Part shown: piece after piece, positions 1-64,000 of the stretch
Layout of the letters: every line of letters begins with the position of its first letter
Numbering within the stretch: the first letter of the stretch is position 1
NCBI GenBank assembly: GCA_947034895.1
Contig: OX344764.1
Coordinates: 21,452,001-21,516,000 of the forward strand
DNA from: Rhytidiadelphus loreus
Taxonomy: Eukaryota > Streptophyta > Bryopsida > Hypnales > Hylocomiaceae
Direction of reading: 5' to 3'
Length of the DNA: 64,000 nucleotides
Position numbers and translations under genes: made by a program
The notes under the pieces: generated by a model
Database searches by the model: none
Seen by the model: the letters and a program-made list of their open reading frames with translations, nothing else
What the model was told of the DNA's origin: nothing

Positions 1-154
1 CCTTCGCTCCTTTAAGTGTGATGAACTTCTACTTTTGATATCTGTCCAATTTGTGAAGTTGGCTTCCTACATAAATCCTGTATTTGTGGCGATCCTTGAA
101 TGATTTCAAGTAGTATCTTTGCCTTATCAACAACGTGTGGTATTAGTTAAAATG

Positions 155-712
155 TTAGCAACACAATTGGCTGCAGCATTTATCTAAGTTCACTTTTTGA
201 ATCTCCTCATTTCTTGTTCTACGCTTATAAAGTGAGTCCTTCACATTTTCACTAGGCTTACAAACGACAAATTGATAAGGAGCCTTCATTTTGTCGCCAA
301 GATAAGCAAGAGGGTCGTCAACATCCAGGTACGCAAAGAAATGATCCACAGTCTCCTTCAATGAACGTCCATTTGGAAACCAACACTCAGATAGTGGCCA
401 ACAGGCATGTGACACTATGGCATCATTGGAATCCAAAAAGACATTGAGGACAGTCACACCTAGTACATAGTTCGCATGCACTAAGTTCTCCATCCTGGAA
501 ATGATCCTCCAGATTCCAGTACACTATACGACTAGAAGAAACAAGCAAACCTCCAATGTCCATCCAATGCACATCAAGTCCAAACCATGCCCTTGACAAA
601 TATACGGACATAGATCCATTGGGAAATCCCTTGACGCTCTCACAACGTCAGCAACCCTCCACAACACAATCCGTCGTCTAGTGTCCTTACACCTCATTGA
701 CATGGGAGACAT
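155..712 (-). pseudogene. Frameshifted coding remnant, family unknown
   Basis: Three overlapping minus-strand reading frames follow each other as if two frameshifts had split one coding region. The first (from about 712) carries RASRDFPMDLCPYICQGHG, the second continues with DVHWMDIGGLLVSSSRIVYW, and the third (ending at 155) continues with NYVLGVTVLNVFLDSNDAI. The amino-acid composition is protein-like and the handover points overlap, which suggests a decayed gene or retroelement protein. I recognise no domain. No start codon, splice signal or flanking repeat defines its limits. It could also be chance open frames. Confidence 0.3.
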
Positions 713-3700
713 TTTACATCAAGGAATTCTGATTTTACAAATTGAAGCTTTATTAAGATATAAATCCAAGGATCCAAAGGAATTGGCACACCAAGCCATT
801 GTCCCTGTGGATGAACCTCCTTTACAACACCTACTTTGACCTTACCAAATCCCGGCACAAGTAGTCGCATCCAATCACCAAGATTGAATGGAACAGATGC
901 ATAAGTGGATTCCTACGATCCACCTCCACATTAGGTCCACCGTGAGGAATAATCGCATTAGCGCAGGATTCACGAAGAGAATCCATTCTCTGTCTTCAAC
1001 AACTTCCATAGTCTCAACCGAAGGCTTTAAATATTTGCAGACCTACGTGAGGAGAAAATGTATCATGTAAAAAGAGAAGACTCAATAAGAGATCAGAACC
1101 AAAAACTCTGAACAATGCCTCATTTGTATTGAATGACTGCCTATCAAATAACCATAGTTGTGATTACATTATTAATGTCCGCAACTCTTTATCAAGGGAT
1201 CCCTTAATCTCAATGATGGAACCAATAGCACTAACTCCAATTATATGTCATTTGTAGGATCCCATGACCTGTTGTGAAGGAAATATTAACAATCCTAGAT
1301 CATGGGATCTCCTAATTCCTTTAAAACGGATGAATATGAAGCCTAAACTCGTGGGATCACCCAATGCTACTATTGCGTTATCTTTTGTCATTCTACAATA
1401 CAATTAATTACTACCATAGATTGTGAGATCCCTTGATATGTTGTCATAGACGACTATGCAATCCGAGATTGTGGTAATTGAGGACAAAGGAATTGTGGGA
1501 TCTCACGATTTAGATATCCATTGATCATTCATTAAACTTATTGTATGATCTTTTGACGTGTCGATCGTGACATATGAAGTACTAGTATCGTGGGATCTCT
1601 GGATGCAACAGTTGTACTGTATTCAATACGTACGTACACTAGAATATTGTACGACACTGCATTTGGATATTTTCAACCTCAACAATCTATTTGGATTCAA
1701 TACGTACTACTAGCAAATGCAAAGGTATTTGACTCCTACACAACAATCTTCATATTGACTTAACTACGTGAATCTCAATAACACAACTGAGTTCATCAAC
1801 TCCAAAGCCTGCAATCCTATCAACTATCACAATCAGCTTAGTACATTTGACATTCACTTTCATCATCCTAGAATTTTGACAAAATTGGAGCAGCATCGAC
1901 TCCATAGGGTCGACCTCAAAGTCGTCAAGCTCAAATGAGAGAATAAGTGATAGATATCTTACTGTGCAAATGCCAAAAATTTCCTTAAGAGCTTCACTAG
2001 GCTGATCCATGAAGCACTCGCAACTCAGGAGGACTCCAAAATCTACAGCTCCCTATTCGTATTCTTCTATGTAAAAAAATGAAAAGAGCTTGCCCAAGGT
2101 GGAAATTGTGTTTTGAACTAGGTGGATTGTCAAAGTCGTTGTAGTATAAATGAATCGTACGGGGGATCTTTGTGTGATTTGTAATCTGGAATTGTCTGGA
2201 TTGATGTGAAGGATCAAACCGGATTCGGACTAGAGTAGGAGATTGGAGAATAGGATAGTGGGTCTTCAGCCACTATAATTCATGGAAGGAGCGGTGGGCT
2301 TGCCACTCTCAAAATCAAGGGGCAAACCCTTTGATGGTAAAATAGAGGCAAAACTAAACCAGATAGGTGTGTGAAAGTATAGACCAGAACGGATTGGTTT
2401 AGAGGAGTACTCAAGAGTCAGGACCAAAAGTAAGAGGATCCTGGGATTGAGGTAGAACCGGATAACGTGATAGATCGGAAAGTAATTGGAGATCCGGTGA
2501 TAGTTTTCCGCGTGTTGTATTGTTTCCGGTTTTAGATCTTGGACTGGAATGTGGGATTTGAATACCTAATTAGCTTAGAGTCCAAATAAGGTTAGATACT
2601 TCATAGAATCTCGTGGGTTCAATCTTTAGGGTCATTTTATTATGCTCTAGAGTGATTTTTGGGATATAATTGGGAAATTGCTTGCCCTGTGTTGCGACAA
2701 CAAATTTCTTTTGTCAATTTGTCTTTCTTTGAAATGTTCATGATTAGACACTACCCACAATTATTGAATCCTATATCTAATTTACAACTTGGCAAAGATG
2801 TAACTAAGTTTCAAAATTTGAATTTGAATTTCACAATGCTGCAATGGTAATGAACAATTGTGAGTGGACAAATTATCTATCATAAGTAGAACTACAACCC
2901 TAGTCCATAAGGTAGTATGCTCTAAAAGCACCACTTTTCTTCAAACCACCCCAACCTATTTTTAGTTTAAGAATGAAGATGGGGTGATCCTTAAATGGAC
3001 CACTTTAGCAATTATGGAATACATCGAGGAAAATTTGTTTTTCTATTGCAATAGTCAATCATCGTCTTTGAGTTCTGCACATTTCTTTACAATTTCAAAG
3101 TGGACAAATTTTGGGAGACCTATGGTCACAAATATGTGCCTATGCCTTGAATCTAAGTTTCAAATTTATAAGTCATTTAGAAATGCTTGAAAATTACAAA
3201 ACCGTTTGTCTTAGGTTCCAAATCTTCTTCTTTTTTTGAAAAATGATCTAAAACTATAAAAAAAAGTGGGACTAGCCTTTAAATGATTGCCTTGAGAGCA
3301 TTCTACCTTAGACCTTTAGTACCCCCCCATGGTTTTAATCCCCCCCCTCCGCTTTTAACTCCCTAGGTTTTACAATACCTCCATCCCATGCCCTATAATC
3401 ACTCTCCAAGACCTCTAATCACCTCCCTATGATCTCACCTCAATCCCCCCCAAAACATTGACATCATTGTAGTTTGACAACCTCATTATGTCAGTCATAA
3501 TGAGCATCGATTGACATCTAACAGTGCTCCATCTAGTGTGGGCGCTTATTTACTCACCCTTGGAAAATAAGCAAACACAACCAGGTTCTAGTTTTATGAT
3601 AAACTTCTATCCTGGTGGGTGCCTAACGTCAATCCATTGTGTCTTCCAAGCAATGGATCTTTGCTAATTTCCTATGTTCATTTTCCTAATTGCGGTCCTT

Positions 3701-4134
3701 TGGGGGCCATGGTTCACTACTTCTTATGTTGTGTGTTGTGCTAAAAGGTTCTATTCTTGAGGCTTTCCTAGTTTAATCTATACCTCTAAGGTGCATGTTC
3801 CTCTCATGCAATCTCTAAAAACCTAAGACTCACCTAGTTTGGACACTCCAAGGAGAAGTTATGGGTGGATGAAGTTTTGACCACACGGCTCTCCAAACTT
3901 CATCTACGTCTTTCTAAGAGTTTCTAATTCCAAATGGGGTTGAGATTTGACTTACAAACCTAAACTCCTATAACCTATCTAAGTACCAAGTTCTACTTGG
4001 GATGGATGAGAACTTCAAAGGTTCCGTCCTCCCTTCCTAGCACTAAATTTCATCTGCTTATATCTTTTGCATTATAACTCCAATTTCCTACGTGTTTTAT
4101 GTTTTTGGAAACCTCTAGACTTCTATTTTAAATT
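713..4134. other. Gene-poor stretch
   Basis: No convincing gene. Between about 1190 and 1610 the motif GGGATC and its variants recur many times at irregular spacing, a weak quasi-repeat. Open frames are short and without recognisable domains. Confidence 0.4.
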
Positions 4135-4371
4135 CACCACAAGAAAAAAGGGTGTTTTAAGTATAGTCCTATTGTAAAGATAACATTTTAAATAATGACC
4201 TTTTTAGAAGATTTTCAGTAAAAATTTACAAGATATTTGTGTCTTTCTAGTAAAATTTTACTAGAAAGACACAAATATCTTGTAAATTTTTATTGAATAT
4301 CTTCTAAAAAGGTCATTACTTAAAATGTTATCTCTAGGACTATACTTAAAACACCCCTTTCTCTTGTAGTG
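4135..4371. mobile_element. Palindromic CACTA-type MITE
   Basis: The 237-bp element is almost a perfect palindrome. It begins CACCACAAGAAAAAAGGG and ends with CCCCTTTCTCTTGTAGTG, matching CACTA-superfamily (En/Spm, CMC) termini. An ATT direct repeat flanks it (4132-4134 and 4372-4374), the 3-bp target duplication expected of CACTA elements. It has no coding capacity, so it must have been moved in trans. Confidence 0.8.
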
Positions 4372-5159
4372 ATTTCCTATCTCAATTTTGACCTAACCCT
4401 AGGTCTACCCTCCTCTAGCTCTCGGCCCCATTCCATGTTGGTCAATTTCACAAAAGATGGGTGTGTGGTATAGGCTAGCTCCTTACCTCGTTTTGAAGTT
4501 CAAGCAATGGTTGGCCGAGCTCTACCGTATATGTAGTCATCCTCCTTACCCGTATGAAATTTGATCACTTCCACTTCATAGATGTTGGTCAATAAATTCC
4601 TAAATTTGAAGCCTCCCCGCTTCTTTTACTTTCCTCTTGTTCTTTTTTTTTCCACCCCATGGATGTCCACACCTTTATAGCTACACTAATGGGACTTACC
4701 CTCACTCTTACGCCCTGGTGGCATTTACCAACCTTTCTTACGTCACTAATGAGACACGGCCTTCTTGGTTCCTAGTTTGACTTCCCCTCATGAACCTTAA
4801 TGGTTCTTGAGAGTTTCTCCCTGATTTCTTCTCCTACTTAGTATCTTCCTTTCCTTCCTTCTCCTCCTTCCCTCTTACTTGTTGATAATGAAGGGTGAAG
4901 TCTCTTGCGGGATACTTCTAGTTGCTTTCTCCTTCTTGTCCTCCTACTCCTTGTATTGGTTGCTTGTCTTGGCAGTGCTGCGGTCGTTAGTTGGTGTAGG
5001 TTGGCATAGCCCTAGAGGAAAAGGTAGTGCAATTACTTTTGAGTGTGCATTTTAGAACCCCCTAGATCCTTGATTTAAGCCTTGTAGCTCCTTGGTGTAG
5101 GGCAGCCCCCCACTCCAAATTAGACCGTACACCTGATGAGTTCAACCTCCTTAGAGCCC

Positions 5160-5535
5160 AGACTACTGCAGCCCGTTAACCCTGATAAACCCCCGAGACC
5201 CCCAATGAACCCCGAGAGAACCCTTGACTAGCCGCTGATCGATACCCGTAACCCCGAGAAAACGTTTGACTGACATAGATTGATACTTGACCCCGAGACC
5301 CCCATAGGACCTCAAGAGAATCCATGACTAGCTACAAACCAATACCCCAGGACCCTTTCAGAATCCTACAGGATTCTGAGAGAGCCCTTGACTGGTTGCA
5401 GACTGATACTCGTGACCCCGAGAGGACCCTTGACTACCACAGATCAATACCTAGGACCCCCGACGAACCCTACAGGATCCCGATGAGACCTACAGAACCC
5501 CACAAATCCCTGAGACCCCTGACTACCCAGTGAGC
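5160..5535. repeat. Degenerate tandem repeat rich in CCCCGAGA and CCCTTGACT
   Basis: Phrases such as ACCCCGAGA, CCCTTGACTA and GATCGATACC return every 50-60 bases with heavy drift. An open frame at 5324-5533 simply follows the repeat and gives a Pro/Arg/Asp-rich periodic peptide, so I do not call it a gene. Confidence 0.5.
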
Positions 5536-5547
5536 CTAGGCTGCTAC

Positions 5548-6110
5548 CTCAGGGGGGTACTTAGTTCTACTATAACAAACCACGTGTGAACAAGAGGTTT
5601 CTAATAAACTATAATTTCAACCTAAAATTTTGAACATTATTTAATAATGACTATAGCTTTCTATTGCCAAAATTTCCAACTCAAATAAAATATGAAATGA
5701 TTTCTAGAAGAGGTTGAAAATGAACTAAAATGGCATGTTTTTCAACTCAAATAATTATAGAGGACACATTTAGATGACCATTGAGTCAATATTCAACTCA
5801 AAATGAGCTTTCAATAATGAATTATTTTTAGGAATTTTTTGTTCATTTTTTAGACAATTTTTTCTTTTATAATATAGGGGTGTGAAAGTTATTTTTCAGT
5901 TCTACAGTGTATCTTTTTACTTCAAAAATTTGTAATTAATTATTATTAACAAATAAAAATATCAATAATTCAAAACATAAACTTTCAAAGTAGGAAAATC
6001 TATTCATATTTTTTTAATTTTGTTTTATTTAAAATTCAAAAAGTATATAGGGGGTCCAAAGTTTTGTTTGCACGTGGTTTCTAATGGACACTCTAAATGA
6101 CCCCCCTGAG
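5548..6110. mobile_element. Non-autonomous inverted-repeat element, hAT-like
   Basis: The 563-bp AT-rich element has ends CTCAGGGGGGT and ACCCCCCTGAG; further in, both arms carry AAACCACGTG. Flanks are GCTGCTAC (5540-5547) and GCTACTAC (6111-6118), an 8-bp duplication with one mismatch; at minimum GCTAC is exact. An 8-bp duplication points to hAT, but the family is inferred. No coding capacity. Confidence 0.65.
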
Positions 6111-6299
6111 GCTACTACAACCCCGGTACTCAAGCTTTATACAAAAAAAATGAGAGAGGAAAAGGACAACCAAAAAAATGATGGAGGAGTGTAAGGTCAC
6201 CCGTTACGAGACTTGTTGAACTTTTAATTTTGGACGCTAAACTTTGACTAATTTCCAAAATGTTTTGGAAATTAAACTTTGATCATAAGTAGGGTGGGG

Positions 6300-7960
6300 G
6301 TGAAAAGCTCCGTTGTAGTTTTTGATTTAACACCAAATCTAAGGTTCCCTAGTACCCTTAGGTTTAAAGCTTTGCCGTAAACGACGATTTAACACACAAT
6401 CTAAGACTCTTAGGGGTTGAAGTGTTCAAAGCTCCGCCGTGGCGGAGAGAACGATACCCACAAATCCCCTTGAGGTTAGTTAGTAACAATCACAAGGACT
6501 CCTATCCTTTCTAAGGTTAGTATCACGATACAACACTTGCTAATACTTCTTTCCCCCCTTTGTTAGTATTACCCTACTATGCCCCCAAAGCGGCATCGCT
6601 AAGGTAAGGTGGGGGGTAGTCTTTAGGGTTAGTACAAAACACCAAAAGAACAATGAGGAGCCCTAGACACACCAAGTTAGTTACACAAAGAACACGATCA
6701 ACTCTTGACTAACAACTTAGTATCCCACAAACACAAGGACAAGATGAAATGACCAACAAGACTTTCAAGAACTTGAAATAAAACAACAATGGAGCAAGAA
6801 GTGCTCCAAAAACACTGTGGAGGAGGTTTGGCCTAAAATGCCAAAGTAATTCCCAAACTAACTTAGATCCACAGACCCCAAAACAAGAATGGAGATTGTT
6901 TTGGAAGGAAGATGGGCCTCCCTTTTATACTCTTCCGGGATCTCATCTTACCCTCTTTTCTTACCTAGGTAATCTTATCAACTTGGATTTCTTCCTAATC
7001 TTCTAGGATTTTCACCCTAACCTGAAGGATTTCATCCTTATCTTCAAAGATTTGACAATCCTAGGGTCACGCTGGTCCAAATCTATAACTTTGGGAGTTC
7101 AACTTCAAATGACAAACGGATTACGCCATTGGCTTCAGAAGGCCATTTTCAGCCTTTAAAACCTCTTTCCCCCTGTTTTTCTCACAAAAAACTCATCGAC
7201 AACTAGCGCCAATTGGGATCAATAAAAGGATAAAAAATCTAACTTTTGGTGGATACCTTTTTTGACCAAGGAAATTGGATAGGGTTGTTGGGAAGGATCT
7301 AGGAAGTAAGAAAAGACTCCTTGATGACTTCATTCCAACTTCGTGTGCTTCCGGAACGTCCCATTGTAATTGATTTTTGGAGGAATGTTTGGTGATTTGG
7401 CCACCTCCCGCTATCAAAATGCTTCGAAACTTGTCGGAGTGCATTATCAACATAAAATAAACTAACCTAATTTTTAGTGAGATTTTATTGTGACCCAAAA
7501 ATTTCTCGCAAATTTCCGCTCGTGGATTTAAACGGTTGACTGTCTGGAAAGGGTTTCTCTGCAAGTCAGAAAATTTCGTAACTTTTGGAGGAACCTCTTA
7601 TAGAATTCTCCAAGGTATGTGTCAATTCTAGCGTCAATCTTGCCCAAGGTCGGTAGAAAGGTAAAAACCAACCTTCCTTGAATTACTGGCAATCAAGGAA
7701 TCTTTCATATGTGAAGGAATCTTGGCAAATGGATTTCAGGGTTGACTTCCTAACCTGCTCTCGATCCTAGAGCACCATTCGGTGGCCGTAGATTCTTTCG
7801 TGTGGCTTGTTTTGAAAAAGTGACACATGCATGCTAACAATTGGAGTTTTTAATATTTCGTCGATGGGATGGGAAAACTGGAACCTATCTTTAGAGATTT
7901 ACGTAAGGATCTCTCTATCTCTCCCGGGACCAATTTAGCCAATCATGATCACATGCACTG
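6300..7960 (+). repeat. Dispersed repeat C, copy 1
   Basis: This stretch resembles 54690-56560 in the same orientation. Shared landmarks, diverged but in the same order, include GCTTTGCCGT, ATAACTTTGGGAG against ATAACTTTTGGAG, ACTACGCCGTTGGCT-like text, CCTAATTTTTAGTGAGATTT and GGTTGACT. It is probably an old retroelement fragment. I recognise no coding domain. Confidence 0.45.
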
Positions 7961-9038
7961 GATTTTAGGCTATTTTAGGTAGGTTTCTTATAAGTTTGTT
8001 GATTCCCACTACAATGTGGTTTTAACCTATGTGTAAGTGGATTTTGGGGGTATTCTAAGTGTAAAAGCCTATTTGTATTTGTAGAGTGGCAATGTCCTCA
8101 CATTATAGGACCAGAGTTACATGTCTGAGGATCCCCCAAAACGTGTCGTTGATGTGTACTACCTTGGATATTCAACAAAATGCCTTCATGAAGTTGTTGA
8201 CCTTTTCCTCTACCCCAATTCATAGTGCAACCTCAAGCGATCACTATGAGTTGAGTGGAAGTAGGAACAATGCAAAAGAAAAAAGCGACAATATCAATAG
8301 GGTTGTGAAAGAGAGCCATTGGAATCAATGTGTGAAATAGGATAACACTTGTAGGTAGGGAGACAAAATCATGTCACTGGTTGCATGAAATTCTAAACCC
8401 TAATTGAAATGCAACGTGTTGTGAATCCTTCCTATAGACATAGGTTTGTTTGAAATTGAACACACTCATTCAATTGACAAAGCAGCATTGACAAGAATGA
8501 ATTTGCAAAATAAATGAATACCTAAAACCCTAATTTATAGCAATGAAGTGCACACTACAATTGGAGCTAAAGACAATGCCTCTTCTACAATCATTCTCTC
8601 TACTTTTCATAAGTGCTTCTAATCAAATATGTCATTTGTCACTTATAGTCACTTGATGTCTATGTGTTCATTTCCCGTAAACTTGTGCCTACAAAGCAAG
8701 GAAAAAATGAGAGTCCCTTCGTGCAAGTTGGAATTCCAAGCACATCATCCCTACTTTGTGAAACAACAAAGTAACAACCATTGGTGACAAAATTTACCAA
8801 AATTTACCCCACACCATGCCAACATCTTCTATAGAAATATCTTCTAGAGGCTCCAACAAATGTACAATGTAAAAGAGACCTACTATTATTGGGGTCTTCA
8901 CTAAAACTTCTCCCACTGACAATGCCCAAGTGTGGACTTCAAGGCTTTCCATTTTTTACGAAGTGCCAAAGTGGTGATATAAAATATTGTAGTGGTAAAT
9001 TGTTGAAATTTGGAGCATCACTATTAAAATTTTATATC
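7961..9038. other. Gene-poor stretch
   Basis: Nothing assignable. A short plus-strand open frame at 8086-8340 has no recognisable domain, start context or splice partner. Confidence 0.35.
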
Positions 9039-9088
9039 GACCACAAGGTGCCCGATAGTAGTGACTGTCGATCGGGCACCTTGTGGTC
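9039..9088. repeat. Perfect 18-bp inverted repeat (hairpin)
   Basis: GACCACAAGGTGCCCGAT (9039-9056) is followed after a 14-base spacer by its exact reverse complement (9071-9088). It stands alone in AT-rich DNA about 0.5 kb beyond the 3' end of the Ca2+-ATPase gene. It may be the core of a small foldback element. Confidence 0.75.
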
Positions 9089-9603
9089 TTCCTACTTCCG
9101 AAAGTAGAAATCGCAGAATTGGAAATTTTTTGTCCAATACAATGACAATGTGCTCGTGTAACAATGATTGATTCTACCATCGTCTATTCATATTGTTACA
9201 ACCACAAACGACAATGAGGTACGTACGTTACACAATAGTAACTGTTTGCAAAAAAGCTGATCGAGGCTTTGAGATTTACAGCTGCCAGACAAGCCAGATA
9301 GATATGATGCTACTACTGTTCTTCGGTTTATAAGGTCGAACCATATGCATTGCCTTACCATATGCAAATGAATCAACCACTCGCTCCCACAACTTCTTTC
9401 TTGCACCGAAAAATACAAAAGAAGAGAAGCCAAAAATACGTAAGTAAAGTGCAGATGACCACCACCTCCATGCCTGGCTCGACAATCGCATGAAGGACCC
9501 GCCATCATATTCTCAAGCCGTACTAAAGGTATCTACCCCTAAAAACGATCGGATGAATTGCGTAAATCAGTCAAGAAGGATCTCTCAGCCAGCAACTTGA
9601 CGT

Positions 9604-12600
9604 TCATGGGTCTAAAGGCGGTTCACTGGGAATCACTTGATATCCATTGACGTCGATAACATTCGGCTCTCTTCTCGAGAACATCGGGGCTTTAGGTGTG
9701 GGAATGAATTTCACGATCACGGCAACAAACAAGCTGACAAACCCGATGCCCACGGTAATCAGCCATTGCTCCTGATTCAACGGGACTGTGCCTGCAAACT
9801 TCCCCAGGACTTGCACCAATAACACTTGGAAGGCAACGGTGAAAGTGATGATGAGAATGAAGACCCAGTTGTTGAATGTGTGCTGGAAGACATTCAGTTT
9901 CTCCATCTCTCGTGCATTGACCTCGTTAAACACCTGAAACCAAAATTATCCACAAACAATTCAGGATCAGAACCAGAAATGATGCAAAAAACACCTAAGC
10001 TCCGAGATGAAAACGAGCATGCCCCCATCATAACATTGAAACACCACATCATGAGTAGTAACGCAATACCTGACAGAAGACAAAAGCATTGAAGATCATT
10101 GTGTTCAAGAGTTCAGTGGAGCCATCGCCCTCAAGGTGGAGAATCTGCTTTCCCCTGTACTGCAACACCGACAGAACAGTCAACTGATAGATAGCCTGAC
10201 CAAAGATGTTGCGCCACATTACGTTGCTAATAAAGCTCCCGTACCGACCGACGGGAGGTCTCATCATCAGCTCGTCGTAAGGGGGCTCAGTTGCCAACGC
10301 AAGTGCCCCTAGCGTGTCCATTATCAGGTTCACCCATAGGAGCTGAACAGCAGTGAGAGGCGCAGTCCCTGAAAGCATACATCGTCCAAAGGTCACTCCA
10401 ACACAAGAAAATATATAACCTTTTCACCAAAATGGTCCACTGCGACAAAAGCACGTGAAGCTATCCTAACCCAACAAACCAGTAATGTATTTTGAGTCAC
10501 CTGTAATGCAAGCGGAACTGAAATTGATGGTGAGAGCAACCAGGTTGACGGTGAGCTGGAACTGGACAAATTTTTGAATATTGGTGTACACCGAGCGACC
10601 CCACTTGGCAACCACCACAATGGTGGAAAAGTTGTCGTCCAATATCACCACATCAGCACTCTCCTTTGCGACCTGAGAGCCACAAGTTCACCTTCAATAT
10701 AAACCAACGCATCTCACAACAGGGACTCAAATGTTCTACACCGCTTGGAGGACATACACCCTCAGTAAGAAAAAACTGTCATCATTTGTTTAGCTGATCG
10801 TTTTCCTCATTATCATTGAGTATTTAAAGCAGATCTCCTGCTAATTGGACATGAACAGTAAATTGTCCACTCGTCTTTACAGCCCTATAGCTGCTGTGGA
10901 TTAGACCCCAGAGATAAGTACCTCCGTGCCGGCAATACCCATGGCCATTCCAATATCAGCTTCATGCAAAGCAGGCGCATCGTTGGTGCCATCTCCAGTG
11001 ACAGCCACCACTTCTCCCAGCTGACGAAGCTCACGCACCAACGTGTGCTTATCAGAGGGTGAAGACCTTGCCATAACCTGTCACGGATCCAAACTCCAGC
11101 ACAGAGATGAGATGAGAACACTCCTTGATAATACAGGAAGCAGCCTTATTAATACAGGAAGAAGTTTTGAGAACAATGCAAACCCATGGGAGAGGTTACC
11201 TGCAAATTCGGGATAAGCTCCCTCATCTCTTCGGGGTTCATCTCTCGGAACCTAGGGCCCTCGATTGCCACTCCATCAGTAAGAATCCCGCATTCACGAG
11301 CGATAGCCTTTGCAGTATTGATGTTATCACCAGTCACCATACGCACCTTCACAGGATTGATTAATGATAAATTGTCAGCTGCAGTTCGTTCCAATAGTTA
11401 CTCCTGACTAGCTCATGATGAACACCAGCACAAACGGCACAAAACAAAGCAAGCATCCAAATATTTCTCTGGCATGACCATGGTCGCTTCACCTTAATTC
11501 CAGCCGCAGTGCACAACTGTACAGCTTCTTTCACACCAGGACGAACAGGATCCTTGATCCCTACAACCGCTACTAAGATCAACCCCTTGTCGGGAATCGG
11601 GTCGTCCCGTCCAGGACAAGTGTCAATCTCCCTAAAAGCCAGGCACAGTGTTCGTAAAGAGTCATCAGCCATAGTGCGAATGACGCCTCTGATCTCCTTC
11701 ACTTTGACCTCGTCGAAGGGGACAATATTTCCATCAGCGTCAATCACCTTGTCACACTGCTGTAATACAATCTCAGACGCACCCTTCCAATGTGCACGGA
11801 ATATCCCATTCTCCTGGTCCTTCACCACAACCCCCATCGTCTTGCGAGCGGAATTAAATGCCTCCATTTTCACCATCTCGCCTTTAATGCAGCACTGTTT
11901 AAAATTTCCCCCCATGGCCAAGCCAAAGCGCAAAATGGCAGTTTCAGTGGGTGTACCGAGAAGAGACGGGGGTGAACCATCGTTGTTCTCTGAAATATCA
12001 CCGCCAGTATTTAGGAACGCCCCTTGCAAAAGGATCTCAAAACACTTCCTCGACAGATCAGACTTGATGTTCCCCACCTCATGAAGTTTCCCAGCAACCC
12101 AGGCCTTGGTGACAGTCATTTTATTTGTAGTCAGTGTCCCTGTTTTGTCACTGCAGATCGTGGTAGCGGATCCCATAGTTTCACAGGCTGACAGATGCCG
12201 CACAAGAGCCTTGTCCAGCATCATTTTCTTCATTGCAAATGCCAGAGTAAGAGTGACAGCCAATGGCAAGCCCTCGGGAACAGCAACAACAATGATCGTT
12301 ACAGCAATAGCGAAGTAGTTCACAATGACCAATGCGTCCTCGCCAGACCATTCTGAAAGAGATTCTTTTCCATATAAGTACCTCCCTAAGAGGACTATGA
12401 AAGTTACAAAGGCAAACACTAGCCCAATCTTGCCGATAAGTGTCGCCACACCATTCAATTTCACCTGCGCAGAATTCGAGTGTAAGCCAGATGTAACTGC
12501 TCAATTGCCCCTGCGAACTTTGACGCAACCAAAAAAAGGGTCGCAGCTGATTTTCCAGGAAGAATGGCAACATATACATCTTAATCCAAGGCAGCGGAGA

Positions 12601-14566
12601 AAGCAAGAGGAAAGTGGATACGACTTCGGCATCACAAAGCCCAGATCAGAATGCAGGATTCTCACCTGTAAAGGGGTTTCATCGTCACCACCTTCACTGA
12701 GTGTGGCCATGAGATGACCCCATTCCGTGTTCATGCCCACCCCGGTAACAAGCATCAGTCCGCAGCCGTCCTGGACCTTGGTTCCCGACAGAAGGTAGGG
12801 ACTATCCTCATTGACTTTCACCGGTTCGCTTTCTCCTGTCATGCTCGACTCGTCAATGGACAGCCCACATCCTGAGACATACAACCCGTCCGCTGGAACT
12901 TGATCGCCAATGCCTAGATGCACTATGTCGCCTACTAAGAGCTCGAAGATGAGCACTCTCAGGCGCCGGCCATTGCGTGTCACTTCAATGAAGATTTTCT
13001 TCTTCTCGGCTTCCAAATCCCGGAATTGAAGCGACTGCTGGTAGTCGCTAGTAGCAGTCACCAATACCACAAGCACGATGCTAAATCCAATGCCTGCGCC
13101 GTCATACCATCCCTCCTGCCACCCCTCGGTAATGACACCGATGATGAGCGAAACAGCTGCACACACGGCCAGAATGACCAGGGTCAAGTCATGCATGGCC
13201 TCCCACACAAACACCCAAAAGCCTTTGGGCGGCTTTTCTGGATACGTATTCGTCCCAAAGACTTCACGTCGCCGAGTGAGTTCGTTCTCGACCATCTGCA
13301 GGCCCTGCTTCGCGGTGGTTTTCAGCTTCTGAGCTAACCCCGTGACTCCACCCAACTGATCCAGCGTGTGCGACTCTCTTTTCTCAACCAAACGTGCGAG
13401 CTGTTTTGCCCCCACCCCATAATCATTGTTCACTTGCTCGACGACTGCTTCTTCATGCGGGTGTTTCGAACCCTTTATCACTGCAACCACATTTCCAACC
13501 ATCCATGGTATTCCAACCCATCTAAGCAATTGAATGTCGATCGAAACTGACTCGCCATCACATGCATTGATGAAATAAAGAATTATAATGACAGAGCACT
13601 ACCCAGCACTTAGGTTAGCAATTTAGCACCTTTAAGCAGCATGCACGGAGGAAAACTACATCAATGCGAGAGGTAATAAACTTACAACCATTAATTCTGG
13701 ATACAGCTTTGGCGGCAGCACCAACCTTACGAAATTTACACCTATTTGCCTGCCAGAATTAGAGCAGAATATCCTTGGAATCATCAGAACAGAAAAGTAG
13801 TAGCCATGCTCAAAGATGGACAGAAGGTCACTTGATTTGTCAGATACCTACTTGCACACAATCATAGACACTGCACCGAACCTCCATGCTCTAGTAGACG
13901 TACTCTAATAGAAGTCAGGTCAGGCATCGTGTTGGCAAACAGCCAGTTAAACTGTCTGCGGAGGCGATTAGTACGCAGTATAACGCGCACAGGCATCAGT
14001 TTCCCATGGTGAGTGCTCCTAGGACAAGTCTCACCAGCTTAAAATATTACTCGCGGTTCCGACGAGTACTCAGAATGTGCAGGCACTTTAGACATGAGAA
14101 CTCTTCTAAATCAGACTACTATTGCATCTATCAAAATTGGGAGTCCAAACCAAAATTTCGGTTGGGTTAAGTCCGAGTAAGCCGAAGCGAGTTCCTGAAC
14201 CGAATTGAAGAATTCTGTTCGCACAACATTACACTCCGACGATGAACATTACATGTAATCCTGCTTGGAGACGGTAGCATGGCAGACTTGCGTTACTCTG
14301 GAAGTCGGTAATGCAAAAAAATGAGAGCCACGGAGCAGAAACAAATGACGCACCTCCATTGCAGCCACCCGCTCTTTCCGTTTCTCCAAATCGGCACAGT
14401 ATCGGAATCGGCGGGTGGCATTCAAGGCGAGACTGAACTTACGCCATGTTTCCAGCGATTCAGGGTCACCGCCCTTGTGAGGAATCTGGAAATTCCTCAT
14501 CGAAGTGAGATCCTCCAGTCGAGGGCCTAGCCCGCGCGGCGAACAGCCGTCCTCTCCGTCCGGCAT
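9604..14566 (-). CDS. ACA: Autoinhibited P2B-type Ca2+-ATPase (calmodulin-regulated calcium pump)
   Basis: Nine exons splice in phase to 1055 codons: 14566-14354, 13749-13686, 13480-12666, 12464-11493, 11346-11200, 11077-10922, 10672-10501, 10368-10070, 9933-9604. The pump exports cytosolic Ca2+ using ATP. An N-terminal basic amphipathic segment near residues 40-66 ([16 protein letters not shown]) is the expected calmodulin-binding autoinhibitory region. Actuator TGES lies in exon 3, PEGLPLAV near 427-434 in M4, phosphorylated Asp in CSDKTGTLT at about 470, nucleotide-domain KGASE, hinge TGDGTNDAP near 765, and M6 [18 protein letters not shown]. Length and short C-terminus match the plant ACA family. 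The small second exon (ANRCKFRKV...) and its donor are the least certain junctions, but phase 0-in/phase 1-out fits both neighbours. The start is the first in-frame ATG before the conserved N-terminus. The family assignment is secure; orthology and membrane location (plasma membrane or vacuole) are not. Confidence 0.96.
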
Positions 14567-14657
14567 TGCAAATCGAGGATTCCAACCCCTTCCAACGTCA
14601 CCTGCTCGCTTCCAGACTTCTACATATGCACTACGAACAGCGTCGCACAAGTCAGCT
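14567..14657 (-). promoter_or_regulatory. 5' UTR exon of the Ca2+-ATPase with a start-stop uORF
   Basis: A 3' splice site (CCATTTTGCAG) ends at 14658, so the first coding exon probably begins at 14657. Ninety-one untranslated bases precede the ATG at 14566. Within them an ATG is followed at once by TAG (14635-14630), a minimal uORF that could stall initiating ribosomes. The same frame stays open upstream of the chosen ATG, so an N-terminal extension is not excluded. Confidence 0.5.
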
Positions 14658-15099
14658 CTGCAAAATGGCGAGACAGCCCTGGTCAACGTTAGGGTTCTGT
14701 ATCCACGCAGTCCCATACAAATCATAGAGCTGGCAAGGAATGCGACCACGCTGTGAAGGGAGCACGTGCCTACACGTTCAAAATGTACAAGAAAGAACTC
14801 AATCCCGTTTCCCACCGTATCCAGGCAGTATTGATGTCCAAGAATTGCAAGGTTGGAGACCTATTTGGGAGATTCGGCACCAAGCAAAGCAAACAAAAAG
14901 TGCACACATAGTTGAAGGCAGGGTCTATATCAATTAAAGACCAAGCCCAAAGGCAGCATCACTGCCGCATCAGGTGAGAAAGAAGTCTCCTCAAGTGCCC
15001 AAGAAGTCAGCGAGCGACATCGGTTGACGAACTGCACCAGCTGAGAAGTGGGAAGAAGGAAAACGGCAACGAGGGCTTCAATTGGGCGAGCACATAGAG

Positions 15100-15930
15100 A
15101 ATGGATGCGCAAGTACGCTGAGGACGAGTGTGGGGTACCTGTAAGCAGCAGCAGCAGGCAGGCGAGGGAGGTCGGGGAAACGAATTGGAGGAGAGCAAGA
15201 CAGAGAGCATGAGGGGAGAGGACGGGGGACAGGGTGGAAGTGAAAAAGATTGAAGCCGGCAGGTAGGCAGACAGACACCATCAAATGGAAGAGTACGTGA
15301 GTACGTGACCCGTTGGAATTCAAGCACAGTATGACAGAAGATACCGAGAAGTGAGTTCAGCGCCAACCGTACCGGTCAGTCAGCAATCGACCACGAGCCT
15401 GGGCTGGCTACCGGGAGGGGAGCGACGCGTGACTGCGGGAGGTCAAGGACATGGTAGCAGCAGCAGAAGAGGAAGATGAGGAAGAAGACGAAGCAGCAGC
15501 AGCAGCAGCACGACGACTGGGAAGTGAAAGCACTAACTTAGCGGGGTGTCCGCCAACCAAAGGCAGAATAGTCGCGAGCATGCTTTTCTTAGTTGTCGTT
15601 GCCGTCGCAGGAACATCGACGGTGGGCGGGCGACTCTGCTCTAGGGGGAGAAGATGAGGCTACTAAGTCGCAAGGTGGAAATCAATGAGCGAATGCATGA
15701 ATAGTACAGTACAGTACAGTAAGTTAGGGGAGCTTCAGTTCAACTTCAACGAGTTGCAACTCACCCGGGAATTCGATGGCGAACAACGCCTTGAGGCTGC
15801 CGCCGGGCGCTTGGTCCAGATGACGGAGCCCGAAGCAACCATGGCGGAGCGCGGCTAACCACTCCAGTGCAGGACACCGACTTCAGTGCCGCCTAACTTA
15901 ATTCATGAATGAAGGATAACCCAACCCACC
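15100..15930 (-). promoter_or_regulatory. GC-rich upstream region of the Ca2+-ATPase gene
   Basis: Base composition rises sharply here compared with the AT-rich surroundings. A GCA/GAA/GAG microsatellite lies at about 15455-15515 and a GTACA microsatellite at about 15698-15720. This is the likely 5' UTR and core promoter, with at least one 5' UTR intron. The transcription start cannot be placed. Open frames on both strands here are low-complexity. Confidence 0.4.
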
Positions 15931-17103
15931 CCATTATGGGCAAAATGGGAGAAAGCCCAATCGTGAGCAAAATTGTTAGGTAAACCAGCCCATGACAGGC
16001 CAAGTGCCTAATACAGAGTACAGACATCTATAAGAAGACCCATTACAGTTTTCCATCAATATGTGCCAGGTTTTTTCTAATTAATGTAAGCAAAACTTCA
16101 TTAGGTAGGTTGATGGTTGAAATCAATGTTTTGTATGATGGTGATGGAGATGTTAGAGACTGTTTTAGGAACTCATCCCTTTCTAGTGTAATTCATTACA
16201 TGAACTAACTTTTTTTATTCCTTTATGTCATGTCCATATTAGAAAATATTTCAACCATGTTAGGAAATATTGTAACTGCATTGGGTGGTTTGATGACCAT
16301 TACGGGTATAGTTTTTGATGGTTGTGGGATAGTCTAGAGACTGTTTTGAGCCATTTGGCCAGTTCACTTCAAAAATCTGTAACAAATTCATACTTTGTAA
16401 AAAAATAAAATTTCAATTGTTCTACCAATTTTTCGTGTTTGCCTTTATATAAAAAGAAAATTCAAAATTTCAAATATGTCAACAAGGCAAACCAGGCAAT
16501 CTGCCTGTCATAGGCTGGTTTACCTTAATGGTGATGTACATTCAAGTTTTGAAATGTACACCATTGTTACAATTTTGTCCACAGTGGGCTTGCTCTCATT
16601 TTGCCCACAATGGGGTGGTTTACCTTTACTCCACATTATCTAAGCAGACTAATGTTCTCAAACATTGCTCAATTTTGCTAAAACTTCTACTGAAAAACAT
16701 CTCTACAGCTCCCAAACACTAATGATATGTTCACACTTGGTGTTAAGGGTGATGTTTGCGATTTGAAACCAATCCAGAAGTAGGTCTAATTTCATTCCTA
16801 AGACTCTCAATAACTTAACACCAAATGAAAACAAACCTTAAGGAAGCCAAAATTAAACCATGTAAAAACGTTGAAGATCTTGAAGGTCTAATGTATGACC
16901 TTATTGAATTACATAAAAAAAATAATGTACCTATTAGTCCAATAATTGGAGTATTGGGATGACTACCTTAGACACAAAAGGTTGTGTCCTTCTAGGGGTC
17001 CATTCATAAAAGATGCAAGTTGTACGGAAAACATTTGAAAAGGAAAAACAAATAAGGTACAAAGTCCTCATACCACCAAGATTTTCAAAATCCAAAAGTA
17101 CTT
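15931..17103. other. AT-rich spacer
   Basis: No gene or clear repeat boundary seen. Confidence 0.4.
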
Positions 17104-17240
17104 TAACCTTTAACACCCCAAGTCTCAAACTTCCGTTTTTTTGACAATATACAGTATAGCAATTTTGGATAATTCACTATGAATGGAGTTTTTTATTTTT
17201 TTTCTTTGAAATTTTCACAATGTACTCAAAAGAGTGAGCC
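17104..17240 (+). repeat. TTAA-element subfamily B, left-end fragment
   Basis: This matches the beginning of the full B copy at 62866: a degraded CCCC end, ATAGCAATTTTGG, then TTTATTTTTTTTCTTTGAAA followed by TTTCACA. It breaks off where unrelated DNA including a TACAAA-rich microsatellite (about 17375-17520) and element A1 begins. The rest of a B copy resumes near 18650. Confidence 0.55.
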
Positions 17241-17612
17241 AAGGGTACTAGTTGCCCCCCTCTTCTCTCAAAATTTTTTAAGGTTGTGGATTTTTTTTTT
17301 AAATGTTTACCTTCAAAATTGTCGTCGATTTCTCAAAAAAATTTAAGCTGTTGATCTTTGAGATTTCCATCCAAATACATATACATATACGATATACAAA
17401 TACAAATCAGAGTACAGTTACCAATATTGCACGAATACAACACTTGATAATGGAATGCAATATGTGTACAAAATACAAATACAAATACGTGTACACATAC
17501 AAATATGATATACTAATACGGGCTACGGGAAACAAATCCCATATTGTTTGCCATTGTAACCTTGTTCAAAAAATTACAAGTAAGGGGGGGACGAAGAATT
17601 AAGAAATTAATT

Positions 17613-18538
17613 TTAACCCCTAAAGTCCCAAGGCCATTTTTCCTGTCAAAAACCACTCTAAACTGCCATTTGTACTGCGTTTGTCCAAAAAACCAAAAAA
17701 ATACTTTTTTTGGAGCTTGAATTGTAGGATCTTGAACTTAACTTGTTTGAGATTATGTGGTAAAAATTTCATGAAGTTTGACCGTACAGATTAAGAGATA
17801 TGAGCATTCAAAGTTGAAAAAACAAGTTTTTTTGAACACTAGACTACAATTTCAGATGACTTTGATCTCTAATTGTGGAAAAAATGGTCACTATGGAATT
17901 TGAATTTAAAATGTATTGTATTGAAGAATTGAGTTGGGAGTAGGAAAAAAAATTCAAAAAATAAAAACTTGATTTTCATACTTCAAAAAATTGTCAAGTA
18001 GAAGTAGGTCCAAGATTGAAAGAAAAACTAAATTGTTAATAGCTCTTGGATGGGATTGAAATACAATAATTCCAAAGGTGAGATTGTTCTAGCAAGAAAA
18101 CTTAACCTTTTCAAAAAAAAAATTGAAAAAAATTGAAAATTGCATTCTGAAATGAATCCTATAAGTTATTTTTTCAAAAAGATGCTTAGATTGCCCAAAA
18201 AATAAGATTGTTCATAACTTTTACATCACTAATCAAAATGGAATTAATCAAAGCTTCAGATGTACAAAAACACAATCTTTGAGAAAAAAAAATTTAATTT
18301 TTCTTTTTGAATTTTCGAAATTTTTTTTGTGCTGCCCACCAAGTTCAGTTTTAGGCTTTTTGTGGTATAACTTTTGCTTCCGGGAACCGATTGAAATAAA
18401 AAATTATATTCCCACAGAGCTTATCAGCTTTTCTATTTTCAAAAACGTTTCAAAAAATTAGGGTAAAATTTCAGCCCATAGGAACCTGCCTGAATTCCAA
18501 ATTGTCCCTCAAGGGGACAATGGGACTTTAGGGGTTAA
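17613..18538 (-). mobile_element. TTAA/CCCCTAAAG MITE, subfamily A, intact copy
   Basis: The 926-bp element starts TTAACCCCTAAAGTCCCA and ends with the exact reverse complement of those 18 bases. If TTAA is the target duplication, the inverted repeat starts CCCCTAAAGTCC. TTAA targets with CCC-starting inverted repeats are the piggyBac hallmark. The interior is AT-rich and non-coding. It lies reversed relative to the A2 remnant at 36937-37842, and the two share long similar runs. Confidence 0.75.
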
Positions 18539-18649
18539 TTAATAGTTTTTTTTAAACCCAAGGGATCTAGGAGGGAGTTAAGAAAAAATTTAATTAATTA
18601 ATTTTTTTGGAGCTCATTGTGATAGTTTGTCACAATGAAAATGAGCTCA

Positions 18650-19536
18650 GAAGATGTAGTGACTGCATCACATTTTTTTTCTTTGAAATTTTCACATAGC
18701 ATGTACCCAAGGAGTAGCTTTAAGCTCCAACAATTTTCATAACTTTTAACTACAAAGTTAAAAAGTTATTATATGATATGCGGTTTTCATTGCTTGGAAG
18801 GTAGCCCGGGCAACTAAGAAAACTTCTTTAAAAATCACTTTTTAAAGAAATAAAAAATTTCAACTAATTTTCTGGATTTATATATACGTAGAAAGCTTTG
18901 GATAATTCCATTTTTATTGATGAGATGAAATTTGGGAGGAGTTTTAGTTGTGGGTAGTTTGGAGGTAGTTTTGGAATCTCTACTCTGAGATAAACTTTGA
19001 AATCTTTTATTTAATTCAACTTTCAATATTTTTGGACAAATAAAAATAAAAATAAAGGTGTAGATTGCTTATTACAACATTATAACCATTGGGATTGGCA
19101 TTTTTCAATTCCATAAATAAATTGTTAACAATACAATATTTTAAATCATTCTCTATTTTTTTCCTATATGTTGTACAATTCCAAATTATATATAAATATT
19201 CAAGCATGTATCTATCTTGCTTTTAGAATGAATCCAAAGAATCACAACCATTTTGGACATTTTTTCATACAAATGTGACCTTGTGAAGTATAGCTAATCT
19301 TTCTTTTGCCCAATTTTTTGCAAGGTCAAAAAAAGGATTTTTGCCACTTCAAACGCTAATATCTTGCAATTTACACCATGGAAATTTCTGAATTTTTTTC
19401 CACATCTTCCCAAACCAGTGTACTATATGGTCCTAGGGTTATATGTGTCCAAAAATTTAAAAATTAAATTAAATTGGTACTTGTACTAGAAATGGCAGTT
19501 TTGGAGCATTTTTGGTGAAAACATAGTCAAAAACCT
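18650..19536 (+). repeat. TTAA-element subfamily B, right part
   Basis: It aligns with 62940-63780: TTTTTTTTCTTTGAAATTTT, CCAAGGAGTAG, ATATCTTGCAAT, GGCAGTTTTGGAGCATTTTT. The right end merges with the start of element A2 in the palindromic sequence CCTTTAACCCCTAAAGG, so two related elements sit end to end. Confidence 0.65.
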
Positions 19537-19574
19537 TTAACCCCTAAAGGACCATTGTTCCTTGGGGGGACAAA
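19537..19574 (-). mobile_element. Left stub of TTAA-element A2, split by the 17.4-kb transposon
   Basis: TTAACCCCTAAAGGACCATT opens a subfamily A element. After 38 bases it is interrupted, and the rest continues at 36937. Comparison with the intact A copies supports the joined order: all share a GGGACAA or GACAAAT segment followed by GGCA(G/T)GT-like text at this place. Confidence 0.75.
19562..19574 (+). repeat. 13-bp target-site duplication, left copy
   Basis: TTGGGGGGACAAA here is identical to 36937-36949. The bases just outside the pair differ on both sides, so 13 bp is the full extent of identity. The two copies bracket the transposon exactly. Confidence 0.8.
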
Positions 19575-19635
19575 CAGGGTTGCTAGCGTGCGAGCATGTG
19601 AGTGTGAGCCTGTGAGCCTGTGAGCCCATGAGCGG
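19575..19635 (+). repeat. Left terminal inverted repeat with GTGAGC array
   Basis: CAGGGTTGCTAGCGTGCGAG is followed by ATGTGAGT, GTGAGCC, TGTGAGCC, TGTGAGCCC and ATGAGC, a tandem series of six to eight base units sharing (G/T)GAGC. Likely transposase-binding sites. Confidence 0.7.
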
Positions 19636-19938
19636 GAATTTTTTTTTTGAAAAAAATGTTTGAAGGACCTATCACCGTGGATAAAGTTCATTTTTCGAGT
19701 TCCAAAATATCAATTCATTATTACAAAATTAAAGTCACCTACAAATTTTATTCATGATTTTCTGTTGCAACCAAGGTTGCACCATGCAATTATACGTGAT
19801 GGTTTAGGGTTCTTAAGCAACAAAACTGTAAAGCAAAATATATCATGCTCAAAATGTAGCCATAAAACACACAAATCCACTCATATTCAAAATCAACACC
19901 CAATACAACAACTCACGAGATATATCAATCACGTGAAT

Positions 19939-22900
19939 CTAAGTCATAGTAGACACAGTTGTGGAATCCTCTTCGCTAGATGACTCCGAAGTCTCTCCAC
20001 CCTCGGATGCACTAACATCTAAGAACTCTAAAACATTCAAAGCATAACTATCCCTACGCTTTTTTCTTTTAGAACAACCAAATTCTACAAATGTTGTTGC
20101 CAACTGCTCCGCATAAACTGGCAGATCAAAAGACCTCTCTGGACTAAGAAGAAGCATTCGATTCTGCATCGTTGAATCTGTTGACATCAACCCCTCACGG
20201 CTGCAAAAATCCAGTAAAGCATGTCACAATCATGAAACATGTATATTTGTATGCTAATATTCAATTCAGATCTCAGAAAACTTACTTACTGGATTTAGTC
20301 TTCCGAGCAAATTTGTGCACCACGATGTTCATTGCATCCGGATCTTGAGACGCTGCAACGTCCACAGAGTTTTCTTTCGTCACCACAATTGGATTGGTCC
20401 TCTGCATGGGAAACAAAATTTTCTTGAAGATATCCTTGTCCTCCTCCAAAGCCACAATGTGGCGTCCAGTTCCACGACAAGCCGTAATCGATGCACCTGA
20501 TAAAACAATATGCAATTTATTATTTGCAAAATTTGTACATGAAGTATAAATTCAATAAATAAATTATTGAATTGAAAACTTACCAGTAGCAGCAGTGCAG
20601 TCAAGAACTAAATCGCCTTCAATTGTTGTCCCTTCAATGAGAAACTGCAAAAATCTGGCGTCCTTCTCACGTGGTCCACGCCATGGTACTCGGTCATTCA
20701 TCAACATTGTATCCTCCGTAATATAGTTGATCAAAGTGTCGTCACGTTTGAGGTCAACTTTCGCTTTCTTCATGGCTTGTGTTTGATGGAATGTGAATTT
20801 CGATTTCCCTCCCCGGTCAAGGTCTTTCACCAATAGGGTGATCCCAAACTTCAGTGTCTACAAAAATTACATAAAAAAACACATCAGAAATGAATAACAT
20901 AGTACATTTTGCATGATTCTACTGAAATTAAAAAGAAATGTTTGAAGAATACCATGTTTGAAGGGTCCACGCCCGAAGTCAAGTGCACACGATTAATGCC
21001 TAACCACTCTTTCTTCTTCACGATTGGGTACACCTCACATAGTCCAGCAATGACGCCCTTTGCGTTAGCACTCCATGAGTGAAATACCACAACACAACCA
21101 TGGTCCTGTAAATGTTTCTCTGCAAAATGAAAAGCCTCTTGAATTCCTTCATACTCTTTATCGGCGTTCCACTTTGGCACAAGATCTGTTGGAAACGACA
21201 CCCCCGGGACGGGTAGATTTTCATGGCAGTCAAATAAAATTAGATCTACTCCAGGCTGACAAGTCACTTCACCGCCGTACTTTCGAACCTTCTCAGCTGA
21301 CAACTGCATACAAATATTATGCCATTACACAACAATTAATATATATTAAAATCATAACATGCAATACAAATAATGAACTTGAACATTCAAGAGGAGTTTA
21401 TTTACCTTCTCTAAAAACTCCATGAGATCTTTGTAGCATGTCCTCCCTTCTTTATCCTCGTTCTCCATCACATCATTGATGGACACGTTCAGGATCAATT
21501 CTGCAGAGTTAACCTCATCATCATCCCCAATGACGATGACTTCAGTGCCTTGCGTGAGCATTTCCTCAGTGAGCTCTGGCAAAATGGCCTTCCTCTTCAC
21601 TCCACTACGTGAGGCAGATTGCATTTGAGAGCCCTGGTCCACTGTTGAGGATACCGGAACTTGGTCAGTGCCTTCAACCTTCTTCTTTCCTTTGCCTTTT
21701 CCCTTCCCCTCCTTTTCAGCATCCTTCTCCTTCTCCGCCAACTTTGCCAAACGCTCAACTTCCTTCTTCTCCTTGTTTGCCCTGATCTCTTGTTCCTTGC
21801 CCTCTTTCTTCTTATCAGCAAGCATTCTACGTGCAATAGCCCTCTTCTTCTGAATGTCTGATAGATCGGCAAACTCCGGCACCTCTAAATCAATAACATC
21901 AAGGCCATCAAATGACTTCCAAAGCCACACCTCTGTTGGATGAGTGAATGTCACGGGGCAATCCAAATACCACCCTCCTCCAGTAAGATTTGCAGTGGTA
22001 AACGTTCGAAGCTGCCCCGCTGAATACATACACTCCGGTGAACTTCGATCCAACCATGAGGACAAGAAAGGTGGAAGGTCCTCTCGTAATAAAGCTTTCT
22101 TTGCTACAAGCTCAAGCTTGAAGTACCTGACAAATGAACAAAGATGAAAACACTCAATCACCATCAATTAAACATCCTTTACATTGTGCATTCAAATTGT
22201 AGGACAAGTACATCAACATTTGACAACCATTTCAAAGATAACAAGAAGTGAATGACATCACAATGAAGTACATTATATCAAAAAAATTGAATGGTTCTTA
22301 TAATTAATCATAGTACGTCAACTTCTTATCCATTCTCATATTTGAATTTCGTCTCCTGAGTACACTAAGAAAAATAACCAGGAATTGTTCATTCACAACT
22401 TTGAAAATATTCTAAATTCAAAACTCACAATCAAATAATATAATAATTTAATCATTCTCATTCATATTACAACATCATAGCGTGCATCTCCAGAACATGG
22501 AATAATCACTGTAGGCCATGAAAAAAATATGAAAAAAAAATATGAAAATTGCTGACAAATTTTTAAGAAAACCGAAAGTGAGAGTACCACAAGGTACTCC
22601 TCAAACCTCCGTCGGGTCCGACGGAGGTTTTTGGAGTACCTCATGGTACCCCTACTTTTGGTTACATCATGATAGAAATTTAATTCACTACTTAAAAATA
22701 ATTAAATTTAACAAAAGGAGAATTCACATTGCCTACGAATCTCTTATAATGAAGATAAGAAAAGATGCAAAATCAAATTAATCTTACCGAAAAAGAACTC
22801 TTCGCACGGCAAGGTCCGATCCATCATAACTTGAGAAGGAGTCTGACTTCTTGAAAGAATTTGCCCCCTTCAAAAATGGCCCAAAGCCTTGCTCCCATAT

Positions 22901-25900
22901 TTTTCTTCGCCATCCTTCAATGTACTGTGCAAGTGATTCTGGCTCAAGTGGGACATCCATGCTGATTTGAAGGTTGTCCTTGCTCACAACGTTTTCAAAG
23001 TACTCTTGAGCAACATCTTCAATCTGCAAGAGTATTAAATAAATTCATATTCACAAGGTTATAAAACATATGTAACAATCAAAAACCAGATGCACTACAA
23101 AAAGAAATGAAACGAGAACATGACATATGACATTTTTAAATTTAAACATGCTTGAACTTACCCCAGACCACCACACACACTTGTGTAGGAAGGGCAACAA
23201 TTTTTCTTCAGAAACTGGCCTTGGTGGAAACTTTCGTGCTTCCCGAGAAGGCATGGAAGAATTCCACCATTTCAAATACTTCAACTTCTGGATTGATGTC
23301 GTGTTACATGTTGCAACCATTTGTAGCTTTTCAAGTGTCATCTCTGGAACTTCATTGCAGGTCCAATGCTTCTCAACCTACAAAAACAGATTGGTAATTC
23401 ATCAGAGATAAACCAAAAAAAGAAAAGGACTGAAAATAAAAAATCATATATAACACTTACCTCCTCAAGAAATTCAGGACCTAGTGCTGGATTTGCCACA
23501 GTTAATAACTTCCCCATCTTCACATACAGCTTGGTAGACTTCTCCTTTGCTCCAGACCTCATGGCATTCGCAATCCCCTGATCACTCTTCTCCTCAAAAG
23601 GTGTGATCTCATTATATTTCCGTGCAGCACTATCCGCAGCTTGAGAAATCTCTTGCTGCAGTATTGAAAAAATATATCAATTTAAAATTCTCTTCAAAAT
23701 CGAAACACAACAATGAACCATGATTAATATAAATGAACCAAATAAAAGATAATTATGAAACATGGTCCTCACTCTGAAATTGAAAGCTGTAAAAACGTCG
23801 ACAAGCATGGAGTACCATGTCTTCCTCCCAGATTGCCCGCCACAACGTTTCCTTTCAGAAGGTCTGAGCATCTCCATGAACTTTGCCAATGGCAGTCGGC
23901 CATATTTTTGTACACGGTAGAGTGTGTGCACCAAGTTCGTCTTCACATGAGAATCCTCGGTTGACCTAAAACAAAATAATTTCGTTTAGGCAATCAGGCT
24001 TTTGAAAAAAATCCAATCCACAAAGATCAAAGTTTGGAAAACAATGCTCAATTCAACTTACACTTTGATGAAGAAAACTCACTTATTAATGTCATGCATG
24101 ACTTGCATGACCAATTCGATTCTGCCTTTTGTTTCAAGAATAATGCAGTCCACGGAGATGTGCCAATTTGGGTCAACAGGATAACGCCGTGTAATATGAC
24201 TCATCCATGCAATGCGACGGTGATTTCCGTCGCACACAAAGAACTTGAGGTTCTTCATAAACTTCAGCTCAGGGTTCGATTCTACAAACTTGTTGAAATC
24301 ATCATTCGCTTGCTTCCACCACGGGTCCCAACGATTGACCTCATCTTCCGTGAACTCACAACTCTCTCCAGCCTCATTTGTAGTAGACACATAGAACACC
24401 GCTGCTCCCTCACGGTATCCGTGAACAAACTCTTGCTCAAGCTTCAATAAGTCAGAAGACAGCGTTGGCCTTACCATAGGCATTGGAATGAGTCTACAAA
24501 GTGGAATTCGAAGTCTTGAGTGTTTGTCAGGTTTCATTCTCAAACTTGCGATAGTGGCTACAGAGTCCACCTTCTGCAACCGCCGTAGTTCATCCTCGAG
24601 CAACTCTTTCTCCTCGTCATCATCGTCAATGTCCTCCACCTGATAATCTCCATCATCTTCAGCTCCAATCTCCGGTTGCTCTGTCTCGTTAGTCCCAGGT
24701 GTTTCTTGTCGTTGTTCGTTTTGAGACAAAATGATTGGTGACTCGTCCACCTGTAAATCCCAAAATAATTTTCAAATGTCACTTTCAAATAATATGAAAA
24801 CTATTCATATACAAAAAATATTCTAAGTTCTACGGAAAATAGTATGTAACACATTCCAAAAAAAACATCTCCAAAGTAACAAGAGGCATTCATATTATAT
24901 ATATCAAACAACAATTAATTATGATTTTCATCAAAAACGGTTTTTTAGACAACTCATAGAAAATATACTACATTATCATTCAATCAATGTCAACACTGCC
25001 TTCTGAGTCCGAACAAAGGTGGATCAAAACCACCTCATGCCTATGTGCAGGTGCACTACAAACACGTGGGCAGGATTTAGGACCCATCGGGCTTGAACGC
25101 GAAACCCAATCATGTCTACGTGAAGGAGCACTACAAACGCATTGGCAAGATTTAGGACCCCATGGGCTTGAAATAGACACTGATGACTCTGATCCCGAGC
25201 TACACTCTTCTTTAGAGCTATACTCAGTTTCAGAGCTTTCATCAGAAAATACTGGTAGCCTCCTCTTCCTATTCTTGGAGACACTAACATGACTATGCAT
25301 GGGTACCTCCAATTGATCTGCGGCACGATCGCATGCGTCTAAAATATCCCCTAGACTTACCACGTCAATCTCATCAACTGCCAAAGACTCATTGCACAAA
25401 TCCGGATCTTGAACTATAGGAGTTTGGGGGAGTGATTTCTCCACAGACTCAACAACCTCCTCCACTGCGGTTGTCACCATTGACGTAGAAGCCTCAACAC
25501 ATTTCTCTCCTATAACTTCCATCTGCAAAAATTATAAAATTTATGTTAGCATATCTTTCAATCTTGGCATTCAAAAATAATAATATATGACAACAACTAA
25601 TAGTAACCATGAATATTGCAAAGGAATACAATCATTTCAATGAAGATCAATGATTGTATAATTGTACAAGAATTAAAATACTAGACTTGAAAAGAATATT
25701 TGGACTCGCTAGTCTTCAATGCTTGGAATTGAATAATTATGTTTGAAAAAGAGAAATTCAACAATAATTGTATCATTATAAACATTTAACAATTGAAATC
25801 ATACAATGAATCTAATGAAGACATGTAATCACTTAATCATGCAATATAGACCTCTAAATATGTACCATCTTTTTTTGAATCACAATTTTTATTCTAATCA

Positions 25901-28900
25901 TATTTCATGTACCTTACATCATTTGTAGTCATTCTTTCAATAAACATTTTGCACTATCACAATGAAGTGTACTTTAATTGAAACCATAATGGACTTTAAA
26001 CATGAATAGTGAAAAAAATATTACTTATCATGTAATGGCCTCCTACCTTTCAAAAATTTATGCATATGGCATTTCATAATTTGATAGGAACTTTAAACAC
26101 ATTCCCTTCAGTATACTGAGACCACTCCAACCTCTCTATTTTGATTTCAAATAGGACAATATCATTAATGCTCTACTTGAATATCAAACACAAATCTGCT
26201 ACATGTTTCCAATGTTGCAACACTTGCGTAAGCAAATAAATTATTTCTACTTCAAATATAGTTCATTTATATGCAAGATTTTAATATATCCAACGTGATT
26301 TGTACAACATCAAGAAGAATGAGACTATTATAGGAACGCTTTTTTCCTTAGATCAATAAGAATTTCATTTGAAGAAAATGATTACTATTGCATGCATAAC
26401 TTAACAATATAATATCTCAAAGACTTGGAAGAATAGAACTTTAACAAAAGGCGATACATTAAATTTCAAGACACCTAATCATTAGCATGCAAAGAAAAGA
26501 AAATTGTTAATGCACTTTAGGAAGTTCTATTGAAGTTGAAAAATCTCTTTGTATTGACCGATATCAAGGGATCGATGAGGTCCCCCAAAAACATCCGTCG
26601 GACCCGACGGAGGTATCTAGTGATCTTCACACTACCCTTGAAATCGGTCAATATGTAGAGATCGAGCAAAATTATATCCTAAGTTCTTAGAGTCTTTCTC
26701 TCAATAAAGGTCATAGAGGATATCAAAGGGAATATACTAATAATATTAAAAAAATGAACCAATAAAATATAGAATTCATAATTTCATTTACAAATCTTGG
26801 CTTATCATTAAAAGGTTCAATGAAACCACACTGTCTGTATAGAGAATTATTGAGATTTTTCTACATGAAAATGTTCGTAATGAATTTTGACTAAGAATTT
26901 CTTGGACCTCTTATTCACTATTGCAATCGGGTTAAATAATATTATACAAGTATAATAGCTTCAACTGCCAAAACTAATAAGAGTTCTTTTCATTTGTTTT
27001 TAAAAAAATAAAAAAATAAAAAAAAGATTTAAAAAATAAAAATAATAATAAAATATTTAATTAGAGTGAGTGACAATTTCTATACTTCTGGATTCAGTCG
27101 ACCAAAGGTCTGGTCGACGGCCACAGCGATCAGGTTCTCGTCTTCGATCAAATTTTCATTTTCAACGGCCACCGCGATCAAGTTCAAACCCGTCGTGACT
27201 GCTGCGACCGGGAGGATGGAACCATCGGGGGGAGAGCTCCATCAAAAAACTAGTCCCGGCAGGACAGGAGAGAAGATGAATCGGTCAGATTGACCGATTA
27301 TGGGAGTAGTAGCAGCTACCTCCCAAACCCCAGTCGGACCCGACGGAGGTTTTGGGGGAAGCTACCGCTACCCCCGAAATCGGTCATTTTCCAATAACGA
27401 CTTGAAAATCAGAATCAAAACAGACCTCTCAATACCAATGTCTAAAATATAAATTTTGTCTATCTTATTTAACAGGCCTTCCGGTTGATCAATAATCCCT
27501 GAACTTGCGGTGATAGCTCCTCTCTCTGGAGAGAAGCGGATTGGCATAGCAACAATGGCCGTTACATATTTCATGAAAGACTACTGAAGAAACAAGCTAA
27601 GTAAGATTAACGGATTTTGGCTATACAATTTTTTTTAAATTTAAACCGCAGGTCATTCGGGAGCGACAAGCAGCACGGACTTCGTAGCATCAGTGCAGCA
27701 TATAATTGGTCTACAGTCATCTTAAAGTTATATGAGAGAAAAAGTTTTTTTTGAAATGTTCTTCTTCGGTGACCGAAAATGGGGGTAGCAGCAGCATCCC
27801 CTGAAACCTCCGTCGGACCCGACATGGGTTCTGGGGGAAGCTGCCGCTACCCCCATTATCGGTCACTGTAGATGTTTTCAAGAATTTTGCTTCATGGATT
27901 TGCTATCAGGCTTCCAACTCTCCTAATCATAACTAACCTTAAGCAAACTGATTATGGAAGTTGGACCTTGCTCAATCAACCTAAAATAGAAATCAATGAA
28001 GATTCAATCGGCACACTTGGGCTAGGAGCAGTTCGGCAGAGTCAAGATAGTTAAGATTCGGCCCTGTTGGACAGGTTGTGAGTCAACACAGTCGGCCAGG
28101 TAGACAGCTTACTCTCCGGCGAAGAAGACTACAAGCATCTACGAGAATATAAACAACATCAGATTATATTATTTAATCTAACGATGAATTCAGCCGCGTC
28201 GACCTGTGGATTTCTGGCATAGCTAATGTGCTCTTGTGATCGACCTGTGGATTTCTGGCATAGCTAATGTGCTCCTGTGATCGACCTGTGAATTCAGCCG
28301 CGTCGACCTGTGGATTTCTGGCATTTCAAATAGGGTACCCTGTTTGACAAACTAATGTCTGACAGCACGTCTACATTTCTAATTCGGTGGACTCTATACA
28401 TGACTTCACAGGACTAGCAACGTCCCGATTCAAAAATCATCAACAATCTCTGAATAAAGCAATACAAGAGTAAAAAATGAAGGTATAATTCATCATACCT
28501 GAGACTGTGCTGTTGGGTGCTCCTGGTCAAGTGAGCAGTCCTCTCCACTCTGTTGAGATTCCTCACGCATTCTACGACTCCGCGTAAGCCGGGTTGAAGT
28601 AACATCACCTTCTCGCTGTGTAGACATGTTCAGTGACTGAGCAAGTTAGTAGAATTCCAATGAAAATCACTAAGATGGCCCGCAAGAATATGCACATTCT
28701 GGAATTTGTTTAGATATCTGTCGTATTATATACTCTCTGCGTGCGTCCCTACGTCCTGTTGATCCGCCGTCCCAGCTTCATCACCAGCTGCCCACCGATA
28801 CCGTCCCTTAAATTTTAACCTCACAGCTGTCGTCGATTTCTGCAGGTTCGCTGGGGAAAGTCTCCGAAGACCTTGGTGGCCCCACAGGTGTCGTCATTTT

Positions 28901-30642
28901 CTGTTAGTTCGGTGGGTAAAGTTTCCGAAGACCTGGGTGCGCTGGAAGGGGATCGAGGAGCAGCTGGTGATCAGTCTGCAAGTGGGAGCGCACTCTCGGG
29001 CGGCAGCATGGCTACTGCATGCGAGTTCGAATCGTCCGTGCCAATATTGGCGGCAACGCAGTGGAACTGCTAATTCAATCCAAGCAACTTTGAAAAAAAT
29101 GCTAAATCGATCCGGGAATCTTGACAGGCAACATGGGGCATTTTGTTGTGACTAAAAAAAATGGCAGACATATGGATACGTGTTACACAGTCCCATGCAT
29201 TCTGACAGCAAGGACGGGAATAAAGCCTGATTTCAGATAAGACACGACATGGCTGAATTTTAATACTTTATACTGTGTGCATGAGAAATAATACAAGAGG
29301 ATCTTCACTTTACAACGAATTTAGACGGTCCAAATTTCCGAGTATATTTAATTCAATAGCAGATAATGGGAATATTTAGTCATTTAAATAGCATGTTTAA
29401 CAATTCTAATCCTATTTGTACTGCTGCCTATTGCTACATGCTTGTAGGTAAGCTGCAATGTCAAGTTCATATTTCATTAAAAATCAATGAACTTTAGTAG
29501 ATAACTAAGAAGTTGCAATGGAATTCATCCATTTAGGGCGTTAACTTTATATTTTTCTGCCTTAAATCCCAATGAACGTAGTCAATTCACTCAATTGTAG
29601 ATGTAACTTCAAATTTGAGACTATGGAAATTTAAAGTTTAGAACATGAAGGGTAATCCTAAAAGTTTGGTACAACATGTATAGACTTTAAGTTGATGGAT
29701 TGTTTTATCTATAACATAATAATTATGCATTCATCTAGAATAGTGACACCTACATTGAAAGCCCCATTTTCGTGATTATAAATAAAATAGGACATTATAT
29801 ATAGTCAAGATACAACACTTTTAATAACCAAATTAACCAAATGCCCTTAAATTATTAGACTCTTTACATATTTTCATAATTTATTGAGAATGTTATAGTT
29901 CTTAATCATAAACATTGTACATTATTACTATTATTTTGATTACTTTTAAGAGAATCCATCATAATGATGCATAAACTAACATGAAAAAAATCAATTTTGA
30001 ATGACATATATAATTCAAAGTGTATAAACTAATGATAACTTTGAATTGTGCTATAATTATATGAGATCAATAAACAGACATGAATTCCTAATGTTCTTGA
30101 ATATTCCAAATGTTATCCAACTATGATGTACATCATGGTACTATTATTAATAATATCATCTATTGCAAAATAGGAGCTAAGGGACAATGTCACACACTTG
30201 AATTATGAAGGTGTTAAAAGAAGATACCTAATAAAGATTGGCAGGCTAATCATTTGAACACCATTTATGATTAACGTGAAAGGCATTTACATATATACGT
30301 ATATATGGATGAAGTTTAGAAGAAGAAAACATTTTCGAAGTCCACTGAAGAGGAGCCAATCCTCATGACCTTGTCCAAGTTCTAATATTAGGAAAAGCTA
30401 ATGAATTTATGAAAAATCAAAGTGTAAGCTTCTTATAAAAGATTACTTACATGTGGAACCCCTTTCGATGAAACATGTCGTGCGATACCTCTACCCTCCG
30501 GCATGTCTTGCACCAAATCTATGCTTTGCACTTGAACATTCTCATCCTCGGCAGTACCTCCATCTTCAAAGAGAAGGACCTTGCGCAGTTCGGCCGATGC
30601 TGACTGACCTGTCTTTGACAAAGTTCTCTTTCCACGATTCAT
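19939..30642 (-). CDS. ParB-like / beta-class DNA methyltransferase-like fusion protein of the transposon
   Basis: Ten downstream exons splice in phase without a stop to 1108 residues: 24750-24083, 23965-23773, 23655-23461, 23377-23162, 23023-22788, 22126-21406, 21303-20953, 20857-20584, 20496-20286, 20200-19939. Numbering from the 24750 exon: acidic linker to about 60; ParB/sulfiredoxin-like core with VCDGNHRRIAW at 172-182; a region with KRCGGQSGRKTW and LKYLKWW; a Lys/Glu-rich coiled coil in the large exon; then a methyltransferase-like domain in beta-class order. The motif IV position reads LILFDCHENLP (DCHE at 768-771) instead of DPPY. Motif I reads GDLVLDCTAATGASITAC (near 943-960) with GRHIVALEEDKD after it. 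A Lys/Ser-rich tail ends it. Upstream exons are less certain but all phase 0: 30642-30451 (NLS-like MNRGKRTLSK start), 28636-28499 (or a start at 28627, MSTQREGD) and 25522-25034. The most likely role is DNA binding or modification for the element, in the nucleus. Catalysis is doubtful given the altered motifs. Confidence 0.82.
22570..22663. mobile_element. Hairpin element, copy 1 (methyltransferase-like gene intron)
   Basis: The 94-bp palindrome begins AACCGAAAGTG and ends CTTTTGGTT. Its centre is CCTCCGTCGGGTCCGACGGA, a perfect inverted core with almost no loop. It sits wholly within the intron between exons 22788 and 22126. Confidence 0.85.
24980..25522 (-). other. Ser-rich exon with duplicated GPKSC motif and an alternative stop
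   Basis: A strong acceptor (TTTTGCAG) precedes ATGGAAGTT at 25522. The open frame runs 180 codons to TGA at 24980-24982. It encodes acidic and Ser-rich text with a duplicated block (GPKSCQCVCSAP, GPKSCPRVCSAP). Read to the stop it yields a short product. Cut at the in-phase but weak donor GAG|GTGGTT (exon end 25034) it joins phase 0 to the ParB-containing exon at 24750. It could also be skipped, since the exons on both sides are phase 0. Confidence 0.55.
26553..26652. mobile_element. Hairpin element, copy 2 (intron)
   Basis: About 100 bp, with ends ATTGACCGATATCAAGGG and an 18-bp complement differing at one base. The core is CCGTCGGACCCGACGG. It lies in the intron between 28499 and 25522. 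Confidence 0.85.
27291..27386. mobile_element. Hairpin element, copy 3 (intron)
   Basis: 96 bp, starting TGACCGATTATGGGAGTAG and ending CTACCCCCGAAATCGGTCA, with core CAGTCGGACCCGACGGAGG. Same intron as copies 2 and 4. Confidence 0.85.
27769..27866. mobile_element. Hairpin element, copy 4 (intron)
   Basis: 98 bp, starting GTGACCGAAAATGGGGGTAG and ending CTACCCCCATTATCGGTCAC. The core CCTCCGTCGGACCCGACATG is mutated on one arm. It lies about 0.4 kb from copy 3. Confidence 0.85.
28186..28324. repeat. Short tandem repeat within an intron
   Basis: TCGACCTGTGGATTTCTGGC occurs three times and TAGCTAATGTGCTC twice. GAATTCAGCCGCG appears at both edges. It lies just 5' of the 28499-28636 exon's donor, in the intron. 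Confidence 0.7.
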
Positions 30643-31136
30643 TCTAGATCTCTTGATTGCCTTAGGAGATGAGAAATACAAAGAAACACGTCTCTTACGC
30701 TTCTTAGAGAGCTCCGGTAGTAGAAAAGAAAAACTATGACTACTTGAATGCATGAGTGGAGAACATATTGTATGAAAACTATCAGAGTGAAATACAAATG
30801 CTAGTCGTCTCCCAAAGCATCGAAGACATTGTGGTATAGACAATTGAACTCACCTTATATCTCTTCAAAAACCGTGTGCAATTCTCCTAAAACGCGTTAC
30901 CCTATACTAGGTTGTTGACAATTCTGTCCACGAGAAATTGAGAACTATTAAACTTGACAATGACTTCAATGCGCTGTCTATTTTCAAAATAAAGGTAATA
31001 GAAATAGCACTCTGACCATGACTTCTACCTAGTGGTACACTCTATAATGAATATGTGCAATTTGCACTATTTTGGCCAATTGTCTTTTTGGTATAGTCAT
31101 ATACTATTTAAATCCTAATAAAACCAGAGTCATTTT
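30643..31136. promoter_or_regulatory. Upstream region of the methyltransferase-like gene
   Basis: The frame of the 30642 exon stays open upstream as far as about 30843 (basic text KKRKRRVSLYFSSPKAIKRS), so the protein may begin further out and carry a nuclear localisation signal. No TATA box can be assigned with confidence. Confidence 0.35.
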
Positions 31137-31815
31137 TAACATTCCTGACATACACTCACTAGGGATTTACAACATGCCTGACTCTTACACTTTATGCATG
31201 TAGAATATGGCTGACACAGCTGCACTTAGCATTTATAGTATATGCCTGACACAGCCGCACTAGGCATTTACAATATGCCTGACACTGCCGCTTTAGTCAT
31301 ATTGAACATGCCTGACACAGCCGCACTTTGCATTCACAATATATGCCTCACATAGCTGCTCTAGGCATTTACAATATGCCTGACATTGCCGCTTTAGTCA
31401 TATTGAACATGCCTGACACAGCCGCACTTTGCATTCACAATATATGCCTGACACAACGCACTAGGCATTTACAATATGCCTGACACTGCCGCTTTAGTCA
31501 TATTGAACATGCCTGACACAGCCGCACTTTGCATTTACAATATATGCCTGACATAGCCGCTCTAGGCATTTACAATATGCCTGACACTGCCGCTTTAGTC
31601 ATATTGAACATGCCTGACACAGCCGTACTTTGCATTCACAATATATGCCTGACATAGCCGCACTAGGCATTTACAATATGCTTGACACTGCCGCTTTAGT
31701 CATGTACAACATGCCTGACAAAGCCGCACTTTGCATTTACAATATATGCTTGACACAGCCGCCCTAGGCATTTACAATATGGCTGTCACAGCCAAAGTTT
31801 GCATGTACAACAATT
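31137..31815. repeat. 101-bp-period tandem array between the two divergent transposon genes
   Basis: GCCGCTTTAGTCAT recurs at about 31288, 31389, 31489, 31590 and 31691, giving a period of 100-101 bp. Each period consists of three related sub-units of about 33 bp sharing ATGCCTGACA(C/T)(A/T)GCCGC and (T/G)GCATT(T/C)ACAATAT. The array occupies most of the shared 5' intergenic space, so it may hold promoters or binding sites for both genes. Confidence 0.9.
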
Positions 31816-32038
31816 ATAAATGGCTATACTAATGGTGTGCTTGGCATGTGGTATAGTAGTGGCTCTATTAAATGATGGAAGTTGTTGAAAGAGTCCATTC
31901 CATCCTGTCTTTCACTTCTTGTATAGTTCGTAGAGGTACTACGTAATGCAAGTGCTTGTGGTGGAGTGAATTCTCCATAAAGTGACACTCTAGATTGAAT
32001 TCTTTGTTATCAATTTTCTTGAGTGTCTATTGTTGAAG

Positions 32039-35000
32039 ATGGCTTGCATCCGTGTAGATGGTCATGATGTTCCACTTGTGTTTCCAGTAGATGATGGAGA
32101 TCAAACTAGGGTGACGAGCCATTTACTTCATGTTCGCTTCAGGTTCATTGAGTCATCCATCTATGTCGAAGAAGAAAGGAAGTCCGAATCAGGAGAGTTG
32201 CAGCAGTTAGTTCTAGTAGTGAAGTCAATAGAAGAAGGAGGACACTGCTGGTACCTTGCAGCTGGGAACTATCGAGCTTACGGGTTACCTTTGTCCATGT
32301 TAGCCGCTCCAACAGAGATTCGTAGTGGACAATCAGATCCATCTACAGTGGATATGCCGTATGTCACTCAGTCAATATCAGGAAGTCCACCTCCTGAAGT
32401 GTTTCGTGTCCTCCGTAATAGTGCAATTCTTCGGACAGTGAAGGTTGAGAAACTTGATCCTATTGTAGAATTGTCCAGCGAATCGGAAGGAGAGTCCCCT
32501 GATTTGACACTTCATAAGCAAGCATGCTCAGTTCCAAATACATCAAATGAAATCAACATTTTAAAATCATTTTCTGGTACCCTTTCGCATAGTCCCAGCC
32601 AGTCTTTGTTGTCTCGCCCTCCTGTGCATCCAAACATAGTCAACCGAGTTAGTATAATGGATAGTTTGAGGAGACTAGGAAGTATGCATCGCTCCAGGAA
32701 CGAATTGTCAACAATGGATATGAGTAGCATGAAACACCACCGCGTGCAATATCTTCCACCAGTTTTTGACGGGAATGTCATCTTCGAATTGCCACCATGT
32801 GGTTCATTGTCGTCTTCATCGGCAGCTAGAAACTTGGAGGGAATGGACAAGCGGTATGACGGACATCCGTGGTGCAAGTTGGTGACAACCAACATTCACA
32901 ACTCCGAGAACTTGAGGTTTCGTAAGTCTTATTGTACTGGTCATCTTGCTTGTATGAATACAGAGTGTGATTACTTGAAGAGGGCTGGGAAACGCAATGA
33001 AACAGAGTGGACTGGTTATACAACTTTTCCTTTTGTAGTAGGAGAGATTCCTCCTAAAGATTGTACTCTTCTTTGCAAGGTTTGCAAAGTAACCCCTACA
33101 TGCCTTAGTACATGTAGTGGTAGAATTTACTATTGCTATTCCGACAATCCAAAAATGAGTAGGGCCGCTATTCATTTTGGAGTTCATGCTCATCCGGTAG
33201 CAAAAGGCATGTATAGAGATTCTACAGAGAAGATCTGTGAAATCATTGCAGAGCAAGTGGCTAAGACACCCAAGGCTACAAACTCTGCAATTGCATTGTC
33301 TGCTAGCAAGGACTTTCTAACTAACTATCTATTTCACAACGGAGAGGGGGAGAAAGAGATGTTGAGGGGCGAGGAACTAGAAGAGGTCATGGATCGGTTC
33401 CAATACTTAAGCAGTCCAAACATACGGAATTTAATATCTTCATTTCGGTCAAACAATCGTGGAGGAGTCATTGACAATATCATGACTATGAAGAAGGAGT
33501 CGAAGTTCGAATTCATACATGACAGTGTCTTCCCTGGTCAAGGCAAAGAGAAGGTTTACATTTTTAAAATGCTCACGGAAGGACCTGGTAGTGGAGTGGA
33601 TTTGGTGAAGCGTATGCAACCCGGAGGTGATCTTCAAAATGGGTGGATGATGTTTGACCACGTGAAGCGCGTGAATGAGTGGACAACAATGGCTTGCCAT
33701 GTGTATGATCCTGAATACAAGAAAGTGATGACAATTGCAACATGTGATATGCAATCCGAAGATACTGAGATCCAAGTGCAGTTTTGGAGTTCTTTGAATA
33801 CTGTGATGTCACGATATCGTGTGGATCACCCGAACTTCAAAGGGTTTATGGCAGATAGCGCTATGGCTAATTGGAATGCGGTGCGAATTGTTTACGGGAG
33901 TGGTTTGGCGAATGAGAAGATGGAAAATCGTGAAAGAACCTGTCTTCTACATTGGACTACCTCCCTGCAAAAGCACACGCAGAAATACATCAAAGAAGCA
34001 TTCCAGTCGCAACACATTATGCTATGCAAGCAATATAAAGATGCAAAGACTATGGAACAAGTAGAGACACGATACTTGGCAATTCGGTCATGGTGGTTGT
34101 CATCTGGAGCTGCCAAAGATGATGCACTTCTTCACTTAGACCATTGGCTAGCCTTTTGGCATTTTCGTTACCGGCAGTGGGGAGGGTTCATGCAAATGGT
34201 AAGTACAATTTTCACAAATAATTTGTTTGCATTGTAGAAACAAATTTGTAGAATTATATTTTTTCATTCTTCCTACAAGTACGGATTGATTAGTTTTAGC
34301 GAAGCATTTAAGAGTACCAGTTACTTAAATTTTTTTATTTATTTTTTATTTTTTCTGTCCTCAAACCAAAAATGGGGGTACTGCAAGGCACTTCCAAAAC
34401 CTCCGTCGGACCCGACTGAGGTTTTGGGGTTCCTTCTCGGTACCCTTGATATTGGTTCATGGAACGTGAAAAAAAAAAAAAAAAAAAAAATTATGGAAGA
34501 GAAAAGTCTCAAAGTTACTGTGAACTTTGCTATTTTGTAGAAGGGTATTTTGTAGAAGATAATTTTTTTTTATTATGATGTTTTAGTATTTGCTTGACAT
34601 GATTTCAAATTATGTGAAATGACATATAAAAATAAATAAAAAATTTGGTATGATTAGTGAATTATAAAATTGAATGTAAAAATTAAAAATACTCTATGGA
34701 TGCATTTGTAGGATTTAACGTTGGAGGAGATGGCGGATATGCCATCGTGCAACTTGTCAGAAACAGTGCATAACAAGTGGCTTCAAATGTCTGGAAATCG
34801 CGGAAACAATTTGTTCAACGCCACTTGCGATGACAGTATTCGTGCGTGGATGCAAATGACAAATTATCGTGCATACTTGAAGGGGCATGCATCTGGATCT
34901 GGTCCTTCAAAGGGGGAATTGAAGCTTAGAGCTGCAAGACGAAGCGGAGACCCTAAGAAGATTGCAGAGGCGCTAAATACATTACCTGGAAGTGAAGGTG

Positions 35001-36100
35001 TAGGAAGTCGTATACCGCATTTAGAAGGAGAAGAAATTTTTGGAAGCACAAAGAGGAAGCTGGATGTACCAATTGGTGATGCTGGAGACTCACATAGACC
35101 GGATTAAGTCAACTTCTCCCAACCTCGTGTTCGGACGAGATCCACAACGGCTTCAATTGATTCTTCTGGGGACAAAGGTAAACTCCCTGAAGTGAACACT
35201 TCTAGACATGTGGCAGTTGCTTTTGAAAGTGATTGCGACACTTCAAAGTGGCACATAGCCAGAATCAACCACAAATCAAATGCAAAATGTTCTGCTCAGC
35301 AACGGGGTTCAAATGTGAAGTGCACGGCCAAAGTTGCAAGGGGACGGAAGGGAACCCCAGCTCCCACATATCGCGGGAGAAAAGAAGATTATGGGAGTAA
35401 GCGGGAGGTGGTGGTTGACTTCTGGTTTTGTGGTGACGATATTGAGCGATGTGTGAAAGGGAGCAAGCGCAAGTGGGTTCTAGATTGGCCAGAGGTACCA
35501 GAGGTCTGGCCGGTTTTGACCGGAACTGACTTGAGCCGGGATGAGACTTTATTATTGCAACATGGTGGATTTCATCTCCAGGAGTGTCCTGTACTATCAC
35601 CACGTCGACTCTTCAATCTATCTAACGTATTCAAGAGTGTGTTCTATGATCAACCACTTCCAGCAGATGCAAGTGTATATCCAACGGTTCGAAACAATCG
35701 AACTATACGACGAATTGCAAATGCACCAACTATAGAACAACGGAACAAGTGGGAGAGTGCTAGAAATGTCAAAGGAGAAATTTTGGGAGTGACATTGCTG
35801 CCTTTTCCGGGACTAGGTGCAATTGTGTCACTACAGACTGGATTTGATTATAGCAAAAACGTGTACCGAATCACAGTTGGAATGTACCCCTCTTGTACAT
35901 GCCCGGACTACACAAACATGGCTATTTCAGCCATTGGTGGCCGTCAGCAATACGTAAATTGCAAGCACTTGTACTACTTGTTCAGGTACTTTTGCAAGAT
36001 GGACATCCATGAGGATAAATTCATTCATGCACCAAGTTTTAGCTTCAACGAGTTGAAGCTTCTATTACTTAAAGCAGGGATCATCACAATTTCAGAGTAG
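32039..36100 (+). pseudogene. SWIM-finger transposase of the transposon, with one in-frame stop
   Basis: Exon 1 is 32039-34198 (720 codons, start MACIRVDGHD; donor ATG|GTAAGT). Exon 2 is 34712-36100 (462 codons plus stop; acceptor TTTGTAG). Exon 1 carries a Cys-rich N-terminal zinc-binding region (CTGHLACMNTECDYL; CTLLCKVCKVTPTC). A DDE-type core follows, with candidate residues in WMMFDHV and CDMQSED (Asp570), then FMADSAMANW (Asp606) and CLLHW (Cys635-x2-His638). The SWIM zinc finger CTC...CKH spans 35894-35968. The intron contains hairpin copy 5. Exon 2 is interrupted by TAA at 35105-35107; the same frame reads on without other stops for 330 codons, so this looks like a single CAA-to-TAA change. 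Mutator-like or KDZ-like affiliation is inferred. A natural two-part product from a second start is possible but unlikely. Confidence 0.85.
34364..34457. mobile_element. Hairpin element, copy 5 (transposase intron)
   Basis: 94 bp, starting AACCAAAAATGGGGGTAC and ending GGTACCCTTGATATTGGTT, with core CCTCCGTCGGACCCGACTGA. It lies inside the single intron of the transposase gene. Confidence 0.85.
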
Positions 36101-36866
36101 TGTTGGCTACAGTGCCTTCTGTACTTAAATCGTATTGTATTAATTTACATTTCTTCATTTGGATTTTCATTAGTTTTTCTTCCCATCATGTTTTTCAATT
36201 TCTAAATTTTTTTCCCCTGCATTCTCCAATTTTGGCTCCATATTTTATTTGTATTTTATTTTGTTTACTTTCCATTGCTAAGTTATTCATGTTTTTCTTC
36301 AATTTTTTGTTTATTTTTTATTTCGATTCTTTTGGTTTTAAAAGGCCTGAAAAGTAGGTTGATAATTTGTTTGGCGTGACTTTTATTATGTTCATGAGGT
36401 TCAAATATTCTTGTGAGAGGTACTTGAATTAGATAGCCACGGTTTTGAATTGTACTATCCCGCCCCAAAATTAAAGTAGTGGATAGAGTGTCTAGGTTAT
36501 AGTTAATCATTAAATCAATGTTCATATAGAGAGCATATGTGGAGGTTAGGCAACACTCACTTCTGTTTTTGTGAGGATTATTTATTTAACATATGATGTT
36601 ATATTCTTGAAAGAATTTGTAAGTGGCAAGACATGGGAATTTCAGTTCTTAAACTAAAAGCTGAATTATGTACGACAAGTTGAAGTTGCCAAACTATTGG
36701 AAGAAGAAATTTGCAAACCTTAAAAAAAAAATCTCAAATACACGGTAATAGGATAAGCGGTCATAGGCCCCCAAAAAACTAAAAATAGTAAATTTTTTGT
36801 ACAATTTTCAAATTTTTTTATCCAAAGGAATTTTTGGGTAAAAAAGTTGAAAAAAAAATATTTCAA

Positions 36867-36936
36867 GGCTCCACGCTCACAAGCTCCATGCTCGCAGCTC
36901 ACAAGCTCGCCGCTCCAAGCTCGCACGCTAGCGTCG
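36867..36936 (-). repeat. Right terminal inverted repeat with GAGC array
   Basis: Read on the minus strand: CGACGCTAGCGTGCGAGC, then TTGGAGC, GGCGAGC, TTGTGAGC, TGCGAGC, ATGGAGC, TTGTGAGC, GTGGAGC. The unit length and GAGC core match the left end. Confidence 0.7.
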
Positions 36937-36949
36937 TTGGGGGGACAAA
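36937..36949 (+). repeat. 13-bp target-site duplication, right copy
   Basis: TTGGGGGGACAAA, identical to 19562-19574. Confidence 0.8.
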
Positions 36950-37842
36950 TGCGTTTTTGGGTAGTTACCTATGGGCTGAAATTTTCTCCTGATTTTTTGA
37001 AACTTTTTCTGGAGCTTGAAAAGCTGATTAGCTTCGTAGGAATATAATTTTTTTCACAATTGGTGCTTGGGAACAACAGTTATGACCAAATAAGCTCAAA
37101 ATAAGGGACAAGGGCAGCTCGGGCAGCACAAAAAGAAATTGCAAAAATTTGAAATTTGAATTTTTTTTTCCCTCATAGAATATGTTTTTGTCCATCTGGA
37201 AAGATTTGATTCATTTCATTTGAATTTGTTATGAGAAAGTTATGTACATTCTTGTTTTTTGGGCAATTAGAGCATTTTCTTGAAAAAAATAACTTGTAGG
37301 ATTCATTTCTGAATGCAATTTTTCAAATTTTTCAAATTTCTTTTTTTGCATGGTTTAGTTTACTTGCTAGAACAATCTCACCATTGGAATTAGTGCATTT
37401 TAATTCCATCTAAAATATACGAATATTTTAGATTTTCCTCTTATCATGTACCTACTTCTACTTAACAATTTTTTTAAGAATGATAATTAAGTTTTTTTGA
37501 ATTTTCTTTTTTTTCCTAGATTCTCAACTCAATTCTCCACTACAAAGATTTAAAGCTCCAAACTCTGTAGTGCAAAAATTTTAAGTTAAAAATGTTCAAA
37601 GTCAAAAAATCTAGTCCCATAATGTTATAAAAACCTTGTTTTTTCCACTTTGAATGCAAATATCTTGCAATCTGTGCGGTCAAAATTTCTGAAATTTTTT
37701 CTACACTTTTTCATACTAGTAAGGTGTAAGATCCTATGGTTAGATATGAAAAAAAAAATAGATTTTTTTTACCTCTTTGCTATTAAAAAGGCAGTTTTCA
37801 ATGTTTTTTGGCAGAAAAAGGCCTCAATTCTTTAGGGGTTAA
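36937..37842 (-). mobile_element. Right part of TTAA-element A2
   Basis: It continues the stub at 19537-19574. It shares with A1 (reversed) TATGGGCTGAAATTTT, AAAGCTGAT(T/A)AGCT, GGGCAGCACAAAAA, AACTT(G/A)TAGGATTCATTTC and CTAGAACAATCTCACC. It ends CTTTAGGGGTTAA at 37842. Confidence 0.8.
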
Positions 37843-39478
37843 GGAGTTAAAGGACATTGCCCCCATGACCAAGTTAGTCACCAAAATGCTCCAATTATTA
37901 TATCAATAAGTGCATTCTTTGTTTCTACAATTAACAATAAAGTCATCCATCACACTCTTTGGGTTCTCAATATCCTTTAAGGGTTAGTGGGCACCTTAGT
38001 ATATGCCACTAATTCAAAACTCCCACCATCACTCTATACACATCTCCCAAATCAACATGCACCTATGTGGAAGAAACGATTTTAGAACCTCTACGTTAAC
38101 CCTTGAACATTGACACGGACGCCAAACATCCCATGGATGACAAGGAATCTTTGAGTGTAGGACGAAAGTGCAACTATTCATTCTTGGAATTGGGTTTGGA
38201 AAGGAAAGATCTCCTACAATACTTTGACTTCCAATAGGTGCTTTTTACTATTTCTTTTACCAATGATTCACACGGTAATACAAAAAGATGATTTTGAGCA
38301 TCACCCCTTTGACGTTGAAGGTTTAACCAATAAAATTTTGATCCTTTGCACCTTTTACATGCGATATCCAAATGTCGCATCCTTTGATGTGTTGGAACCT
38401 TCTTTTACTTCTCAACAAGAGAGTATCTAAATTTGACCACTCTCAGAATTATAGTAATTAGGTATGGAAGCAAAAAGTGATGGGTTTTGGAGTGCCCCCC
38501 CTGTGTACTTTCAAAATCCAGAAGCAGTTTACAGTACGTACTTTCATAACCTAACTTGCAACGTTGCTTGAGAAAGTGCATTTTGTCTTTGAGTAACGAG
38601 GCATGACGGACCAACATCGTCATATTTCTGACTGTATTGTAAACCTGGAACCCAGAACTTGGATGAACTCCGCTATACAGAACTTGGATGAACTCCGCTA
38701 AAACTGCTGCACTGCACAACATTCATGAATGGAAAGGCACTAGAGTCTGTAACAAGAACATAACTTATTTCTGTTATAGTGGCCCACAAAACATGGTCAC
38801 GCTTCATAACATTTGTATTGTATGACTAGGTAATTGTCCTGCCCTTGTTGGGAGGGTATTATGCCTCCCAAGATGCTTGGGACACACTTTCAATGCAATT
38901 CAAGGATTTGCATTGGTTGGGGAGTCATGTAAGACAATTTTGTTTATTGTTGGAATCACCCCTTTTCAAGCTGATGCAAAAGGTCCCCCCTACTTCATTG
39001 GAAACAATGTTATGTTGCTTCCAAGATGTTCTACAGTGGAAGGAGTCTTGATTTTTGGAAATGAAGGGGCCCTTGCAACAACATGGGTAGGGAACAATAA
39101 CATTAGCTACTAGCCTTCACAACCTTGGAGGAATCTAGAGGAATAAACTTAAACAAGCTAAAACTTGTTAAAGTGAACAATTTTTTGGCCCCTCCAAAAT
39201 GCTACTCCCCTATCTTGAAGTTCAAGAATTTTATGTGGCTATGAGTGATATTGTTCTATTAATACTTGAAACTAAATGAAAGGTAGTAAAATGGATGAAA
39301 TAAGACAATAAATGTTAGAAAATGTTCAAGTTGGATGAAATTTTTTGGCAAAAATAAGACAAGATTTTTTTGGATATTGAGCACTTTATAAACAGATTTT
39401 ATCATCTAACAATTTGTTGACTAAAGATAGGATGACTTTCAACCACTAGGAAGTGGAAATAGTAGGAGTGACCAACTA
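37843..39478. other. Gene-poor stretch
   Basis: No assignable gene. A plus-strand open frame at about 38877-39113 has protein-like composition (GNNVMLLPRCSTVEG) but no known motif or splice context. Confidence 0.35.
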
Positions 39479-40431
39479 CTAACTCCTAAAGGTTTTTGAA
39501 TATATTTTCACCAAAAATGCTCCAAAATTATCATTTAGAATACAAACACCAAATTTTAGAAAAAAAAACAAAAGACAAAAAAACAATTTTGGAGACATGT
39601 AACCGTAGGATCTTCTAGTACCCGGTTTGAAAAGATAAGGAAAAAAAATCAGAAATTTCTATTATGCAAATTGCAAGATATTAGTGTTTGAAGTGACAAA
39701 AATCATTTTTTTGGCCTTGCAAAACCCCAGGTACTAGTTGCACTTCACAAGGTCACATTTGTATAAAAGAATGTCTGAAATGGTGGTTCTTCTTTGGATT
39801 CATTCTTCAAGACAAATAGGCTACATGTTTGGAAAAATTCAAATCATTTGGAATTGTACAACATATAGGAGACATATACATTAGGAAAATATAGTATATA
39901 GGAAGAAGTAGAGAATGATTTAAAATACTAAGTTGTTGAGAATTTGGTTATAGAATTGAAAAATGCCAATCCCAATAGTTGTAATGTTGTAATAAACACT
40001 CTACATCCTCTCAGTTTATTTTTTTCAAAAAATATTAAAAATTGAGTTTAATAAAAGACTTCAAATTTTATTTTAGACTAAAGAATCTATAACTGCCCGC
40101 AAACTAAAATTCATCGTAACTTACATTTCATTAATCAAAATGGAATGATTTAAAGCTCTCTACACAAATTTAAATCTAGAAAACCAATTTCAAATTCTTA
40201 TTTCTTAAAAAAGTGATTTTTTTGAGCTACCAACAAACAATGGAAAATTACATATTATGCAATAATTTTTTTAACCATGTAATCAAAAGTTATGAAAATT
40301 ATTGTGCCTCAAAGCTACTCCTCATGCACATGTTGTGTGAAAATTTCAAAGAAAAAAAAAATTCCATTCATAGTGAGCTGCCTAGAATCGCTATGTTGCT
40401 AGAAAATGCAGTTTGGTGCTTTAGAGTTTAA
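39479..40431 (-). mobile_element. TTAA-element subfamily B, degenerate full-length copy
   Basis: Reversed relative to 62866-63787. It opens CTAACTCCTAAAGG, contains AAAAATGCTCCAAAA, GCAAGATATTAGTGTTTGAA and ACAAGGTCACATTTGTATAA, and ends GTTTAACCTTAAAAGG. Both CCCC ends are mutated, so it is old. Confidence 0.6.
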
Positions 40432-41547
40432 CCTTAAAAGGACAATGTAGCCAATTTATTAATTAATACATGAGTATACCAAAAATTGTCAATTTTTAGC
40501 CCATTTACAATTTGATATCTACTCTTGATCTAAATTTTAGCCATGATTAAAATGATCTTTTTTTTATATGAGTACAAGAATGAAATGAAGTTTAATATGA
40601 TCTAAACTTTCTATTATGTTTTATTGTTTCTTAATTCAAAATTAATATACTACTGCTATTTGAACTCTGAAGGTATATCCATGGCTAATTGAAATTACTA
40701 ATTTTTTAACAATAGAATGTCACTTTGACATCTATCTAAAAACTCACAAAATAGAAAACAATAAATTTAAATTATAATTATTTTGAACCATATTTCTAAT
40801 GTTTTTCTCCAATAAAATATTGAAACCTTTAGTGGATTGTCATTAAGTAGTGTGGAATGTAGCAAAGCCCTAGTAATTTTTATATTCACATAATTGCAAA
40901 ATGGAAGTATAGAAAATGAAGGATTTTGAAGTTATAATATGTGGTCATGTGCCATTATTTTAAGGTTAATTCTTGAAGGACATTGTAAGGGTGAGGGATA
41001 ATTTTGAAGTTAAGCTTAAATTTTTACTTAAGCCCTAATTATAAACATTTTTAAGCTTATAGAATGTAGATCCACAAGTAATTGTTAAAGAAATGTTGTG
41101 ATAAAATATTTAAATTTGATTGAGCAAACACCAAAAGGAAGAGTGGAATCAACACATAATTTTTGGTTCACTCCACATCATTCATTTTCAATGATTCCTT
41201 TTTTCAACTAAATTTTCATGAAATGTGGTAAACAATTTTTTTGAGGGAACATTTGGTGATGTTTTACTCTTCAGTCTTTTACAAAACCTTGGAATAGTAT
41301 CATTCTTTATTCGATGAACCAATCAATTTTCATTCATGATTTCCACATTTCATCCATATCATGAATGTAGATAGCATCAACTCTCAGTGAAGATTGCTCC
41401 GTCCACTATCCCAAATAAATGAAGTACTGTAGAAAGTTACGGGTGGGTGGGTGGGGTGGTATGGAGCATTGCTTCAAACCGAATTTACCAATCCTCGTAG
41501 ACAACTGACACTGGACCTTCTTGTTTGCCATGGTCGTTGTTTTCGAT
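40432..41547. other. AT-rich spacer
   Basis: Nothing recognisable. Confidence 0.35.
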
Positions 41548-41767
41548 CAGGGTGGATTGACCCCCTCGCTCGTCCTTACCAGGGGTGCATGTAAAAAAAA
41601 AGCCCCCTATTTTGGGCCGTTTAAGGGTATATTCTTGACCTCCTTAAACTAATTTGGGGTCTCTGATCGCAAAAATGAAATAAAATTTTGCAAAAAAATT
41701 CATGTGCAAAAAATAAATAACTCCAGGGTTTGCCCGCAGGGCCGAGCGAGGGGGTCAGTTCACCCTG
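41548..41767. mobile_element. 220-bp MITE with CAGGGTG inverted ends
   Basis: It starts CAGGGTGGATTGACCCCCTC and closes with the near-complement GAGGGGGTCAGTTCACCCTG; the arms match over about 25 bp with two differences. CAGGG ends suggest hAT. No clean 8-bp duplication adjoins the ends, although TTGTTTTC occurs close to both. Confidence 0.6.
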
Positions 41768-42698
41768 GCCTTGTTTTCCGGGAATGATAAAATTTTGGAA
41801 ACTTTGAATTCCAATTTGGACTCTACAACCAATGAAATCAAGGGTGGGCAGGTTTCCCGACAACCAATTTCCCACACAGTTTCTCTTCCTAGATACTTGC
41901 GGGGAGGGAATAAGTTAAGATGCCCTCAAAATCTGTGGCCATGCTCCGACGTCCTCCAGTCTTCTCACGTAAGTTATCAATAACTTAATACGATTGGCTT
42001 CTGGTGCTGCAGAGTGCAGTCCCACAGTTCTCACGCGGTCACACCTGCCTTTCGACGCTGGTCGGCACTTGGGTCCACAGCCCTACACAGCTACTGCTTT
42101 ACCATCCATCATTTGCCGGGCGAGGCGGGTCAGGCACTTTTCAGTGTTTGAACTGCTCACGCCTCTACCTGAAGTTAGCTTCCCAGAACCAACGTGCCTC
42201 AAAGGAATGGTCGCAGGGCGCCTCCCTTCCTCTGTTGCGGGGGGGCGACTCGGTCCTCCAATAGTAAAGCTTACAGCAGCTGGGCGATATTACAGGCACA
42301 TAAGTTGCCATGCATCATTTTCTTAAGAACTGCCACATCACGGAAGCCTGCCGGAAAGAGTTCAGCAGTACCTCTCAAATCCAAGAGATTTTACGGAAGT
42401 CAGCATTTTGTGTTTTGTTGAACTTCGCCTGCACATCATCTTCGAGTGATTGTTACGGTCGACTCTAGTCTCTGAAGCAGATCCTGAGATCGCCAAGTTG
42501 ACCATTTTCATGCTCCACTCTTGATAGTTGCTGTTAGCTTGACCTACACCTGTGTTGGGTAAAACCAAACTTCCCACTACGTAATCTTTTCTAAGAAAAC
42601 GATTATCAAGTCAGCACACCGTGATGCTTAGCAGATGGGAGTTTGTCCACATTCAACAACCTCCCTAGAACCTGCAATAAGGGAGAACCGTTCAGTTG

Positions 42699-44100
42699 CT
42701 ACGAATTGGCATGCTTCCGTTTTCTCCGTTCGCCAGCACCTGCCCTTGTGGATCCTTCGGGTTTCGTAGGAGCTGCGGCCAGTGTGGGAGCTGGAGGAGG
42801 AGGTGGAGCAGGCACTTCGGGTAAGGGACGAGGCAGTATTTGCTTCAATCGATTGTTCCGGTAGTGTTTCCATATACTGCTGACGATGAGCAATCTCCTG
42901 CAATAGTAACATTGTCATGAAACAAACTTTGGAGACTTGAGTTTGATCTGATTGCATAAATCTCTATTCAATGTATGTGAAAATAGAGAAACAAAATTCA
43001 CAGGTCTACCTGTACCGGTCATCACGGAAGCCTCATTGGACCCAGAAGTTCATATGAGCTAACAAAACAGAATAAGACTCGAGCAAAAGAAATATTTCAA
43101 CAGATCCCAATGTCCTCTTCACTACCCTCTGCCGGATGTTCAAATTTATCGATCTATGATTAAGAGATGTTCGTCACATAACTTTCACAAAAGAGTGTTC
43201 TGCAGTCAACTAAAAAAGAGCAAGACGGATTCACTTGAAGTGACGTGCATTACTTCGGATAATCTTTCCTGAACACTAGTTAGTTGCATAGTGTTTCTCT
43301 ACATAATGCCTGCGCCTTGAGTAGACTCTCCAAGATGACGTGCAGAGGGTTCCAAAGACTTGATATGGGATTAAATTAAATGCAATTCGATTATTGAAGC
43401 ATAGATCACTTGTTTGAAAAAACTGAGAATCAAAATGTACAGTACCTGTAAGAAGTTACAGAAATACTCAAGATTGAACAACTTAATAAACTGCACCTAT
43501 GAAGATAACAGAAATGCAGCCTCACTTTGTTTGCAGGATGGGACATGGCTGCCCGAAAATTTGCACTTTGAAGTATATCCAGGAAAAGAAATGCGTGCGG
43601 GTACCTGCAACAAAAAGGAAAGAAATTCCAAAAAGGAACAAGTGAAACCTCCACGTCGGTGGTTCCCAGTTACAACTGACAAAATGTCTTGATGTCAGGT
43701 ACAGCAATCTGAAGTCACTTACATTGAAAACTTCATAGACCCGAAACACAACGAACTTTGAAAACCCACTGAACAGAATAACACAGATCCCAGAAGGCAC
43801 GCGTTGAGGTTAGAATTGAGACTCACATGACGTACTTGGCATACTCGGGCTGTTTCCAGTACAAGAGGTACTTGAGGTACCCTAACAACGCCTGATCATC
43901 GAAGTAGCGATTCTGTGCCAAATCTGTGAATGCAGTGGGTCCAAATTAAGAAAACGAGACATGACAGTAGTGGGGAAATCAAGTATGAGAAAAGAAAAAA
44001 AGACGGCATCACAAATTTCAAGACCCTGACGATGGCTGACAGCGTTTTCTGCTCGAACTTGAATTTGTACAGCTTCTCGCGAATCCTACATATATCCATC
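42699..44100 (-). pseudogene. MED31: Mediator subunit 31, rearranged and frameshifted
   Basis: MED31 (SOH1) links Mediator to transcription activation in the nucleus. Minus-strand exons: 43923-43827 (LAQNRYFDDQALLGYLKYL...YAKYVM), 43604-43526 (YPHAFLFLDILQSANFRAAM...) and 42897-42699 (IAHRQQY, then WKHYRNNRLKQILPRPLPE and a Pro/Ala tail with RRKRK). Junctions are phase-consistent. Two defects stand out. The preceding exon (RFLLELEFVQLLANPTYIH, 44043-44100, donor GTGAGT) is on the plus strand, although its phase would join exon 43923 exactly. Also, after IAHRQQY one extra base shifts the frame before WKHYRN (about 42873). This is a decayed or inverted copy, or an assembly error. The identity as MED31 is secure; the first coding exon was not found. 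Confidence 0.85.
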
Positions 44101-44660
44101 GTGAGTCCTATAACCAAGGAAGAGAGGGCGGAGGAGGAACTAGCAAATAAGAGTCACGAGACAGACACGGCGTGACTATAATGACAATCCCCAAAGATGA
44201 CAACAAACTTTCTCAAAATCAGAATCGTGGCAAACACAGAGAGACTGAGCTCAGGCAGAGTACAGTTTCAGGTACATCCTCACGAAACTGGTAAAAACAA
44301 CAAAACACATTACTGCAAAGATTACGACAAAAACAAATCTAACGCACTTGTTTCTCAAAAAGACTCAATTGCCCAGTCAGGTCCTACGAGACTGGCAACA
44401 TCAAGAGGTGATATTTCGACAAGCTCTCGTTTGAAATATAGCCCAACAAAGTACAAATGGAGAAAGGTGGACGCCCAGGGAGGAAAACCAGCACACCATG
44501 TAGTGGTTGGGACTCGTAACCGCCAGCGGCATCACCATTAGCGACCATCGCTGGTGCGGCATCACCAGCGACTGATCGTAGATGACTAGGGTGACACTCA
44601 ACTGGCGAGCTAATTTCAGATATTAAACGAGAGAACTTAGATAGGTGAGTTCTAGACGCC

Positions 44661-44680
44661 GGTTTAGGGTTTAGGGTTTG
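44661..44680 (-). promoter_or_regulatory. Double telo-box
   Basis: GGTTTAGGGTTTAGGGTTTG contains two to three plant telomere-type units (AAACCCTAA on the minus strand). Such telo-boxes occur in plant promoters and 5' UTRs. Its position upstream of the minus-strand MED31 exons suggests it belonged to that promoter. Confidence 0.5.
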
Positions 44681-45534
44681 TACGTACGCACACAATAGAT
44701 TGGGAGAGTACGACATACAGAGCGCTAAATATCCGTTATCTCAGAAATGTACACGACAGCAAACCCAATACTCTTCCAGCATATCAAAGCACTCTCACTT
44801 TCGAACCCTCAGACCTGTGGCATCGACTTCCTTACTACGAAGGCATGGCTATTTCAACCGTGATCCTCCGGCATTTCAATTTCAATAATCAACCGGAAGA
44901 TGATAAGACCAAAGTCCTTGACAATATTTCAAGAGTCTCATTCTTGTCATTGCATTTTCATTTCTCTCTCTTCAATCAAAAGTGATCGTGCGACATCCAA
45001 ATATTTGAGCAGCCATCGATTCATGCTGCCCACAAAATTGTTCTCTCGTGAGCAAGCCCATGACCTCTCAGCAAGAATTCGAAGGACATTTTCCCAACTG
45101 AGTATCAAAGCTCTCAACAAAATTTAGAATCTTTCCATGCTCTTAACAGATCACACGGTGTGACAGTCCATCAGCCTCTGGAAGTTGACTCATGGAAACT
45201 AGTCAGGCATTGACAAAATCCAGACAAGGTTTTCATTCACGTGAACTAACTCTCCACTAACTACCGCGAGGTGAGTGAGAAAAGCTCTATCTCACGGACT
45301 ACAGCCAAGATAAGCGATCACCAAATAATAATTCAACGTACAAACTGCGTTCCACGAGCTGTGGAATTCACGAACAAAACCCTAAAACACGATTTGATGT
45401 AGATAATGTGTGATTCCAACGCAGAGTACAGAATCCGGGATTGAACCTTCAACTAGCTACATGAGTCAAAGAAATGACTTCACTTGCGATTTGTGACGCA
45501 GAGATGATCGAAGCCAGGCCAGAGATAGAAAATG

Positions 45535-45550
45535 AAACCCTAAACCCTAA
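45535..45550 (+). promoter_or_regulatory. Double telo-box
   Basis: AAACCCTAAACCCTAA, orientation opposite to the one at 44661. No gene could be assigned to it. Confidence 0.4.
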
Positions 45551-48018
45551 TCCGATTGCGAGTGCAAGGATTACTGTGCGAACAAAGAAAACCAAATCGG
45601 ACAAACAACACTGCCTGGCCCTGGAGCTGGCATCAACAGGAGGCGTGAGAACGTGGACTACCTGAGAACCTTTGCATTCAATTGGTGAAGGGGAATTGGT
45701 GAGTGCACCATGCGTCAGGGCCTCCCATTTGGAAACAGCAGGGAACAACTGATCGAGTGTGGAAACAAGGGTTCAAGCGGAATATCATGCCAGGGAGCTC
45801 AGAGACGGCACCAGCAAATCTCAAGAGCAAGCGCGAGACGGGGCTCCTTTGCACTCACAGGCCGAACCAGAAGAAGCTCAGGTCAGTAATAAGAATGTGT
45901 TTCTATATCGCCCACACCGCTAACTCCATCAGCATTCCTTCAGTGAGAGCCGGTTTCTATATCCATGATCAATCTTCTACAGGACTAGGCGACAGATTGT
46001 AGAAGAATCCGGGCCAACACACTAATAATGTAAGCTATTCTCTGCTACTCTTCCTCGTCAACGGGCGGTAGTTATGCTTATGCTTCGTGCGATATGCACC
46101 CTTCGTGCTCCGACGTTTTTCGTCCAATTTCTGGACGAAAAACAGAGTTGACAACTCACATCGGGAAAAAAGCTGTGACTCAAACAGTACAGTACTGTCA
46201 CAGTGTTCTTTTAGTAATGATTCAATGTTTGAACAGTCCAATACTAAATTTGGACTATTGCAATACAATTTAGGAGGCTATTTCATGCAATTTTGCAGTA
46301 GTGCCAAATCAATATTGCTTTGGAGTTTTCTATATTGAACTGCCTTGTTGATTGCTAAATATAATTTCAGTACTGAAAATTTTTTAATTGTTGAAAATGA
46401 AAGTATACTATCTCAAAGTTCCCATGCCATTGATCCAAAGTTGAGTCAATGTTGTAACAGGGTATTGAAACATTAGTAGGGTGCAATATCATAACAATGT
46501 TGAAACATTCCAAAACATATCAATATTGCATCACAATTACTATTCAAATATTTTGTTGGTATTATGTCAATTTTTAATATTTCAACATTGTAAATGAGCT
46601 ATGGAATAATATTATTCACTATTTGTTTGTTCTAATATTGAAACAATGCCACATTCAATGTTATCCAATCTTTTCTTGTTCTTTCATTGAAACAATACCA
46701 CATCAAAAGTAGTGAAGCAATATCACATCAAAAATAGTAATATATTATATTTGGGATACATGTTAGTGCAATGTTTGTCGACAAAATATTCCATAAGTGA
46801 AATCTTACACAACAAATTGAAATGTTTGGGTACTTGGGACACACTACTTCAGTGCTAATTTTCTTAAGCCGTGATTCAAAAGATTGTTTCTCATCAAGAA
46901 TTGAATACACTAAATGAGACAACTAGAAAAATTCTATAAGAAGATCTGTAAGAAAAATTCCACTACTCTGCATTACCACTAACATCACCAAAAAAACATA
47001 CAAAAGAAACTCAAGATGCAAATCTTTGCCATACTATGGAAAGTGATGTTGAGGATTGAAGTTGATCCCATGGTGGCAATGCAAATTGTTACCTGCACAT
47101 ATCCATTGTACCACTATTTGTTAATGCTTGAAAGAGTAATTAGTAAGTTGCTTTTGATTTTCAAGTCAAAGACTAATTTCAAAAACTTAAGACAAGTATC
47201 CTCTAGATAGGCAAGCAAGAAGTAGCTACAATACTCTAAATTACTCTACTATTGTACATTTGTAACTTGACTTTTAATGTAGTATCTCATTTTGTTCTTA
47301 ACCTATGATTGAAGTAAAGATTACATATACATACCTCAATCGTCAAATTCAAGGTCATCAACTGCAATCTTGTCAACTAAGCAAATTCTTTTCATGTTTG
47401 AAAAAACTTCAATTAATTTCACTTCAGCTAACTTCATTTGTGATCTTGCAGTAGACATGTCTAGTGGGTTGAATGTCTTTCCCAACATTTCTACCTCCAG
47501 CTAAAAACAAATACAAAACCAAAATTCATTAGTACAAAATAATTTAATATGTAAGCATGGATTGAAAGCTCTAGATAGCTCTACTTGCAAAAAAAACAAA
47601 ATCAAAGTACAAAATCTAATAGAGAAGGTTTCAAAAATAAAATATGTGTCATTCAAAAATTCACTGCACAAAAGAAGAATCCACCCTGCTCTTTTGTGAT
47701 TTCAACAATGCCATGCAAATCATAGCACTCTTCAGTCATTGCACGTGCAATTGCACCATACATTGCATCACTTCCAAAAGGATCTATGAAGCCAAACTCA
47801 TGCATTTGAATCCTCCATTTGTCACCTTCAAAACAAATCACAATTGAATAACAAATTCAGTACAAGTTGCAGGTTCACATCTTGTGTAAAATTAAGTCCC
47901 ATTGGTCTTGCAAGTGAGAACCTTACTAGTGAAGTCTGGACTGCCAAAAAACCGACTTGGCTTATGGGAGTTGACAACTTAAATTGATTTTATGACTCTT
48001 CAAGTCATAAGGAAGTAA

Positions 48019-48225
48019 CACTAGTAGAAAATCTGAAATTTCTGTCATTTTGGTTGCATTGTTTTGGACAAAATCTAACAGAAATCTGTTGCTTATTTCT
48101 GTCATTTTGGTCGCATTGTTTGGGACAAAATCTAACAGAAATCTGTTGAAAGCAACAGATTTCTGTTAGATTTTGTCCAAAACAACGCGACCAAAATGAC
48201 AGAAATTTCAGATTTTCTACTAGTG
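48019..48225. mobile_element. Palindromic CACTA-type MITE
   Basis: 207 bp, starting CACTAGTAGAAAATCTGAAA and ending with the complement TTTCAGATTTTCTACTAGTG. TAA flanks it (48016-48018 and 48226-48228). The left half contains an internal duplication of ATTTCTGTCATTTTGGT. Confidence 0.85.
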
Positions 48226-48970
48226 TAATGCTAGAAATTTTCATGCACCGTTTCAGACAATGAATTGAACTTGAGATGTATACTTACTATCACTACTCAA
48301 TTAACATCCATTTAACTTCAAGTTTATGCGTACTTTCACGATGGCTCTCAAGCTCATTAAACCAGTGTTGGAATTCTTCATGAGAAGCATTCTTCTTTGG
48401 CTTAGGACAACCTAACTTCCTATAAAGCTCCATTTTGGCATCCCAGATCAAGTTCCTTCTGCAATCCCTCACATTCTTGTTAACCATTTTTGATAGGCCA
48501 CCACCAGGCCTCAGGCTTTCAAGAACTCAACCTTTGCCAAATCATTCTCCTCAATATCAAAGGAGATCATCATGGCCTCAAAAAGAACCTCATCAGAGGG
48601 GTACATTATGGAGTTCGAGAATCTCCCAAGAAGGAGTTTGCTCACAACCTCAGTTTGCTTGATCTGAAACAACAGTACTTCAATAGTCTTAGTATGAAAA
48701 CACAGACGATTCTACTGAAAGAGAGTTATGTTGATGATGGAACCAGATGTTATAACATTTTCTCACTTCCTCTCAGTTTCAAATTGCAAGTAATCTGTAG
48801 GTTTCAATGAAGTACTAGCGATGCAAAGTATTGGAGATTTCTTTCTTACAAAATGCATGAGAGAAAAATATCTAACTGTCTACACGATTCTAGTGAAGCC
48901 TATATACTAGTAGAAAATTCAACATTTCGGTCGTTTCGATCGCGTTGACCTGGACAAAATCTGTCGGAAA

Positions 48971-49146
48971 CACTAGACAGTAGAAAATCTGAAATTTTTG
49001 TTATTTTGGTCACGTTGATCTGAGCTAGTTTTCTGCTGATTTTGACAGAAATATGTTGATTTCAACGGATTTTTGTCAAAATCAACAAAAAACTGGCCCA
49101 GATCAACGTGACCAAAACAACAAAAATTTCAGATTCTCTACTTGTG
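48971..49146. mobile_element. Palindromic CACTA-type MITE
   Basis: 176 bp, from CACTAGACAGTAGAAAATCT to AGATTCTCTACTTGTG. AAA flanks both ends (48968-48970, 49147-49149). A related left end (ACTAGTAGAAAATTC at about 48907) lies just outside, so this may have inserted into another copy. Confidence 0.75.
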
Positions 49147-49696
49147 AAATGTGTTGATTTTATTCTACTCGTGATAGTTAAGAAGAAAAAATAAAAAACA
49201 GTACACAAACGTACAATCCAATACCGACAACAAGTACATATAGTTTTCCAAGGAAGATTATATCTTAACTTATGTTGGATTGCAACAAGGCATGATGCCC
49301 TTACATTTCTCCAACGAAATTTCCAATGCTTTTGTGGTAGAGAGTAGTTGCTGCTGAAGCAGCTCATTGTCCTTTATGAGTTTTGCATAGTGCCTTTTTT
49401 GAACAGCATCCATAGGAACACTAAAGTATTCTTTACCTTGTTGATGGTTGTGAAGAACAATAGATGCCCTCTCTTGTTGTTCAATCTGATCCATAGGGGT
49501 ACTAGCAATTCTTGTGACATTAGCTTCTACTCCTCTAGGAATGGTTGGTTCTCTACTAGACTGGCTCCCATGAGATGCAATGATGCTTGGATGGCGTCCT
49601 CTGTGCATAGGCATTTTAAACTGTGCCTTAAAGGCAGGCAGTCGTCTAGACTCTTGTTGGCTAGGCATTGACTAGATGTTCAACAATGCAAACAAT

Positions 49697-49934
49697 CACT
49701 AGTAGAAAGCCTTGTTTAATTGGATGTTCTTGCGTCAAAGTTGACGGATTTTCTTAAGCATCCAATGTAACATCTTCATGTGTTTATGTCAACAATGACA
49801 TCCAATGTAGCATAAAGATGTTACATTGGATGTCATTGTTGACATAAACACATGAAGATGTTACATTGGATGCTTAAGAAAATCCGTCAACTTTGACGCA
49901 AGAACATCCAATTAAACAAGGCTTTCTACTAGTG
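49697..49934. mobile_element. Palindromic CACTA-type MITE
   Basis: 238 bp, from CACTAGTAGAAAGCC to GGCTTTCTACTAGTG, palindromic throughout. AAT flanks it (49694-49696 and 49935-49937). It lies immediately 5' of the remnant gene's ATG at 49668. Confidence 0.85.
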
Positions 49935-49989
49935 AATATCATGTTAAAAACAATGATGCAGACGGTACATGGTTGTCTATTTGGATGTG

Positions 49990-50360
49990 ATGTGGGCTTT
50001 TCACGTCCGGATGTTATGACGCGTCCGTCCTGAGGTGTTAAAACCTGTCGCCAATGTTGACGGGATCGTCCACAGCGCGGATGAAGTTTGTCCAGTGAGG
50101 CGATGGCGTCTGGACACACTGTGCGGTACTCGTCCGTCACTAAGATGGCCATTCCGTCGCAAAATGGACATTCGGCTCCTGGACGGAAAGGCGTCTCTTG
50201 CTCGGGAATCCGTCTCTAGGACAGACAGGCCGTCCCCTAGATGGGAATTCATCGTTGGCCAGGAATCTGTCCCCTGGACGGGAAAGTCACCACTTGGATG
50301 GTTTTGTTGGCGGGGCTACCCTGTGACTTCGAATCCATCGGGTTTAGGGTCCATCCGTCT
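49990..50360. repeat. GC-rich stretch dense in CCGTC / GACGG
   Basis: CCGTC or its complement GACGG recurs more than a dozen times at irregular spacing (for example GCGTCCGTCC, CTCGTCCGTCAC, CTGGACGGAAAGG, GGCCGTCCCC). The base composition contrasts with the AT-rich surroundings. It may be the subterminal motif array of a CACTA-like element whose end is at 50552. Confidence 0.5.
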
Positions 50361-50551
50361 ACACATCAGTCATCATTCCATCTAGTTGGATTTAGGTAGG
50401 GCTTAGGATTTAGGGTTTTAGGAATGGCTTCAAAGTGTATTATAAGGACTTTTGCCTATTCAAGATTACTTTTCCTTGCTAATTTTGCCTTTCATGACTT
50501 GGTTGGAGTACAACCATTGCAGTAGAGCTAAGTCCAAGAAGAGTGTGTTGT

Positions 50552-50570
50552 CACTAGTAGAAAATTATGT
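50552..50570 (+). other. Isolated CACTA-type terminus
   Basis: CACTAGTAGAAAATTATG matches the MITE ends above, but no matching opposite end is seen nearby. Confidence 0.45.
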
Positions 50571-50764
50571 CCAAATCAACAGAAAATCATCAAAAACTTG
50601 TTGATTTGGCTACTGCATTGACTGTTTTTACATTTTTTTGTTGATTTGAGCCCAAGCTAACACAATGGTTAACAAATTTTTGTTCATTTGAGCACAAGTT
50701 AACAAAATGGTTTAACAAGTTTTTGATCATTTGAATAGTGCAACGACCAAATTAACAAATTTTT

Positions 50765-51055
50765 GTTGAATGTTTTAGGGTTGTTTTAGGGTTGTTTGGG
50801 GGTTGTTTGGGGGTTATTTGAGGATTGTTTGGGGGTTTGTTTGAGGGTTGTTTGGGGGTTATTTGGGGGTTTGTTTGGGGTTTGTTTGGGGTTTGTTTGG
50901 GGTTTGTTTGGGGTTTGTTTGGGGTTTTGGGTTTTTTTGTTTAGGGTTTGTTTTGGAGTTATTTTCGGGTTGTTTTTGGGTTGATTTGGGGAGGTTTGGG
51001 GGGGTTTCTTGGGGTTGTTTTTGAATTGTTTTTGGATTGTTTTTGGAATCTTTAA
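50765..51055. repeat. GGGTTTGTTT / GGGTTGTTT minisatellite
   Basis: Eleven- to fifteen-base units of the form GGTTTGTTTGG or GGGTTGTTTGG repeat about 20 times. The strand asymmetry (G/T against C/A) and runs of G could allow G-quadruplex formation. Open frames across it are products of the repeat. Confidence 0.75.
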
Positions 51056-51179
51056 GAATTTTTCAAAAATTATGAATTTAGAGTTCAAATTGTATTTTAT
51101 TTTCAATCAAATTTTGAATTTGATTGAAGTTCTAATTAAATTCATAATGTAATTCAACTTTGATTTTGAAACTTTGATT

Positions 51180-52480
51180 GTATTAAGGTTTTCAACATAT
51201 GAAAGGCCCATAATTGCTTCTAAATATTAGTCTTCCAAGCAAGGGTGAAATCTTCATTTATGTTTGTTTTTTCAATAGATTTAACTAGATGATCTAACTT
51301 ATACTTATTTTGACCTATTTTTCCCTCTTGAAATTGTAAAATAAAAAACTTCACCAATTACAACATCATGATGCTTGGATTTAAAAATAATAATGTTTCA
51401 TTCATACCAAATGATTATATTTCATTTTTCCAAAATTTTAGCTGAAAAATTTAGATACATGTCAATTCTACAATTTGTAATTTTACATCATATGCTAAAA
51501 AAAATATGTTAGAGAATCTATATTAAAAATTGCAACAAAAAATATTTTATATTCATGCTTGGAGAAAAAAATAAGTGGATATAAATTGAGATTGATTTAC
51601 AACATTCAATGAAAAGAATTCTAGTAATGAAACTAAAGATTTCCAAACTTAATGGTTGCAATGTACTAATGTACATGTTGTAGTCAACAATTTACATCCT
51701 ATTTTTTAAATTTTAAAAAAAAATATTTGAAATTGCATTCAATAAAGAATTTCAAAATTTACTTTAGAGTAGAAATTCTACTTTAAATTGGAAATTGAAA
51801 TTCTTCATAAGTTTCACCTCTCTAATCTATATAGAACAATCCAAAAATTCTCATAAGATTAATATTTTAGAAAATCAATTTGAAATTCCTATTTATTTGA
51901 AAAATACATTCAATTTTTTTTGGCTAACATGTATACATATCTAGAAAATCTATACATTATACAATAACTTTCTCATGATGTAATCAAAAGTTATAAAAAT
52001 TGTGAGTCCTTCAAACTATCCCTTCACCACATGTTGTGTAAAAATTTTAAAGGAAAAAAAAGGGAATTCAATTTCTAATTACATGAACAAAAACACTAGC
52101 AATATTGTCAAAAAATTCTACTTTGTTCTTTAGGGGTCTAAATTTTAATTTTAATTTTTTTGACAAATTGTCTCCTTGGTGGACAAAATGGATTTTGGGC
52201 AAGTTTGTATGATCTAAAAAAATGTTTAACAACTTTAAGTTTCCTATTTAGAACAATCTCACCGTTGACATTATTGTATTTCAATTCCATTTTAGAGCTA
52301 TTAACGCTTTAGTTTTTCTTTCAATCTTGAACCTGCTTCTACTTAATAATTTAAAAAAAATGAAAATCAAGTGTGTTTTTAAAAAAAAAATTAATTCTAA
52401 ACTTTCAACACAATTCTTGAACAATTTTTTTTTTAAATATTTAAATTCTACATGAGCAATTTTCAAATTCTAATTTAGAG
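51180..52480 (-). repeat. Degenerate TTAA-element sequence (B, then A)
   Basis: About 51600-52135 aligns with the middle and end of subfamily B (CCTTCACCACATGTTGTGTAAA, ending CTTTAGGGG). From about 52150 subfamily A text follows (CCTTGGTGGACAAAATGG, AGAACAATCTCACCGTTGAC, CAATCTTGAACCTGCTTCTA). Ends are decayed. Confidence 0.5.
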
Positions 52481-52689
52481 CTATTCAAATTGTATGTTCT
52501 ACATTACAAAAAACTTGAATATGAATTGTGTCCAAATCACCTCCTAGTAAAATGTTTGCCAAATATTTAAAATATATTTAATTGAATTGAAGTTCTTATC
52601 ACTGAAATTTCATGTGGAAAATTTTTAGACCACCAAGTTTGACATTCTATAAGCAATAGGAATATTTTCTATTAACTAAATAATTCACA

Positions 52690-53070
52690 ATTCAGTCTTT
52701 TTTCAATTCAGCAGACTTTGGAGGCTTTTTTTGCATAGTATAGTCCTTTTTTTCAAAAAACTTCAAACTAGTAAAAGTTGGAGAATCAAGTTAACTTTCA
52801 TCTCCAACAATCCGTTTGTGATTTCAAGTCTTCAATTAAAAGTTATGAACAGAATTCAGAGAGGGTTTGGAATGAAATTTCTTTTTGATATTTACAAACA
52901 CTCTCTCTGAATTTTTCCCATAACTTTTTATTGAAGACTCAAAATCACAAACGGATTTTTGAAGATGAAATTTTACTTGATCTTCCAAGTTTTACTAGTT
53001 TGAAGTTTTTTGAAAAAAGGTACTATACTATGAGAAATCAGCCTCCAAACTCTGCTGATTTGAACCAAAA
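52690..53070. repeat. Foldback element with arms of about 150 bp
   Basis: Left-arm phrases GCAGACTTTGGAGGC, CAAACTAGTAAAAGTTGGA and AACAATCCGTTTGTGATTT reappear complemented and in reverse order (AAATCACAAACGGATTTTTG, CCAAGTTTTACTAGTTTG, GCCTCCAAACTCTGC). It lies just inside the right arm of the long-TIR element. Confidence 0.7.
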
Positions 53071-53508
53071 ATGACAAAAAATTGAAAACCGAAATAAATA
53101 ACTATTTTTTCTCTCTATAGTCATGTGCTCTCACACATGGTGCAATGGATAGGAAACCCCATTGCACCCCACCCACGTGGGGTGCCACCTAGGTGCTGCC
53201 CGCATGGCAATTTGAAAAAAATATATACGGTATACTTTCATTTTCAACAATTAAAAAAATTTCAGTACTGAAATTGTATTTAGCAATCAACAATTTCAAT
53301 CTATATTTAGCAGTCAACAATTTTAGTATTGTTCAATATAGAAAACTCCAAAGCAATATTGATTTGGCACTACTGCAAAATTGCATGAAATAGCCTCCTA
53401 AATTGTATTGCAGTAGTCCAATACTAATATTGGACTATTCAAACATTGAATCATTACTAAAAGAACACTGTGACAATACTATTTGAGTCACAACTTTTTT
53501 CCCGATGT

Positions 53509-54689
53509 ATAAGAAAAATCCAACCTTGTTGGATGACAAATATTTTCTAATGGAATTTGCAAGTGTCTCTAAACATTCTTTCTTCTCTTGAGTCTCCTAC
53601 TTCATCACTTGTCTTCATCACTTGTCTTCTCCACTTGATCATTGTTTTGTGGGTTTGTTGCCTTGGATTTGCAAATTTTCTTCCCAATGCGAAGCTATGG
53701 CTTGTCAAGTATGCGCACAATTGGAGGGACTTAATTGAGAAAATATGTCAACTTATAGTATGACTTCAACCACAAGTTCTTGTAAGGCTTAACACACCCC
53801 TGTGACCCCCAAAATGCAAGGTTATGCTTGAATTCTTTGAGTTTTCACTCTTTGTTCATGCTCTATACCACTCCACTTGCTTCCCAAATGCAGTCAACCT
53901 TGAGTTGACCTTGAAATCTGAAATTACACTCTCCTCACTCTCTCTGTGGGCTTCCAATCACATTTTGTGGCTTTGAATTCTGAAATTTTAAAAGCAAAAA
54001 AATTTCCGCCAAGGACTCGCTGCTTAGGTTCCATGTACTGTTTTCACTTATCAATGGAATGGTCCATGTGTTTCAAGAAAAAAAAAAAATTCTGAAATTT
54101 CAACCCCTCACACTCTCACTCTAGGCCTCAATCACACCCTGTGGCTTTGATTTCTGAAATTTCAGACCCGGTCCTCACACTCTCTGTAGTTAGAAAAGGG
54201 AAGCTCTCAGTGTTTAAATAAAACTTTCAGTATTGAAATCTAAACTCTCAATCTATGGAAGGAAGCTCTCAATATTTGGGATGAGTTTTTAATGTGTAGG
54301 ACAAGTGCTCAGTCTTTGAACTCGTGTTTCCAAGATTTGGAAATAAATTCCAAAAAAATATGGAAATGAGGACCTCCGTGGATATCCTCTCCTTTTTTAT
54401 TTTGGTTTAAATTAGATGATGTTAATGATAATGCTAATGGACATCACTTTAGCAACCGGTCAATCAAGCAACTCTTGTACCGACCTTTTGGCCGGCTTGA
54501 CTTACTACCTTACTGATCTAGCTTACTGGCCAACCTGGTTGCTGGCCAGGTTGGGCTAGGCTAACTAGTTTCCAAAAATCTGATTATTATATGGAAGACT
54601 TCTTTGACTGTTGCTCACCAATTTTTTGGCAATTAAATTCCCAACTTTGGGATTAAAACCAAAACAACTTGGGTCTCCTATTGGTGACC
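53509..54689. other. Gene-poor stretch
   Basis: Several related phrases (CACACTCTC, TCTGAAATTTCA) recur between 53900 and 54200, but no gene or element boundary can be set. Confidence 0.35.
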
Positions 54690-56560
54690 CTTTCAACAAA
54701 ATTAATAAGGAAATTCTACCTAGGTGCAAAGCTTTGCCGTCTAGAGGGATTAGGCCCCAAGTTTTAAAAGGATTTTTAAAAGATTAGTTTAAGAAACATA
54801 AAAGGGAGAACACATAGGGCAATAGCTTTGCCGTATTAGAGGTTTTAGCCTCAAATTCTGGAACAATTTTGCAAGAATTATGTTACACGTATGAAATCAA
54901 GAGTTTTGGATCCAATCCAAGATCTCTCTAAATGATCAAAAACATTTTTATAGGACCACTTATTCCTATGTCAAGGCTTTAGGGGGAATTTTATACACCA
55001 AACTGACCAAAGGTAGGAAATCCCACACAAGAAGCTCAGTGGAATATTTTATTAGTAAACGAGACACTTAATGAACCACAACAAACATGCAAATTGTTAG
55101 CAACAAGGCCTATAGGGGGTTTTCACCAAAAGATGGGAATTCCCACACAATAAGCTTGCTTGTGATGGTTAGTACATAAAAAATGCAACCAAACAAGCAC
55201 CAAGGTATTCAAACTAATGGCAAAGCCAGAATTTGGTTTAGATATCCTTAGGATTAGTACCAAAGACTCAAAGTAAACTAAATACTTCAAATAATGATTC
55301 GAAAACGTAATGGTTAGCAAGCGTTCCAAAGGGACCCCAACGTCCTTTGAAATAGGCTCAAACACAATAGAACTTAGAAACCAAAGAGCAAAAAGGCTCC
55401 ACAATGCAATTTAAACAAGTTTTTTGGCAAATTGTCAATATTCTAACAATGTGGCCGCGTTTGGCCAAAGCTTACGAAATGAAAAAGGTACAAACAAAAG
55501 GTTTTGGTCTTGAACAACCAAGGAACAAAATGAAGAAAAGGGGTGCAGAGGGAGTCGGTGGGAGGCCTTTAATATGTTTTCAAGGCCCCTCACTTACCCC
55601 CATTTACTCTAAACTACCTAATTAGCTAAAAAATCAAAAACTACTTGTTACTACGCCAATTTCTACCATATTGTTGGTCGTGCTCATAACTTTTGGAGAA
55701 AAACTCCAAATAAGAAACAAACTACGCCGTTGGCTCCAAAAGACCTAAATTAGCTTGGAAATCCCCTTACCCCCTACTTTTCAGCTAGTTTCTTTACAAA
55801 AAGATAGCATTTTCCAACCTAGTGGAAAGGTGAAAAATCTAAATTTTGGAGTTAATGGTTTTTGATCATTTTGGCTAGCTAGAGCTATTTGGAAAGTTTG
55901 ACAATGTAAGAAGAGAGTCCAAGATGTCTTCATTTGGCCTTCATATGCTCCTAATTTGCTGGGCATCTTGTGAAATGTTTTGAAATTCCATTAAAACTTG
56001 TATGCGCCCCTGATTCGGGTAGTTATCAATGTTAGAATGTCATGAAACTTGATCAGGCGCTTATTTATGCTAAAACACACTATCCTAATTTTTAGTGAGA
56101 TTTTACCATTACCAGAGGAATTTATATGTTTTTTTCCCACCCTGATAAAAGTGGTTGACTTCCCATGGATTCATGTTGTGTAATTTGGAAAATTACCAAA
56201 CTTTTTGGATGGCATCTACCAAGTTCCAAAATCCTTTGTGCTAAGTTTCAAGTCCAACTTGCACTCTATAGTGGAGAAATAAATTTATACCTCCCAATTT
56301 TAATTCCTCCGGAGAGGAATGATTCCCATATTAGGAAATCTGAGCAAACCGATTCCACCAATATCTTCCAATTATGTTTTTTTTTGTAGTGGTCAGTCGC
56401 TGTGAATTAACCATGTTCTTAACATGGTGATTTGCTATCGGAATGTTAACTGGCCAATATTCCAACAGACCTTTAATTGGATTCCAATTCATCATTTTAG
56501 CCTTGAATTTGGACGCTTGAAGGTATTTTAAGCATTTTCATACTTTTCACTAAACCACAC
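54690..56560 (+). repeat. Dispersed repeat C, copy 2
   Basis: Counterpart of 6300-7960, same orientation and same order of landmarks. No intact coding region. Confidence 0.45.
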
Positions 56561-56762
56561 TGTTTTGATAGGGACTTCTACCAACTACAGTGCAAACACT
56601 CTTTTTAAGTCTTTTTTGTAATAATTACTATAAAAATAAGCAAAAAGCAAAAAAATTTAAATCCTGAGACCCAGGTGCCATTTACGAGGCTCACACCATA
56701 ATGAAGATGACAATTTCTTTCTTCATCACCAAAAAAATGCAATGCAACACGTTTTTTAAGCG

Positions 56763-57180
56763 ACTTTGGATCTTGGGCAACCTCTCTTGGAGGAGAATGC
56801 GGGTCCAGGCGAACTCTTAAAGATGACCTCTTATGTGGGATGACCGAGGGTGGAGGTGGGAACCACTACCTTCCCTTTGTCTAAAAATTGACAATTTGGG
56901 CCTTTGGGGGGGATCTAGGGGCAACTTTGGATCTTTGGCAACCTCTCTAGGAGGAGAACACGGGTACGGGCAAACTCTTAAGGGCGACCTCTTGTGTGGG
57001 GCGACCACGGGTGGAGGTGGGAACCATTGCCTTCCTTTCGTCCAAAAATTAACAATTTGGGCCTTTGGGGGGTTTCTAAGGGTGACTTCGGGTCTTGGGC
57101 GCCCTCTCTTGGAGGAGAACATGGGTCCGGGCAAACTCTTGTGTTATGCGACTATGAGTGGAGGTGGAGCCATTGCCTTT
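56763..57180. repeat. 161-bp tandem repeat, about 2.6 copies
   Basis: ACTT(T/C)GG(A/G)TCTTGGGC starts units at 56763, 56924 and 57085. Each unit carries CTCTCTTGGAGGAGAA, GGGCAAACTCTTAAGG, GGTGGAGGTGGGAACCA and CAATTTGGGCCTTTGGGG. The third unit lacks part of its middle. The GGTGGAGG segments produce overlapping open frames that are not genes. Confidence 0.85.
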
Positions 57181-57189
57181 AGGACATCT

Positions 57190-58149
57190 TTTTTTTACAA
57201 TTTTCTGCATTAAGAAGAGATTATAAACATCTTTCTTCTCCTTCTTTTTGGTTTGAAAAGTTTCTTATTAATATTTTTTTTCTTAGAATCTTGATATTTC
57301 ATAAAAATATTAAAAGAAATTATTTCTTAGATTAATAAAAATTATTTTCTATTTATTTTCCCTTGATTTCTTTCATTAGATTGGAGTTGCTAATATATAT
57401 ATGCCTTAATTTTTAGGAACTCCATTGGAAAAGTTTATAGAATTTTTTCTTGATTCCTAGGGTCTTTATAAGATGGGGTCTTCTAAAATTTCCCTTGTTT
57501 GCTGAATCTTCCGTATTTATAATGCAAAATTTGTTATTATGATTTGCAAGTTCCTTCTTGTAATTATGCATTGAAAATGATCAATTTGGTTGTCGAACTA
57601 AAACTTTTGATGTCATTCAAGAATGAGTGATTATTCCCAAAAGGACATATTGGCTAACTATATGGGTTTATTGTTAAGTGCCTTGATATCATTTTTGAGT
57701 CTCCCAAGATTCATTACAAACAACCTATTAAAGAAAAAAAGTTGGAGAACACGAAGAATTGTTGGCGGGTGGCTCTAACCTATGTGTATGGGCTGCAACA
57801 TTCAAAGAGGACCATAGAGATTATACAAAAAAATCATAAATATACAATGAAATCTATCTTGTATTCTATTAGAAAAATTGACCACTTGATAGATATGAAT
57901 GATATGGAGAAACACAACAATAGAGTATTTGAAAATACATTGATAGTGAGGTACTTTGTAAGGAAGTTAGGTGACCTTATTGAACCTAATCTGAAGAAGC
58001 AATTAATATGTGGATAGGTGGCAAACTTGCTCATTGATAAACCATGGTTGATGATGCCCCTTAAAGTAGTTTTTTGCACCAATGTTCTTGTAATAGGACA
58101 TGATGTTACTAGATTAGTATGAATAGAAACGTAGGTCACATTGCTTGCA
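57190..58149. other. Gene-poor stretch
   Basis: An open frame at 57742-58017 has no recognisable motif or splice partner. Otherwise AT-rich DNA. Confidence 0.35.
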
Positions 58150-59180
58150 TCCAAATTTTAAATTTGCTTACTAGAACAATCTCATCATTGGAATTATTGC
58201 GTTTCAAATCCATCGTAGAGCTTTTATCAATTTTTTTATTTTGTTCAATCTTGGACCTACTTCTACTTTAAAATTTCTTAACCCCTAAAGGACCAAGGCC
58301 TTTTTCTTGCCAAAAAACACTCAAAATTGACATTTCTATTGTAAAGAGTAAAAGAATTTGAAAATAGTTTCTTTTGCACATCTAACCGTCTAACTGTAGG
58401 TTGTTCTAGCAAGCAAACTAAAATAGGGTTGAACTTTTTTTTTGAATTGTAAAAATTGCATTTAGAAATGAATCTTGCAAGTTATTTTTTGAAGAAGATT
58501 CTTAGATTGCTAGAAAAACAAGACTGTTTATAACTTTCAAAACACTTATCCAAATGAAATGAATCAAATCTTTCCATTGAGAAAAAAAATATAATCTATG
58601 AGAAAATAAAATAAAAAATAAAAAATAGAATTTTTTGAGTATTTTTTTGTTGTCCAATCTCCTTTGTTTTGAACTTATTTGGGCATAACTTTTGTTCATA
58701 ATCACCACTTGAAAAAACATTATATAACCACAAAGATAATTAGTTTTTCTATCTTTGAAAAAACATTCAAAAAATTATGACAAAAATTGAGACCGTAGGT
58801 ACATGCCCAAAATTCAATTTGTCATCCAAAGGGACAATGGTCCTTTAGGGGTCAAAGAAGGAAAATCAAGTGTTTTTATTGGAGAATTTTTTTCCCTAGA
58901 CTTTCAACTTAATTATTCAACATATGTATTTTTTAATTCAAAGTTTGTATTGCAAAAAATTTCCACAAATGGCAGTCAAAGTCAACTGAAATTGCATGTC
59001 AAAGTTCAAAAAAACTTTTTTCCAACTTTGAATGTTAATATCTTCCAATCTATATGGCCAAACTTCATGAAGTTTTTACCATGTGATCTTAGACAAGTAA
59101 AGTACAAGATCTTACGGTTAGATTCTAATTTATTTTTTTCTATTTTCTTGGATGAATGCAACAAAAGTAGCAGTTTTGAA
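58150..59180. mobile_element. TTAA-element subfamily A with a second A copy nested inside
   Basis: An inner, internally deleted copy runs from TTAACCCCTAAAGGACC (58278) to GGTCCTTTAGGGGTCAA (58855). Outside it, the sequence up to GGACCTACTTCTACTT on the left and from GGAAAATCAAGTG on the right is continuous in other A copies, so the inner copy inserted into an older one. The outer copy has lost its own end. Confidence 0.65.
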
Positions 59181-59319
59181 TTGTAGTACAGAAGTTGCCT
59201 CATACCCATGTTCGCCCTCAACCTGTAGTCGCACCCACCCGAAATTGCCCTAAATTTGCCACGTGGCTGCCACATGGTAGCCAAGTAAGCCTAGGTAAAT
59301 GGGGGATAAATTTCAAAAA

Positions 59320-59511
59320 AGTCAAAGGATAAAGTTGACTCTATTAGACGGATGGGACCCTCCACTAGACATCTTCGACGTCGAGTTTGTCAAGTTGTCA
59401 AGTTTTCCGGGTAGACAACCGTGGATGCTTCATGAAGCAACTATTTACTACTTTTTAGTTAGGGCTTACGATGAAGCACACAATTTATTGGCATACCTTT
59501 CACAAATAGTG
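59320..59511 (+). other. Exon-like open frame, unidentified
   Basis: An uninterrupted frame reads LLDGWDPPLDIFDVEFVKL and EATIYYFLVRAYDEAHNLLA and ends at a good donor (GTG|GTAAGT at 59512). Composition is protein-like. No partner exon or domain is recognised. It may be a transposon or gene fragment. Confidence 0.25.
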
Positions 59512-59519
59512 GTAAGTAG

Positions 59520-61960
59520 TATATATTTAGGCACACATAAAGATTGTGAACATGGTAACCTTTAATCCTACATGACAAAAATTTCAAATTTCTAGATACG
59601 GATGAGCACTAACATTCTTGAAGCACATTATTTTTTTTTCTTCAAGCATCAAAATGTTTGCAGATTTTTGTATTAGTTCTCTTATACTTGTATGATGTAC
59701 ATTTCCAACTTTTTAAATATAAATTGTTCTATGTTTCAAGGGACAACAATAAGTTTGATCCTTAAAACTGACATTTTTAATTAAGGCACGACCTTTAATA
59801 CATAAGTGAAATGACTTAAATACATAACTGAAATGACTTAAATACATAAGTGAAATGAAACTCTAAAAACATCACTATGTGATTGAGTGAATATTTTTAT
59901 TTAAAAAACATAAAATCTTGGGAAATTAGTAGTATACAATCTAAAATTCATTTTAGAATGACATTTCTATTTTTTAGGTCAAACATTATTGGAAACATTG
60001 GTTGTTGTAGCAAATGGTATGATCATATGAATATGCTATGTGCATCACATTGTACAAATTCAAATTCAAAGTGGTCATTATAAAATTATTGTAAATTACA
60101 ATTTATAATACATCTTCACAATTAAAAATAAGCAAACTAGTCCTTATGAGGTAAATCCGACTCATGTGATCTTCATTTGGGGCATCATTTCCAGGTTTTT
60201 TCTTTCAAGATAGAAAAGAGAAAAAGGTTTCTAAAATTTTAGTTTTTTATTGCCATTAGTGGCTGAGACCTACTAACAATAATACTTGAAAGTGTTTAAA
60301 AGAATCAAGAAGGATCAACTTAGAAAAAAAGAAATAATACTATTGCTTTTTAATAGATAGATCTTTTGTCTATTAGTAAAGATATGCTTTAGTTCATTCA
60401 AATAAGTAAAGTGAAAGTTTTGAAGTATATTCTCAGTTCAACAATGGAAGACACTTTGGAGACAAATGACAGATTTGATACATTTTACATCAATTTGAAT
60501 TTTCCAATTTTTCCAATAAGAAAAACTTCATTGTTGGCATAATCTCACCATTGCGTTCAATGTATTTCAATTTCCTCTTACATTGACAAATGATTTAATC
60601 TTTCCCTCTCTCATGAACTTATGTCTAGTTCAATTTTTTAAAGAATGATTATGAAATTAAAAAAATTCCAATTTTTTGAAACTTTTAAATCAGTTATTCA
60701 TATTTGGAAAGTGTGAACCTCATATGTGCCATGCAAAATACTGAAGTTCACCACTCAAGGTCCAACAACTTCCTGACAAAGGAGCTTTCCAATAAATAGT
60801 AGCACTTTCATCTCGACTTTCATTTTTTGTTGTATAGTACATGGATGTCTTTGAATTTTTTTAATTTCAACCATACCGAAGAAAAGATTAGTTTTTGTAT
60901 TAGGTATGGAATTCATTGTGGGATATATCAATTGTTTGATTTTTTTATTATAAAATTTCTAGAAGATCAACTTCATAGGCAAAAAAAATGTAGCTTATGG
61001 AGACAAACAATTATAAAAAGATGAATTCTATTTTTTGAGCCCCCAATACATTGTATTAGAATGTACGTTTGAGTTAGTATTTTTTAATTCAAAGAATGGA
61101 AAAATAAAAAAATCTCTCAAATTTGTACACATTTTCAAGCACAAAGAGTTGAAAGTCACAGTTGACCAAATTGGATCCTCATAAATTTTTACATATTTCT
61201 ACATGCATCAACTTTTGCAATTTAACAATTAATATTCTTAGCATGTTGTATGGAACACCTTTTGAAAATTAGTCATGACTCTAATTATTTGTTGTTCTTC
61301 ACATAACAACAAATTGAACCTTTTATTTTTTATATTGCTAAAAATACAAGTTTTTTGAAAATATCTATTGATCTTGTTCTTAGGTGCAGCATGAAGACTA
61401 CAAATGTCAAAGACAAAGTTTTTCTCCATCCCTACTATTTCTTTCATAGGATTAACAATATATTAGCTGCCTATTTCTAATAGACTAACTTTTGTAAATT
61501 AAATTCAAAATACTTCTCAAATTCAAATTCATTGAAATGTGAGAGAGCAAATAAGCAATAACTATGTGAACTCCTTACTGTTCACCACATATTGAGATTT
61601 GCTTCTCTTGACAAAGTATTTGCCATTGGAAATTTCAAGTGGATAAATTCTATTGTCCTGCTCCTTCAAAGGTTATAATAATGAAAAGCCTCATATAGTT
61701 GTTCACTTGAGTGCCAAATTACAATATTTCCTTCACTTTCTATGCAAATAGTTTGCAATCTCTTTGTTGAAATTGTTTGAAATTTATTCCACACTTTTTT
61801 ATATTTGTCCGTGGCAATATGCTACAATTAGCTATGCCCTTTGTATTGATTCTTTTGAAATTCATAGTCTTTACACTATGGATGAGACTTTTGAGTATAC
61901 TACGCTAACACACTTTGACGCCATTTGTAACTTTAATACTAGTTTTCTAGACATCAACTA
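59520..61960. other. AT-rich stretch with faint TTAA-element similarity
   Basis: About 60520-60640 (CATAATCTCACCATTGCGTT, TATTTCAATTTCC) recalls the middle of subfamily A. No gene seen. Confidence 0.35.
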
Positions 61961-61964
61961 CAAT

Positions 61965-62831
61965 GTGAAGATGTTTTTTGCAATGTCAAGTTCGACATAA
62001 AGTCGTCAACTACACCGTTTAGATTTTTATGCGACATCAACTAAGACGTCCAAATGTTTTCTAAAATGTCAACTTAGACATCTAGGTGTTTTGCCAGACA
62101 TCAATTGAAACAACATCATGTTCATGATCTTGAAGCTCATCTTCAAAACTCTACTTTTCATACAAATCCTATATTTTACATATGTCATATGGTTAGTCAT
62201 ACCTCCTACCACCACACTAATATAAAAAGCTTGACTTCTCACTTCTATATATTCACAATAAGTGGCTTTTCAAGCCATGTGAAAAAATTACCAAATATGG
62301 TGTATGGTGTATAATGTATGGCATATTGTGTATGAATATGACATTGTCTCAATTGATGTCTCAAAAAACATCTAAACGTCGCAGTTGACGTCTCAGAAAA
62401 ACATCTGAACATTTTAGTGGACATCTAACTTGACATTGCAAAAACATTTGGACTTCTAACCTTACGTCTCAAAAAACTTCTAAAAAAACTTGTAGCTATT
62501 TCAATGGATGTTTGAAAATACAAAATAATTTTTTTTGATGTTGTAAAGGTGTGTTGACGTAGCATGCCACGTCACACAAACTAGATGGATGAAAAATATC
62601 TATACATAGCATTGCCCACCCCATTGGTGCTGATGTGGCGGACTCTAATGATGCTGGACGTCGTCTAAAAGCTTCTTAAAATTGGATCACGTTTTTAGCG
62701 ATTTTGCATGTTTTTAGGCATGTCCATTATAATGCATTTTTTTGGACATCCATGTAGATGCGGTTGATGTCCAAAAAAACATACCAAGCACGTTTTGACC
62801 TTTTTACAAAAAATGTGGGTTTCTTCTAGTG
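61965..62831 (-). mobile_element. One end of a CACTA-type element with subterminal repeats
   Basis: The stretch ends TTTCTTCTAGTG (complement CACTAGAAGAAA). Inward of it, short units such as GACATC(A/T)A, GACGTC and ACATCTAAACGTC recur many times in both orientations, as in the subterminal regions of CACTA elements. The other end is not in the window or is lost. Confidence 0.5.
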
Positions 62832-62865
62832 TTACCCCGTTATACCAGTTGTCTTGTGGTTTTGT

Positions 62866-63787
62866 TTAACCCCTAAGGACCAAACTTTGTTTTTTGGCAA
62901 CATAGCAATTTTAGGCAGGTCACTACAGACGGAATTTTTATTTTTTTTCTTTGAAAATTTCACACAATGTGTGCCCAAGGAGTAGATTCATAAATTTTGA
63001 CTACATGGTTAAAAAATTGTTGCATGATATGTAATTTTCAGCAGTTGGTGAGCAACCTAGGTAGCCAAAAAATTACTTTCAAAATCACTTTCAAAAAAAA
63101 TAAAAATTTGAAATTGTTTTTTATATTTATGTATATGTGGAAAGCTTTGAATCATTCCATTTTGATTTACAAGATGAAAGTTATGAGGTGTTCTAGTTTG
63201 CAGGTAGTTATGGATTCCCTACTCAAAAAAAAACTTTTGAGTCCTTTAGTTTATTCAATCTTTTACATTTTTTGATAAAAATAAAACAATATGATGTAGA
63301 TTGTTTATTACTACATTACCACTATTGGGATTGGAATTTTTCAATTTTATAATTAAATTCTTAACAATTTAGTGTTTTGAATCACTTTGTCCTTCTTTCT
63401 ATTTACAATTTCTTTCCTATATGTTGTTCAAATCCAAATGATCTAAATTTTTTCAAGAATGTAGCCAACTTGACTTGAGGAAGGAATCCAAAGAGTAACA
63501 ACTATTTTGGACAATTTTTTCATACAAATGTGACCTTGTGAAGTGCAGCTGCCCATATTTTTATGGGGCCAAAAAGTGATTTTTGTCACTTCAAACATTG
63601 ATATCTTGCAATCTACATAGTGGAAAATTCTGAAATTTTTTCCACATCTTTTCAAAATGTTTTGCTACAAGATCCTATGGTTACATTTGTCCAAAAATGT
63701 TTTTCATCTAAAATTTGGTGCTCATATAGAAATGGCAGTTTTGGAGCATTTTTGGTTAAAATATAGTCTATTACCTTTAGGGGTTAG
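62866..63787 (+). mobile_element. TTAA/CCCCTAAGG MITE, subfamily B, nearly intact
   Basis: It starts TTAACCCCTAAGGACCAAAC and ends ATTACCTTTAGGGGTTAG. About 920 bp, non-coding. It is the best reference copy for subfamily B here, which shares its last part (ATATCTTGCAAT, TTTTTTCCACA) with subfamily A. Confidence 0.7.
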
Positions 63788-64000
63788 TACTAGATAAAAT
63801 TTACATTACAAGTAAAGAAACAATCCATCCAAAAATTGTTTGCAAGTGTTTCAATCACCTCATTTTTTTCAAAATAGATATATTACAGATAGTCAAATCA
63901 AATAATATGTAAAGTTCCATTATTGTCCCTTGGATTCTAATGTCTCTTATTAATTCCCAAGAAAGTAATTTCTAGAGTGTGTTCCCTCATACGACTCATA

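Follow-up and report, generated by a model that had tools for sequence, protein, structure and literature searches.

A giant DNA transposon family of a green plant that pairs a DDE-like, SWIM-motif transposase with a ParB-like/methyltransferase-like protein carrying an altered active site

Related transposons and accessory proteins

The only direct precedent among the matches listed in a literature search on ParB-methyltransferase transposons and accessory genes is Sola1-1_Ec32 of Ectocarpus, a giant DNA transposon of 21.5 kb with a Sola-1 transposase (PMC12477816); the papers found were mostly those available without subscription, and a land-plant report is possible. On the strand opposite the transposase, Sola1-1_Ec32 encodes a protein of 1104 amino acids with ParB-like and N4/N6 DNA methyltransferase domains, and such genes of giant algal transposons were described as possible self-modifying accessory proteins (PMC12477816). 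The element described here, located in a 64-kb window (the whole stretch of DNA that was analysed), is likewise a giant DNA transposon with a ParB-like/methyltransferase gene opposite the transposase strand. Unlike the algal element, it has a DDE-like transposase with a SWIM motif instead of Sola-1, 10-bp target-site duplications and no Pfam transposase family, and its host is a green plant; the algal proteins were compared by description only.

According to PMC6446971, Mutator-like elements have duplications of 8-11 bp, a DDE transposase, commonly a SWIM finger and in some cases a second antisense gene; their terminal inverted repeats are usually long, with lengths of 20-38 and 22 bp also tabulated. 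The present element agrees with these in its 10-bp duplication, in its terminal inverted repeats (21 bp, short but within the tabulated lengths) and in its second antisense gene; its putative DDE residues and SWIM-like finger, recognised by eye, may be further points of resemblance. It differs in that the 21-bp ends are short and imperfect and accompanied by GAGC arrays, and in the lack of a Pfam transposase or SWIM match. DNA transposons, KDZ elements among them, also carry TET/JBP genes (PMC12730594), which likewise places a DNA-modification-type gene inside a DNA transposon, but Zisupton-type KDZ elements have duplications of 8 bp instead of 10 bp and the enzyme family is different.

Two further comparisons concern the accessory protein. 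VANC of the Arabidopsis VANDAL transposons is an anti-silencing protein that binds tandem element motifs in non-coding regions (PMC5735166). The present element shares with VANDAL an element-encoded accessory protein and same-orientation tandem short motifs; motif position differs and the proteins have no known relation. In prokaryotes, fusions of a ParB domain with an adenine methylase are described in PMC5512222, an arrangement that the partner resembles with its ParB-like and methylase-like parts. What is new here is the SWIM-motif DDE-like transposase without Pfam match, the green-plant host, the measured selection, the end arrays and the altered active site.

Boundaries of the element

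The first-pass annotation had proposed a transposon between matching inverted ends, which is confirmed: the element spans positions 19575-36939 (17,365 bp) and has imperfect inverted ends of 21 bp. The left terminal inverted repeat CAGGGTTGCTAGCGTGCGAGC (19575..19595, plus strand) recurs as the terminus of nine copies with both terminus motifs, in some with one or two changes, and exact 10-bp duplications lie outside; the right repeat, CAACGACGCTAGCGTGCGAGC as reverse complement (36919..36939, minus strand), ends at 36939. In the window, GGGGGACAAA at 19565..19574 is identical to GGGGGACAAA at 36940..36949. A flanking duplication of 13 bp had been claimed, but, as other copies with 10 bp show, the extra TTG on the right belongs to the end of the element itself and its counterpart on the left matches by chance.

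Among 11 copies examined, nine have both terminus motifs in the fetched stretch, and an exact 10-bp duplication was found in eight of these. In five it lies directly at the ends; in three it adjoins an outer left terminus, 1.5-1.9 kb beyond the inner one. For copy C3:74.9 no 10-bp duplication was found in the fetched stretch, and in two of the 11 copies one end was not found. Older copies might have been taken to have no duplication, but the three that were followed upstream have theirs at the outer left terminus, so that this was rejected for them; their inner left terminus retains just one or two GAGC units, the true left end being further out. Hence the termini and 10-bp duplications bracket other copies too. 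Segmental duplication of a single locus would explain the existence of multiple copies, and nothing beyond that existence speaks for it; with differing flanks, fixed termini and these exact duplications, it is hardly conceivable as a substitute for transposition.

Directly inside the ends are inward-reading arrays of GAGC, with five repeats spaced 8-14 bp apart on the left (19592..19633, plus strand) and eight repeats with a period of 7-8 bp on the right (36868..36922, minus strand). Nowhere else in the 64-kb window does one strand have at least four GAGC within 60 bp.

Copy number and co-occurrence of the two genes

Among the genome's 62 best copies of the transposase, 58 have the partner gene in divergent orientation within 40 kb (0.3 expected); one of the remaining copies has a partner at 45 kb and three have none. 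A scripted count with the methyltransferase exon alone, using 98 of its 150 hits, gave a divergent partner for 54 of the 62 top transposase hits (0.31 expected); one pair had another orientation. The rise from 54 to 58 reflects 14 hand-picked hits of the ParB exon, which alone has 150 scored matches in the genome. In other assemblies, at least five contigs with a transposase homolog have exactly the same length as a contig with a ParB-exon homolog (0.0035 expected), a comparison that drew on 120 of 614 ParB-exon matches.

In all ten other full copies each exon of both genes was matched, partly in some cases. The window copy differs from C4:19.2 at 1.05% of sites, and by hand count transposase exon 1 is stop-free in 29 of the 62 scored copies. 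The window thus contains one member of a large and recently active family of DNA transposons of the cut-and-paste type, whose host is a green plant. The earlier claim of two divergent multi-exon genes inside the element holds, and they belong to a real transposon family. Their near-constant travel together, with the partner conserved, suggests that the transposon needs the partner as a helper.

The transposase

Transposase exon 1 (32039..34198, plus strand) encodes 720 amino acids and has 51 homologs with 39-77% identity. Exon 2 (34712..36100, plus strand) carries an in-frame stop that is private to the window copy, the same place being stop-free in all ten other full copies; the intron was checked for splicing in the window copy only. 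By eye, two putative catalytic Asp codons lie within 33653-33667 and 33845-33874 on the plus strand, followed in exon 2 by a putative catalytic Glu in NLSETVHN (within 34748-34774) and a SWIM-like Cys/His motif of the form C-x-C...C-x-H (35891-35971).

No Pfam transposase family matched the 16 transposase members searched at E values up to 1, and the Pfam SWIM profile did not match the SWIM-like motif. The predicted structural model has Hermes transposase as its best match (E 4.6e-3, probability 0.87), followed by retroviral integrases, at low confidence; TM-scores for Hermes are 0.15-0.19, and none of the structural matches reached an E value of 0.001. Of the proposed DDE-like SWIM transposase, the D/D/E order and the SWIM-like motif can be recognised by eye, but no Pfam profile matches them.

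Structure of the partner gene

The partner gene, which combines a ParB-like and an N6/N4-methyltransferase-like part, occupies 19939..24750 on the minus strand, as delimited by its open reading frames and splice borders and by conservation across 11 copies. Its exons are 24750-24083, 23965-23773, 23655-23461, 23377-23162, 23023-22788, 22126-21406, 21303-20953, 20857-20584, 20496-20286 and 20200-19939, the last with the stop codon; a start exon upstream of 24750 was not found. The intron acceptors are AG in 9-11 of 11 copies, and the donors are GT or GC with at most one exception among the 10-11 readable copies. The spliced protein had no matches among 5.8 billion proteins, probably because the database entries are open frames of exon size; searched by itself, the ParB exon gave 614 matches.

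A third conserved open frame of 180 amino acids (24980..25522, minus strand) ends at the same stop in all 11 copies and may encode a separate protein or an alternative end of the partner transcript. One of the 11 copies has an internal stop in this frame and seven of the ten other copies have indels; among 19 pairs, dN/dS is 0.21-0.36 with a single exception at 0.52. A splice donor linking the frame to the partner gene was considered, but by eye the in-phase GT is absent in three of 11 copies. Another open frame, 30433-30849, has dN/dS values of 0.43-0.65 in nine of nine diverged copies and is not clearly coding.

The ParB-like part

In proteins of the ParB/sulfiredoxin superfamily, a G-x-H-R motif links a strand to a helix. 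The partner contains C-D-G-N-H-R-R-I-A-W (24205..24234, minus strand), in which CDGNH is near-invariant across 27 aligned sequences and the following R is present in most; the model of this part predicts, at low confidence (pLDDT 48), a strand at residues 169-173 and a helix at 179-189. The PHROG profile of a ParB-like partition protein gave weak matches to nine of the 27 members (best E 0.062). A Pfam search of the same members did not list ParB_N, and gave DUF1015 in five of 27 at 0.061. With hhalign, none of five ParB_N domains taken from small contigs matched, and the ParB exon profile found no relative in GTDB genomes. Foldseek (best 50 of 236) and VIA-align revealed no ParB fold, a result that excludes nothing. 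Homology to ParB is weakly supported, by the DGNHR motif and the weak profile matches.

The methyltransferase-like part and its altered active site

Judged by sequence, the C-terminal part of the partner is homologous to beta-class N6/N4 DNA methyltransferases. Pfam N6_N4_Mtase matches eight of eight partner members, with the window domain (23.3 bits) below the curated cut-off of 26.7; phage DNA methyltransferase profiles also match eight of eight, and the profile alignment to phage DNA methylases spans 228 columns. The best profile alignment is with DNA methylases of Cellulophaga, Tenacibaculum and Staphylococcus phages, and among viral contigs the profile found one weak relative. Four bacterial methyltransferases align by hhalign over motif I only, with probabilities of 4-22% singly and 36% together. 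The motif order is IV then I, as in the beta class. Homology to methyltransferases of prokaryotes or phages is supported, in line with the first suggestion.

In beta-class N6/N4 DNA methyltransferases the catalytic motif IV is [DNS]PP[YFW]. The corresponding strand of the partner, VDLILFDCHENLP (21211..21249, minus strand), aligns with DLPY in phage DNA methylases and, weakly, with the DPPY of DpnA. In 17 of 19 copies the position reads D-C-[H/Q/P]-E, and the canonical motif occurs in none of the 19. The DpnA alignment over this part is very weak (4.2 bits), and a MAFFT alignment contradicts the mapping by pairing DC with a GDCLE motif upstream of motif IV, so that the mapping rests mostly on the phage methylase profile alignment. 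Three phage beta-class enzymes have DLPY in motif IV, whereas the partner is altered, spliced and transposon-borne. Motif I, for AdoMet binding, is LDCTAATGASITACRGTGRHIVALEED, split by an intron (20438..20605, minus strand) and located by the Pfam match and hhalign; it reads AATG or ASTG as compared to AGSG or LGSG in the four bacterial enzymes.

Activity of the partner as an N6-adenine or N4-cytosine DNA methyltransferase marking the ends of the element, as first suggested here and as proposed for such proteins (PMC12477816), would agree with the homology, with the conserved motif I region and its following acidic residue, and with the adenine and cytosine present in the GAGC arrays. With DPPY replaced in 19 of 19 copies and the motif I glycines partly lost, we consider it improbable, and the claim that the partner modifies DNA is not borne out.

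Selection, decay and host methylation

Purifying selection on the partner is at least as strong as on the transposase: between the window copy and nine others, dN/dS is 0.097-0.13 for the partner and 0.107-0.161 for the transposase (19 of 55 copy pairs were used in all, skipping stop and gapped codons). The youngest copy pair, with very few changes, gives 0.89 for the partner. Stops occur in the partner gene of eight and the transposase gene of seven of the ten other full copies. Many plant transposons carry captured genes, so that a partner captured once as passive cargo would be nothing unusual, but this is very improbable for a gene whose dN/dS is no higher than the transposase's and which 58 of 62 copies have retained.

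The copies have an excess of C-to-T changes at CG and CHG, which suggests that they are methylated by the host. Since the copies carry this signature, lasting protection of its own DNA by the module, as initially envisaged, is unsupported.

Proposed role of the partner protein

The reading that we favour, with moderate confidence, is that of a SWIM-like DDE-like transposase accompanied by a divergent ParB-like/methyltransferase-like accessory protein that serves the element itself. Most likely it would do so as a binder of the GAGC arrays that face inward from both ends. Every copy read has an altered catalytic motif, and for this reason binding seems likelier than ordinary 6mA or 4mC methylation. 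Binding would perhaps be AdoMet-gated, and the end-bound protein would help to assemble the transposase or counter host silencing. The GAGC arrays could instead be transposase sites, and the one or two GAGC units at the inner left terminus of three older copies speak against such binding, although their true left end is further out.

A VANC-like anti-silencing factor that binds tandem element motifs and removes host cytosine methylation would fit the suggested CG and CHG methylation of the copies, and the same-orientation tandem short motifs at the ends resemble the VANC-bound arrays (PMC5735166). By analogy such a role is imaginable, yet VANC motifs are spread across non-coding regions whereas the GAGC arrays are at the ends, and the C-to-T signature shows that the copies become methylated at some time; we regard this role as unlikely, though worth keeping in mind.

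Extending the favoured end-binding role, it is tentatively conceivable, if somewhat doubtful, that giant transposons of plants depend on a methyltransferase, retired or re-tooled, that has lost DPPY chemistry and binds the ends at GAGC arrays as the transposase's obligate partner. The D-C-[HQP]-E protein would then possibly catalyse a different reaction or be a pure AdoMet-sensing DNA clamp.

The family adds a green-plant case to the algal ParB-methyltransferase transposons, and its many copies, measured selection and candidate binding array allow direct tests of what such proteins do. With the active site altered, homology should not be taken to imply 6mA or 4mC writing.

Results

The searched assembly comprises 407 Mb with five long chromosomes, and the window corresponds to C4:21452001-21516000. 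The element occupies 19575-36939, with the termini CAGGGTTGCTAGCGTGCGAGC on one strand and CAACGACGCTAGCGTGCGAGC on the opposite strand, and its target-site duplication is 10 bp long (19565-19574 and 36940-36949). Both terminus motifs were found in 9/11 copies within the stretch fetched for each copy. The exact duplication lies directly at the ends in 5 of these 9 and, in 3 more, 1.5-1.9 kb outward beside another CAGGGTTGCTAGC-type terminus, giving 8 of 9; the ninth shows none at the termini within its fetched stretch. The older copies C5:43.3, C1:74.1 and C4:21.6 (named by chromosome and Mb) have two left termini 1.5-1.9 kb apart, of which the outer bears the 10-bp duplication. The left 601 bases and the right 601 bases, used as separate queries, yielded 40 scored matches apiece, the best of 726 and 486 first-look candidates, respectively; because only these 40 per end were scored, element copy counts are lower bounds. 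Within the 64-kb window, at least four GAGC per 60 bp on one strand occur only at the two ends of the element, where five (left) and eight (right) inward-reading repeats are present; the corresponding counts in other copies are 1-6 at the scanned left terminus and 6-8 at the right one. Left of the element, the minus strand carries fragments of a calcium ATPase gene of the P type (11361-14860; Pfam Cation_ATPase, E1-E2_ATPase, CaATP_NAI), which include the N-terminal autoinhibitory domain of Ca2+-ATPases, a feature typical of plants. On contig C489, an rbcL frame shares 93% identity with a typed angiosperm-like sequence and is accompanied by further plastid-type frames. The rbcL and the ATPase mark the host as a green plant, and features of the rbcL suggest a bryophyte or streptophyte alga rather than a flowering plant.

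Genome searches yielded 62 scored matches of 1761 candidates for transposase exon 1, 150 of 1099 for exon 7 of the partner gene and 150 of 1427 for its ParB exon. A divergent partner is located within 40 kb of 54/62 transposase copies (median 10 kb; 0.31 expected), a count that used 98 of the 150 exon-7 matches and in which one further pair has a different orientation. With fourteen hand-picked ParB-exon matches added, the pairing rises to 58/62; the remaining copies are one with a partner at 45 kb and three without a partner. Outside this genome there are 51 homologs of the transposase and 614 of the ParB exon, and comparison of the 51 with 120 listed of the 614 revealed at least five exact coincidences in contig size (0.0035 expected). 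From these sizes we infer that the equal-sized contigs carrying the two homologs are the same contigs. Thirteen small contigs of the assembly (C62, C74, C174, C199, C234, C245, C293, C295, C308, C309, C318, C394 and C426) probably represent bacterial contaminants or symbionts; they carry ParB or N6/N4 methyltransferase genes of a typical bacterial kind, or rbcL genes at 58-59%.

The transposase gene (plus strand) has two exons. Ten exons of the partner gene (minus strand) were identified in the window, where its first exon was not found; across 11 copies its introns have AG acceptors in 9-11 and GT or GC donors in all or all but one. Every exon of both genes is matched, in part incompletely, in 10/10 other full copies. 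Stops interrupt the transposase in 7/10 and the partner gene in 8/10 of these, both genes being stop-free in 2/10; the stop in exon 2 of the window transposase is absent at that place from 10/10. Just upstream of the first exon found of the partner gene lies a third frame of 180 amino acids with a conserved stop (24980-25522, minus strand), which holds a duplicated SSPWGPKSCQ-type peptide and has no Pfam match. In the spacer between the two genes, 30433-31060 is the longest stretch conserved in three distant copies, and a minus-strand frame in it (30433-30849), with a dN/dS of 0.43-0.65, is not clearly coding.

The dN/dS values of the two genes were drawn from 19 of 55 copy pairs. For the partner gene and the transposase, respectively, they are 0.097-0.13 and 0.107-0.161 between the window and nine copies, 0.09-0.11 and 0.12-0.17 between C2:28.2 and five copies, and 0.19-0.28 and 0.23-0.33 for internal pairs of one older group; in the youngest pair (1.05% divergence), where very few changes separate the copies, they reach 0.89 and 0.44. 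The low values for the partner gene between copies thus indicate that it is maintained for function across the family, with individual copies decaying. C-to-T differences between copies are more frequent in the CG and CHG contexts than in CHH: 0.019-0.034 vs 0.004-0.006 in the youngest pair, 0.040-0.054 vs 0.011-0.015 in a second pair and 0.12-0.14 vs 0.08-0.09 in a distant pair. We read this excess as suggesting cytosine methylation of the copies by the host.

Among 16 transposase members, none matched a Pfam transposase family. For a model covering 720 residues (mean pLDDT 59), the top structural hit is the Hermes transposase (E 4.6e-3, TM-scores 0.15-0.19), and most of the next hits are retroviral integrases. 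These hits are compatible with a DDE fold, short of proof. Exon 2 holds, as judged by eye, a SWIM-like motif and the third acid.

In the N-terminal part of the partner protein, CDGNH is near-invariant. The commonest weak match is a PHROG ParB-like family (9/27 members, best 0.062); ParB identity was confirmed neither by Pfam ParB_N and PDB profiles nor by hhalign or a structural model of low confidence. The C-terminal part matches Pfam N6_N4_Mtase (best 3.1e-6) and PHROG DNA methyltransferases in 8/8 spliced domains, the window's own domain scoring 23.3 bits against Pfam, below the 26.7-bit cut-off. The partner profile found CcrM (4.7e-5) and DpnA (4e-4) in the PDB, and a longer profile aligned over 228 columns with three phage DNA methylases (probability 92-93%); with four bacterial methyltransferases from small contigs, alignment was restricted to the surroundings of the AdoMet-binding motif I, at low probability. 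In the longer-profile alignment D-C-H-E sits under the catalytic DLPY of the phage methylases, and in the PDB-profile alignment weakly under DPPY. MAFFT instead sets D-C against an upstream motif, so the mapping of motif IV onto D-C-H-E carries some doubt. The putative motif IV reads D-C-[HQP]-E in 17 of 19 copies, Y-C-H-E in one and D-Y-L-E in one; the canonical motif was found in 0/19.

Discussion

The pairing of a transposase with a ParB-methyltransferase protein is already known in kind, because such transposons have been published from algae, for example Sola1-1_Ec32 of Ectocarpus (PMC12477816). The moss family differs from these in its own transposase, its host and its active site, the last having been read in this family alone. 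The accessory protein is unlikely to be an ordinary 6mA or 4mC writer; its predicted binding to the element ends is an evenly balanced proposition. Very probably, these elements constitute a transposon family with a functionally maintained accessory gene.
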